From Tribonema minus (taxonomy: Eukaryota; Sar; Xanthophyceae; Tribonematales; Tribonemataceae), in assembly GCA_017506865.1 (NCBI GenBank), contig JAFCMP010000076.1:1-64000 (forward strand): 64,000 bases of DNA. Direction: 5' to 3'. Both the position numbers and the translations under genes were made by a program. The notes beneath the pieces are model-generated. The model had not been told where the DNA came from and did not search any database. It saw nothing but the letters and a program-made list of their open reading frames with translations. Of the stretch, positions 1 through 64,000 are shown in pieces. Numbering within the stretch: position 1 is the stretch's first letter; every line of letters starts with the position of its first letter.

Positions 1-100
1 CTCCTCACCCTACCAATAGCCTGAGCTCACAGGCAGCAGAGCCAGGATATGCACTGTCCGCCCCCTGCATCAGTCTAACCCTAATCCCAGGCTCACCCCC

Positions 101-133
101 AACCCTACCCCTAACCCTAACCCTAACCCTAGC
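101..133. repeat. Interstitial telomere-like CCCTAA tract
   Basis: Several consecutive CCCTAA units with small variants lie just outside ankyrin exon 3, at the 5' end of the next intron. The vertebrate-type TTAGGG unit is also used by some algae. The tract lies inside a gene, so it is not a chromosome end here. Its partner is at 62136-62170. Confidence 0.8.
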
Positions 134-143
134 CTTGACTCAC

Positions 144-3100
144 ATGCAGCAGCGCCGCGACACACGCTGTCTGCCCTGCGGCAGCCGCCTCGTGTAAAGC
201 AGAGAGCCCGCAGCCCCCCACTCCCCCCACCCTGGACCTCTTTGCAGCAGTGCTCGTGCGCTGCGGTGCGCGCTGCTGCTGCTGCTGCTGTGGCTTGCTC
301 GCCGCCCAGCACTTGGCCTGATTGGCCGCCAGGAGTGTCATCAGCAGCTCCGCATCTCCCCCAACCTGGGACGCCAAGCGCAGCCACAATGTGCATGTTA
401 GGCAGCCACAACATTCATCAATGCGAAGCTAACCCTATTATATCAGTAGCTTCGCGCCGGTGATGCTGAATATGTTGAAGTACTTGAGACTTGATAGTGG
501 CAAGTCGCCATCACCAGGTTAGCATTTCCACCAGTCTGGCTTACAAGACTGCACATGAATGCATAGCAGCAGCTCACCACCCTGATACCCTACCCTAACC
601 AATATTCCAACCCCACCCTGCCCCTACCCATACCCTAACCCTACCACCTTGCTGACGTCAGCAAACATCCCCACTCGCGCCGCACAACTGTAAACCCAGA
701 CCTAGTTGTCAACGCTGCTATCAATTTTGGTACAGATCATTCTGCAAGAGCAGGTGCAATCCTGAACTGCTTGTCGGACCATGACCTGTAACAAATATTA
801 TATTCCTGGTGTACTGTACTGATACCTAAGCGAACACTCATCCCAATTCTTTTCCTAAACCAAACCTGACTATTCGCACTTGGTGCAGCGCTGACACGAG
901 TCTACTCACTTCATATCATCATGGATCACCAAGGCAACAGGATTTCCAGAAATCGATCCAGTGAACAAGCAAACAAACAAGCTGCTGCAGTGCCCAACGC
1001 AGTAGTCGTCACCAGCGCCTGCGCGTCTATAGATAACTTTGTTGATCATCACCACCTAACCCACAGCATAACTGTGACAGGCTGCGGTAAATTAAATCAA
1101 GTGCCAGCACGCCACAAAATGCTACATGAAGTAGAATACATACAGGCCACATGCCACATCTCGAAATCCGGCCCCATAAGATGTGCCGTGGCAGACAGCA
1201 TGTGTTGAACACCCATATACCTTCCTCCAGTATGCATGTATACATGCCCCTGGATAATCATGGCACTCACCGCTGCGGCTGTGAGCGGTGTGACTCCCCT
1301 CTCATCAGGTGCGTCAACCAGCCCCCCTGCACCCAGCAGCACCGCCACAACCTCGCGGTGACCGCCCTTCACTGCAAGCAGCAGCGGCGTGGCTCCACCG
1401 CGGGTGCGGATGCCTGCAAAGCCAAACATGAACATGAATGTTAAAACCCAAGGCATCATTACCTGACAGCTAATAGCGCCATCACTGTGCCAGAGGTGGC
1501 AATCAAGCAGACACAACACATGATAGCATGTGTGGCAGTCAGTGCACCAAAGACCCCCACCTCAACATGTACTGAGCTCTGCAGTGTCAGTAATACTAAA
1601 CCAGGGCTTGTTGCTCGAACATTGCCAGATGAAGGGGGCATGCATCTTCCTGCCAGCACCATTCACAGCGCCGACCAGCAGTGCCAGCCGGTGCATCTGA
1701 AATACACTGCTGCACACAGCAGCAGAGCAGGCTTAAAAGCAGTGCTACTATGGCTCAGCAGTGATGCCGCATGCACATTGCTCAGCACCGCCTCAAGGCT
1801 TGCTCAACATGTTTGTATGCAATGCAGTCGACTCTGCACTACTTAGCGCGCAACACGCTTCAGCCTGCTCGCAACTTGTCACGGCTTTGAATATGCATCG
1901 CGCACCTGGCTTTGCCGCAGCGCCACGAGCCCCCAGCAGCGCGCGCGCCGCATCGGCGTTGCCCAGCGCTGCCGCCACGTGCAGCGGCGTGCGGCCGGAG
2001 CGATCCTTAGCGTCGGCACGTGCGCCATGCCGCAGCAGCGCCGCCACGCACTCCCCCGCATTCGCCATGCACGCCGCCGGCTCCAAAGACGCATCTGCTT
2101 CTGCCTCCGCTGACAGTGTGTCTGGCTCCGTTCCTTCTCCCGCCGCTGCTGCGACTGCACCTGCTGAAGTGCCTCCGCCCGCTGCTGCTGCCGCTGCCGA
2201 TAGTGCTGGAGCAGCAGCATGCGCCCCTGTGCGCAGGCCGCAGCTGCTCCCACGGCGCTGCAAATCTCCGCCCGCTTGGCTGAGACCCACCCCCTCACTG
2301 CGCTCCTCGCAAGACACCACGTCAGCACGTAAAGGCGCAAGCAGCCACGTGCGGAGCGCTGCCACATCGCTGCGCGCCGCCCCCGCAGCAGCGGCGGCGT
2401 GGTGCAGCGGCGTGCGCCTGGCCTTGTCCTTGGCGCTCACAAGCCCCACACCCGCCGCGTCCACCAGCACCTGGACCATGGCAGCGTCGCCGGCAGCGGC
2501 CGCGATGTGCAGCGCTGTGACTCCGCCAAAGTTTGCAGCCACAGCGCTGAGGCTGGTCGCTGCGGCGGCGCTGCGTTCGTCGGCGGCGGCGCCAGGAGCG
2601 GCACCACGTGCAGCTGCAGCGGCATTTGCAGCACTGGCCTCCGGGTAGCTGTCACCTGCAACAGAATGGGCTGCAGCAGCACTGGTGTTGGCAGCAGCGG
2701 CGGCGGCGGCCGCGCGTCTGACGGCAGCAGCGGCGGCGGCGGCAGCAGCACTGCTGCGGCGTCGGGTGCCAGCAGCAGCGCCGACTGCAGCAGCGTTGCC
2801 ACTTGCATCTTGTCCTCCGCCATTTAATGACAGTGTGCCACTGGTGCTGCTGCGGCAGTCCTCCAGTCGCCAGTCGAGCACTGCCCCCATGCGGAGCATC
2901 GCTGACACGTGCTGTATGCCGCCCGCGGCCACCGCAGCGAACCAAGCAGCCGGCGTTGGCTTCGGCAGCGGTAAGTCCACGGCAGCAGCAGCGAGTGTGC
3001 CGCTGCCAGCGCGACTGCCAAGCTGAAGCCGATGGCGTGCAGCAGCGCCGGCAGCAGTGCTCTGATTAGTTGAGCGCTGCTGCTCTGCATCAGAGCCACT

Positions 3101-4388
3101 GTCATCATCGCTGCCGCTGCCGCTGTCCTGCTGTGACCTGCCATTATGCTGGGGCTTTGTTGGTGGCGTCAGCGGCAGCGGCGGCGGCGGCGGTTTTGTC
3201 GTGGGAGCGCATGATCGCCAGCTCACGCTGCTGCTGCTGGCGGGCTGCATAGCGCTGCGACGCTAGCAGGAACCACCGCTCCTTCCACCGCTGCTTGAGA
3301 GCATCGCTCAGCGCACTGGCCGTTGACAGCTTGTAGTCCGACAGACCGGCTGCAGCGGCGGTGGGGGTTGGAGCGTCGCCGCTGGCGTGGGAAGCTGCCG
3401 CAATGTCCGTTGTAGCAGCTGTCGCAGCAGCAGGCACTGCCGTCATCAATGGCTTCTGCACTCCTGCGGGCGCTGTAGCCGTCTCTGCAGACGTGACGGG
3501 GGTTTCGCCACTGCCTCCGCTGCTGCTCTCCCGGCATGAAGCGCCAGCGGTGCTGCGCTGTAGCACTTGCAACGTGCCAATGCTGGGAGCCGTCGCTGCT
3601 CCAGTGCCCGCTGCTGCTGCTGCTGCTGCTGCTGCGGTCTCCGCATCCAACTGTAGTGATTTGCTCACAAGCGTGGCATAGCTTAGACCAGTGCGACTTG
3701 AACCGCGTTGCCCAGGCGGTGGCGTACTGGACAGCGGTGGGAAGGCTGACACATCCACGCCTGCCGCAGTCACCTGGTCTGGTGCCACCACTTGTCGCCG
3801 CTGTTGCGTTGTCGCTGGCATGAGATCAGCGGCATATGTTGCGGCAGCAGAAGTATCGGCAGTTGATGCGTGAAACGGCTTGTGGTGCTGTGTGCTGGTG
3901 CGCTGCTGCTGATGGCTGTGTCGTCTACTACTGCTGTGCTCCTGCTGCTGCTGCGCTCCATCTTGCTGCTGCTGCTGCCGCTGCCGCACGGAATTCGACG
4001 CCTGCGGCCGTGGCCGTCGCTGCTGGTGTGATTGACGATGCTGATGTGATGCTAGTGCACTGGGATCTGCATGAGACTCGTGTTGCTCCGCTGGAGGCGT
4101 GAACTCGGAAGAGCGCTTCTGCTGCTTGCTCCAGCTTCGTATGTGCTGCTGTTGCTTATGTACATGACGCTTTTGCTGTCCCTGCTGATCGATTCCGTCG
4201 GATGCACGTTGCATTCGACTCCCGCTGCTCCTCTTCCGCTGCCGCCGTGACGCACCATCCTGAGGTGCTGATCCACATTCATGCTCTCGGTCTTGTTGAC
4301 CGATTGCAGCTGGTGCAGTCAACTGTGCTGAGATGTGCGAGGCAGGGCTCCACTCTGCTGCTGCTGGATTCAGCTTGTGCGCTGGCAT
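144..4388 (-). CDS. Ankyrin-repeat protein, left copy (frameshifted, 3' end outside window)
   Basis: This is the mirror of the gene at 57881-64000. Exons on the minus strand are 4388-1906, 1413-1271 and 365-144; further exons would lie left of base 1. It starts at the ATG whose complement is at 4386-4388. The T4 run at 3194-3197 (A4 on the coding strand) is one base longer than the A3 run of the right copy. The reading frame is therefore lost after about residue 397, in a short Ala-rich tail that stops near 3144, before any ankyrin repeat. The ankyrin part stays open downstream in its own frame. As written, this copy would make only the low-complexity N-terminal half. Whether the extra base is real or a homopolymer error cannot be decided here. 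Confidence 0.75.
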
Positions 4389-4599
4389 ACGGTGGTAGAG
4401 GTCTCGTTCGCCCGACTTCAAGTCTTGATGTTGTTTCTGGACTTCAAGTTGTAGTTGATCATGGCATGTTTTAGTGCAGGAGGAGGGGGAGCAGCAGCAG
4501 TGAGGCAGCTCGCTGGGCAGTCGATATCCACGCTAGTTCATGCATGGCGAGCAATCGTCACGAGCGATGACGCAGCTGACATGCGTATGAGTTGCGAGC
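4389..4599. promoter_or_regulatory. Divergent intergenic region, ankyrin gene / kinase-like gene (left)
   Basis: Only 211 bases separate the two start codons, which point away from each other. The region must hold both 5' UTRs and probably a shared promoter. It contains a purine-rich run (GGAGGAGGGGGAGCAGCAGCAG near 4480) and no clear TATA box. That it is a bidirectional promoter is an inference from the geometry. Confidence 0.5.
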
Positions 4600-7500
4600 A
4601 TGCTAGGGATCTGGCTGGGGGCAGTGCTGCTGTGGCTTCCGCTGTGCTTGGCTCTGGTGCCATGTGCCCAATCTGCAACATTGATGCATAGAAGGGACGT
4701 GCTTATTCAGACTCCCGCAGCAGCAGCAGCAGCAGTACTGGCGGCGGCAGCAGCAGCAACTGCACCGGCACCCTGCGCAGCAGCGGAGGCATTTGGAGAC
4801 GCCGAAGCGCGAGAACTCCGCGTTCTGCGGCAGCTGGGCGGAGGCTCCTACAGATCCGTATACGAAGTGGAATACACGGACTCATTGACGGCAACTGTCC
4901 GACGAGCTGCCCTCTCATGCGAGGTTCTTGCTCGCAACCGCGATGTGCGCGATGCAGCAGGCGAGCTGGAGGTCTTCTCTGTCTTACAATCAGCATACGG
5001 CGACTCGCCCGTGATGCAGCTGCTAGAGCAGCTGGACACGTGGTGGGTCAAGCGCTCCAGAGTATCCGTCGGTGATACACTGATCGTGCCACCGCAGTCA
5101 GGGCAGCGGCTGCCAACTTCAACTCGCCGAGCCGTGAGCCTGTGCCAGCTGAAACCGCTGTACGACTTCGATCTGAGAGCCATAACCAAGTTCCCCCCGT
5201 ACGCGCTGGGCTCTGTACCCAGTGTCAGGTTTGGGGGTACGATGCTCAACACGGAGGAAGCGGCGGTGCGAATGGCGCTGGACCTGTTGCTGGCGGGGGA
5301 GTGCCTGCACAACGCAGGCGTCCTTCACAGGGATGTGGGGCTAGCAAATTGCAGTGAGTGATTACGAAACTGTATGCGTGTTGTGAGACTGTTTGGGTTG
5401 AGTTTGCGGCGAGCAATGAGGTCACAACTGCTGCATGCAATATCAGTGATTGTCGTAATGCTATGCGGCACTGCATGGCAAACCTATAAACCCTGCAGCT
5501 GCTGCAAGTGTTTCAGCAACGCATAAGCTACGGCACCAGACAAGTATTGATGCATTCCAGCTCAGAACAGAAAGTAGGTTCTCATGAAGCTCAGCATTGA
5601 TTGGGAAAGCGGTGTCGTGACGTGCCAGCAGCCTGCCATCGGCGGCATTGTCTTGTGTGTTCACCTAATGTTACAGTAGCTCGCAAGCACTTTGGAGTCC
5701 GCTCCAGGTTTGACTGATTGGCACAGGTTGTGCATGTTGTAACATGAAGATATTGATGACCGTAGCGCTTTGTGTGTTGCCGGCTGGTACTTTCTTTGAT
5801 AGAACAATCAGCTGAAATATTGCAAGTGTTTTGAACACAGGCATTCGCAGTTGTCGCACATGTCTTCACATTGCTGTGCGCACTAACGGGACGACGCGTG
5901 CATCAATCACACTACAGCTGCATATGTACTTGTGTCTGGTTTATGCTCACTTGACTCTGGTGCTACAGCACCAGATTTGCCCGTACCTACGTATGCGCGA
6001 TTCACACATGACGCGCATATGCCGAAAGAGCCACACGCGCACGATGGGCAAATCACATCATCCTGGGTGTGTAAAGTGGGTCAGCGAGAGAGCATGAGGC
6101 AGGCTGACTATTCACACATCATTTCTGAGCATGACATTTCACCACCACGTGTGCACTGGGTAGCCATGGATGTCACGGCATAGTTCCATGTGCGCTTTCA
6201 TAGAAGGCTACTGGTCTATTTCACGAAGCACTCGAGGTCTTACATCAAAGCATATGATTCCTGAAGATGTATGCATGTGCACTGATTCCACGCTGGTACT
6301 TTAAAGTATACCATGTCATTCGCACCGCATTCATTCACCTCACTTTGGTGCTCTCCACGAACGCTGAGACAGAGTCGCGCTGCAAGATTTGCAGTCACGT
6401 GCTGGCATGTTCACTGATTGCATGTGAGTTGTCTTTTAAGCATCATACTGTGTATGATACTGCTTACCTTCACCATCTACTCAACCCCACTTCATGTCAT
6501 TCTGGTAGCTTAACTGACCGAGCTCCACTGCCTCTGTGTGTCTGTGTTTGCGCAGTGGTGAAGGACGGGCGCGGTGTGCTGATAGACTTTGGACTTTCGG
6601 AGGTGCTCAAGCCTGGCCAGATGTGCCGTGACACACTCCGCGGCCAGGTACGCTGCAGCTTCTACCTGATCCCAACCCTAATCATAGTTGTCACTTGCCT
6701 ACAAGGTTGAACAGCTGAATGATGCCACAATATACAATGAACATCGAGTTTTGGGGGTTATTTCAGTGTTGATCATCAGGTCAGACTCAAGTTCATGACA
6801 GGTCAGGGTTAAGTTGCATCTGCCCACCTCTGCACTCAACACTGAGCCTCTCTGACCTGTTGTGCGCTGCGGGATGCTATGCCTTGAGGCCTGCTTACTG
6901 AGAATTGCCGCACTTGGTTGCCCAGCTGCACTGCTGGCCTGACTCGTGAGCGTTCCACCTCAGTTAGCAGCTGATTTGGTCTGCACCCACGACGCTGATG
7001 CCTACTCGCTAACCGGTGTTGTTAACGAAGTAAGTACGGGTAGCAACGTAAGTACGCGTAATGACGGAAGTATGCAGGATTCTGGGTAATGACGGCTAAT
7101 GACGTCAAACCCTAGTTGCTGCAATATCCTAAACCTTGCCCTATCCCTGACTAGGGATAGGGTTAGAATGTGCTCCAGGGCGCATTGGTGCATGACAGAG
7201 CATAAATACCATCAGAAACTATTGCATGGCTGCCATGCTCAGGTTGATGCATGCAAATGTGACTACTGGCACTACCATGACTGTATGGGTAAACAGTGTC
7301 ATGATTTCATGTACGCACTGCCACGCAGATGCCATCAAGCATTGCAATAAAACACGCCGAGGCAGGAGTGGCACTCCCAGCGAGCCTCACCGCCAGCAGC
7401 AGCAACACTCGTTGTGCACAGCGTCCATAAGTCAACCTTATCCTCTGTCTTGGGGATGATGCCTCTCGCCACACTGCAACTGTTTGTTGTATGTATCCTT

Positions 7501-8615
7501 GGCAGAAATGTAGCGAGCGATTCGGGCCCGAACAGGGCCCCACTTCCTCAACCCTAGTCAAGTCCTGGACCCCCTAAACCTACTTGTGTCAAGCCCTAAC
7601 CCCCTAACCTCATACTTAGGTCAAACGCTAGGCCCTCATTGCCGAAAGTATGTATGATCCGGGCTCATGGCATCGTAACGCGTACGTACCTACCCCCATG
7701 ACCCGTCATTAACAACCCTCAGGCTGCGAACCCTTCCGCTTACCTTATCCCTAACCTGCATATAGACTGAGCGCTGACCGCAGTCTTGATTCCAACCCTT
7801 ATTTACGGCAGCATTGCAGATATCCGCTTGGCATCACACACGTGTTCATGAAAGAGTTGCACATGTGGCGCCTGTTGCCCCAGCATGCATTGCAGACCAT
7901 AACCAGCACCAAAAATGCGCCCCTGCACCAATCAGGGGGCAGCGTACTGATGCAACTGTGAAACGCGTAATTCCACACACCCTGCAGTACCCCAGCCCGA
8001 ACTTTGCATTAGCACCGCCCCCACGACAGCCCCCGCTTCGCCCGCGCATAAGAGTACCTGCCGCCAAGTAGCAAGCACTGACTAATGGCTAATGCTGAAC
8101 CTAAGCGCCCTGCACCTCATGCGCTCAAAGCCCCCTAGTGCTCCCTAACAGCCCTCACTCCATCCCCCTTGCCCCCCGTGCAGACCGAGTACCTGCTGCC
8201 CAGTGAAACTGCCAGGGGGCGCGGGTGTCGCGGCGGTGACGTGTACGCGATGGGCCGCACGTTCTCAGAAACGTTCCTGGACTATGCGCCGCCGGAGCTG
8301 CACAGGCCGCGGCGCGCGATGCGAGCGGGTGTGGCTGCAGACCCTAGCGGTTACACGCAAGCCCTAGCTAGGCATCTGCGCACATATCTAGCGGCAGAGT
8401 CCGGTGCCGCCGCTTCTGAGAATGGTATCAGGACCGATCTGCAGAACACGCTGCAGAATGAGAATGGTCCTCAGAGCCGATTTCAGCTGTCACCAGCTGT
8501 GGCAAGTGCGTTCAGAAGAGTGGCACAGCGCATGTGCAGTGAGGATGCTCCGTACACGTTTCGCGATGCGCGGTTGGCACTGCAGTCATTTACGGGCATT
8601 GAACATGCCATGTAA
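4600..8615 (+). CDS. Atypical protein-kinase-like protein with N-terminal signal sequence (left copy)
   Basis: Three exons (4600-5353, 6556-6647, 8184-8615) join in phase to 425 codons. The ATG at 4600 is the first in frame after a TGA at 4588. Residues 1-25 are strongly hydrophobic with small residues after them, like a secretory signal peptide or signal anchor. An Ala run (40-64) follows. Kinase landmarks are a glycine loop GGGSYRSV (80-87), HRDVGLAN (243-250), DFG (262-264), and EYLLPSE (284-290) in the place of the APE motif, followed by DVYAMG. No Lys is visible where VAIK should be; the strand reads AALSCEV (103-109), and the nearest basic residues are R101 and R102. Position +2 after HRD is Gly instead of the usual Lys. 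It is thus a divergent kinase or pseudokinase, possibly in the secretory pathway. Introns are 1.2 and 1.5 kb. The neighbouring catalase is convergent. Confidence 0.75.
7139..7162. repeat. Perfect 10-bp hairpin with telomere-like variant units
   Basis: CCCTATCCCT (7139-7148) and AGGGATAGGG (7153-7162) are exact inverted repeats around GACT, inside kinase intron 2. The units resemble degenerate telomere repeats placed head to head. The partner copy is at 55107-55130. Confidence 0.7.
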
Positions 8616-10201
8616 CATCGAATATTCAGAAGTGTGACGGCGGCACACACCATGTGTGTGTGTGTGCCAGTCACAAGTAATGCTGTCCTGAGTTTGGCGG
8701 TTCAGAAGCATCCATGAGTGATCACTACATGTTGTGATGCACTTACATGGTGACAGCTGCTGTTCACTACAAGAACCACCAGTGCAACTACTGTGTCATT
8801 GGTCATTTAGAAGATTCGTTAATACATGAATGTTTTAACTAAGTGCACACGAGTCTTGGTGGTTTGGTGGTGTGTGAAATGCCCGTTTGCAGTGCCTGAC
8901 AAGATATATCCTTATGCCTGCCATTGCGCCACCTTGTTTGCCATCACAAACCACCAAATCTGCTTCCATAGAGATGATTGCGTCATCACTTCAAAACTTA
9001 ATTCATAAAGTCGGAAATTGTGAGAACAATTTCAAATTTATTAGCCCCTCATTGCATGACCTTGGCAACTACTGACTTGCTGAATCTTTGAATGGTGTCA
9101 CATTGAAGTCAGTGAATATTGATGAGTATGACCTGCTACGATGCAGTCAGATGCTTGGCAGGTTCACTGCAAGAGTAGTACTGCATATACATCATATGCT
9201 GCAACAATTACACTCTAATGTCATGTGTCGATTGAGTATGCCCACTAATACCATTGGATAAATTTGGTGGCAAGGTATGCTTCAAACTGATAGCTTCATA
9301 TCATCGAAGTTTGCAGATTTTTGAACAGGCACTTGCAACACAATCACTCTTGCCAACCAAACAAACTGGTTCCCGGCAAAACATCAGCAACATATTTTGA
9401 AATTCCCCACATACGAAACGCACGCAGATGACTTTGGCTCAGCCAAGCGCCATGCAGCCCGATAAGCCTGTACGCCATTGCAATCATTTGATCGCAATGA
9501 GCAAACGCATCAAACATGAGCATCTTTTTCAGTACCGCATACATGCAGAGCATAAACATGTGTGCTAATTAGAATGTAGTGAACACAAACATGATGGGCC
9601 AATCCACTCGGAATTCAGAGCAAGATGGCATGCATAATGCACATGCTAAAGATAGGCATAACCGGAATTACAACACCCCGTGTTTATGGCTCATGGCATA
9701 TATTCATAAATCATGTATCGCTGTCATACTGGTGATGACCCTGCAGCAGTGAAGCGCCTGCACAGCATCCAACTACTGTCCAACCTCGTGTGACTGGTAA
9801 TGTATGCATTGGCACGTATATGGGCACAAACCACCGGCCCTTGTACAATGTGTGATCCTCCTGCGACGGCTGTCAAAGCGCCTTCATACACAACATGCAC
9901 AGCTATACCTCAAAAAATGTAATCGCGATATGTACCGTACAACTCTGCACATCGTATGTATACCATCACGGTGTATGATAAACTCCGCCATAGCTAGCGC
10001 TGGTGAACACAACTATGCCTAGGCAGCACTACAACCAGCGCCCGTGCTACCATCGACCTCTGCATGCCTGTGGCTCACCCCCCTATGCAAAGTGCTTGAA
10101 AGGACAGCTGCCTACCATCGTTGTGTAACTTCACGAAGCCACCGTTACAGCGAACCCCAAAAACAGCCGCCTGCAGCTGGGCTTGCAATAGGCACTGGAG
10201 C
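8616..10201. other. Convergent intergenic region, kinase-like gene / catalase (left)
   Basis: This stretch lies between two 3' ends. It holds a short TG microsatellite (about 8652-8668), AT-rich unique sequence and the catalase 3' flank. A 71-codon minus-strand ORF (9344-9559) has no recognisable domain and is not called. I see no RNA gene. Confidence 0.6.
10145..10149 (-). terminator. Candidate poly(A) signal TGTAA of catalase (left)
   Basis: TTACA on the plus strand is TGTAA on the coding strand, 53 bases after the catalase stop codon. TGTAA is the dominant poly(A) signal in many green algae. One such pentamer could occur by chance. Confidence 0.45.
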
Positions 10202-13200
10202 TTAAGCCAGAGTCACCGCACCGACTATGTTGCCCTCCTTGTGCGCCTGGTCCACCTTCTGGTGCACCTGGCTGGCGTAGGTCTTGTCAACCTTCTCAAG
10301 GACGCCGTACCAGCGGTTGCGGATGGGCTCTGCTGCCATCTTGACGCTCTCGGCCATGTTGGTGGTCAGCCTGTCCTGCTCATCAGGGGTCATCTGCATG
10401 GCGAGGCACGCAATGTGATAAACAGAATGGTTGGAAGTCACTCATGTACTGGACTGTGCAATGAGGGCCTAAGCTCTACGCCATCACAAAAGCTTCATAA
10501 AGCACACCAATTGCCAAGTGCATACAAAACATGCCGTACTGACACGTGTTAATGCCATGTGCTTCAAAGCATGTGCTGGGGCAAAATGATGCGTGGAGGC
10601 AGAGAGAGGAATTGTACACACATGTCACTTAAACAGAGCAGTCAAAGTTCCTTTGAGAAGCCAAAGAAGAATTTTGAACCCAGAACTGCCAAGCACACAT
10701 CATGATTCATTCATGAGTGCTACAGCATCTGTGAGATATTCAAAGTACAAATAACATATAATGGAGGTCAGCAGCGTGTCCATCACATGAGACTGACCTG
10801 GTCCCACATGGCCTTGCACTGCCAGTAGTGGTCGGTGTCGATGGGGTACCTGGCCACATTGCCAGAGGCAGTGTCATTGACGTCCCATGCTGCAGAGGGC
10901 GCCTCGCCAGGGCCATTGAAGCTGTTGGGGAAGTAGTTGGGCTTGCCATCCTGTTTCAATCAGCACACATCCATTCAACACACAGTGCTTAAGACAAGGG
11001 GCTTGTGGTTCAAGTGCATATACATGCAGAGCTTAATGTGAAACAATGAACACAAAGATATGCAAGAAATCAAAATAAAATCAAAGCGCATGCAACCACC
11101 CGCAACGATGGCAGTGCAGCTGTGGGGTTGTTAGACTTTCACAATACCACATGCCTCACCAATACAGCCATCTTTGTTCGAAACATTTGTTGCGCCCGTC
11201 AAGTTCAAAGCCACCAACGAGCAGTCAGAGCCATCAACAACACTCATGCCTTTGTCACTTGAACTTCGCCAATGCCAGCTACCGTTACTACCAACAGCAC
11301 TTGAACTATGCCAGTACCAAAGTTCACTACTAGCTGATGACCACAAAGGGCATGATGTCTTGCGGTTACACCAAAGTTGCTTTCATTTGCAGCATTCCAT
11401 TTCATTGAGGAGAGTCACAGTGATTCACCTGGTTGTCCACGCGCTGCGGCCCATCCTTCTGGTAGTTGGGGTTGGGGAAGTTGAGTGGCCTGTTGACAGG
11501 CAGCTGCTCGTGGTTGGGCCCCAGGCGGTACCTACGTGACACATACGGTATTGCGTAACACACATGCCGGTGGTGACCAATCGCTTTATACAAGTTATTG
11601 TGCGATCTGCAGATTTGAACCAGGTTGAGGGCATATTCTGCTACATATGGCCTACTGCCTGTCCGCACATACAAACCATGCAGCAATGCAGACGTATTGG
11701 TGATGATGCAGACATATTAGAGTACAAAGTAGACGTATTGGGGTACGATGCAACCTCCACATCAAGAGTTGAACCATAACGCCAAATGCATGACATCATT
11801 GCAGGCTCTGCAAGTTTGGTACGCAGTAGAGGTAATCCTGAGAGTTATACGCAAGCCTGCAATGCAAAGCTAGATCGTTCGAACGGTCAACCTTGCACCA
11901 GTCAGTGAGGCGAGCTGTGGCATGAAGGCAGATGAAAGCTGTCAGTTACATGACATCTGCAAATTCTTAATGGTCGATCTCTAGAAGATGGGCCTGCAGC
12001 ACGAACGCGTAGCACAGCGACGTAGGACAGCGCCATACCATACCACAACCAAGGACCTTGAATCACCAGCTGCCTGAACCGCTGCTACATGCAGCCTTGG
12101 GCTTTCAATCATACTGCCAAAGAATAGATTTGAATAACTACACTCATTGCAGTTACCTCTGTGTGTCGCCGTAGCTGAAGAGACGGGCCTGCAGCATCTT
12201 GTCGGGGGATGGCTCGATGCCGGGTACCAGATTGCCAGGGTTGAAGGCAGCAGACTCGATGTCCATGTGCCAGTTGGTAGGGTTCTTGTTCAGCGTGAAG
12301 CGCCCGACCTGAGTGCAATGATCAGTTGAGCCATGGGTCAAGCTCATCATGTATGCTCATCACGCAGCAGGCATGTATACAAAGTATGTAGAAGTACACA
12401 CACAGTTCAAATGCGGAGCTGGCACAAAAAGCAGACCAGCAATATGCGGTATAGGAGTATACTGAAGTAAGCTGCAGTGAAACCACACAAACAATTCTGC
12501 TGCTCAGAAGCGCCGTGCTGATGGTGATCTTTCACGTGAACAGGCAAACCTTTGCTTACCTCCTTGAGCGGGTAGTCCTCCTCTGACCACACCTTGGTGA
12601 CGTCGAAGGGGTTGAATGGGAACTGCTTCACCTGCTCAGGCGTTGCAACCTGTCAAGCACCAGCACAGAAGCCATAGACTACACGCATAAGCCCGATGTG
12701 TTACGTGTTGAGAGAGCAGGATATCAACCCATCGTTGTCAGCGCAGGTTACACAAAACATTCAGGCACAACAGATATAGAATGTGGGTAGCGTGCGCCAA
12801 GCCATTCTGCTGACAGAATATGCTGAAAGTGCATGGTCTGAAAGGCTGCAGGGTATGCATTAACCTTGTTAACATTGGCAGGCAATTGCTGCCTGGATTA
12901 CCAAGCCTACGGGGTCATGCATTACGCGCACGCAACAGCAGGTGGTGCTTGCCCTGACTTGGAAACTGGTGAAACCTAAGAGAGCAACCAGTTGCACCAG
13001 AGCACAAACACATTGTTGACATACATACCTGAACGTAGAGGGTCCAGGATGGGCAGTTGCCCTCCGCGATGGCGTTGAAGAGGTCACGGGTGGCGTAGTC
13101 AGGGTCCATGCCTGCTATCTCAGCGGCCTTGGCAGCTGGCAGGTTCTTCACACCCTGTCAAAAACCAAGTGAGCACATACAAATAAGTGAGAACAGTAGT

Positions 13201-16200
13201 GTCAGCATGCCAGTGGACAGTGCATTCCCTTGCAACTACAAGAACTGCTGCAAATACAAGTAGGTGATTGGTATCAGTTGACCTCGCAAACAATCAACAC
13301 GCTGCAAGCAGCTTTTCTCATGGCTGCAACAGCTGAACCAGCACAGCACAGGGTTGCTGTTCTCCTGACTTCTGCACTCTTGCTGTAGTAAAGGTATACA
13401 CATGATATTAGGTGTTTACACATCACAGCCATGCAATGTCGATGGCTGCTGTGCCAGCAAGCGCTTGTGCTGATGCACACACCTGGTCTGTCCGGAAGTG
13501 GTACTTGACAAAGAATGCCTCGCCCTTAGAGTTGACGTTCTGCAGGCCACAAAGGACAAACAAACATCGCACATGCACAAATTAGCCCTTGCAATGTCAC
13601 TGCAGAGCAACATCATATCTTGTAGTGCATGCACCCATTTCTGTGGTTTCCCACTTGATGACTGGGGCCCATGCACCTGTAGCGTAGTGCACTTCCTGCA
13701 GGGGCCCACCGCAAGCTGACGCATTTAACAGCAGTAGTTGTAGGACTGAAGCCGTAAAGATCCATCAATAAATTCACAAAATTGTGCACAAGGTCATTGT
13801 CTTGTGGTTTGGTGATGCATGCTGCTTAGTCACTAGCACAGCATGCATACACTGCCCACAGGTTAAGTGCAGCATGTTATGGCCAGTCCTGCACAAAACT
13901 AGATGTGGAAGCCCCTGCACCTTACTCTTACTCCAATTTGCATAGTGACTACTACGTCTGGTGGTCCTCAGAGCATACCGTGCCGATCACCACAGAATGG
14001 CTTCCAATCCATGCTCGCCAAAAGTGATTCTGTCAGCAAATATGAGCATGTGCGGCCACTGCCCAGCTGCTTGTTGCTTGTTCTCATCACCACAATTGTT
14101 GGGACACATATGCTGCTCATCTATCCTCAGAGTTCTTCTTGCAGCTGAACATCAAAGGAACTAGGTAGATGCAAGGAATCAGCAAACATGAATGATGGGT
14201 GCGAACTCACCTTGAATGTGTGGGACCCGAAGCCATCCATGTGGCGCCAGCCTGCAAGAAGGCATACCAGTAGATGGCAGACAAGTGTAAGCTAGGGGAA
14301 ATTTGGCACTGCGACTTGGAGGGTGGTCACGAATGATCACCACAGCACTGCATTGAATGTATGAGTGTCCATGCACCAACATCGAAGAACAAGCTTCAAC
14401 TGCAGCAGCAGTTCTGTTTTTGACGTGTTTTGTCGCTATTGACGTGTGTCGACTGGGCCTCATCACATTCATGTGCACAATAAGCTGTTAATTTGTGAAT
14501 TTGCAGTCTCTTCATCACAATAAAGTCAGCAGAGCAGTTGTTGTGTCGCAAACAACTCGATCTACACAAGCTCCTGTCGCAAGCACTGGTCATCAAGTAG
14601 TGCACACTCACCATCTGGGGTTCCCAGGTCGTGGTACAGGCGCGTCACCTGAACACGTCACAAGAGAACACCAGCATTTTGAGCGTGAGATGCATGTGTG
14701 TTTACTATATGCGGCAGTCCCCAGCCAAAGGTGCAGAGTGCCAGAAGTAAGTTTACCGGGCACTGCAGGTATACCCTACAGCACAACTTAACTGTAGGGC
14801 TAAGTCATAGCCTACATGCCTACCAGGAACCTGCTCCTAGCATTGAGCGTATTTCCACTAACCATAACTCCTTCCTAGCCCTGCATAGCTGGATCAACAT
14901 TGCAGCTATCACCGCATGAATTTTAGAGCTCAAATGCTGGCCAAAAAGGTGGACTTGGTGAATTCAGCTCGGGTGGCGCTGATACCGATGTACATTTGCA
15001 AATGTCCACTCTGCCAGATGCAAAGCTGTGAACACAGGGTAAACTGATCACTTGTGCTGGCTGTGACACCTCACCTGGTGCACACTCTCTGGCCTGAGGC
15101 TGAAGAAGTCCCACTTCATGTCTGTAATGCACAAGGACAATGAGCCATGGCCATTGAAAAGTTGAAGCACAAGGCATCTGCACAAGCATAATGTACCGAC
15201 GCTCACCATACCCATGAAATCCTACCTACCTGCTTGTGGCACAATGACTGTCAGATCTCACGCTTCCTGAGTATTGTCATAACCAGAGTTGTGCATGCTA
15301 AAGCCTAAGCTTGGAGCTCCCCAGCACAGAAACATGGAATGTTTGCGAGATGGATGCAGCCACATTGCTGCAGCACCTGCACCTTGCTGAATGTATCGTA
15401 AGGTGGATATTAAGTGCCTGCTCGCATGTGCCTGACTGAGAATCTGCCTAACCCTAACCCTCTGCTCAATGTTTGGTGTGTACATGCATGACGCAGTACT
15501 CTGAATTAGCGTGACACACACATTCACAGACAATAAACCTTCATATTGACCATGCAATTCTCAGCCAGTTGCGGAGCATCAACATCTCAAGCAGCACACC
15601 ACAACATGTTGGTGCAACATGCATGGTGTAAAGCACTCACTAGGGTCCTTCAAGTGCGTCACCGGGTTGCGCTTGTTGACGTGGATCAGGCTTGGGAAGA
15701 GCATGGGGTCGCTGATGAAGAAAATGGGTGTGTTGTTGCCCACCATGTCCCAGTTGCCCTCCTCCGTGTAAAACTGGCGTCATGTGAGGCGACAACAGGA
15801 AGACATGAGCTAAAGTCATTAAAGGAGTTCATTGAAGAAGTTCAACTGCGCCAAGAGGTTGTGGGTACTCATACATTGAGTGCGTCAAACTCAGTGGCCC
15901 CAAACAGCAAGCAAATCAAAGAGTGAGATAACAAGATCGCCCAGACTCTTTCGGTCTCTTGGCCAATCAGATGAGGGAATCACCCTCAACACTGGGTCAT
16001 GATATCTCTCAAACCCTTCCTGTGGGCTTGCTGCACACGTCTGCGATTCAGCTGCTTCATTGACAGTTCCACCTTCAGGGATTATGATCGGCATTGCCCA
16101 GACACATCAACCACTCTGTATAACACTGCAACAGACATAGAACGGAGACCACGCACACCCCTATAACCACACCAGTGTTGTGAAGCCCATCTCATTAATT

Positions 16201-17758
16201 GCGAAATGGTCAGAGGATGTACCTGACTCATCAGAAGCAGCATTGCTCACCTTGAGCGCAAAGCCGCGGGGGTCGCGCACCGTGTCCGCAGAGCCCGACT
16301 CCAGCGACACCTGGCTGAAGCGCGCCAGCATGGGTGTGCGCTTGCCAACCTTGTCAAACATCTTGGCACGGCAGAACTGCGCGAGGTAGTCTGTGGTGAC
16401 CTCAAAGTAGCCAAAGGCGCCGGAGCCCTTGGCGTGCACGACGCGCTCCGGGACGCGCTCGCGGTCAAAGGAGGCCAGGTTGTTGATCAAGACCAAGTCC
16501 TGCGAGATGAGTAAGCATTGGGAGGAACAGGTCAGCATGTGCATGTTGATATTGCATATTGGATGTGCTGATGAGCATCATGTGGTTGCTGGTGGATACA
16601 TCAGCAGTGGTCATTGAGCGACAGGCAAGGGTACGTTTGTGCCGTGTGATAGACGGCATTGGGGCTCATGTTGCAGGTTTAGCTCAACATGTTGGTGCAG
16701 CATAACTTGGCGTGTACATAGGTAGCACATTATTGGTGGAAGGCGCTGGCAGCAAACCACACCTTGTCACCTAGAGCGCTAATTTCTTTTGATCCAGTAT
16801 TTTTGGGTTTAGGGTTAGAGTTAGGCCTAACCCTAACCCTAACCCTAAGCATACCACTTGAAACTGAACAGGCAAATTCACCTGAGGTGAACTAGTTTTG
16901 CTTTCTGGGATGCAGCTGTGCGCATTTGACGCACGCCATGCGTGGCGGCATTCAACCTCTGCAGACCTGACTGCCGCATGCTTCTGCATTGACGACACCG
17001 TAGCTGCGGCTTTGAGGAGACATGAAGCCATGTGCTTGTGCACAAGAGAACACTTGTTGCCATTGCAAAGAGGCACAAACAGGTGCCTGCCAGGGAAGGG
17101 GAGTGCCCTGCCTTAATCCCAATTGTTTCAGGTAGGTAGCTACTGTACCGCTAGCGTATGGAAGGCATTGCCAACATCAACTGCACACTAGGTGCAGGCG
17201 CTGCGTGCGTGCCAGTTGCATTGCGTGTCCGTGCCGAGAGTAGTAATGTCAGGTGTGCAGCCTATTATCCGACAAAACAGGGTGCTGCGGTGGCTACTGC
17301 ACTTTATACCACAGCAGCAAACTGACCATTCACCTGATCTCAGATCGCCAGAGAGATCGCTGGCGTGGTAACGGCGACAGCTTGATGGTCCATGCAAGAA
17401 TGAGATGAACGCTTCTGCTGAGATATGATGCAGCTGAAGAGCCTACTTACATATATACTACACTCAGGCATCATGTGGCCTGGTAGACGACACTGGCGAC
17501 CACACAGTAGAAAGCATTTCGACCACAAGTGTGGCATCGGGTGCTGTCAGTGACCACAGCCTTGCAAGACATGTAATGCCTGGTGGATTGGGTGTTGGCA
17601 CGCCATGCACTCACATTAAGAACTATGGGCCCCCGAGGTCCCACTGTCATAGACTCCGTCAAGTTGTCCACAGGCTGCCCTGCAGAGAGCGTGGCGGGAC
17701 TGTTGTCTTTGTTCTGCTGTGCCCACTGCGACATCTGGTTGCTCGCCGGGTCCATCAT
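10202..17758 (-). CDS. Catalase (monofunctional haem catalase), left copy
   Basis: This is the mirror of the gene at 44511-52067 with the same 13 exons and no coding difference noticed. Minus-strand exons: 17758-17615, 16499-16251, 15773-15641, 15121-15075, 14648-14612, 14251-14211, 13539-13483, 13154-13029, 12649-12560, 12308-12157, 11531-11429, 10950-10798, 10393-10202. All introns are GT-AG and the phases join to 507 residues. Distal His H70, Asn N144 and proximal haem ligand Tyr Y354 are all present, so this copy should be functional if transcribed. See the right copy for domain detail. Confidence 0.9.
16804..16849. repeat. Head-to-head telomere-like repeat in catalase intron 1
   Basis: A TTTAGGG/TTAGAG-type tract runs directly into CCTAACCCTAACCCTAACCC, so G-rich and C-rich telomere-like units meet head to head and can fold back. 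It lies in catalase intron 1. The partner is at 45420-45465. Confidence 0.75.
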
Positions 17759-18849
17759 TTTTCAGAAGTGCTGCGCAGAAGCAGAGCAGAGTGTGAATGT
17801 AAGGATACGCATTAGGGGTGATGCTGGCAAGCACAATTGAGTCAGCCGCATCCAACTAAATCGAACCCTACCACATAGCACAGTGCGCACTAAACAATAG
17901 AATGCCTCGGCCTGCTGATGTTCGAGGCGTCCACGCTTGACCAGCGCGGTCAACGGTACGACACTGGCGAGCGCACTACGGAGATCACGTAGTCAAATGC
18001 AAAACAACCAACACGAGCATGCATCTATCTCTGTTGAACGAACTCGAGCGACAGGGGGCCACGTGCCTGACATATTCGAACGCTGAGTCAAGTCATCCAG
18101 CTGCATGCGCACTGTGCTAACCTGAAACAGGATATTGAATGTCGCCGGTGCTTTGGCCGCGTCACTGCTCTGCTGATGCCCCTGGTGAGTGCTTCAACGG
18201 ACAGGCTACAGAGGACAGGAGTGCGGACTTTAGAACATTGGGTCAGAAAGAAAGCGGTAGTGACGCGCCCCAAGTTGATGTTTCGTTCGACAAGAGGTAG
18301 GCGGCAGGGGGGGAGTCTATTCCCTCAATTCTAATATTGCCGGCCTTGATGCTGCTGAGTCAACACAACGCTATCCGCTACGTAAAGCAAGAATCCGCAC
18401 GCGCCTGCACAGTTGTTTCTGCAAATCTGCCACCTGCCCACTTCCGTTGAGATCAGCTTGTCAGCTTGCTTACATACCTGCAAAATTCTTCGCAATCTAA
18501 ATTGAAGACATCGCACACTGTGGTCGAATCATACCTGTCGAAGCAACATTACTCCATCCAATTGAGTACAGGCTTGAACTTTAACGTCTCTCGATCTCAT
18601 TTGCAGCGTAACGGTTGTAAAAACTGCCTTTGGCCAATAAAGAGTCACTTCACCACCGGATCCCGTGCAATAGTCACTTGCTCAAGTGCAGGCAAGGCTG
18701 GTGACGATGCCACTTGTCACTGTTCAGCATACCCTAAGCATATGGCACGCGTTATCACCGTGTGGCCGTTTGCTAACCATACGTTTGAAAAATTTAATGT
18801 ATGTACATATACCTCGAAGTGTATCGTATGATGTACGTACGTGCGCACT
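17759..18849. other. Upstream region of catalase (left)
   Basis: This 1.1 kb between the catalase start and the RT pseudogene should hold the catalase promoter. Seen in transcription direction, a pyrimidine-rich CTTCTGCGCAG ends 13 bases before the first ATG and could be a 5' UTR intron acceptor. Nothing else is recognised. Confidence 0.45.
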
Positions 18850-20000
18850 CGCCGACGGTGGCGCCTGCTGTTCCAGCACATCGACGGCTCCACGCGCGTT
18901 ATCGAGTCTCAGCACGGATATAAGCAGGGGGACCCCGCGGCACCGATGCTCTTCTGCGGTGCCATTGCTTAGTGCTTGAAACGGTTCAATGAGGACTCGG
19001 AGGCGGCAGCGCAGCGCGCGCGCAGGCGGATGGACGCCTACATGGACGACGCCAGTGTCCAAACAGGTGCCTGCACGCTGACTCAGGATGACATGCAGGC
19101 GATGGCGCAGCTCAAACAACACTTTGCGAAGGTGGGGCTGGAGCTAAACCTCATCGAGTCACGTGCGCTGCCTGGTAGCCTGAGGGGGGACATCCATATA
19201 TGTGCCACCAGTGGTGATAGACCACGAGCGGCAACTTGAACTGCTGCAGCAGTTGCCAACCAGTAGGCGTTCAGCTAGTGGGGGACACGGATGAAAATCA
19301 GAATCGCGGAGCTGTGTTGCGGGGGGTGCCGTTGGGCCAAAGCAGATTTGTGGAGGCATGCCATTGCTGCGCAGGGAAGTGGCTGCAGGCGGGGCAGGGG
19401 CTCGATTTGCAGAGCAACTCCGAGGGCTGTGTTCAGGTTACTGCGCTACGGTGTCACGGTGGTGCCTCGCATATGCCGTACTTACTGCCTGCGCACCATA
19501 ATGATTCCCACTACACGGACAGCGCCAGCCGCCAAGGAGTGGGATTGGGTCACGCAGTGGGTGCTCGAACACTCAATGGGCCTGCAGCCACCAGGCCAGA
19601 TCTGACGCCAGCCTGAGTATGAGCAAAGCGGTGCTCGCTTCCGTATGGCAGCGAACGGCCCAGCCTTACAACAAGCGCGACTCCCAACACGGCATGGCGG
19701 CCTTGACATTACCAGCGCCTGCGACATCTCTCATGCTGCGTATGTGGCGGGCACGCTGCAAGCGCTAGCGGCTGCAACCAGCACCCTCTGGATGGGCGGG
19801 CCCCCGGGGATGCTGCGGCAGGCGACTCCTCAAGGTGCAGACAACGCTGCTGAGGATGCGGCAACACAAGCGGCGCCAGCTGCAGCAGCGGCAGCAGCAC
19901 TAGGTGCACCAACAGCACCAGCAGCGGAAACAGCGGCAATGGCGGTTGAAGGCGCAACCGCTCCGCCACTGGCAGCGGCAACTGCATCAGCGGCAGCCTA
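18850..20000 (+). pseudogene. Non-LTR retrotransposon reverse transcriptase fragment, decayed (left)
   Basis: Conceptual translation in three shifting frames gives RT landmarks in order. GYKQGDPAAPMLF is at 18916-18954, then an in-frame TAG at 18970-18972, then YMDD at 19039-19050. A GVQLVG...LRGVPLG stretch follows near 19270-19335, and LPTRHGGL...AAYVAG at about 19681-19755. The QGDP...YxDD spacing and the downstream LPxxxGGxG...AAY block are typical of LINE-type RT proteins in algae and oomycetes. The N-terminal RT half, endonuclease and 3' tail are not recognisable. With a stop and several frameshifts, it cannot make an active protein. The same lesions occur in the other arm, so the decay predates the duplication. 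Confidence 0.8.
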
Positions 20001-20646
20001 GGCCGCGATGCCGCCCCGGCGGTGGCGATCCTCACAGAACAAATAGCAGCTGCTAATAGTAATACGCATGAAGTCATGCTGGTCATGCTGAGCCCAACGG
20101 CTATGCTGACCACTTTGAGTTTGATATTGCCAATCGCCTAAGCTGAGCACCATGCTGAGAGCCAGTGATACAGGTGATCACCTGCAGGACGTTGACCATG
20201 CATGGAGCTGCAGCAACTTTACAATTGCAACAGTTACTCTCAGACTAGCATTGCAATCAAAGCATGAAAGTCTAACTACTAGCTCTGAGAGTCTCAGACT
20301 GGCCTGGACATGCGCACACGGCTGCTTATGATTTACCTTCACCGACTGTGTGTTGACCAACAGGGCAGTTGTTGTGGTGACCAGAGCACTGTGACAGCAC
20401 ACATATTCTCACCTCGCACTTGCTTGAAGCATGATACAATCATACATGATCTTAAGATGTGCACAGCAAGCAGTGCTCAACATCCATTGACTAACAGGCA
20501 GCGGGAGTATGCGCATAGTATGTGCTGTTGCCTTTCAGACTCACTGACAGCCTAAGCTGCTCCTGTGCAGAATATAATGCGTCACCAATGCAATGTAGCC
20601 GACCCCCATCAGTCTTCCTACCAGAGGCAGCGCGTACACCTGTGGC

Positions 20647-20726
20647 ACGCGTACAGGTACGAGTTTTTGACGCGCGTTTTAACTCGTACCCGTGGCCACG
20701 GAATAACTCGTACGCGTAACCTGTCG
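20647..20726. repeat. GTACG-rich hairpin repeat, copy A (left)
   Basis: GGTACGAGTT (20656-20665) and AACTCGTACC (20681-20690) form an exact 10-bp stem. It is followed by the perfect palindrome CGTGGCCACG (20691-20700) and AACTCGTACGCGTA. The same framework recurs about 690 bases downstream as copy B in the same orientation. The partner is at 41543-41622. Confidence 0.75.
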
Positions 20727-21341
20727 TGTGAGGCAACAAGCAAAACCTGCACTGGTCCACAGCAGATAACGCGCAGTACGAGTGAAAATCTCGTACACAT
20801 TGCGTGCTTGTTTTCGCGAGCTTCTCGAGAATAAATCCGTTGAAGTTGGGTTGGGCCGAAGTTTTGAACAAGGAAGGAGCCAGGAGCGTGAGCGTGCGTT
20901 GCAACTGCGATTGCGAGCAAGCACCGACGAGATAACGCATCTTCTATATAGCTGACCCCGTAGCGGCTCGGCTCGGACGCAGTGGCTTCTCATAGCGAGC
21001 TTCAGCTTCGTTTCACCGACTCAACGCCACGCTGCGCTGGCCGAGAGCTACTGCCAAAGAGATGTGCATGTCAGTAAGGTGCATTTACATTGTGCATGCC
21101 AGCTACTCAACGCTTTCATCTAAGTCAGTACATTGCACCCGTGTTTCGTGCCCTAGTAGTAAGGCACGCACGGCTTTCGAGCCAACGAGCCAGACGATTT
21201 CCCCAAAGCAGATTCAAGCGTCTTGTAATGTGATGCATGAAATAGGACATTGCTGCGAAGAATCTGGTGAAAGCCATCAAAAACTCATTGAAGCAGGCAA
21301 AAACACCTGTTTGACCAGCAATAACCTGTTCCACAGGTATA

Positions 21342-21428
21342 CGCGTACCCGTTGTCTCGAGCACAGGTTTAACTCGTACCCGTAGCCGCTCTCACCAGTA
21401 TATTAATACTCGTACGCGTACTTGTCGA
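21342..21428. repeat. GTACG-rich hairpin repeat, copy B (left)
   Basis: It shares with copy A the ordered blocks ACGCGTAC, TTTAACTCGTACCCGT, AATACTCGTACGCGTA and TTGTCG, with diverged sequence between. The two copies flank about 600 bases, which might be a small mobile or LTR-like unit. The partner is at 40841-40927. Confidence 0.65.
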
Positions 21429-21509
21429 AAAAATTTCTCGCGCGTAGCTGTTCGACAATGGCACTACGCGCCATCTCTGCTTCCTACCCAAGGCACATGC
21501 TGATGATGA

Positions 21510-21734
21510 TTATTGCGCATCAGGAGAAGGGACCACAACTACACCAGGCCGTAACAAGAAATATTGGATGCGCTCAGACCTGAGTGTATCAGATACGGCA
21601 GCTACCAATTGGCCACCACCTTGGCCTGCAATGATGTACAGTGGTAGTTTGCGTCTCCTGTCATCCTTCTGAAGCTCATGAATCTCATGCCGAATGGCAG
21701 CCCGAGCTGTTTCTTGATTTAGCTGATGTACCAT
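21510..21734 (-). pseudogene. Orphan Smr-domain-like exon (left)
   Basis: An ORF of up to 74 residues ends at TTA (21510-21512). It reads as a helix with HQLNQETARAAIRHEIHEL, then LPLYIIAGQGGG, SDTLRSERIQYFLLRPG and VVVV. This order matches the Smr nuclease/DNA-binding fold (LHGL..EA, L.IITGxG, L...IxY....G.VVV). The histidine-glycine loop and the GxGxHS turn are altered. The coding-strand bases before the ATG end in CTGTAG, like a splice acceptor, so it is probably the last exon of a gene. No upstream exon is found before the retroelement. I infer a gene remnant, possibly cut by the insertion. Confidence 0.5.
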
Positions 21735-22453
21735 CTACAGCACAGAAAGACAACAGCACGTGACAGCTTCGCTGCACAGTTATTCATCTGACAAAGTTTG
21801 ACGGCAACATTAAGCTTTGCCCAATGTTAAAGACACAAGTTCAAGGTCTGGCAAAAGGCGTCAATTGTTGATGTGGTGAGGCGACCCTAGGTGGAGCCGT
21901 TGTTGAAGTAGGGTTGTGTAACCGCTTGGTACACGACATGCCTTTTGTGCTCTATACAAGATACCCAACACCATGACTTCCTGACAGGACTTCTCTCCAC
22001 TGCCTTTGGCCGCTGGCTATGCTCTCATTTGATATGGGTTTGCACACAGCACATGGGCATGTGGAACTGAGGTCTCAGGAGTCGTAAGGTGTGTAGTTTC
22101 TAGCGTAGTTCATAAACACAGCAGTGAGGCAACTCATGCTTATGATGGCAGATCTCGGCAGTCTTTAGCCAGCCAGGAGACACTCTGGGAAGGCTTAGCG
22201 CAGCAGTACGCGGCGCCAAGCTCCGTTGAGCTCGTGCTGCAGCATCAAGCAGGGGCAGTCGGCGGAGCTTCGGGATTTCAACAGCTGGGGGCGTGTGCTA
22301 GTTGTGGCGAGCTACAGCGACACTACTGCGCCACCTTCAGTTCAGCAACAGCAGCAGCAACGCTGCTTTGGCGTGCAGCGACGTGCCTAACCGTAGGTGC
22401 ACGCCGGCATCGGTTCAACAACAGCACGTGCACGCCTTCTTGCTTGCAGCAAA
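21735..22453. other. 5' flank of the retroelement (left)
   Basis: This stretch is expected to contain the 5' LTR and primer-binding site of the gypsy element. By eye I found no sequence shared with the 3' flank and no clear tRNA-complementary site. Small overlapping ORFs here are not credible. Confidence 0.4.
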
Positions 22454-22870
22454 ATGGTGTGGGGGGAGGAACGTGCTGCTATAAGTCGTGAGGAGGCATT
22501 GGAAATTCACAACTGGCTTGTCACAGTTGGACGAAATCCATACAGCAGCTGGCAGCGAATGGAGGAAATGAAGGGATCGCAGATTGAGCCGCAGTTCTGG
22601 AGTGTATGCGATGCATTGGAGCACTTCTATACAGACAGCGAGCGCCTAATTGGTGTTCAGCGACGACTCAAAACGCGTCTAGCGGAGACAGAAGAAAGGG
22701 TCGCTGAGGAAAACCTGAGGGTATTGCAGCTGCAAGATCGTACAGTGAGCAGCCAGGAGGCAGCGGTAGCGGCAAGGCTGGCGGAGCTACACATGCAGCA
22801 GCAGATGCAAGAGCGGCTACAGCAACAGCAGCAGTTACACCAGCTGCAACGGGTCAGCGTCGGCGCCTGA
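22454..22870 (+). CDS. Gag-like coiled-coil protein of the retroelement (left)
   Basis: A 138-residue ORF starts at an ATG in good context (AAAATGG) and ends at TGA 22868-22870. Residues 1-60 are mixed helical sequence with several Trp. From about residue 65 to the end it is a heptad-like Glu/Arg/Leu and then Gln-rich coiled coil. There is no CCHC zinc knuckle. Its position right before Pol, overlapping the open +1 frame, supports a Gag-like structural role. No sequence family is recognised. Initiation at an upstream GTG is less likely. Confidence 0.55.
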   Translation: MVWGEERAAISREEALEIHNWLVTVGRNPYSSWQRMEEMKGSQIEPQFWSVCDALEHFYTDSERLIGVQRRLKTRLAETEERVAEENLRVLQLQDRTVSSQEAAVAARLAELHMQQQMQERLQQQQQLHQLQRVSVGA

Positions 22871-22874
22871 CACG

Positions 22875-25800
22875 TTGAAGTTTGAGTTTGGAGCACTGCC
22901 TGCAGATTTGCTCGACGCGCCACTCACACAGGATGGAGAGCCGGGGCCAAAGTTTGTGCTTGGAACAGGAGTAGGTGCGGAGAAAGTACAAGTACAACCA
23001 CCCATTGACCTTGACAATGAGCAGGATGAGCGTGTTGTGAGCGTGGAAGCACTGCCGAAAACAGGCTGGGAGACTGACGTGTCATGTCCGTGTTGGCGCA
23101 CTGACAAGACTGTTGAAGTAGAGTCAGTGTACTCTGATTCCGATGCAAGCAGCGCAGAGTTGGTGGATGACTATGTGCAAGCAACTGACTGGTCGGAAAG
23201 TGATGATGATGACACAGACTTGACTTCTGATTCAGAAGCAGACTACCCCTCAGACAGTGAGACAGAGATTTGTGTAGCTGCCTCAGAGCTCACTGAGAAC
23301 AGGCGCTTGGGCTGCTACAACAAAAAAGGGGGGTCAGACTGGGTGCTGGAGAATTGCCATGTCGATCGCTGGTCTCAGATCTCGGCAGTTGAACATGGTG
23401 AGTACCCAAACGTAGAGCAAATGCTGGTACCTAACCTAAAGGTGGTAGACCTGGGGGGGGGATTGGCAGCTCCGTAATGGGTGCAATAATGGGGGGAGCA
23501 CAAGTGGCAATGGCAGTAGAGACCAGTGAAGACTTCGCCAAAGTTTTTCGTGCATCTCACCCCACGGTTCCTACGCTTATAGGGGACTACACCTCTGATG
23601 AAGTGTGGGACAAGATAGTCGAGCTGGACCCAGATCTGGTGACCGCAAGCACCACACCACAGCTGGTGCACAAGGCTGTACAGAAGGGAGTGAAGCGACT
23701 CTTAATTGAAAATGCGCCAGAGCTGGGGCTGACTGTCAGTGGAGTTCTCGCGTTGGAGGCAGCGCTCAACGCAGGTTATCACATATTGTCATTTGAGCTC
23801 TCGGGTGAAAACCTGGGGTTCCCTAACCTGCGCAACCGAGTGTTCCTCCTCATGATGAAGGGTGATCAGAGTGTGGTGGACGCGCTCCAGCGCGTGGCTC
23901 ACAAGGTGGAGCGCGCAAAGCATAAGGACAAGCACGAACTGCAGATCACCCCCATGGAGATGTGGGGTGTCACTAACCCAGTGTTTGTGCTGCCACCTCG
24001 CAATGCCACAGCGCGCTGGACGCATGAGATGACGCGCAGTGTACCAACCCTTGTTGCGCGTCACTTTCATGCATTCCGTGAACCATCAGACAGTGACATG
24101 CGAAAGGGGGACACGCAGTACAATGCCACTCAACGCTATGCTCCATCGCAGGCAGACTTACTGCGGGCCAATGGTCTGTGGTGGCTCAAGGTGCCACCAG
24201 GCATCACACAGTCAACACTGGCGAAGGGCAGTGGTCAGATACTGCTTGCCCCAGTGATGTCATTCATCATTCGCACTCTGCGTACAGAGCCGGTGCTGTT
24301 CGACTTGCAGCGCCAGCAGGCACCCATACCGCCTCGCATGATCGAGGATGGTTTGTTTGTGCAGACCTTGGGTCCCTATGACCTCCCTGACGACCACCCA
24401 CAGGGAGGCACCTCGGTGGGGCCTGTCCTCGTATCACAACACCTGCAAGGCATGCCTTTCCTGCGCAAGTTGAAGTACAAGCAGGGCTTCGCGATGGGGG
24501 CGGCGAACCACAACCGGGAGCCAGGGCCGCAGCCCTCCACAGCAGACCACGCCAAGAAGACCGCCTGCGAGACCAGCGCGCAAGCATCAGCCAGCAACTC
24601 CACGAGCGAAGGTGACGAGACAAGCACCGACAGCGGCGAAGCCGGAGGTGATGACGAGGATGGCCATCGTAGCGGCGGGGCGCGCACGCCAGGTAAGCTG
24701 ACAATGATGGAAGCATACACCATAGCGATGGACCATGCAGATGAGCGCTTTGGCAAGAATCAAGTGTCAGACAACCCTGAGTTGGCCGCTGCCGCCGAAA
24801 CAGAACTACCAGGATGGGACAACATTGTGTTGGTTGCAGAGCAAGGGGCTGCTTTGCAAAAACAAGCTACTGTCTATATAGCCAAGAAGTACCCCGTCAC
24901 AGAAGCTACAGCGGATGGAATTGCAGTTGTGGTGACTTGGACCGGTGACGCACCACCGGGGAACTATGTGCTCGAAGGGGCAATTGACCCACGGGGGCAT
25001 TGGGCTGTGCGGCGGCAGCGAGTGTTGGTAGAGGAGGGTATGCACACCAGCACTATAAATCTCACTATTGTCAAGCGTACCGGTAAGCTGAAACCGGGCG
25101 TCAAGCTTGGGCACTTGCACTTGCTAGATGAGGATTTGTGGAAGCGACAATCACACAGATGTGAAGTGGAAACCACACGGAGCTTAATAGCACTGACTTC
25201 AGTACAGGAGAAAGACGAGAAACAGCAGTTGCTAGAAAAGCGCTTGACGGCGATCAAAGCGAGGATAGCACAGATAGAGCGCAATGATCGTCTAGCCACG
25301 GTTTGCTTCATGGTTGCTGCTGGTTATGTGACACCAGCTGAGGCGCAAGCGGAGGCGCCAAATGTCATTTCGGGAACGGCAGCGGAGGCTCTGTTTGCTG
25401 AGAGCTGCGACGTAGGTTGGGGGTGTGGAGCACAGGTGAACCCTTCTTCAACGTCAACTACTTCAACTAGCAGCATGGCAGACAAAGTCAATTCGGCTAA
25501 GTTAAACCCAGTCTCTGATTCACGAGTGCAAACATTGAGTGTAGAGGAGCCCCACGCAGACAAGATAGTGCACAAGGCGCGGCCCCCCGCAGAACCGCCG
25601 CCGCCAAATGCTCCTTGCACTGCCGTCCCTGAAACTCACAATAAACCAAAAAAGGAAGCGAAGGTTGATGTAGAATCGCAACCTGGTGTTGGTGCTGACT
25701 CATCTGCAGCTCAAGAGTGTACGGACGATGAAGCAGTGCAACGGGCACGGGAGCTGGAATGGCTTGCCGCGTTCCGTGTTGGGGAATTGGAACACTTGAC

Positions 25801-28800
25801 GGAAGTTCAACGAATGCAGTTGACAGATTTGCTTCGCAAAATGGCACGTAAGGGGATCTTCTCACATGATGGTAGGCCAGGAAAAGTGTCGTTGGTCCGC
25901 CACCATATTGATGTTGGAGATGCTAGGCCTGTGCGTTCCAGATTGCGAAAGTATAGTCTGAAAGAACTTGAAGTTTTATGGAAGGAAATTGACTTCTTGT
26001 TGAAGAAGGGCGTGATTGAGCCGTCAAATTCACCCTGGAACTCTCCTCTCATGATAATACCAAAGCCAGACGGTGGTATGAGAGTTGTGCAGGATTTGAG
26101 GGCGGTTAATCAAGCAGTGAAAGAGCGTGGTGGCGGTCAGGATGGGTTTCCGCTGCCGCGCATAGATGAGGTGCACTCAGTGTTGAATGGCTCTGAGTGG
26201 TTTAGCTCTATGGACGCGGTTGCTGGATTTTGGCATGTTGAATTGGACAGAGAATCCAGACCAATAACGGCTTTTCAAACCAAATGGGGGTGCTATCAAT
26301 GGAAGGTGGGACCTATGGGGCTTATGAACATGCCATCTACTTTTCAGCGTCTAATGCAGCTTGCTATGGGGCATGATGCGCTGTGGGTGTACGCCCTGGT
26401 GTACATTGACGATATTCTGGTTTTTAGCAAAACCTTCAAAGAGCACATGAAGCACTTGGAGATAGTGTTGAGCCGACTGCTCTCAGTAGGCATAAAGCTG
26501 AAGCCGTCCAAGTGTCACTTCGCCATGCGGGAGGTCAAATTTCTGGGTCATGTCGTAGATGCCCAGGGCAAGCGCGTTGATCCATCAAAAGTAGAGGCAA
26601 TTGAGAAGATACCTTTGCCCTCTGACCTTCATGATGTGCGTTCCTTTTTGTGTATGGCAGCGTACTACAGGCAGTATATCTCCCATTTTTCAACAATCAC
26701 GGAGCCCCTGGTCAACCTTACTCGCAAAGGTGTACCGTTTGAGCTCTCGGATGATTGCATTGCTGCGTGGCAGGTGCTCAAGGAGGCCTTGAAGACATCC
26801 CCTGTTTTAGCACATCCCGATTTGAAAGGCATCCTCAATGGCTCAGTCAAGTTGGTTTTGCAGACTGATGCTTCTGACTATGGACTGGGAGCGGTGTTAA
26901 CGCAGATATGCCCCACCAACGGAGAGCACCCGATAGGATACTATAGTCGTACTTTGAAAAGTGCTGAACGCAATTATGGTACTTATGATAGGGAAGCGCT
27001 AGCAGCAATGGAAGGAGTTCACTACTTCAGACAGTTTTTGCACAATGGTAACACGTTCATCCTACAAACTGACCACTCTGCATTGGCGCACTTGATGGGT
27101 GGCTCAGAACCGCGCACCAAGCGGCAGGAACGTTACATATCAGAACTGCAAGAATACAACATGGACATTGTGCACAGGCCTGGTAGAGAGAATGGTAATG
27201 CTGACGCCCTCTCGCGTATCAGGGATGGCACTTTCGTCACAGTGTCTGCAGGTGTGGCCTTTTCTAATGATGCAGCGACGACCTCGCAGCATGGGGGGAT
27301 ACAGCGGCCAGCACCTGTTCCGGGAAATTTTTCGTCTGTTGTTTTGCCTGCCGCTTGTGAATGTGACGATGCAGCTGGAGTGAAGATAGTGTCAATCAAC
27401 ATCACAGCAAGCAGGGTGGCTCAGCTGTTCCCAGAAGATGGCGACGAGAACATGGACCTTGAGGCTGAATTGGAGGATGGCCATGAAGACATCAACAACA
27501 AGGATACAGGTGGCAAAGTAGATGGTAATAGGCAACGACATCGCGCCGTGTTTGAAGCGGGCGACTTGGTATCTTCGCTGAGCAAGGATGCGGTATTGGG
27601 GAAAGTAGCGAAGTACTTGACTACTAGTCTAAGAGCAGGTGGTCCCCCACATGGCCTCTCACCTAGAGAAGTTGAGGATGCTCGCGCATTTGAGCGCGCT
27701 GGCTACTACATGCGCAATGGGAGAATGCATTTTGCTGCTGGTGGCAGGTCCCACAAGACAGGCACAGACTTGCTAGTGGTACCGAAGTCACTAAGAGAGC
27801 GCGTGTTTGAGGAATGTCATGATGGTGCGATTGGTGGAGGTCACAGTGGCTTTGCTCGCACATATGACAAAGTGAGGCGCAGGTACTTCTGGCCTGGCAT
27901 GTATTCTGATGTTTTCAAGTGGGTGCTGACTTGCCTGGCATGCCAAAAGCGCAAGTCCAAGCGCGATATGCGTGTGCGTGTGCATGGATTTGGAGATGTA
28001 GATCTACAGCATGCGTTTCAATTGGTAGGCTTCGATATTGTGGGACCGCTGCCCAAGACTGCCAGGGGCAACACTTTCATTTTGGTCTTCACGGATTACC
28101 TGACTAGGTGGCCGGAGGCCTTTGCGATACCTGACAAATCAGCAGTCACTGTTGCGCGTGTCATAGTCAGTGAGATCATACCAAGGCACGGGTGCCCTCA
28201 AATGTTCCTCTGTGACAATGCTAAGGAGTTCAGGGGGTTGCTGATGAAAGAGCTAACTAGGTTAGTGGGCATTGAGCAGCGCTTCACATCCCCTTACCAC
28301 CCTGCATGCAATGGTCTCACTGAGCGCACCAACGGCACGCTTGTCAACCTTCTGGCAATGATGGTAGAAGACAATCAGAAGAATTGGGACTCAGTCTTAC
28401 CCATGGCTCTTTTCAACCACAGAGCTTGCACAAACACGACGTATGGCATGTCACCGTTTCGCATGTTATATGGGCGTGAGCCCCTGCTGCCGTTCGAGGC
28501 AATGTTGGGAGATCTTCGTGCACCTGAGCTGTCGCGCAGGTGGAAGTCAGCAGCTGAGCACCTGCACGTAATTCATGAGCTCATCAAGGAAGGACACAGG
28601 CTGGTACAGGTGTCACTACAAGAGCAGGAGGAGAGGCTACGGGCGGCGGCAGCGCAGGAGAAAGGGTTTGCTCGTCGCTTTGAACCTGGAGATCATGTTC
28701 TTGTACACTATCCGCCCGTTCGTAAGGGGCTGAGTAAGAAATTGAAAGCAGAACGCTGGTTGGGTCCATTTGTAGTAGAAAGGCGAATACCTGGGCTAGA

Positions 28801-29353
28801 CACATATGTTTTGCGGGCGACGCATGCAGGGCAAGTCATGTTGAAGTACATCCACTGTAGTAGGCTGAAGCTGGCTACTGAGCGACAACTTGAAGTAGCG
28901 GTGCCGCCTCCACCAGATGTACACTTGCCTACGCGTGATCAACAGCATGTGCCCCGTGACCCGGCTGACAGGCCATCAGCGGCTGCAGCACCAGCACCAC
29001 GTGAAAAATGCCCATATGCTAAAGGTGACATCATAAGAGTTTCATTGGCTGCATGGGTAGATGGCTCTGATGATAGTTGTGATGGCTATGTGGTACACAT
29101 TGCTTCCAATGGCACGGTGGAATTCATATGCCCGATTGATGCAGCAGAGCCGGATGAGTTGACGGCTCAGCTGCCCTCATTTGCAAACCGCTATAAAGGT
29201 CATGCGACTAAAGGCGACAAGCATCTGGCACGTCTCATCTATACACTGCATCATTCGTCACCGTTCCTTGGCGAGCGCACTGGCAGTTTCTGGCAGCCCC
29301 TTGCAACAGCACCAGCGGTTCGGTTCTGCAATACCATAGTATATGTCAATTAG
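22875..29353 (+). pseudogene. Gypsy Pol polyprotein, left copy, broken by a one-base deletion
   Basis: This is the same polyprotein as on the minus strand at 32915-39394. Here the G run after GACCT (23453-23461) has nine G, against ten in the right copy. The frame leaves the methyltransferase motif I after DLGGG and stops at 23475-23477. A second ORF then starts at ATG 23477 and runs open to 29353 through all other domains. YIDD is at 26402-26413, the RNase H Asp at 26867 and integrase D, D, E codons at 28034, 28214 and 28322. The stop overlaps the next ATG (TAATG). That could in principle allow reinitiation, but the simplest reading is a frameshifted copy or a homopolymer error. Confidence 0.85.
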
Positions 29354-29447
29354 AAATATCCAAGTCTTGTTGTTTGGCAGCGTTCCCTACCCCGCGCCTT
29401 GCGTGCCGCATGTTTCAGGAGGAGTGTCATATGAGGTGAAGACGGAG

Positions 29448-29561
29448 TCTTGGCGCGCAGCGGCGGGCGTTCTACATGCGCATCTACCGGTGACGAGATA
29501 TTCAACTCCGTCTTGGCGCGCAGCGGCGGGCGTTCTACATGCGCATCTACCGGTGACGAGA
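29448..29561 (+). repeat. 63-bp tandem duplication after Pol (left)
   Basis: A 51-base block beginning TCTTGGCGCGCAGCGGCGGG and ending GGTGACGAGA occurs at 29448-29498 and again at 29511-29561, period 63. It lies about 95 bases after the Pol stop. The partner is at 32707-32820. Confidence 0.9.
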
Positions 29562-29688
29562 CTTTCAAGCGAAGCACCTTTCAACTTCAACCACCAGCTC
29601 AACTTCAGCAAGGGCGCTTCAACTTCAGCTATTGGCCTAGCGCAAGTGTGAGTGAGTTACCACACGGCGCAGTGCGTGCTCCAGCGAG

Positions 29689-29987
29689 TTGCTGAGCACT
29701 GCCAAGGCAAGGGCAGCCTCAATCAGTCGCTGAGCGCTGCCCCAGGCCCGGAGGCGGATTGGGGATTAAGCTATTTGGGACGCACTCATGCGAGCTGCTG
29801 AGCGCTGTCAACTTAACGGGCCTGGGCGGACTAGCGTTGCATAGTATGGCCTAGCTACGTCGTGCAAAGCAAGTTGCTGAGCAGTGCCAAGCGCTTGGGG
29901 GCGTACTGCGGGAGTCAGGACGGGCGCGCATGCGAGCTGCTGCGCCGCGCGGAGTGTGCGGTGCTCCTCACGTTGCTGAGCACTGCT
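29689..29987 (+). repeat. Dispersed 15-base motif YYGCTGAGCRSTGYY, five copies (left)
   Basis: Copies start at 29689, 29727, 29795, 29874 and 29973. They share GCTGAGC with conserved TG after it, all in the same direction, at spacings of 38 to 99 bases. The intervening DNA is unrelated by eye. The partner array is at 32281-32579. Confidence 0.65.
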
Positions 29988-30138
29988 ACGGCTTGGAACA
30001 GGGGACGTGGCCATCGTAGCCGCCGACTGGGGGGGGGGGCGTCATGGGGGGATGGGTCGTCAGCCTGGTTGGTAGCGCGCGGGAACTCGGGCCGTATGCC
30101 ATGAGACTGACCGCAGCCGAACTTCCAGCCTCTTTCCT

Positions 30139-30257
30139 GTAACGTTCAAGAAACGCGGGGAGAGTAGGCGCCAGGTGTATCGTAGCAGGTGCATAGTCGC
30201 GTCTACCAGCGCGCACCTTAAGGCACCGCGTTATGTGACCTATAACAGGGCGTGCAT
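30139..30257. other. 119-base segment present only in the left arm
   Basis: Both arms share CTTCCAGCCTCTTTCCT and GACACGGGGTGTA. Between them the left arm has 119 bases and the right arm only two (32128-32129). I see no terminal repeats or target duplication on the block. It could be an insertion on the left, a deletion on the right, or an allelic difference. Confidence 0.85.
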
Positions 30258-30270
30258 GACACGGGGTGTA

Positions 30271-30350
30271 GCGCGAGTGCCTCAAGCGGGAGCACAGTAG
30301 TGTGGGGGTTGCGTGAGTGCCTCAAGCGGGGGCGCAGTAGTGTGGAGTGC
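30271..30350 (+). repeat. 40-bp tandem repeat, two copies (left)
   Basis: GCGYGAGTGCCTCAAGCGGG with RGCRCAGTAGTGTGG repeats at 30271 and 30311. The right arm has the same two units plus ten extra bases that look like part of a third unit, so copy number differs between arms. Confidence 0.8.
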
Positions 30351-31178
30351 TGGTTTGCATCGCAAGTTGTGCGTTTGTTTGCTAGTGTAGGCAATTACCG
30401 GGGCGTATGTAAGTGGTGCAGCCTCTTTGACGGGTGCAGCATTAGAGGCATATAGCCACACACTGGCAGTACTCCCCTCTGTTATTTCAGTACCATGACG
30501 TCAACATATGGTGCTGCTCTGCCGCTGCCGGTGTCGCCGCCACCGTGTAGCCGCAGCCGCCGCCTGGAGGGGTAGTATCTGCTTGTGATGCGCAATCAGG
30601 TGTTGCAATCGCATCGACAACACTTGGCGCGCAGTAAAGTGGTGCCAGGCGTGCTGTATCTGCTGAGGATTTGCATTGCTTATTTGCGGTAGGCCGGGCT
30701 TGCAGTAGCTCCTTGCACGCTTCACTGTTATTTGATCCAGACGGTCGATGACGTCATGGATGGGGGCGTATGTCGTGAAGCGGCCGCCATTAGCGTGCAT
30801 TAGGATGATAGATGTGTGTTGGCAGCACGTAGCACGCCTTGAGGTGGCCAGGGCTCAATTGGAGAGTTGTGCCCGTATTTGTCAACAGTCACCTCAAGTT
30901 GAATGGCAGCAGCGCTCAGCTGCATTTGTGCTTGTGTTCGCCTAATGATCAGAAACCGATCTACATGCTTTAAGGAAGGCTTTTGTCTGCTTTTGCACCG
31001 CCACGTTTACCGGCGCCATGGCACTTGGTATCTGGAGAGAGTAGTTGCAAGCGCCGCTGCTTTCTCAAGGCAACATTCGCAGGCTTTAGGCTGTAACTGG
31101 AGCAATGGAGCAGTTCCTCACTCCTGAAGAGTCAACACTGTGAGCTGGGACACCACCCAGTCACCACAATGGCGATCT

Positions 31179-31197
31179 CTGTTGCATAGTCCTGCCC
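31179..31197. other. Spacer at the centre of the inverted repeat
   Basis: The 19 bases CTGTTGCATAGTCCTGCCC are the only non-paired sequence at the centre; pairing resumes at once on both sides. It has no telomere repeats and no adaptor sequence that I recognise. Confidence 0.9.
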
Positions 31198-32030
31198 AGA
31201 TCGCCATTGTGGTGACTGGGTGGTGTCCCAGCTCACAGTGTTGACTCTTCAGGAGTGAGGAACTGCTCCATTGCTCCAGTTACAGCCCAAAGCCTGCGAA
31301 TGTTGCCTTGAGAAAGCAGCGGCGCTTGCAACTACTCCTCCAGATACCAAGTGCCATGGCGCCGGTAAACGTGGCGGTGCAAAAGCAGACAAAAGCCTTC
31401 CTTAAAGCATGTAGATCGGTTTCTGATCATTAGGCGAACACAAGCACAAATGCAGCTGAGCGCTGCTGCCATTCAACTTGAGGTGACTGTTGACAAATAC
31501 GGGCACAACTCTCCAATTGAGCCCTGGCCACCTCAAGGCGTGCTACGTGCTGCCAACACACATCTATCATCCTAATGCACGCTAATGGCGGCCGCTTCAC
31601 GACATACGCCCCCATCCATGACGTCATCGACCGTCTGGATCAAATAACAGTGAAGCGTGCAAGGAGCTACTGCAAGCCCGGCCTACCGCAAATAAGCAAT
31701 GCAAATCCTCAGCAGATACAGCACGCCTGGCACCACTTTACTGCGCGCCAAGTGTTGTCGATGCGATTGCAACACCTGATTGCGCATCACAAGCAGATAC
31801 TACCCCTCCAGGCGGCGGCTGCGGCTACACGGTGGCGGCGACACCGGCAGCGGCAGAGCAGCACCATATGTTGACGTCATGGTACTGAAATAACAGAGGG
31901 GAGTACTGCCAGTGTGTGGCTATATGCCTCTAATGCTGCACCCGTCAAAGAGGCTGCACCACTTACATACGCCCCGGTAATTGCCTACACTAGCAAACAA
32001 ACGCACAACTTGCGATGCAAACCAGCACTC

Positions 32031-32114
32031 CACACTACTGCGCCCCCGCTTGAGGCACTCACGCAACCCCCACACTACTGTGCTCCCGCTTGAGGCACTC
32101 GCGCAACCCCCCAC
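32031..32114 (-). repeat. 40-bp tandem repeat with partial third unit (right)
   Basis: Same units as at 30271-30350 read on the minus strand, plus a ten-base extension (GTGGGGGGTT type) at the outer side. This shows copy-number change between the arms. Confidence 0.75.
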
Positions 32115-32280
32115 TACACCCCGTGTCAGAGGAAAGAGGCTGGAAGTTCGGCTGCGGTCAGTCTCATGGCATACGGCCCGAGTTCCCGCGCGCTACCAAC
32201 CAGGCTGACGACCCATCCCCCCATGACGCCCCCCCCCCCAGTCGGCGGCTACGATGGCCACGTCCCCTGTTCCAAGCCGT

Positions 32281-32579
32281 AGCAGTGCTCAGCAACGTGA
32301 GGAGCACCGCACACTCCGCGCGGCGCAGCAGCTCGCATGCGCGCCCGTCCTGACTCCCGCAGTACGCCCCCAAGCGCTTGGCACTGCTCAGCAACTTGCT
32401 TTGCACGACGTAGCTAGGCCATACTATGCAACGCTAGTCCGCCCAGGCCCGTTAAGTTGACAGCGCTCAGCAGCTCGCATGAGTGCGTCCCAAATAGCTT
32501 AATCCCCAATCCGCCTCCGGGCCTGGGGCAGCGCTCAGCGACTGATTGAGGCTGCCCTTGCCTTGGCAGTGCTCAGCAA
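32281..32579 (-). repeat. Dispersed 15-base motif YYGCTGAGCRSTGYY, five copies (right)
   Basis: Mirror of the array at 29689-29987, with no differences noticed. Confidence 0.65.
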
Positions 32580-32706
32580 CTCGCTGGAGCACGCACTGCG
32601 CCGTGTGGTAACTCACTCACACTTGCGCTAGGCCAATAGCTGAAGTTGAAGCGCCCTTGCTGAAGTTGAGCTGGTGGTTGAAGTTGAAAGGTGCTTCGCT
32701 TGAAAG

Positions 32707-32820
32707 TCTCGTCACCGGTAGATGCGCATGTAGAACGCCCGCCGCTGCGCGCCAAGACGGAGTTGAATATCTCGTCACCGGTAGATGCGCATGTAGAACG
32801 CCCGCCGCTGCGCGCCAAGA
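32707..32820 (-). repeat. 63-bp tandem duplication after Pol (right)
   Basis: Mirror of 29448-29561. Confidence 0.9.
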
Positions 32821-32914
32821 CTCCGTCTTCACCTCATATGACACTCCTCCTGAAACATGCGGCACGCAAGGCGCGGGGTAGGGAACGCTGCCAAACAACA
32901 AGACTTGGATATTT

Positions 32915-35900
32915 CTAATTGACATATACTATGGTATTGCAGAACCGAACCGCTGGTGCTGTTGCAAGGGGCTGCCAGAAACTGCCAGTGCGCTCGCCAA
33001 GGAACGGTGACGAATGATGCAGTGTATAGATGAGACGTGCCAGATGCTTGTCGCCTTTAGTCGCATGACCTTTATAGCGGTTTGCAAATGAGGGCAGCTG
33101 AGCCGTCAACTCATCCGGCTCTGCTGCATCAATCGGGCATATGAATTCCACCGTGCCATTGGAAGCAATGTGTACCACATAGCCATCACAACTATCATCA
33201 GAGCCATCTACCCATGCAGCCAATGAAACTCTTATGATGTCACCTTTAGCATATGGGCATTTTTCACGTGGTGCTGGTGCTGCAGCCGCTGATGGCCTGT
33301 CAGCCGGGTCACGGGGCACATGCTGTTGATCACGCGTAGGCAAGTGTACATCTGGTGGAGGCGGCACCGCTACTTCAAGTTGTCGCTCAGTAGCCAGCTT
33401 CAGCCTACTACAGTGGATGTACTTCAACATGACTTGCCCTGCATGCGTCGCCCGCAAAACATATGTGTCTAGCCCAGGTATTCGCCTTTCTACTACAAAT
33501 GGACCCAACCAGCGTTCTGCTTTCAATTTCTTACTCAGCCCCTTACGAACGGGCGGATAGTGTACAAGAACATGATCTCCAGGTTCAAAGCGACGAGCAA
33601 ACCCTTTCTCCTGCGCTGCCGCCGCCCGTAGCCTCTCCTCCTGCTCTTGTAGTGACACCTGTACCAGCCTGTGTCCTTCCTTGATGAGCTCATGAATTAC
33701 GTGCAGGTGCTCAGCTGCTGACTTCCACCTGCGCGACAGCTCAGGTGCACGAAGATCTCCCAACATTGCCTCGAACGGCAGCAGGGGCTCACGCCCATAT
33801 AACATGCGAAACGGTGACATGCCATACGTCGTGTTTGTGCAAGCTCTGTGGTTGAAAAGAGCCATGGGTAAGACTGAGTCCCAATTCTTCTGATTGTCTT
33901 CTACCATCATTGCCAGAAGGTTGACAAGCGTGCCGTTGGTGCGCTCAGTGAGACCATTGCATGCAGGGTGGTAAGGGGATGTGAAGCGCTGCTCAATGCC
34001 CACTAACCTAGTTAGCTCTTTCATCAGCAACCCCCTGAACTCCTTAGCATTGTCACAGAGGAACATTTGAGGGCACCCGTGCCTTGGTATGATCTCACTG
34101 ACTATGACACGCGCAACAGTGACTGCTGATTTGTCAGGTATCGCAAAGGCCTCCGGCCACCTAGTCAGGTAATCCGTGAAGACCAAAATGAAAGTGTTGC
34201 CCCTGGCAGTCTTGGGCAGCGGTCCCACAATATCGAAGCCTACCAATTGAAACGCATGCTGTAGATCTACATCTCCAAATCCATGCACACGCACACGCAT
34301 ATCGCGCTTGGACTTGCGCTTTTGGCATGCCAGGCAAGTCAGCACCCACTTGAAAACATCAGAATACATGCCAGGCCAGAAGTACCTGCGCCTCACTTTG
34401 TCATATGTGCGAGCAAAGCCACTGTGACCTCCACCAATCGCACCATCATGACATTCCTCAAACACGCGCTCTCTTAGTGACTTCGGTACCACTAGCAAGT
34501 CTGTGCCTGTCTTGTGGGACCTGCCACCAGCAGCAAAATGCATTCTCCCATTGCGCATGTAGTAGCCAGCGCGCTCAAATGCGCGAGCATCCTCAACTTC
34601 TCTAGGTGAGAGGCCATGTGGGGGACCACCTGCTCTTAGACTAGTAGTCAAGTACTTCGCTACTTTCCCCAATACCGCATCCTTGCTCAGCGAAGATACC
34701 AAGTCGCCCGCTTCAAACACGGCGCGATGTCGTTGCCTATTACCATCTACTTTGCCACCTGTATCCTTGTTGTTGATGTCTTCATGGCCATCCTCCAATT
34801 CAGCCTCAAGGTCCATGTTCTCGTCGCCATCTTCTGGGAACAGCTGAGCCACCCTGCTTGCTGTGATGTTGATTGACACTATCTTCACTCCAGCTGCATC
34901 GTCACATTCACAAGCGGCAGGCAAAACAACAGACGAAAAATTTCCCGGAACAGGTGCTGGCCGCTGTATCCCCCCATGCTGCGAGGTCGTCGCTGCATCA
35001 TTAGAAAAGGCCACACCTGCAGACACTGTGACGAAAGTGCCATCCCTGATACGCGAGAGGGCGTCAGCATTACCATTCTCTCTACCAGGCCTGTGCACAA
35101 TGTCCATGTTGTATTCTTGCAGTTCTGATATGTAACGTTCCTGCCGCTTGGTGCGCGGTTCTGAGCCACCCATCAAGTGCGCCAATGCAGAGTGGTCAGT
35201 TTGTAGGATGAACGTGTTACCATTGTGCAAAAACTGTCTGAAGTAGTGAACTCCTTCCATTGCTGCTAGCGCTTCCCTATCATAAGTACCATAATTGCGT
35301 TCAGCACTTTTCAAAGTACGACTATAGTATCCTATCGGGTGCTCTCCGTTGGTGGGGCATATCTGCGTTAACACCGCTCCCAGTCCATAGTCAGAAGCAT
35401 CAGTCTGCAAAACCAACTTGACTGAGCCATTGAGGATGCCTTTCAAATCGGGATGTGCTAAAACAGGGGATGTCTTCAAGGCCTCCTTGAGCACCTGCCA
35501 CGCAGCAATGCAATCATCCGAGAGCTCAAACGGTACACCTTTGCGAGTAAGGTTGACCAGGGGCTCCGTGATTGTTGAAAAATGGGAGATATACTGCCTG
35601 TAGTACGCTGCCATACACAAAAAGGAACGCACATCATGAAGGTCAGAGGGCAAAGGTATCTTCTCAATTGCCTCTACTTTTGATGGATCAACGCGCTTGC
35701 CCTGGGCATCTACGACATGACCCAGAAATTTGACCTCCCGCATGGCGAAGTGACACTTGGACGGCTTCAGCTTTATGCCTACTGAGAGCAGTCGGCTCAA
35801 CACTATCTCCAAGTGCTTCATGTGCTCTTTGAAGGTTTTGCTAAAAACCAGAATATCGTCAATGTACACCAGGGCGTACACCCACAGCGCATCATGCCCC

Positions 35901-38900
35901 ATAGCAAGCTGCATTAGACGCTGAAAAGTAGATGGCATGTTCATAAGCCCCATAGGTCCCACCTTCCATTGATAGCACCCCCATTTGGTTTGAAAAGCCG
36001 TTATTGGTCTGGATTCTCTGTCCAATTCAACATGCCAAAATCCAGCAACCGCGTCCATAGAGCTAAACCACTCAGAGCCATTCAACACTGAGTGCACCTC
36101 ATCTATGCGCGGCAGCGGAAACCCATCCTGACCGCCACCACGCTCTTTCACTGCTTGATTAACCGCCCTCAAATCCTGCACAACTCTCATACCACCGTCT
36201 GGCTTTGGTATTATCATGAGAGGAGAGTTCCAGGGTGAATTTGACGGCTCAATCACGCCCTTCTTCAACAAGAAGTCAATTTCCTTCCATAAAACTTCAA
36301 GTTCTTTCAGACTATACTTTCGCAATCTGGAACGCACAGGCCTAGCATCTCCAACATCAATATGGTGGCGGACCAACGACACTTTTCCTGGCCTACCATC
36401 ATGTGAGAAGATCCCCTTACGTGCCATTTTGCGAAGCAAATCTGTCAACTGCATTCGTTGAACTTCCGTCAAGTGTTCCAATTCCCCAACACGGAACGCG
36501 GCAAGCCATTCCAGCTCCCGTGCCCGTTGCACTGCTTCATCGTCCGTACACTCTTGAGCTGCAGATGAGTCAGCACCAACACCAGGTTGCGATTCTACAT
36601 CAACCTTCGCTTCCTTTTTTGGTTTATTGTGAGTTTCAGGGACGGCAGTGCAAGGAGCATTTGGCGGCGGCGGTTCTGCGGGGGGCCGCGCCTTGTGCAC
36701 TATCTTGTCTGCGTGGGGCTCCTCTACACTCAATGTTTGCACTCGTGAATCAGAGACTGGGTTTAACTTAGCCGAATTGACTTTGTCTGCCATGCTGCTA
36801 GTTGAAGTAGTTGACGTTGAAGAAGGGTTCACCTGTGCTCCACACCCCCAACCTACGTCGCAGCTCTCAGCAAACAGAGCCTCCGCTGCCGTTCCCGAAA
36901 TGACATTTGGCGCCTCCGCTTGCGCCTCAGCTGGTGTCACATAACCAGCAGCAACCATGAAGCAAACCGTGGCTAGACGATCATTGCGCTCTATCTGTGC
37001 TATCCTCGCTTTGATCGCCGTCAAGCGCTTTTCTAGCAACTGCTGTTTCTCGTCTTTCTCCTGTACTGAAGTCAGTGCTATTAAGCTCCGTGTGGTTTCC
37101 ACTTCACATCTGTGTGATTGTCGCTTCCACAAATCCTCATCTAGCAAGTGCAAGTGCCCAAGCTTGACGCCCGGTTTCAGCTTACCGGTACGCTTGACAA
37201 TAGTGAGATTTATAGTGCTGGTGTGCATACCCTCCTCTACCAACACTCGCTGCCGCCGCACAGCCCAATGCCCCCGTGGGTCAATTGCCCCTTCGAGCAC
37301 ATAGTTCCCCGGTGGTGCGTCACCGGTCCAAGTCACCACAACTGCAATTCCATCCGCTGTAGCTTCTGTGACGGGGTACTTCTTGGCTATATAGACAGTA
37401 GCTTGTTTTTGCAAAGCAGCCCCTTGCTCTGCAACCAACACAATGTTGTCCCATCCTGGTAGTTCTGTTTCGGCGGCAGCGGCCAACTCAGGGTTGTCTG
37501 ACACTTGATTCTTGCCAAAGCGCTCATCTGCATGGTCCATCGCTATGGTGTATGCTTCCATCATTGTCAGCTTACCTGGCGTGCGCGCCCCGCCGCTACG
37601 ATGGCCATCCTCGTCATCACCTCCGGCTTCGCCGCTGTCGGTGCTTGTCTCGTCACCTTCGCTCGTGGAGTTGCTGGCTGATGCTTGCGCGCTGGTCTCG
37701 CAGGCGGTCTTCTTGGCGTGGTCTGCTGTGGAGGGCTGCGGCCCTGGCTCCCGGTTGTGGTTCGCCGCCCCCATCGCGAAGCCCTGCTTGTACTTCAACT
37801 TGCGCAGGAAAGGCATGCCTTGCAGGTGTTGTGATACGAGGACAGGCCCCACCGAGGTGCCTCCCTGTGGGTGGTCGTCAGGGAGGTCATAGGGACCCAA
37901 GGTCTGCACAAACAAACCATCCTCGATCATGCGAGGCGGTATGGGTGCCTGCTGGCGCTGCAAGTCGAACAGCACCGGCTCTGTACGCAGAGTGCGAATG
38001 ATGAATGACATCACTGGGGCAAGCAGTATCTGACCACTGCCCTTCGCCAGTGTTGACTGTGTGATGCCTGGTGGCACCTTGAGCCACCACAGACCATTGG
38101 CCCGCAGTAAGTCTGCCTGCGATGGAGCATAGCGTTGAGTGGCATTGTACTGCGTGTCCCCCTTTCGCATGTCACTGTCTGATGGTTCACGGAATGCATG
38201 AAAGTGACGCGCAACAAGGGTTGGTACACTGCGCGTCATCTCATGCGTCCAGCGCGCTGTGGCATTGCGAGGTGGCAGCACAAACACTGGGTTAGTGACA
38301 CCCCACATCTCCATGGGGGTGATCTGCAGTTCGTGCTTGTCCTTATGCTTTGCGCGCTCCACCTTGTGAGCCACGCGCTGGAGCGCGTCCACCACACTCT
38401 GATCACCCTTCATCATGAGGAGGAACACTCGGTTGCGCAGGTTAGGGAACCCCAGGTTTTCACCCGAGAGCTCAAATGACAATATGTGATAACCTGCGTT
38501 GAGCGCTGCCTCCAACGCGAGAACTCCACTGACAGTCAGCCCCAGCTCTGGCGCATTTTCAATTAAGAGTCGCTTCACTCCCTTCTGTACAGCCTTGTGC
38601 ACCAGCTGTGGTGTGGTGCTTGCGGTCACCAGATCTGGGTCCAGCTCGACTATCTTGTCCCACACTTCATCAGAGGTGTAGTCCCCTATAAGCGTAGGAA
38701 CCGTGGGGTGAGATGCACGAAAAACTTTGGCGAAGTCTTCACTGGTCTCTACTGCCATTGCCACTTGTGCTCCCCCCATTATTGCACCCATTACGGAGCT
38801 GCCAATCCCCCCCCCCAGGTCTACCACCTTTAGGTTAGGTACCAGCATTTGCTCTACGTTTGGGTACTCACCATGTTCAACTGCCGAGATCTGAGACCAG

Positions 38901-39394
38901 CGATCGACATGGCAATTCTCCAGCACCCAGTCTGACCCCCCTTTTTTGTTGTAGCAGCCCAAGCGCCTGTTCTCAGTGAGCTCTGAGGCAGCTACACAAA
39001 TCTCTGTCTCACTGTCTGAGGGGTAGTCTGCTTCTGAATCAGAAGTCAAGTCTGTGTCATCATCATCACTTTCCGACCAGTCAGTTGCTTGCACATAGTC
39101 ATCCACCAACTCTGCGCTGCTTGCATCGGAATCAGAGTACACTGACTCTACTTCAACAGTCTTGTCAGTGCGCCAACACGGACATGACACGTCAGTCTCC
39201 CAGCCTGTTTTCGGCAGTGCTTCCACGCTCACAACACGCTCATCCTGCTCATTGTCAAGGTCAATGGGTGGTTGTACTTGTACTTTCTCCGCACCTACTC
39301 CTGTTCCAAGCACAAACTTTGGCCCCGGCTCTCCATCCTGTGTGAGTGGCGCGTCGAGCAAATCTGCAGGCAGTGCTCCAAACTCAAACTTCAA
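32915..39394 (-). CDS. Gypsy Pol polyprotein: C5-methyltransferase-like domain, RT, RNase H, integrase
   Basis: 2159 residues counted from TTG 39394; there is no nearby ATG, so entry is probably by +1 frameshift from the gag-like ORF. Residues 80-135 are acidic. Residues 188-470 follow C5-cytosine methyltransferases: motif I DLGGGIG (192-198), AVE (214-216), motif IV position TTPQ (260-263) where PCQ is expected, ENA (279-281), FPNLRNRVFLL (316-326), motif IX-like RYAPSQADLL (421-430) and motif X-like GSGQILLAPV (451-460). The catalytic Cys is absent. NLTIVKRTGKLKPG (729-742) resembles the strand segment often found between protease and RT. RT spans about 1010-1220 with YIDD at 1177-1180. RNase H has D1332. 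Integrase has HHCC zinc-finger residues H1649 and H1657, D1721, D1781 and E1817 (D,D35E), and GPF at 1964-1966. About 90 residues of unknown type end the protein. I see no aspartic protease DTG/DSG in context and no chromodomain. Confidence 0.9.
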   Translation of the reverse strand: MKFEFGALPADLLDAPLTQDGEPGPKFVLGTGVGAEKVQVQPPIDLDNEQDERVVSVEALPKTGWETDVSCPCWRTDKTVEVESVYSDSDASSAELVDDYVQATDWSESDDDDTDLTSDSEADYPSDSETEICVAASELTENRRLGCYNKKGGSDWVLENCHVDRWSQISAVEHGEYPNVEQMLVPNLKVVDLGGGIGSSVMGAIMGGAQVAMAVETSEDFAKVFRASHPTVPTLIGDYTSDEVWDKIVELDPDLVTASTTPQLVHKAVQKGVKRLLIENAPELGLTVSGVLALEAALNAGYHILSFELSGENLGFPNLRNRVFLLMMKGDQSVVDALQRVAHKVERAKHKDKHELQITPMEMWGVTNPVFVLPPRNATARWTHEMTRSVPTLVARHFHAFREPSDSDMRKGDTQYNATQRYAPSQADLLRANGLWWLKVPPGITQSTLAKGSGQILLAPVMSFIIRTLRTEPVLFDLQRQQAPIPPRMIEDGLFVQTLGPYDLPDDHPQGGTSVGPVLVSQHLQGMPFLRKLKYKQGFAMGAANHNREPGPQPSTADHAKKTACETSAQASASNSTSEGDETSTDSGEAGGDDEDGHRSGGARTPGKLTMMEAYTIAMDHADERFGKNQVSDNPELAAAAETELPGWDNIVLVAEQGAALQKQATVYIAKKYPVTEATADGIAVVVTWTGDAPPGNYVLEGAIDPRGHWAVRRQRVLVEEGMHTSTINLTIVKRTGKLKPGVKLGHLHLLDEDLWKRQSHRCEVETTRSLIALTSVQEKDEKQQLLEKRLTAIKARIAQIERNDRLATVCFMVAAGYVTPAEAQAEAPNVISGTAAEALFAESCDVGWGCGAQVNPSSTSTTSTSSMADKVNSAKLNPVSDSRVQTLSVEEPHADKIVHKARPPAEPPPPNAPCTAVPETHNKPKKEAKVDVESQPGVGADSSAAQECTDDEAVQRARELEWLAAFRVGELEHLTEVQRMQLTDLLRKMARKGIFSHDGRPGKVSLVRHHIDVGDARPVRSRLRKYSLKELEVLWKEIDFLLKKGVIEPSNSPWNSPLMIIPKPDGGMRVVQDLRAVNQAVKERGGGQDGFPLPRIDEVHSVLNGSEWFSSMDAVAGFWHVELDRESRPITAFQTKWGCYQWKVGPMGLMNMPSTFQRLMQLAMGHDALWVYALVYIDDILVFSKTFKEHMKHLEIVLSRLLSVGIKLKPSKCHFAMREVKFLGHVVDAQGKRVDPSKVEAIEKIPLPSDLHDVRSFLCMAAYYRQYISHFSTITEPLVNLTRKGVPFELSDDCIAAWQVLKEALKTSPVLAHPDLKGILNGSVKLVLQTDASDYGLGAVLTQICPTNGEHPIGYYSRTLKSAERNYGTYDREALAAMEGVHYFRQFLHNGNTFILQTDHSALAHLMGGSEPRTKRQERYISELQEYNMDIVHRPGRENGNADALSRIRDGTFVTVSAGVAFSNDAATTSQHGGIQRPAPVPGNFSSVVLPAACECDDAAGVKIVSINITASRVAQLFPEDGDENMDLEAELEDGHEDINNKDTGGKVDGNRQRHRAVFEAGDLVSSLSKDAVLGKVAKYLTTSLRAGGPPHGLSPREVEDARAFERAGYYMRNGRMHFAAGGRSHKTGTDLLVVPKSLRERVFEECHDGAIGGGHSGFARTYDKVRRRYFWPGMYSDVFKWVLTCLACQKRKSKRDMRVRVHGFGDVDLQHAFQLVGFDIVGPLPKTARGNTFILVFTDYLTRWPEAFAIPDKSAVTVARVIVSEIIPRHGCPQMFLCDNAKEFRGLLMKELTRLVGIEQRFTSPYHPACNGLTERTNGTLVNLLAMMVEDNQKNWDSVLPMALFNHRACTNTTYGMSPFRMLYGREPLLPFEAMLGDLRAPELSRRWKSAAEHLHVIHELIKEGHRLVQVSLQEQEERLRAAAAQEKGFARRFEPGDHVLVHYPPVRKGLSKKLKAERWLGPFVVERRIPGLDTYVLRATHAGQVMLKYIHCSRLKLATERQLEVAVPPPPDVHLPTRDQQHVPRDPADRPSAAAAPAPREKCPYAKGDIIRVSLAAWVDGSDDSCDGYVVHIASNGTVEFICPIDAAEPDELTAQLPSFANRYKGHATKGDKHLARLIYTLHHSSPFLGERTGSFWQPLATAPAVRFCNTIVYVN

Positions 39395-39398
39395 CGTG

Positions 39399-39815
39399 TC
39401 AGGCGCCGACGCTGACCCGTTGCAGCTGGTGTAACTGCTGCTGTTGCTGTAGCCGCTCTTGCATCTGCTGCTGCATGTGTAGCTCCGCCAGCCTTGCCGC
39501 TACCGCTGCCTCCTGGCTGCTCACTGTACGATCTTGCAGCTGCAATACCCTCAGGTTTTCCTCAGCGACCCTTTCTTCTGTCTCCGCTAGACGCGTTTTG
39601 AGTCGTCGCTGAACACCAATTAGGCGCTCGCTGTCTGTATAGAAGTGCTCCAATGCATCGCATACACTCCAGAACTGCGGCTCAATCTGCGATCCCTTCA
39701 TTTCCTCCATTCGCTGCCAGCTGCTGTATGGATTTCGTCCAACTGTGACAAGCCAGTTGTGAATTTCCAATGCCTCCTCACGACTTATAGCAGCACGTTC
39801 CTCCCCCCACACCAT
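39399..39815 (-). CDS. Gag-like coiled-coil protein of the retroelement (right)
   Basis: 138 residues, identical in layout to the left copy: mixed helical N-terminus, then Glu/Arg/Leu heptads and a Gln-rich end, without a zinc knuckle. The Pol frame is open without a stop from 39499 (opposite the TAG at 22767-22769 of the left copy). The two frames therefore overlap by about 100 bases before the Gag stop, which fits +1 frameshifting as in Ty1 and Ty3. The slippery codon is not identified. Confidence 0.55.
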   Translation of the reverse strand: MVWGEERAAISREEALEIHNWLVTVGRNPYSSWQRMEEMKGSQIEPQFWSVCDALEHFYTDSERLIGVQRRLKTRLAETEERVAEENLRVLQLQDRTVSSQEAAVAARLAELHMQQQMQERLQQQQQLHQLQRVSVGA

Positions 39816-40534
39816 TTTGCTGCAAGCAAGAAGGCGTGCACGTGCTGTTGTTGAACCGATGCCGGCGTGCACCTACGGTTAGGCACGTCGCTGCACGCCA
39901 AAGCAGCGTTGCTGCTGCTGTTGCTGAACTGAAGGTGGCGCAGTAGTGTCGCTGTAGCTCGCCACAACTAGCACACGCCCCCAGCTGTTGAAATCCCGAA
40001 GCTCCGCCGACTGCCCCTGCTTGATGCTGCAGCACGAGCTCAACGGAGCTTGGCGCCGCGTACTGCTGCGCTAAGCCTTCCCAGAGTGTCTCCTGGCTGG
40101 CTAAAGACTGCCGAGATCTGCCATCATAAGCATGAGTTGCCTCACTGCTGTGTTTATGAACTACGCTAGAAACTACACACCTTACGACTCCTGAGACCTC
40201 AGTTCCACATGCCCATGTGCTGTGTGCAAACCCATATCAAATGAGAGCATAGCCAGCGGCCAAAGGCAGTGGAGAGAAGTCCTGTCAGGAAGTCATGGTG
40301 TTGGGTATCTTGTATAGAGCACAAAAGGCATGTCGTGTACCAAGCGGTTACACAACCCTACTTCAACAACGGCTCCACCTAGGGTCGCCTCACCACATCA
40401 ACAATTGACGCCTTTTGCCAGACCTTGAACTTGTGTCTTTAACATTGGGCAAAGCTTAATGTTGCCGTCAAACTTTGTCAGATGAATAACTGTGCAGCGA
40501 AGCTGTCACGTGCTGTTGTCTTTCTGTGCTGTAG
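39816..40534. other. 5' flank of the retroelement (right)
   Basis: Mirror of 21735-22453. No LTR, primer-binding site or exon was recognised. An exon upstream of the Smr-like exon was looked for and not found. Confidence 0.4.
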
Positions 40535-40759
40535 ATGGTACATCAGCTAAATCAAGAAACAGCTCGGGCTGCCATTCGGCATGAGATTCATGAGCTTCAG
40601 AAGGATGACAGGAGACGCAAACTACCACTGTACATCATTGCAGGCCAAGGTGGTGGCCAATTGGTAGCTGCCGTATCTGATACACTCAGGTCTGAGCGCA
40701 TCCAATATTTCTTGTTACGGCCTGGTGTAGTTGTGGTCCCTTCTCCTGATGCGCAATAA
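40535..40759 (+). pseudogene. Orphan Smr-domain-like exon (right)
   Basis: Mirror of 21510-21734. It is preceded by TTTCTGTGCTGTAG, a good splice-acceptor sequence ending directly before the ATG, and ends at TAA 40757-40759. Its upstream direction points straight into the retroelement, which is on the opposite strand. I infer that the 5' exons were separated or lost, but a short independent gene cannot be excluded. Confidence 0.5.
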
Positions 40760-40840
40760 TCATCATCAGCATGTGCCTTGGGTAGGAAGCAGAGATGGCG
40801 CGTAGTGCCATTGTCGAACAGCTACGCGCGAGAAATTTTT

Positions 40841-40927
40841 TCGACAAGTACGCGTACGAGTATTAATATACTGGTGAGAGCGGCTACGGGTACGAGTTAA
40901 ACCTGTGCTCGAGACAACGGGTACGCG
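40841..40927. repeat. GTACG-rich hairpin repeat, copy B (right)
   Basis: Mirror of 21342-21428. Confidence 0.65.
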
Positions 40928-41542
40928 TATACCTGTGGAACAGGTTATTGCTGGTCAAACAGGTGTTTTTGCCTGCTTCAATGAGTTTTTGATGGCTTTC
41001 ACCAGATTCTTCGCAGCAATGTCCTATTTCATGCATCACATTACAAGACGCTTGAATCTGCTTTGGGGAAATCGTCTGGCTCGTTGGCTCGAAAGCCGTG
41101 CGTGCCTTACTACTAGGGCACGAAACACGGGTGCAATGTACTGACTTAGATGAAAGCGTTGAGTAGCTGGCATGCACAATGTAAATGCACCTTACTGACA
41201 TGCACATCTCTTTGGCAGTAGCTCTCGGCCAGCGCAGCGTGGCGTTGAGTCGGTGAAACGAAGCTGAAGCTCGCTATGAGAAGCCACTGCGTCCGAGCCG
41301 AGCCGCTACGGGGTCAGCTATATAGAAGATGCGTTATCTCGTCGGTGCTTGCTCGCAATCGCAGTTGCAACGCACGCTCACGCTCCTGGCTCCTTCCTTG
41401 TTCAAAACTTCGGCCCAACCCAACTTCAACGGATTTATTCTCGAGAAGCTCGCGAAAACAAGCACGCAATGTGTACGAGATTTTCACTCGTACTGCGCGT
41501 TATCTGCTGTGGACCAGTGCAGGTTTTGCTTGTTGCCTCACA

Positions 41543-41622
41543 CGACAGGTTACGCGTACGAGTTATTCCGTGGCCACGGGTACGAGTTAAAACGCGCGTC
41601 AAAAACTCGTACCTGTACGCGT
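41543..41622. repeat. GTACG-rich hairpin repeat, copy A (right)
   Basis: Mirror of 20647-20726, including the 10-bp stem and the CGTGGCCACG palindrome. Confidence 0.75.
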
Positions 41623-42268
41623 GCCACAGGTGTACGCGCTGCCTCTGGTAGGAAGACTGATGGGGGTCGGCTACATTGCATTGGTGACGCATTATATTCT
41701 GCACAGGAGCAGCTTAGGCTGTCAGTGAGTCTGAAAGGCAACAGCACATACTATGCGCATACTCCCGCTGCCTGTTAGTCAATGGATGTTGAGCACTGCT
41801 TGCTGTGCACATCTTAAGATCATGTATGATTGTATCATGCTTCAAGCAAGTGCGAGGTGAGAATATGTGTGCTGTCACAGTGCTCTGGTCACCACAACAA
41901 CTGCCCTGTTGGTCAACACACAGTCGGTGAAGGTAAATCATAAGCAGCCGTGTGCGCATGTCCAGGCCAGTCTGAGACTCTCAGAGCTAGTAGTTAGACT
42001 TTCATGCTTTGATTGCAATGCTAGTCTGAGAGTAACTGTTGCAATTGTAAAGTTGCTGCAGCTCCATGCATGGTCAACGTCCTGCAGGTGATCACCTGTA
42101 TCACTGGCTCTCAGCATGGTGCTCAGCTTAGGCGATTGGCAATATCAAACTCAAAGTGGTCAGCATAGCCGTTGGGCTCAGCATGACCAGCATGACTTCA
42201 TGCGTATTACTATTAGCAGCTGCTATTTGTTCTGTGAGGATCGCCACCGCCGGGGCGGCATCGCGGCC

Positions 42269-43419
42269 TAGGCTGCCGCTGATGCAGTTGCCGCTGCCAG
42301 TGGCGGAGCGGTTGCGCCTTCAACCGCCATTGCCGCTGTTTCCGCTGCTGGTGCTGTTGGTGCACCTAGTGCTGCTGCCGCTGCTGCAGCTGGCGCCGCT
42401 TGTGTTGCCGCATCCTCAGCAGCGTTGTCTGCACCTTGAGGAGTCGCCTGCCGCAGCATCCCCGGGGGCCCGCCCATCCAGAGGGTGCTGGTTGCAGCCG
42501 CTAGCGCTTGCAGCGTGCCCGCCACATACGCAGCATGAGAGATGTCGCAGGCGCTGGTAATGTCAAGGCCGCCATGCCGTGTTGGGAGTCGCGCTTGTTG
42601 TAAGGCTGGGCCGTTCGCTGCCATACGGAAGCGAGCACCGCTTTGCTCATACTCAGGCTGGCGTCAGATCTGGCCTGGTGGCTGCAGGCCCATTGAGTGT
42701 TCGAGCACCCACTGCGTGACCCAATCCCACTCCTTGGCGGCTGGCGCTGTCCGTGTAGTGGGAATCATTATGGTGCGCAGGCAGTAAGTACGGCATATGC
42801 GAGGCACCACCGTGACACCGTAGCGCAGTAACCTGAACACAGCCCTCGGAGTTGCTCTGCAAATCGAGCCCCTGCCCCGCCTGCAGCCACTTCCCTGCGC
42901 AGCAATGGCATGCCTCCACAAATCTGCTTTGGCCCAACGGCACCCCCCGCAACACAGCTCCGCGATTCTGATTTTCATCCGTGTCCCCCACTAGCTGAAC
43001 GCCTACTGGTTGGCAACTGCTGCAGCAGTTCAAGTTGCCGCTCGTGGTCTATCACCACTGGTGGCACATATATGGATGTCCCCCCTCAGGCTACCAGGCA
43101 GCGCACGTGACTCGATGAGGTTTAGCTCCAGCCCCACCTTCGCAAAGTGTTGTTTGAGCTGCGCCATCGCCTGCATGTCATCCTGAGTCAGCGTGCAGGC
43201 ACCTGTTTGGACACTGGCGTCGTCCATGTAGGCGTCCATCCGCCTGCGCGCGCGCTGCGCTGCCGCCTCCGAGTCCTCATTGAACCGTTTCAAGCACTAA
43301 GCAATGGCACCGCAGAAGAGCATCGGTGCCGCGGGGTCCCCCTGCTTATATCCGTGCTGAGACTCGATAACGCGCGTGGAGCCGTCGATGTGCTGGAACA
43401 GCAGGCGCCACCGTCGGCG
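42269..43419 (-). pseudogene. Non-LTR retrotransposon reverse transcriptase fragment, decayed (right)
   Basis: Mirror of 18850-20000 with the same in-frame TAG and frameshifts. QGDP...LF, YMDD and LPTRHGGL landmarks are present in the same order. Shared lesions show it was already dead when the arms were copied. Confidence 0.8.
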
Positions 43420-44510
43420 AGTGCGCACGTACGTACATCATACGATACACTTCGAGGTATATGTACATACATTAAATTTTTCAAACGTATGGTTAGCAAA
43501 CGGCCACACGGTGATAACGCGTGCCATATGCTTAGGGTATGCTGAACAGTGACAAGTGGCATCGTCACCAGCCTTGCCTGCACTTGAGCAAGTGACTATT
43601 GCACGGGATCCGGTGGTGAAGTGACTCTTTATTGGCCAAAGGCAGTTTTTACAACCGTTACGCTGCAAATGAGATCGAGAGACGTTAAAGTTCAAGCCTG
43701 TACTCAATTGGATGGAGTAATGTTGCTTCGACAGGTATGATTCGACCACAGTGTGCGATGTCTTCAATTTAGATTGCGAAGAATTTTGCAGGTATGTAAG
43801 CAAGCTGACAAGCTGATCTCAACGGAAGTGGGCAGGTGGCAGATTTGCAGAAACAACTGTGCAGGCGCGTGCGGATTCTTGCTTTACGTAGCGGATAGCG
43901 TTGTGTTGACTCAGCAGCATCAAGGCCGGCAATATTAGAATTGAGGGAATAGACTCCCCCCCTGCCGCCTACCTCTTGTCGAACGAAACATCAACTTGGG
44001 GCGCGTCACTACCGCTTTCTTTCTGACCCAATGTTCTAAAGTCCGCACTCCTGTCCTCTGTAGCCTGTCCGTTGAAGCACTCACCAGGGGCATCAGCAGA
44101 GCAGTGACGCGGCCAAAGCACCGGCGACATTCAATATCCTGTTTCAGGTTAGCACAGTGCGCATGCAGCTGGATGACTTGACTCAGCGTTCGAATATGTC
44201 AGGCACGTGGCCCCCTGTCGCTCGAGTTCGTTCAACAGAGATAGATGCATGCTCGTGTTGGTTGTTTTGCATTTGACTACGTGATCTCCGTAGTGCGCTC
44301 GCCAGTGTCGTACCGTTGACCGCGCTGGTCAAGCGTGGACGCCTCGAACATCAGCAGGCCGAGGCATTCTATTGTTTAGTGCGCACTGTGCTATGTGGTA
44401 GGGTTCGATTTAGTTGGATGCGGCTGACTCAATTGTGCTTGCCAGCATCACCCCTAATGCGTATCCTTACATTCACACTCTGCTCTGCTTCTGCGCAGCA
44501 CTTCTGAAAA
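43420..44510. other. Upstream region of catalase (right)
   Basis: Mirror of 17759-18849; the expected location of the catalase promoter. CTTCTGCGCAG ends at 44499, 12 bases before ATG 44511, and may be a 5' UTR intron acceptor. No clear TATA box or other element was seen. Confidence 0.45.
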
Positions 44511-47500
44511 ATGATGGACCCGGCGAGCAACCAGATGTCGCAGTGGGCACAGCAGAACAAAGACAACAGTCCCGCCACGCTCTCTGCAGGGCAGCCTGTG
44601 GACAACTTGACGGAGTCTATGACAGTGGGACCTCGGGGGCCCATAGTTCTTAATGTGAGTGCATGGCGTGCCAACACCCAATCCACCAGGCATTACATGT
44701 CTTGCAAGGCTGTGGTCACTGACAGCACCCGATGCCACACTTGTGGTCGAAATGCTTTCTACTGTGTGGTCGCCAGTGTCGTCTACCAGGCCACATGATG
44801 CCTGAGTGTAGTATATATGTAAGTAGGCTCTTCAGCTGCATCATATCTCAGCAGAAGCGTTCATCTCATTCTTGCATGGACCATCAAGCTGTCGCCGTTA
44901 CCACGCCAGCGATCTCTCTGGCGATCTGAGATCAGGTGAATGGTCAGTTTGCTGCTGTGGTATAAAGTGCAGTAGCCACCGCAGCACCCTGTTTTGTCGG
45001 ATAATAGGCTGCACACCTGACATTACTACTCTCGGCACGGACACGCAATGCAACTGGCACGCACGCAGCGCCTGCACCTAGTGTGCAGTTGATGTTGGCA
45101 ATGCCTTCCATACGCTAGCGGTACAGTAGCTACCTACCTGAAACAATTGGGATTAAGGCAGGGCACTCCCCTTCCCTGGCAGGCACCTGTTTGTGCCTCT
45201 TTGCAATGGCAACAAGTGTTCTCTTGTGCACAAGCACATGGCTTCATGTCTCCTCAAAGCCGCAGCTACGGTGTCGTCAATGCAGAAGCATGCGGCAGTC
45301 AGGTCTGCAGAGGTTGAATGCCGCCACGCATGGCGTGCGTCAAATGCGCACAGCTGCATCCCAGAAAGCAAAACTAGTTCACCTCAGGTGAATTTGCCTG
45401 TTCAGTTTCAAGTGGTATGCTTAGGGTTAGGGTTAGGGTTAGGCCTAACTCTAACCCTAAACCCAAAAATACTGGATCAAAAGAAATTAGCGCTCTAGGT
45501 GACAAGGTGTGGTTTGCTGCCAGCGCCTTCCACCAATAATGTGCTACCTATGTACACGCCAAGTTATGCTGCACCAACATGTTGAGCTAAACCTGCAACA
45601 TGAGCCCCAATGCCGTCTATCACACGGCACAAACGTACCCTTGCCTGTCGCTCAATGACCACTGCTGATGTATCCACCAGCAACCACATGATGCTCATCA
45701 GCACATCCAATATGCAATATCAACATGCACATGCTGACCTGTTCCTCCCAATGCTTACTCATCTCGCAGGACTTGGTCTTGATCAACAACCTGGCCTCCT
45801 TTGACCGCGAGCGCGTCCCGGAGCGCGTCGTGCACGCCAAGGGCTCCGGCGCCTTTGGCTACTTTGAGGTCACCACAGACTACCTCGCGCAGTTCTGCCG
45901 TGCCAAGATGTTTGACAAGGTTGGCAAGCGCACACCCATGCTGGCGCGCTTCAGCCAGGTGTCGCTGGAGTCGGGCTCTGCGGACACGGTGCGCGACCCC
46001 CGCGGCTTTGCGCTCAAGGTGAGCAATGCTGCTTCTGATGAGTCAGGTACATCCTCTGACCATTTCGCAATTAATGAGATGGGCTTCACAACACTGGTGT
46101 GGTTATAGGGGTGTGCGTGGTCTCCGTTCTATGTCTGTTGCAGTGTTATACAGAGTGGTTGATGTGTCTGGGCAATGCCGATCATAATCCCTGAAGGTGG
46201 AACTGTCAATGAAGCAGCTGAATCGCAGACGTGTGCAGCAAGCCCACAGGAAGGGTTTGAGAGATATCATGACCCAGTGTTGAGGGTGATTCCCTCATCT
46301 GATTGGCCAAGAGACCGAAAGAGTCTGGGCGATCTTGTTATCTCACTCTTTGATTTGCTTGCTGTTTGGGGCCACTGAGTTTGACGCACTCAATGTATGA
46401 GTACCCACAACCTCTTGGCGCAGTTGAACTTCTTCAATGAACTCCTTTAATGACTTTAGCTCATGTCTTCCTGTTGTCGCCTCACATGACGCCAGTTTTA
46501 CACGGAGGAGGGCAACTGGGACATGGTGGGCAACAACACACCCATTTTCTTCATCAGCGACCCCATGCTCTTCCCAAGCCTGATCCACGTCAACAAGCGC
46601 AACCCGGTGACGCACTTGAAGGACCCTAGTGAGTGCTTTACACCATGCATGTTGCACCAACATGTTGTGGTGTGCTGCTTGAGATGTTGATGCTCCGCAA
46701 CTGGCTGAGAATTGCATGGTCAATATGAAGGTTTATTGTCTGTGAATGTGTGTGTCACGCTAATTCAGAGTACTGCGTCATGCATGTACACACCAAACAT
46801 TGAGCAGAGGGTTAGGGTTAGGCAGATTCTCAGTCAGGCACATGCGAGCAGGCACTTAATATCCACCTTACGATACATTCAGCAAGGTGCAGGTGCTGCA
46901 GCAATGTGGCTGCATCCATCTCGCAAACATTCCATGTTTCTGTGCTGGGGAGCTCCAAGCTTAGGCTTTAGCATGCACAACTCTGGTTATGACAATACTC
47001 AGGAAGCGTGAGATCTGACAGTCATTGTGCCACAAGCAGGTAGGTAGGATTTCATGGGTATGGTGAGCGTCGGTACATTATGCTTGTGCAGATGCCTTGT
47101 GCTTCAACTTTTCAATGGCCATGGCTCATTGTCCTTGTGCATTACAGACATGAAGTGGGACTTCTTCAGCCTCAGGCCAGAGAGTGTGCACCAGGTGAGG
47201 TGTCACAGCCAGCACAAGTGATCAGTTTACCCTGTGTTCACAGCTTTGCATCTGGCAGAGTGGACATTTGCAAATGTACATCGGTATCAGCGCCACCCGA
47301 GCTGAATTCACCAAGTCCACCTTTTTGGCCAGCATTTGAGCTCTAAAATTCATGCGGTGATAGCTGCAATGTTGATCCAGCTATGCAGGGCTAGGAAGGA
47401 GTTATGGTTAGTGGAAATACGCTCAATGCTAGGAGCAGGTTCCTGGTAGGCATGTAGGCTATGACTTAGCCCTACAGTTAAGTTGTGCTGTAGGGTATAC

Positions 47501-50500
47501 CTGCAGTGCCCGGTAAACTTACTTCTGGCACTCTGCACCTTTGGCTGGGGACTGCCGCATATAGTAAACACACATGCATCTCACGCTCAAAATGCTGGTG
47601 TTCTCTTGTGACGTGTTCAGGTGACGCGCCTGTACCACGACCTGGGAACCCCAGATGGTGAGTGTGCACTACTTGATGACCAGTGCTTGCGACAGGAGCT
47701 TGTGTAGATCGAGTTGTTTGCGACACAACAACTGCTCTGCTGACTTTATTGTGATGAAGAGACTGCAAATTCACAAATTAACAGCTTATTGTGCACATGA
47801 ATGTGATGAGGCCCAGTCGACACACGTCAATAGCGACAAAACACGTCAAAAACAGAACTGCTGCTGCAGTTGAAGCTTGTTCTTCGATGTTGGTGCATGG
47901 ACACTCATACATTCAATGCAGTGCTGTGGTGATCATTCGTGACCACCCTCCAAGTCGCAGTGCCAAATTTCCCCTAGCTTACACTTGTCTGCCATCTACT
48001 GGTATGCCTTCTTGCAGGCTGGCGCCACATGGATGGCTTCGGGTCCCACACATTCAAGGTGAGTTCGCACCCATCATTCATGTTTGCTGATTCCTTGCAT
48101 CTACCTAGTTCCTTTGATGTTCAGCTGCAAGAAGAACTCTGAGGATAGATGAGCAGCATATGTGTCCCAACAATTGTGGTGATGAGAACAAGCAACAAGC
48201 AGCTGGGCAGTGGCCGCACATGCTCATATTTGCTGACAGAATCACTTTTGGCGAGCATGGATTGGAAGCCATTCTGTGGTGATCGGCACGGTATGCTCTG
48301 AGGACCACCAGACGTAGTAGTCACTATGCAAATTGGAGTAAGAGTAAGGTGCAGGGGCTTCCACATCTAGTTTTGTGCAGGACTGGCCATAACATGCTGC
48401 ACTTAACCTGTGGGCAGTGTATGCATGCTGTGCTAGTGACTAAGCAGCATGCATCACCAAACCACAAGACAATGACCTTGTGCACAATTTTGTGAATTTA
48501 TTGATGGATCTTTACGGCTTCAGTCCTACAACTACTGCTGTTAAATGCGTCAGCTTGCGGTGGGCCCCTGCAGGAAGTGCACTACGCTACAGGTGCATGG
48601 GCCCCAGTCATCAAGTGGGAAACCACAGAAATGGGTGCATGCACTACAAGATATGATGTTGCTCTGCAGTGACATTGCAAGGGCTAATTTGTGCATGTGC
48701 GATGTTTGTTTGTCCTTTGTGGCCTGCAGAACGTCAACTCTAAGGGCGAGGCATTCTTTGTCAAGTACCACTTCCGGACAGACCAGGTGTGTGCATCAGC
48801 ACAAGCGCTTGCTGGCACAGCAGCCATCGACATTGCATGGCTGTGATGTGTAAACACCTAATATCATGTGTATACCTTTACTACAGCAAGAGTGCAGAAG
48901 TCAGGAGAACAGCAACCCTGTGCTGTGCTGGTTCAGCTGTTGCAGCCATGAGAAAAGCTGCTTGCAGCGTGTTGATTGTTTGCGAGGTCAACTGATACCA
49001 ATCACCTACTTGTATTTGCAGCAGTTCTTGTAGTTGCAAGGGAATGCACTGTCCACTGGCATGCTGACACTACTGTTCTCACTTATTTGTATGTGCTCAC
49101 TTGGTTTTTGACAGGGTGTGAAGAACCTGCCAGCTGCCAAGGCCGCTGAGATAGCAGGCATGGACCCTGACTACGCCACCCGTGACCTCTTCAACGCCAT
49201 CGCGGAGGGCAACTGCCCATCCTGGACCCTCTACGTTCAGGTATGTATGTCAACAATGTGTTTGTGCTCTGGTGCAACTGGTTGCTCTCTTAGGTTTCAC
49301 CAGTTTCCAAGTCAGGGCAAGCACCACCTGCTGTTGCGTGCGCGTAATGCATGACCCCGTAGGCTTGGTAATCCAGGCAGCAATTGCCTGCCAATGTTAA
49401 CAAGGTTAATGCATACCCTGCAGCCTTTCAGACCATGCACTTTCAGCATATTCTGTCAGCAGAATGGCTTGGCGCACGCTACCCACATTCTATATCTGTT
49501 GTGCCTGAATGTTTTGTGTAACCTGCGCTGACAACGATGGGTTGATATCCTGCTCTCTCAACACGTAACACATCGGGCTTATGCGTGTAGTCTATGGCTT
49601 CTGTGCTGGTGCTTGACAGGTTGCAACGCCTGAGCAGGTGAAGCAGTTCCCATTCAACCCCTTCGACGTCACCAAGGTGTGGTCAGAGGAGGACTACCCG
49701 CTCAAGGAGGTAAGCAAAGGTTTGCCTGTTCACGTGAAAGATCACCATCAGCACGGCGCTTCTGAGCAGCAGAATTGTTTGTGTGGTTTCACTGCAGCTT
49801 ACTTCAGTATACTCCTATACCGCATATTGCTGGTCTGCTTTTTGTGCCAGCTCCGCATTTGAACTGTGTGTGTACTTCTACATACTTTGTATACATGCCT
49901 GCTGCGTGATGAGCATACATGATGAGCTTGACCCATGGCTCAACTGATCATTGCACTCAGGTCGGGCGCTTCACGCTGAACAAGAACCCTACCAACTGGC
50001 ACATGGACATCGAGTCTGCTGCCTTCAACCCTGGCAATCTGGTACCCGGCATCGAGCCATCCCCCGACAAGATGCTGCAGGCCCGTCTCTTCAGCTACGG
50101 CGACACACAGAGGTAACTGCAATGAGTGTAGTTATTCAAATCTATTCTTTGGCAGTATGATTGAAAGCCCAAGGCTGCATGTAGCAGCGGTTCAGGCAGC
50201 TGGTGATTCAAGGTCCTTGGTTGTGGTATGGTATGGCGCTGTCCTACGTCGCTGTGCTACGCGTTCGTGCTGCAGGCCCATCTTCTAGAGATCGACCATT
50301 AAGAATTTGCAGATGTCATGTAACTGACAGCTTTCATCTGCCTTCATGCCACAGCTCGCCTCACTGACTGGTGCAAGGTTGACCGTTCGAACGATCTAGC
50401 TTTGCATTGCAGGCTTGCGTATAACTCTCAGGATTACCTCTACTGCGTACCAAACTTGCAGAGCCTGCAATGATGTCATGCATTTGGCGTTATGGTTCAA

Positions 50501-52067
50501 CTCTTGATGTGGAGGTTGCATCGTACCCCAATACGTCTACTTTGTACTCTAATATGTCTGCATCATCACCAATACGTCTGCATTGCTGCATGGTTTGTAT
50601 GTGCGGACAGGCAGTAGGCCATATGTAGCAGAATATGCCCTCAACCTGGTTCAAATCTGCAGATCGCACAATAACTTGTATAAAGCGATTGGTCACCACC
50701 GGCATGTGTGTTACGCAATACCGTATGTGTCACGTAGGTACCGCCTGGGGCCCAACCACGAGCAGCTGCCTGTCAACAGGCCACTCAACTTCCCCAACCC
50801 CAACTACCAGAAGGATGGGCCGCAGCGCGTGGACAACCAGGTGAATCACTGTGACTCTCCTCAATGAAATGGAATGCTGCAAATGAAAGCAACTTTGGTG
50901 TAACCGCAAGACATCATGCCCTTTGTGGTCATCAGCTAGTAGTGAACTTTGGTACTGGCATAGTTCAAGTGCTGTTGGTAGTAACGGTAGCTGGCATTGG
51001 CGAAGTTCAAGTGACAAAGGCATGAGTGTTGTTGATGGCTCTGACTGCTCGTTGGTGGCTTTGAACTTGACGGGCGCAACAAATGTTTCGAACAAAGATG
51101 GCTGTATTGGTGAGGCATGTGGTATTGTGAAAGTCTAACAACCCCACAGCTGCACTGCCATCGTTGCGGGTGGTTGCATGCGCTTTGATTTTATTTTGAT
51201 TTCTTGCATATCTTTGTGTTCATTGTTTCACATTAAGCTCTGCATGTATATGCACTTGAACCACAAGCCCCTTGTCTTAAGCACTGTGTGTTGAATGGAT
51301 GTGTGCTGATTGAAACAGGATGGCAAGCCCAACTACTTCCCCAACAGCTTCAATGGCCCTGGCGAGGCGCCCTCTGCAGCATGGGACGTCAATGACACTG
51401 CCTCTGGCAATGTGGCCAGGTACCCCATCGACACCGACCACTACTGGCAGTGCAAGGCCATGTGGGACCAGGTCAGTCTCATGTGATGGACACGCTGCTG
51501 ACCTCCATTATATGTTATTTGTACTTTGAATATCTCACAGATGCTGTAGCACTCATGAATGAATCATGATGTGTGCTTGGCAGTTCTGGGTTCAAAATTC
51601 TTCTTTGGCTTCTCAAAGGAACTTTGACTGCTCTGTTTAAGTGACATGTGTGTACAATTCCTCTCTCTGCCTCCACGCATCATTTTGCCCCAGCACATGC
51701 TTTGAAGCACATGGCATTAACACGTGTCAGTACGGCATGTTTTGTATGCACTTGGCAATTGGTGTGCTTTATGAAGCTTTTGTGATGGCGTAGAGCTTAG
51801 GCCCTCATTGCACAGTCCAGTACATGAGTGACTTCCAACCATTCTGTTTATCACATTGCGTGCCTCGCCATGCAGATGACCCCTGATGAGCAGGACAGGC
51901 TGACCACCAACATGGCCGAGAGCGTCAAGATGGCAGCAGAGCCCATCCGCAACCGCTGGTACGGCGTCCTTGAGAAGGTTGACAAGACCTACGCCAGCCA
52001 GGTGCACCAGAAGGTGGACCAGGCGCACAAGGAGGGCAACATAGTCGGTGCGGTGACTCTGGCTTAA
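44511..52067 (+). CDS. Catalase (monofunctional haem catalase)
   Basis: Converts hydrogen peroxide to water and oxygen. Thirteen exons: 44511-44654, 45770-46018, 46496-46628, 47148-47194, 47621-47657, 48018-48058, 48730-48786, 49115-49240, 49620-49709, 49961-50112, 50738-50840, 51319-51471, 51876-52067. All are bounded by GT and AG with consistent phase, giving 507 residues, the usual length of small-subunit catalases. Seen motifs: [15 protein letters not shown] with distal His H70, [13 protein letters not shown] with N144, and [10 protein letters not shown] with haem ligand Y354. The protein ends GAVTLA with no C-terminal SKL-type peroxisome signal, so location is uncertain; internal or non-canonical signals are known in catalases. 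Two ATGs stand together at the start (44511, 44514). Introns hold telomere-like tracts. The gene is convergent with the kinase-like gene. Confidence 0.96.
45420..45465. repeat. Head-to-head telomere-like repeat in catalase intron 1 (right)
   Basis: Mirror of 16804-16849: three TTAGGG units meet TTAGGCCTAA and then CTAACCCTAAACCC units. Confidence 0.75.
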
Positions 52068-53653
52068 GCTCCAGTGCCTATTGCAAGCCCAGCTGCAGGC
52101 GGCTGTTTTTGGGGTTCGCTGTAACGGTGGCTTCGTGAAGTTACACAACGATGGTAGGCAGCTGTCCTTTCAAGCACTTTGCATAGGGGGGTGAGCCACA
52201 GGCATGCAGAGGTCGATGGTAGCACGGGCGCTGGTTGTAGTGCTGCCTAGGCATAGTTGTGTTCACCAGCGCTAGCTATGGCGGAGTTTATCATACACCG
52301 TGATGGTATACATACGATGTGCAGAGTTGTACGGTACATATCGCGATTACATTTTTTGAGGTATAGCTGTGCATGTTGTGTATGAAGGCGCTTTGACAGC
52401 CGTCGCAGGAGGATCACACATTGTACAAGGGCCGGTGGTTTGTGCCCATATACGTGCCAATGCATACATTACCAGTCACACGAGGTTGGACAGTAGTTGG
52501 ATGCTGTGCAGGCGCTTCACTGCTGCAGGGTCATCACCAGTATGACAGCGATACATGATTTATGAATATATGCCATGAGCCATAAACACGGGGTGTTGTA
52601 ATTCCGGTTATGCCTATCTTTAGCATGTGCATTATGCATGCCATCTTGCTCTGAATTCCGAGTGGATTGGCCCATCATGTTTGTGTTCACTACATTCTAA
52701 TTAGCACACATGTTTATGCTCTGCATGTATGCGGTACTGAAAAAGATGCTCATGTTTGATGCGTTTGCTCATTGCGATCAAATGATTGCAATGGCGTACA
52801 GGCTTATCGGGCTGCATGGCGCTTGGCTGAGCCAAAGTCATCTGCGTGCGTTTCGTATGTGGGGAATTTCAAAATATGTTGCTGATGTTTTGCCGGGAAC
52901 CAGTTTGTTTGGTTGGCAAGAGTGATTGTGTTGCAAGTGCCTGTTCAAAAATCTGCAAACTTCGATGATATGAAGCTATCAGTTTGAAGCATACCTTGCC
53001 ACCAAATTTATCCAATGGTATTAGTGGGCATACTCAATCGACACATGACATTAGAGTGTAATTGTTGCAGCATATGATGTATATGCAGTACTACTCTTGC
53101 AGTGAACCTGCCAAGCATCTGACTGCATCGTAGCAGGTCATACTCATCAATATTCACTGACTTCAATGTGACACCATTCAAAGATTCAGCAAGTCAGTAG
53201 TTGCCAAGGTCATGCAATGAGGGGCTAATAAATTTGAAATTGTTCTCACAATTTCCGACTTTATGAATTAAGTTTTGAAGTGATGACGCAATCATCTCTA
53301 TGGAAGCAGATTTGGTGGTTTGTGATGGCAAACAAGGTGGCGCAATGGCAGGCATAAGGATATATCTTGTCAGGCACTGCAAACGGGCATTTCACACACC
53401 ACCAAACCACCAAGACTCGTGTGCACTTAGTTAAAACATTCATGTATTAACGAATCTTCTAAATGACCAATGACACAGTAGTTGCACTGGTGGTTCTTGT
53501 AGTGAACAGCAGCTGTCACCATGTAAGTGCATCACAACATGTAGTGATCACTCATGGATGCTTCTGAACCGCCAAACTCAGGACAGCATTACTTGTGACT
53601 GGCACACACACACACATGGTGTGTGCCGCCGTCACACTTCTGAATATTCGATG
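52068..53653. other. Convergent intergenic region, catalase / kinase-like gene (right)
   Basis: Mirror of 8616-10201. It holds both 3' flanks and a TG/CA microsatellite near 53610. No further gene is supported. Confidence 0.6.
52120..52124 (+). terminator. Candidate poly(A) signal TGTAA of catalase (right)
   Basis: TGTAA 53 bases after the catalase TAA, in GTTCGCTGTAACGG. Known as the green-algal poly(A) signal; its use here is inferred from position. Confidence 0.45.
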
Positions 53654-56600
53654 TTACATGGCATGTTCAATGCCCGTAAATGACTGCAGTGCCAACCGCG
53701 CATCGCGAAACGTGTACGGAGCATCCTCACTGCACATGCGCTGTGCCACTCTTCTGAACGCACTTGCCACAGCTGGTGACAGCTGAAATCGGCTCTGAGG
53801 ACCATTCTCATTCTGCAGCGTGTTCTGCAGATCGGTCCTGATACCATTCTCAGAAGCGGCGGCACCGGACTCTGCCGCTAGATATGTGCGCAGATGCCTA
53901 GCTAGGGCTTGCGTGTAACCGCTAGGGTCTGCAGCCACACCCGCTCGCATCGCGCGCCGCGGCCTGTGCAGCTCCGGCGGCGCATAGTCCAGGAACGTTT
54001 CTGAGAACGTGCGGCCCATCGCGTACACGTCACCGCCGCGACACCCGCGCCCCCTGGCAGTTTCACTGGGCAGCAGGTACTCGGTCTGCACGGGGGGCAA
54101 GGGGGATGGAGTGAGGGCTGTTAGGGAGCACTAGGGGGCTTTGAGCGCATGAGGTGCAGGGCGCTTAGGTTCAGCATTAGCCATTAGTCAGTGCTTGCTA
54201 CTTGGCGGCAGGTACTCTTATGCGCGGGCGAAGCGGGGGCTGTCGTGGGGGCGGTGCTAATGCAAAGTTCGGGCTGGGGTACTGCAGGGTGTGTGGAATT
54301 ACGCGTTTCACAGTTGCATCAGTACGCTGCCCCCTGATTGGTGCAGGGGCGCATTTTTGGTGCTGGTTATGGTCTGCAATGCATGCTGGGGCAACAGGCG
54401 CCACATGTGCAACTCTTTCATGAACACGTGTGTGATGCCAAGCGGATATCTGCAATGCTGCCGTAAATAAGGGTTGGAATCAAGACTGCGGTCAGCGCTC
54501 AGTCTATATGCAGGTTAGGGATAAGGTAAGCGGAAGGGTTCGCAGCCTGAGGGTTGTTAATGACGGGTCATGGGGGTAGGTACGTACGCGTTACGATGCC
54601 ATGAGCCCGGATCATACATACTTTCGGCAATGAGGGCCTAGCGTTTGACCTAAGTATGAGGTTAGGGGGTTAGGGCTTGACACAAGTAGGTTTAGGGGGT
54701 CCAGGACTTGACTAGGGTTGAGGAAGTGGGGCCCTGTTCGGGCCCGAATCGCTCGCTACATTTCTGCCAAGGATACATACAACAAACAGTTGCAGTGTGG
54801 CGAGAGGCATCATCCCCAAGACAGAGGATAAGGTTGACTTATGGACGCTGTGCACAACGAGTGTTGCTGCTGCTGGCGGTGAGGCTCGCTGGGAGTGCCA
54901 CTCCTGCCTCGGCGTGTTTTATTGCAATGCTTGATGGCATCTGCGTGGCAGTGCGTACATGAAATCATGACACTGTTTACCCATACAGTCATGGTAGTGC
55001 CAGTAGTCACATTTGCATGCATCAACCTGAGCATGGCAGCCATGCAATAGTTTCTGATGGTATTTATGCTCTGTCATGCACCAATGCGCCCTGGAGCACA
55101 TTCTAACCCTATCCCTAGTCAGGGATAGGGCAAGGTTTAGGATATTGCAGCAACTAGGGTTTGACGTCATTAGCCGTCATTACCCAGAATCCTGCATACT
55201 TCCGTCATTACGCGTACTTACGTTGCTACCCGTACTTACTTCGTTAACAACACCGGTTAGCGAGTAGGCATCAGCGTCGTGGGTGCAGACCAAATCAGCT
55301 GCTAACTGAGGTGGAACGCTCACGAGTCAGGCCAGCAGTGCAGCTGGGCAACCAAGTGCGGCAATTCTCAGTAAGCAGGCCTCAAGGCATAGCATCCCGC
55401 AGCGCACAACAGGTCAGAGAGGCTCAGTGTTGAGTGCAGAGGTGGGCAGATGCAACTTAACCCTGACCTGTCATGAACTTGAGTCTGACCTGATGATCAA
55501 CACTGAAATAACCCCCAAAACTCGATGTTCATTGTATATTGTGGCATCATTCAGCTGTTCAACCTTGTAGGCAAGTGACAACTATGATTAGGGTTGGGAT
55601 CAGGTAGAAGCTGCAGCGTACCTGGCCGCGGAGTGTGTCACGGCACATCTGGCCAGGCTTGAGCACCTCCGAAAGTCCAAAGTCTATCAGCACACCGCGC
55701 CCGTCCTTCACCACTGCGCAAACACAGACACACAGAGGCAGTGGAGCTCGGTCAGTTAAGCTACCAGAATGACATGAAGTGGGGTTGAGTAGATGGTGAA
55801 GGTAAGCAGTATCATACACAGTATGATGCTTAAAAGACAACTCACATGCAATCAGTGAACATGCCAGCACGTGACTGCAAATCTTGCAGCGCGACTCTGT
55901 CTCAGCGTTCGTGGAGAGCACCAAAGTGAGGTGAATGAATGCGGTGCGAATGACATGGTATACTTTAAAGTACCAGCGTGGAATCAGTGCACATGCATAC
56001 ATCTTCAGGAATCATATGCTTTGATGTAAGACCTCGAGTGCTTCGTGAAATAGACCAGTAGCCTTCTATGAAAGCGCACATGGAACTATGCCGTGACATC
56101 CATGGCTACCCAGTGCACACGTGGTGGTGAAATGTCATGCTCAGAAATGATGTGTGAATAGTCAGCCTGCCTCATGCTCTCTCGCTGACCCACTTTACAC
56201 ACCCAGGATGATGTGATTTGCCCATCGTGCGCGTGTGGCTCTTTCGGCATATGCGCGTCATGTGTGAATCGCGCATACGTAGGTACGGGCAAATCTGGTG
56301 CTGTAGCACCAGAGTCAAGTGAGCATAAACCAGACACAAGTACATATGCAGCTGTAGTGTGATTGATGCACGCGTCGTCCCGTTAGTGCGCACAGCAATG
56401 TGAAGACATGTGCGACAACTGCGAATGCCTGTGTTCAAAACACTTGCAATATTTCAGCTGATTGTTCTATCAAAGAAAGTACCAGCCGGCAACACACAAA
56501 GCGCTACGGTCATCAATATCTTCATGTTACAACATGCACAACCTGTGCCAATCAGTCAAACCTGGAGCGGACTCCAAAGTGCTTGCGAGCTACTGTAACA

Positions 56601-57669
56601 TTAGGTGAACACACAAGACAATGCCGCCGATGGCAGGCTGCTGGCACGTCACGACACCGCTTTCCCAATCAATGCTGAGCTTCATGAGAACCTACTTTCT
56701 GTTCTGAGCTGGAATGCATCAATACTTGTCTGGTGCCGTAGCTTATGCGTTGCTGAAACACTTGCAGCAGCTGCAGGGTTTATAGGTTTGCCATGCAGTG
56801 CCGCATAGCATTACGACAATCACTGATATTGCATGCAGCAGTTGTGACCTCATTGCTCGCCGCAAACTCAACCCAAACAGTCTCACAACACGCATACAGT
56901 TTCGTAATCACTCACTGCAATTTGCTAGCCCCACATCCCTGTGAAGGACGCCTGCGTTGTGCAGGCACTCCCCCGCCAGCAACAGGTCCAGCGCCATTCG
57001 CACCGCCGCTTCCTCCGTGTTGAGCATCGTACCCCCAAACCTGACACTGGGTACAGAGCCCAGCGCGTACGGGGGGAACTTGGTTATGGCTCTCAGATCG
57101 AAGTCGTACAGCGGTTTCAGCTGGCACAGGCTCACGGCTCGGCGAGTTGAAGTTGGCAGCCGCTGCCCTGACTGCGGTGGCACGATCAGTGTATCACCGA
57201 CGGATACTCTGGAGCGCTTGACCCACCACGTGTCCAGCTGCTCTAGCAGCTGCATCACGGGCGAGTCGCCGTATGCTGATTGTAAGACAGAGAAGACCTC
57301 CAGCTCGCCTGCTGCATCGCGCACATCGCGGTTGCGAGCAAGAACCTCGCATGAGAGGGCAGCTCGTCGGACAGTTGCCGTCAATGAGTCCGTGTATTCC
57401 ACTTCGTATACGGATCTGTAGGAGCCTCCGCCCAGCTGCCGCAGAACGCGGAGTTCTCGCGCTTCGGCGTCTCCAAATGCCTCCGCTGCTGCGCAGGGTG
57501 CCGGTGCAGTTGCTGCTGCTGCCGCCGCCAGTACTGCTGCTGCTGCTGCTGCGGGAGTCTGAATAAGCACGTCCCTTCTATGCATCAATGTTGCAGATTG
57601 GGCACATGGCACCAGAGCCAAGCACAGCGGAAGCCACAGCAGCACTGCCCCCAGCCAGATCCCTAGCAT
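53654..57669 (-). CDS. Atypical protein-kinase-like protein with N-terminal signal sequence (right copy)
   Basis: Mirror of 4600-8615, 425 residues. Exons on the minus strand are 57669-56916, 55713-55622 and 54085-53654, with GT-AG introns in phase 1 and 0. The signal sequence, GGGSYRSV loop, HRDVGLAN, DFG and EYLLPSE are identical to the left copy. The missing VAIK Lys is shared by both copies, so it is not a sequencing slip in one arm. The family of the kinase domain cannot be assigned by eye. If the signal sequence is used, the domain would face the secretory lumen or cell surface, which is unusual for a HRD/DFG kinase. Confidence 0.75.
55107..55130. repeat. Perfect 10-bp hairpin with telomere-like variant units (right)
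   Basis: Mirror of 7139-7162, in kinase intron 2. Confidence 0.7.
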
Positions 57670-57880
57670 GCTCGCAACTCATACGCATGTCAGCTGCGTC
57701 ATCGCTCGTGACGATTGCTCGCCATGCATGAACTAGCGTGGATATCGACTGCCCAGCGAGCTGCCTCACTGCTGCTGCTCCCCCTCCTCCTGCACTAAAA
57801 CATGCCATGATCAACTACAACTTGAAGTCCAGAAACAACATCAAGACTTGAAGTCGGGCGAACGAGACCTCTACCACCGT
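57670..57880. promoter_or_regulatory. Divergent intergenic region, kinase-like gene / ankyrin gene (right)
   Basis: 211 bases between the two outward-pointing start codons. A CT-rich block (about 57771-57792) precedes the ankyrin start. Joint regulation of the two genes is inferred only from geometry. Confidence 0.5.
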
Positions 57881-60800
57881 ATGCCAGCGCACAAGCTGAA
57901 TCCAGCAGCAGCAGAGTGGAGCCCTGCCTCGCACATCTCAGCACAGTTGACTGCACCAGCTGCAATCGGTCAACAAGACCGAGAGCATGAATGTGGATCA
58001 GCACCTCAGGATGGTGCGTCACGGCGGCAGCGGAAGAGGAGCAGCGGGAGTCGAATGCAACGTGCATCCGACGGAATCGATCAGCAGGGACAGCAAAAGC
58101 GTCATGTACATAAGCAACAGCAGCACATACGAAGCTGGAGCAAGCAGCAGAAGCGCTCTTCCGAGTTCACGCCTCCAGCGGAGCAACACGAGTCTCATGC
58201 AGATCCCAGTGCACTAGCATCACATCAGCATCGTCAATCACACCAGCAGCGACGGCCACGGCCGCAGGCGTCGAATTCCGTGCGGCAGCGGCAGCAGCAG
58301 CAGCAAGATGGAGCGCAGCAGCAGCAGGAGCACAGCAGTAGTAGACGACACAGCCATCAGCAGCAGCGCACCAGCACACAGCACCACAAGCCGTTTCACG
58401 CATCAACTGCCGATACTTCTGCTGCCGCAACATATGCCGCTGATCTCATGCCAGCGACAACGCAACAGCGGCGACAAGTGGTGGCACCAGACCAGGTGAC
58501 TGCGGCAGGCGTGGATGTGTCAGCCTTCCCACCGCTGTCCAGTACGCCACCGCCTGGGCAACGCGGTTCAAGTCGCACTGGTCTAAGCTATGCCACGCTT
58601 GTGAGCAAATCACTACAGTTGGATGCGGAGACCGCAGCAGCAGCAGCAGCAGCAGCAGCGGGCACTGGAGCAGCGACGGCTCCCAGCATTGGCACGTTGC
58701 AAGTGCTACAGCGCAGCACCGCTGGCGCTTCATGCCGGGAGAGCAGCAGCGGAGGCAGTGGCGAAACCCCCGTCACGTCTGCAGAGACGGCTACAGCGCC
58801 CGCAGGAGTGCAGAAGCCATTGATGACGGCAGTGCCTGCTGCTGCGACAGCTGCTACAACGGACATTGCGGCAGCTTCCCACGCCAGCGGCGACGCTCCA
58901 ACCCCCACCGCCGCTGCAGCCGGTCTGTCGGACTACAAGCTGTCAACGGCCAGTGCGCTGAGCGATGCTCTCAAGCAGCGGTGGAAGGAGCGGTGGTTCC
59001 TGCTAGCGTCGCAGCGCTATGCAGCCCGCCAGCAGCAGCAGCGTGAGCTGGCGATCATGCGCTCCCACGACAAACCGCCGCCGCCGCCGCTGCCGCTGAC
59101 GCCACCAACAAAGCCCCAGCATAATGGCAGGTCACAGCAGGACAGCGGCAGCGGCAGCGATGATGACAGTGGCTCTGATGCAGAGCAGCAGCGCTCAACT
59201 AATCAGAGCACTGCTGCCGGCGCTGCTGCACGCCATCGGCTTCAGCTTGGCAGTCGCGCTGGCAGCGGCACACTCGCTGCTGCTGCCGTGGACTTACCGC
59301 TGCCGAAGCCAACGCCGGCTGCTTGGTTCGCTGCGGTGGCCGCGGGCGGCATACAGCACGTGTCAGCGATGCTCCGCATGGGGGCAGTGCTCGACTGGCG
59401 ACTGGAGGACTGCCGCAGCAGCACCAGTGGCACACTGTCATTAAATGGCGGAGGACAAGATGCAAGTGGCAACGCTGCTGCAGTCGGCGCTGCTGCTGGC
59501 ACCCGACGCCGCAGCAGTGCTGCTGCCGCCGCCGCCGCTGCTGCCGTCAGACGCGCGGCCGCCGCCGCCGCTGCTGCCAACACCAGTGCTGCTGCAGCCC
59601 ATTCTGTTGCAGGTGACAGCTACCCGGAGGCCAGTGCTGCAAATGCCGCTGCAGCTGCACGTGGTGCCGCTCCTGGCGCCGCCGCCGACGAACGCAGCGC
59701 CGCCGCAGCGACCAGCCTCAGCGCTGTGGCTGCAAACTTTGGCGGAGTCACAGCGCTGCACATCGCGGCCGCTGCCGGCGACGCTGCCATGGTCCAGGTG
59801 CTGGTGGACGCGGCGGGTGTGGGGCTTGTGAGCGCCAAGGACAAGGCCAGGCGCACGCCGCTGCACCACGCCGCCGCTGCTGCGGGGGCGGCGCGCAGCG
59901 ATGTGGCAGCGCTCCGCACGTGGCTGCTTGCGCCTTTACGTGCTGACGTGGTGTCTTGCGAGGAGCGCAGTGAGGGGGTGGGTCTCAGCCAAGCGGGCGG
60001 AGATTTGCAGCGCCGTGGGAGCAGCTGCGGCCTGCGCACAGGGGCGCATGCTGCTGCTCCAGCACTATCGGCAGCGGCAGCAGCAGCGGGCGGAGGCACT
60101 TCAGCAGGTGCAGTCGCAGCAGCGGCGGGAGAAGGAACGGAGCCAGACACACTGTCAGCGGAGGCAGAAGCAGATGCGTCTTTGGAGCCGGCGGCGTGCA
60201 TGGCGAATGCGGGGGAGTGCGTGGCGGCGCTGCTGCGGCATGGCGCACGTGCCGACGCTAAGGATCGCTCCGGCCGCACGCCGCTGCACGTGGCGGCAGC
60301 GCTGGGCAACGCCGATGCGGCGCGCGCGCTGCTGGGGGCTCGTGGCGCTGCGGCAAAGCCAGGTGCGCGATGCATATTCAAAGCCGTGACAAGTTGCGAG
60401 CAGGCTGAAGCGTGTTGCGCGCTAAGTAGTGCAGAGTCGACTGCATTGCATACAAACATGTTGAGCAAGCCTTGAGGCGGTGCTGAGCAATGTGCATGCG
60501 GCATCACTGCTGAGCCATAGTAGCACTGCTTTTAAGCCTGCTCTGCTGCTGTGTGCAGCAGTGTATTTCAGATGCACCGGCTGGCACTGCTGGTCGGCGC
60601 TGTGAATGGTGCTGGCAGGAAGATGCATGCCCCCTTCATCTGGCAATGTTCGAGCAACAAGCCCTGGTTTAGTATTACTGACACTGCAGAGCTCAGTACA
60701 TGTTGAGGTGGGGGTCTTTGGTGCACTGACTGCCACACATGCTATCATGTGTTGTGTCTGCTTGATTGCCACCTCTGGCACAGTGATGGCGCTATTAGCT

Positions 60801-63800
60801 GTCAGGTAATGATGCCTTGGGTTTTAACATTCATGTTCATGTTTGGCTTTGCAGGCATCCGCACCCGCGGTGGAGCCACGCCGCTGCTGCTTGCAGTGAA
60901 GGGCGGTCACCGCGAGGTTGTGGCGGTGCTGCTGGGTGCAGGGGGGCTGGTTGACGCACCTGATGAGAGGGGAGTCACACCGCTCACAGCCGCAGCGGTG
61001 AGTGCCATGATTATCCAGGGGCATGTATACATGCATACTGGAGGAAGGTATATGGGTGTTCAACACATGCTGTCTGCCACGGCACATCTTATGGGGCCGG
61101 ATTTCGAGATGTGGCATGTGGCCTGTATGTATTCTACTTCATGTAGCATTTTGTGGCGTGCTGGCACTTGATTTAATTTACCGCAGCCTGTCACAGTTAT
61201 GCTGTGGGTTAGGTGGTGATGATCAACAAAGTTATCTATAGACGCGCAGGCGCTGGTGACGACTACTGCGTTGGGCACTGCAGCAGCTTGTTTGTTTGCT
61301 TGTTCACTGGATCGATTTCTGGAAATCCTGTTGCCTTGGTGATCCATGATGATATGAAGTGAGTAGACTCGTGTCAGCGCTGCACCAAGTGCGAATAGTC
61401 AGGTTTGGTTTAGGAAAAGAATTGGGATGAGTGTTCGCTTAGGTATCAGTACAGTACACCAGGAATATAATATTTGTTACAGGTCATGGTCCGACAAGCA
61501 GTTCAGGATTGCACCTGCTCTTGCAGAATGATCTGTACCAAAATTGATAGCAGCGTTGACAACTAGGTCTGGGTTTACAGTTGTGCGGCGCGAGTGGGGA
61601 TGTTTGCTGACGTCAGCAAGGTGGTAGGGTTAGGGTATGGGTAGGGGCAGGGTGGGGTTGGAATATTGGTTAGGGTAGGGTATCAGGGTGGTGAGCTGCT
61701 GCTATGCATTCATGTGCAGTCTTGTAAGCCAGACTGGTGGAAATGCTAACCTGGTGATGGCGACTTGCCACTATCAAGTCTCAAGTACTTCAACATATTC
61801 AGCATCACCGGCGCGAAGCTACTGATATAATAGGGTTAGCTTCGCATTGATGAATGTTGTGGCTGCCTAACATGCACATTGTGGCTGCGCTTGGCGTCCC
61901 AGGTTGGGGGAGATGCGGAGCTGCTGATGACACTCCTGGCGGCCAATCAGGCCAAGTGCTGGGCGGCGAGCAAGCCACAGCAGCAGCAGCAGCAGCGCGC
62001 ACCGCAGCGCACGAGCACTGCTGCAAAGAGGTCCAGGGTGGGGGGAGTGGGGGGCTGCGGGCTCTCTGCTTTACACGAGGCGGCTGCCGCAGGGCAGACA
62101 GCGTGTGTCGCGGCGCTGCTGCATGTGAGTCAAGGCTAGGGTTAGGGTTAGGGTTAGGGGTAGGGTTGGGGGTGAGCCTGGGATTAGGGTTAGACTGATG
62201 CAGGGGGCGGACAGTGCATATCCTGGCTCTGCTGCCTGTGAGCTCAGGCTATTGGTAGGGTGAGGAGTTAAGTTGACCGAGGATCAAAGCCAGCGTGATG
62301 CAGCGTGGAGAGCGCATGTCTATGCTCTGCTGTGTGTACGCTGTGTTCGTGCGTAGAGCCTAGAGGTAGAATCAGCCATGATGTGTGCATTTGAGTATGA
62401 GCAGGTCATTGCAATTGATTCGTAGGTATGATAGGGTTGGGGTTAGGGTAATCCTAACCCTATAGGCAGAAGCCTTCAACGGGTCATGGCAATCAGCTAG
62501 GTACCAAGTGTTGCGCGCTTGCAGCTGCAGAATCATCCAGACCGACACTATCGTGTCAGTGAAGATCATGTGAATGCATTGTTATAGTGTGAACTACCAG
62601 CTGGTGAATGCTATCATAGTTGAAGCTTCTGGACTGATCTGATGCTGATCTGATGAGGGCATACGTACATGTATTGCTGATAGTCATCTATGACTCCAGC
62701 ATCCAGTACACCCCGCTCTATCTAAATGTCTCAAGTTGCATGTGCTTGTACATTGCCATGGGGTGCTTACCCCTGCGTACACTAGTTTGTGCCATTTCGT
62801 CAACCATACCCATCTTTCCGACTTCATGCCAGGATTGTGTGCACGGCTTGTACATGGTCGTTGCCTGCTGCTCAGCACTGCTTTGAGGTTAGAACTGCGA
62901 CTTCATCTGGAAGTTGCAAGGAGGGTCACCTTTCAGATGGTCTGCGTAGTGCGCCTGTCTTGACTCCTCCTCTTCTACTGTGGGTGCTTATGATTCTGTT
63001 GTTGGTTTTCCTGTTGTCTGTTGCAGTATGGTATGAACCCATGCGCCAAGGAGCCCGGCCCGGAAGGTAGGTGCTGTGGCTGGATGAGTAGCCCTACAAC
63101 TTTGGGTAGAGGCAATCAAGCAGCTGAAAACCCCACTTGGTTGCTGGCGCACTTGATGCTTGCTGCTTGTTTGCATTTGGCCAATGAGCCGATGACTGCT
63201 GCATAGTGTACATGGTTTCATTTTTTCAGTCCTCAATGTGCTACAAAATATTGGTGGGGTCTAGACTAGTCGTGGATGGCTTACAGTGGTATTAGGCAGA
63301 TACCCCAGTACTCAGCTGTAAGTACCACTTTAAAGTGCGCTGATGTATGATGCATCGCGGAAAGACTGATGCCCGTGCTGCGTCCAGATTACACTGAGCA
63401 CTTCATGCGACGGTCAGCGAGACAGTTGAGGCGGTTATTGCAGTTAGGGTTGCAGGTCAGAGCATCATGGTGTTAGTTGTTGAGCCCACGGGGCTTTATA
63501 TATTGTCAGTTCCTTCCGGGGCTGTGTCAATTGAAAAACTTAAAAGTATAGCAAAACTTGGTGTTTGCCTTTACATCTTGATGCTTTGTTTTACACTTTC
63601 TGAGCAGCAGTCATTGTTGTCACAACGCGCATTAGGTGACGCGCCTGTTGCACCTGCTGGGTCATCCAATAAGACCCCATTCTGCTCGCGTTATCCACTG
63701 GCGGCACTTTGAGCACGTGCTTCTGTGATGCAGTCATTTGGGCCAATGTGCTTTCATCCGGCAGCTCAGCCACCATTATGTTTACCCGCCCCCTCCCCCC

Positions 63801-64000
63801 CCAATTACACCAGGCAACACCCCCCTCGGCCGTGCCCTGCTGGCCCCCAACGGACCCCACCTGGACATCTGCGCAGCACTGCTCGACCACGCAGGCCCCC
63901 CGGTACTTGCCGTTGAAAATGCGGCGCTGGAAACGCCACTGGTGCTGGCAGCGCGCGTGCCCAGTGACAATCCCGCTGCCGTGAGGCTGCTGCTGCGCCA
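57881..64000 (+). CDS. Ankyrin-repeat protein, intact right copy (3' end beyond window)
   Basis: Exons 57881-60362, 60855-60997, 61903-62124, 63027-63066 and 63814 to beyond 64000 join in phase to about 1024 residues so far. ATG 57881 is the first in frame. Residues 1-470 are low complexity: Gln/His/Arg-rich, then Ala runs, with a DVSAFPPLSSTPPP stretch near 213-226 and a basic/aromatic segment ending at about 390. Ankyrin units follow: about 474-507, 619-688 (GGVTALHIAAAAGD, RTPLHHAAAAAG), 776-828 (RTPLHVAAALGN), 828-875 (GATPLLLAVKGGHREVV, GVTPLTAAAV), 876-949 and 950 onwards (GNTPLGRALL, ETPLVLAARV), separated by Ala/Ser-rich insertions. A protein-binding scaffold is the general role of such repeats; no partner is indicated. 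Exons 4 and 5 lie outside the mirrored region. Exon 4 (40 bases) is the least certain, although its removal would break the repeat. Confidence 0.8.
62136..62170. repeat. Interstitial telomere-like TTAGGG tract (right)
   Basis: Mirror of 101-133; it starts 11 bases after the ankyrin exon 3 donor site. Confidence 0.8.
62268..63026. other. Ankyrin intron 3, part outside the visible inverted repeat
   Basis: The first unpaired sequence of the window. It contains a head-to-head TTAGGG/CCTAAC hairpin and a short direct repeat GATCTGATGCTGATCTGATG near 62636. No exon was recognised between 62125 and 63026. Confidence 0.55.
62431..62463. repeat. Head-to-head telomere-like hairpin in ankyrin intron 3
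   Basis: ATAGGGTT at 62431-62438 pairs with AACCCTAT at 62456-62463, and inside them GGTTAGG pairs with CCTAACC around GTAAT. It is the same fold-back layout as in catalase intron 1. Confidence 0.7.
63067..63813. other. Ankyrin intron 4
   Basis: Begins GTAGGTGC and ends in a C-rich tract before CACCAG. Short ORFs inside have no recognisable domain. Confidence 0.55.

Follow-up and report, generated by a model that had tools for sequence, protein, structure and literature searches.

The window, a 64,000-nucleotide stretch of DNA, comes from contig C76 in the genome of Tribonema minus, a xanthophyte alga and stramenopile. This photosynthetic genome (92 PF00504 matches) comprises 158 Mb in 554 contigs. 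The T. minus proteins P0003 and P0005 match one of its elements, L040, at 89.6% identity over 270 amino acids with gaps and at 98% over 117 amino acids, respectively. It is palindromic: arms at positions 1 to 30138 and 32130 to 62267 are 99.993% identical over 30,138 bases; two single-base indels in homopolymers, a T at 3197 and a G at 23462, are all that separates them. The 30-kb palindrome could be a real recent inverted duplication or an assembly fold-back, both of which are possible; contig C415 appears to represent the same locus, including the same palindromic center. Telomere-like CCCTAA/TAGGGT repeats (97 to 131 and 62137 to 62171) lie close to the palindrome's two outer ends.

The right arm carries a Ty3/gypsy-type LTR element on the reverse strand (31208 to 39420), whose limits come from BLAST comparisons with L012 and with a complete copy's LTR. 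Its Pol open reading frame (32915 to 39499; 2194 amino acids), identified from the list of open reading frames and Pfam, comprises a methyltransferase-like domain, a reverse transcriptase (RT), an RNase H, and an integrase. Pfam located RVT_1 at 35714 to 36211 (113.8 bits), an RNase H-like domain at 35111 to 35419, and the integrase at 33965 to 34489, consisting of an H2C2 zinc-binding segment (34310 to 34489) and the rve core (33965 to 34252), all on the reverse strand and in the order RT, RNase H, integrase that characterizes Ty3/gypsy elements. No aspartic protease was matched by Pfam in the 500 amino acids upstream; D-S-C and a retropepsin-like stretch were seen by eye in L012. The 3' LTR (31208 to 31605, reverse strand) is 99.5% identical to the 399-bp LTR of the complete copy. 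The same element lies in the left arm on the forward strand (22848 to 31168, with the left limit set as the mirror of 39420), where the LTR is at 30770 to 31168 (100%) and the frame is broken within motif I of the methyltransferase-like domain by a run of 9 instead of 10 G residues. Similarity to the complete copy ends at 39420, upstream of which no match to complete copies was present among the matches listed. The window copy lacks its 5' end, which accounts for an apparent absence of LTRs; an element without LTRs was rejected as a classification, since the complete copies carry them.

A 979-bp repeat (39419 to 40397) starts exactly where the window element departs from the complete copy. No fewer than 20 full-length, near-identical copies of it occur in the genome, and several of these lie a few kb or less from a copy of the element's 3' block. 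This suggests a chimera between the element and a short, non-autonomous family with the same LTR. The G run in motif I also varied between copies: of 29 loci, 11 carry 10 G and 15 carry 9 G (among L009 to L034). Nine G residues split the reading frame, as in the left arm of the window (1972 amino acids downstream). This variation is probably homopolymer noise; the run may also be a slippery gag-pol junction.

Upstream of RT, the C5-cytosine-methyltransferase-like domain without a catalytic loop occupies 38000 to 38830 (reverse strand). Its motifs, assigned against the C5-methyltransferase consensus, occur in order within the Pol frame: motif I, the SAM-binding loop VVDLGGGIGSS (38795 to 38827), motifs II (AVE) and III (GDYTS), motif VI LIENAPEL (38543 to 38566), in which Glu and Asn are kept and Val is replaced by Ala, motif VIII FPNLRNRVF (38423 to 38449), and a motif X-like stretch (38000 to 38047), all on the reverse strand. 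Glu-Asn of motif VI and R172 and R174 of motif VIII were invariant across a 12-row alignment. A preliminary description of the locus had reported the motifs in the right order and spacing. The order held for I, II, VI, VIII, and the X-like stretch; IV and VI lie closer together than they should, 25 codons having been lost from the interval, and motif IX was not confirmed. Its observation that no catalytic Cys is present at motif IV was correct.

Alignment of the window domain by hhalign with an alignment of nine other C5-methyltransferases gave a probability of 97.6% (E = 3.6e-12), the match stopping at residue 245 of 337. The controls remained low: 20 shuffled sequences gave 0.0 to 0.8%, the element's RT 0.5%, and residues 520 to 850 0.2%. 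The PF00145 profile scored 15.1 bits for the whole open reading frame and 21.2 bits for the domain, both under the curated cutoff of 22 bits; the sister domains of L039 (36.1 bits) and L040 (49.3 bits) exceeded it. A predicted structure matched the methyltransferase fold; its mean pLDDT was 53.5 with an input of 14 sequences that included true methyltransferases, and pLDDT fell below 50 at residues 1 to 37 and 197 to 309. Single-sequence prediction gave a mean pLDDT of 34.5. Among the features of the superfamily, the domain thus has a SAM-dependent Rossmann fold with motifs I to III in order and lacks the Pro-Cys of motif IV with its loop owing to a 25-codon deletion; in the model, strand 4 passes directly into the next helix. 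That the segment is instead Gag, protease, or a spacer was rejected as very improbable: the Pfam score below cutoff and a protein database search with the single domain sequence, in which none of 2221 candidates passed, would fit it, but hhalign with its controls, the sister scores, the fold match, and the motif order all speak against it. At the level of sequence and predicted fold, these comparisons confirmed that the domain is a homologue of C5-cytosine methyltransferases, and its capture in a Ty3/gypsy-type Pol of a further algal lineage, as initially proposed, was upheld by hhalign and the Pfam Pol domains. Among viral contigs, none of 78 pattern matches was confirmed.

The fate of motif IV became apparent from related elements in the same genome. 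The window domain reads PDLVTAST-TPQLV, whereas the corresponding sequence of L039, a member of sister group B, is PDLVTAST-RCEGASRQRFKPAGEIRVDAEANQV-TPKLV, and that of L040 is similar. In these cysteine-bearing sisters, S-T-R-C-E is followed by 22 residues and then T-P-K. The Cys is retained as S-T-R-C-E with T-P about 23 residues further on in all four group B loci read (L038 to L041, of which L041 is frameshifted right there) and in P0004, a JGI record that shares 76% identity with the window's domain and reads ST-RCE...-TPQLV. Group C (L042 and L043) has GPPCTDF, with the same TPLLV downstream. The window lineage has thus undergone an in-frame deletion of 75 bp (25 codons), by which Cys and the catalytic loop were lost and S-T was joined to the downstream T-P-Q. 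Since the sisters keep Cys and loop upstream of T-P, the T-P-Q of the window was never motif IV, and the earlier view that Pro-Cys-Gln had changed in place to Thr-Thr-Pro-Gln was rejected. The Thr-Thr-Pro-Gln codons lie at 38606 to 38617 (reverse strand), one base off the 38607 to 38618 given before, with the junction between 38615 and 38614 by alignment to the sisters. The second copy cited in its support (23651 to 23662) is the other arm of the palindrome, two single-base indels apart, and so provides no independent support. As to whether sister elements have Pro-Cys-Gln, Cys was present (T-R-C in group B, GPPC in group C), and group B lacks Pro-Cys.

Within the window's own family (group A), the 75 bp were absent in 28 of 28 loci covering the site (29 loci read), three of the 28 being the two arms of the window and C415, apparently the same locus. 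The divergent relic L037 (96.6% DNA identity) was also deleted at this site. Loss of an intron from the window lineage via an RNA intermediate, with the sisters retaining it, was rejected as having almost no likelihood: a GT...AG stretch can be drawn within the L039 segment, but it measures 71 bases and its removal breaks the frame, and the 75 bp of the sisters are open and aligned to the catalytic loop of the GPPC elements, Cys included.

Complete copies of group A were found on contigs C511 and C292. Each is bounded by direct 399-bp LTRs that are identical within the element (399/399), as in Ty3/gypsy elements; only the 3' LTR is present in the window copy. In both, the 5' LTR is followed by a stretch starting with TGG, the 3' LTR is preceded by a G-rich tract, and the immediate flanks match over a few bases (CAAA and CAG, judged by eye). 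The C511 element is 13,407 bp long, as computed from its ends only, and open frames in group A reach 3455 amino acids. RT was located within 5.5 kb downstream at no fewer than 28 of 30 group A loci and at least 27 of 36 group B loci (130 RT rows compared); copy numbers of both groups are lower bounds, as 121 of 221 search candidates were scored. Complete copies that bear the deletion and have identical LTRs show that the element moved after Cys was lost. C264, with 80% protein identity, was considered as an old copy and rejected, its DNA being 99.2% identical with indels.

The group B domain is 62 to 69% identical to that of the window. Among full-length rows, the RT of group A is 91 to 92% identical to that of group B; identity falls to 64% with the RT next to L042 and L043, and to about 37% with the GGPPCQ group. 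In a phylogenetic tree, A, B, and P0004 formed a clade (support 100/100), in which the window's end branch (0.12) was the shortest of four; the grouping of all retroelement methyltransferases was weak (88/88) in this tree, which was computed without DNMT1, DNMT3, and DNMT5 references. Loss of the Pro in group B was read in the four loci L038 to L041 and in P0004. From the sequences, P-P-C (C), T-R-C (B), and no Cys (A) seem to be successive steps in one lineage. Genome-wide, at least 123 PF00145 matches exceeded the cutoff, host genes included and many in long open reading frames (a lower bound, 123 of 378 candidates having been scored), and a window-like RT was located downstream of at least 24 of the 123. 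These matches suggest that methyltransferase-bearing retroelements have radiated in stramenopiles. Motif IV at other loci reads GGPPCQ (L044), PPCT (L045, L048, L049, and L005 to L007), APC (L046), or SSC (L047); the open frames of groups E, F, G, and H (L045, L046, L047, and L006) comprise 3370, 3501, 3177, and 959 amino acids, respectively. L047 (C404) belongs to an abundant group with near-identical matches, and T-S-S-C at motif IV of the copy read is a second departure from Pro-Cys. The best PF00145 match, L001 (C223), adjoins a frame that by eye resembles a viral nucleotide kinase; its surroundings are perhaps an inserted giant-virus segment. Relatives of group D were found in JGI and ENA records (P0007 to P0011), one of which (P0011) has a D-S-G protease-like motif upstream, seen by eye.

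Selection was assessed by the Nei-Gojobori method, with values between the window and group B near saturation. For RT, window and B1 yielded dN/dS = 0.038 at dS = 1.31. For the methyltransferase domain, a comparison suggested by the preliminary description, the outcome was divided: dN/dS was 0.166 between the window and L039 (dS = 1.39), but 0.50 between the window and the relic L037 at dS = 0.054, partly reflecting the decay of L037 itself, and variants unique to single group A copies were neutral-like (6 synonymous, 14 nonsynonymous, and 1 stop; p = 0.62). When the window, B1, and B2 were compared over 332 columns, they showed 22, 40, and 46 unique residue changes (43 columns differed in all three) and 37, 26, and 30 unique synonymous codons, respectively. 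Having fewer unique residue changes and more synonymous codons, the window lineage was not relaxed as a whole. All of these results would be accounted for by constraint that preceded the deletion.

Taken together, the sequences show homology with C5-methyltransferases, the 75-bp deletion in all copies read across the site, and recent transposition of copies carrying it. With a probability of roughly 70%, we propose that a Ty3/gypsy-type element of T. minus took up a C5-cytosine methyltransferase upstream of RT, that the in-frame deletion excised the Cys-bearing catalytic loop and left the SAM-binding Rossmann core, and that the domain, its nucleophile missing, would be incapable of cytosine methylation by the known covalent mechanism. 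Mobile copies of an element without covalent catalysis would imply that methylation by its own enzyme is dispensable for retrotransposition.

What the remaining core does is a separate matter. It could be a passive remnant of a recent deletion, functionless in a lineage that has had too little time to shed it, a reading to which we give a little under an even chance. The group A copies are nearly identical and their variation is neutral-like, and the oldest deletion-bearing relic found is only dS 0.054 away compared with about 1.4 to the sisters, so that most of the observed constraint may predate the deletion. Against this, though not strongly, the deletion removed the loop alone and left frame and core intact, and group A loci (at least about 30) are comparable in number to the cysteine-bearing sisters (at least 36). 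About equally likely, and held just as tentatively, is that the core has been kept as a structural or binding part, for folding of the polyprotein or for binding of SAM or nucleic acid, and not for catalysis.

DNMT3L is a host gene product that has a C5-methyltransferase fold without catalysis, as does the T. minus domain, and that binds its partner DNMT3. By analogy, the domain could be a mobile counterpart of DNMT3L, a pseudo-enzyme that still folds, binds SAM or methylated or unmethylated DNA, and during retrotransposition acts on methyltransferases of the host or of sister elements as a decoy or regulator; we regard this as unlikely. Rather improbable, too, is that methylation is provided in trans by cysteine-bearing sisters or by the host, for instance through DNMT5, with the dead domain as a DNMT3L-like accessory subunit. 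Many cysteine-bearing methyltransferase domains are encoded in the same genome, and a transcript of sister group B1 exists in EukProt (P0006, 93% to L038), yet T-R-C stands in place of P-P-C in group B, which makes the activity of these sisters only putative, and the likeness to DNMT3L is one of shared fold. Among host enzymes, DNMT5 is reported for T. minus in PMC10538959, alongside HELLS, a CDCA7-like protein, and a DNMT4-clade protein.

Loss of the loop followed by mobility distinguishes the T. minus element from known systems. Methyltransferase-bearing retroelements have been described in Symbiodinium and Klebsormidium (de Mendoza et al. 2018, PMC5890265), and PMC12344493 again names streptophytes and dinoflagellates. 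According to PMC5890265, KnitGypsy-Dnmt3 of Klebsormidium nitens resembles the T. minus element in being a C5-methyltransferase inside a Gypsy-type Pol frame of an alga, present in several copies, but its key functional residues are reported as conserved (Ka/Ks < 0.2) and its repeats as DIRS-like, whereas the T. minus element has lost motif IV and loop, carries direct 399-bp LTRs in both complete copies, and resides in a stramenopile. SymbioDIRS-Dnmt3 and SymbioLINE-Dnmt of Symbiodinium likewise combine retroelement and methyltransferase at high copy number in one genome; they belong to other retroelement classes, and in the same paper SymbioDIRS-Dnmt3 is reported to methylate CG. The nearest solved sequences to a profile of the window and two sisters were those of DNMT2/TRDMT1 (PDB 9hgm and 1g55, E = 2.1e-5 and 2.8e-5), a tRNA methyltransferase with P-P-C present; the likeness is distant and no sign of descent. 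The N4/N6-type methyltransferase in a DNA transposon of Ectocarpus, reported in PMC12477816, is a different thing. In the open-licence PMC literature, as far as its text was available, we found no report of a retroelement methyltransferase without catalytic Cys, none of methyltransferase-bearing elements in Tribonema, and no lineages with such elements beyond the two of de Mendoza et al. 2018; the available passages of PMC12344493 and PMC9998398 name no such element. Stramenopiles thereby join those two lineages (PMC5890265). For the question why retroelements capture DNA methyltransferases, one genome and one RT lineage here offer a natural series, from P-P-C (C) via T-R-C (B) to the recently mobile, loop-deleted form (A), in which the role of the methyltransferase in transposition, methylation versus binding alone, can be asked directly.

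Base composition may hold a trace of 5mC, as far as CpG counts can indicate: CpG observed/expected was 0.69 in the element's open reading frame, 0.69 to 0.74 in the flanking arm, and 0.64 to 0.99 at seven other element loci, compared with 0.89 to 0.95 at three light-harvesting gene loci.
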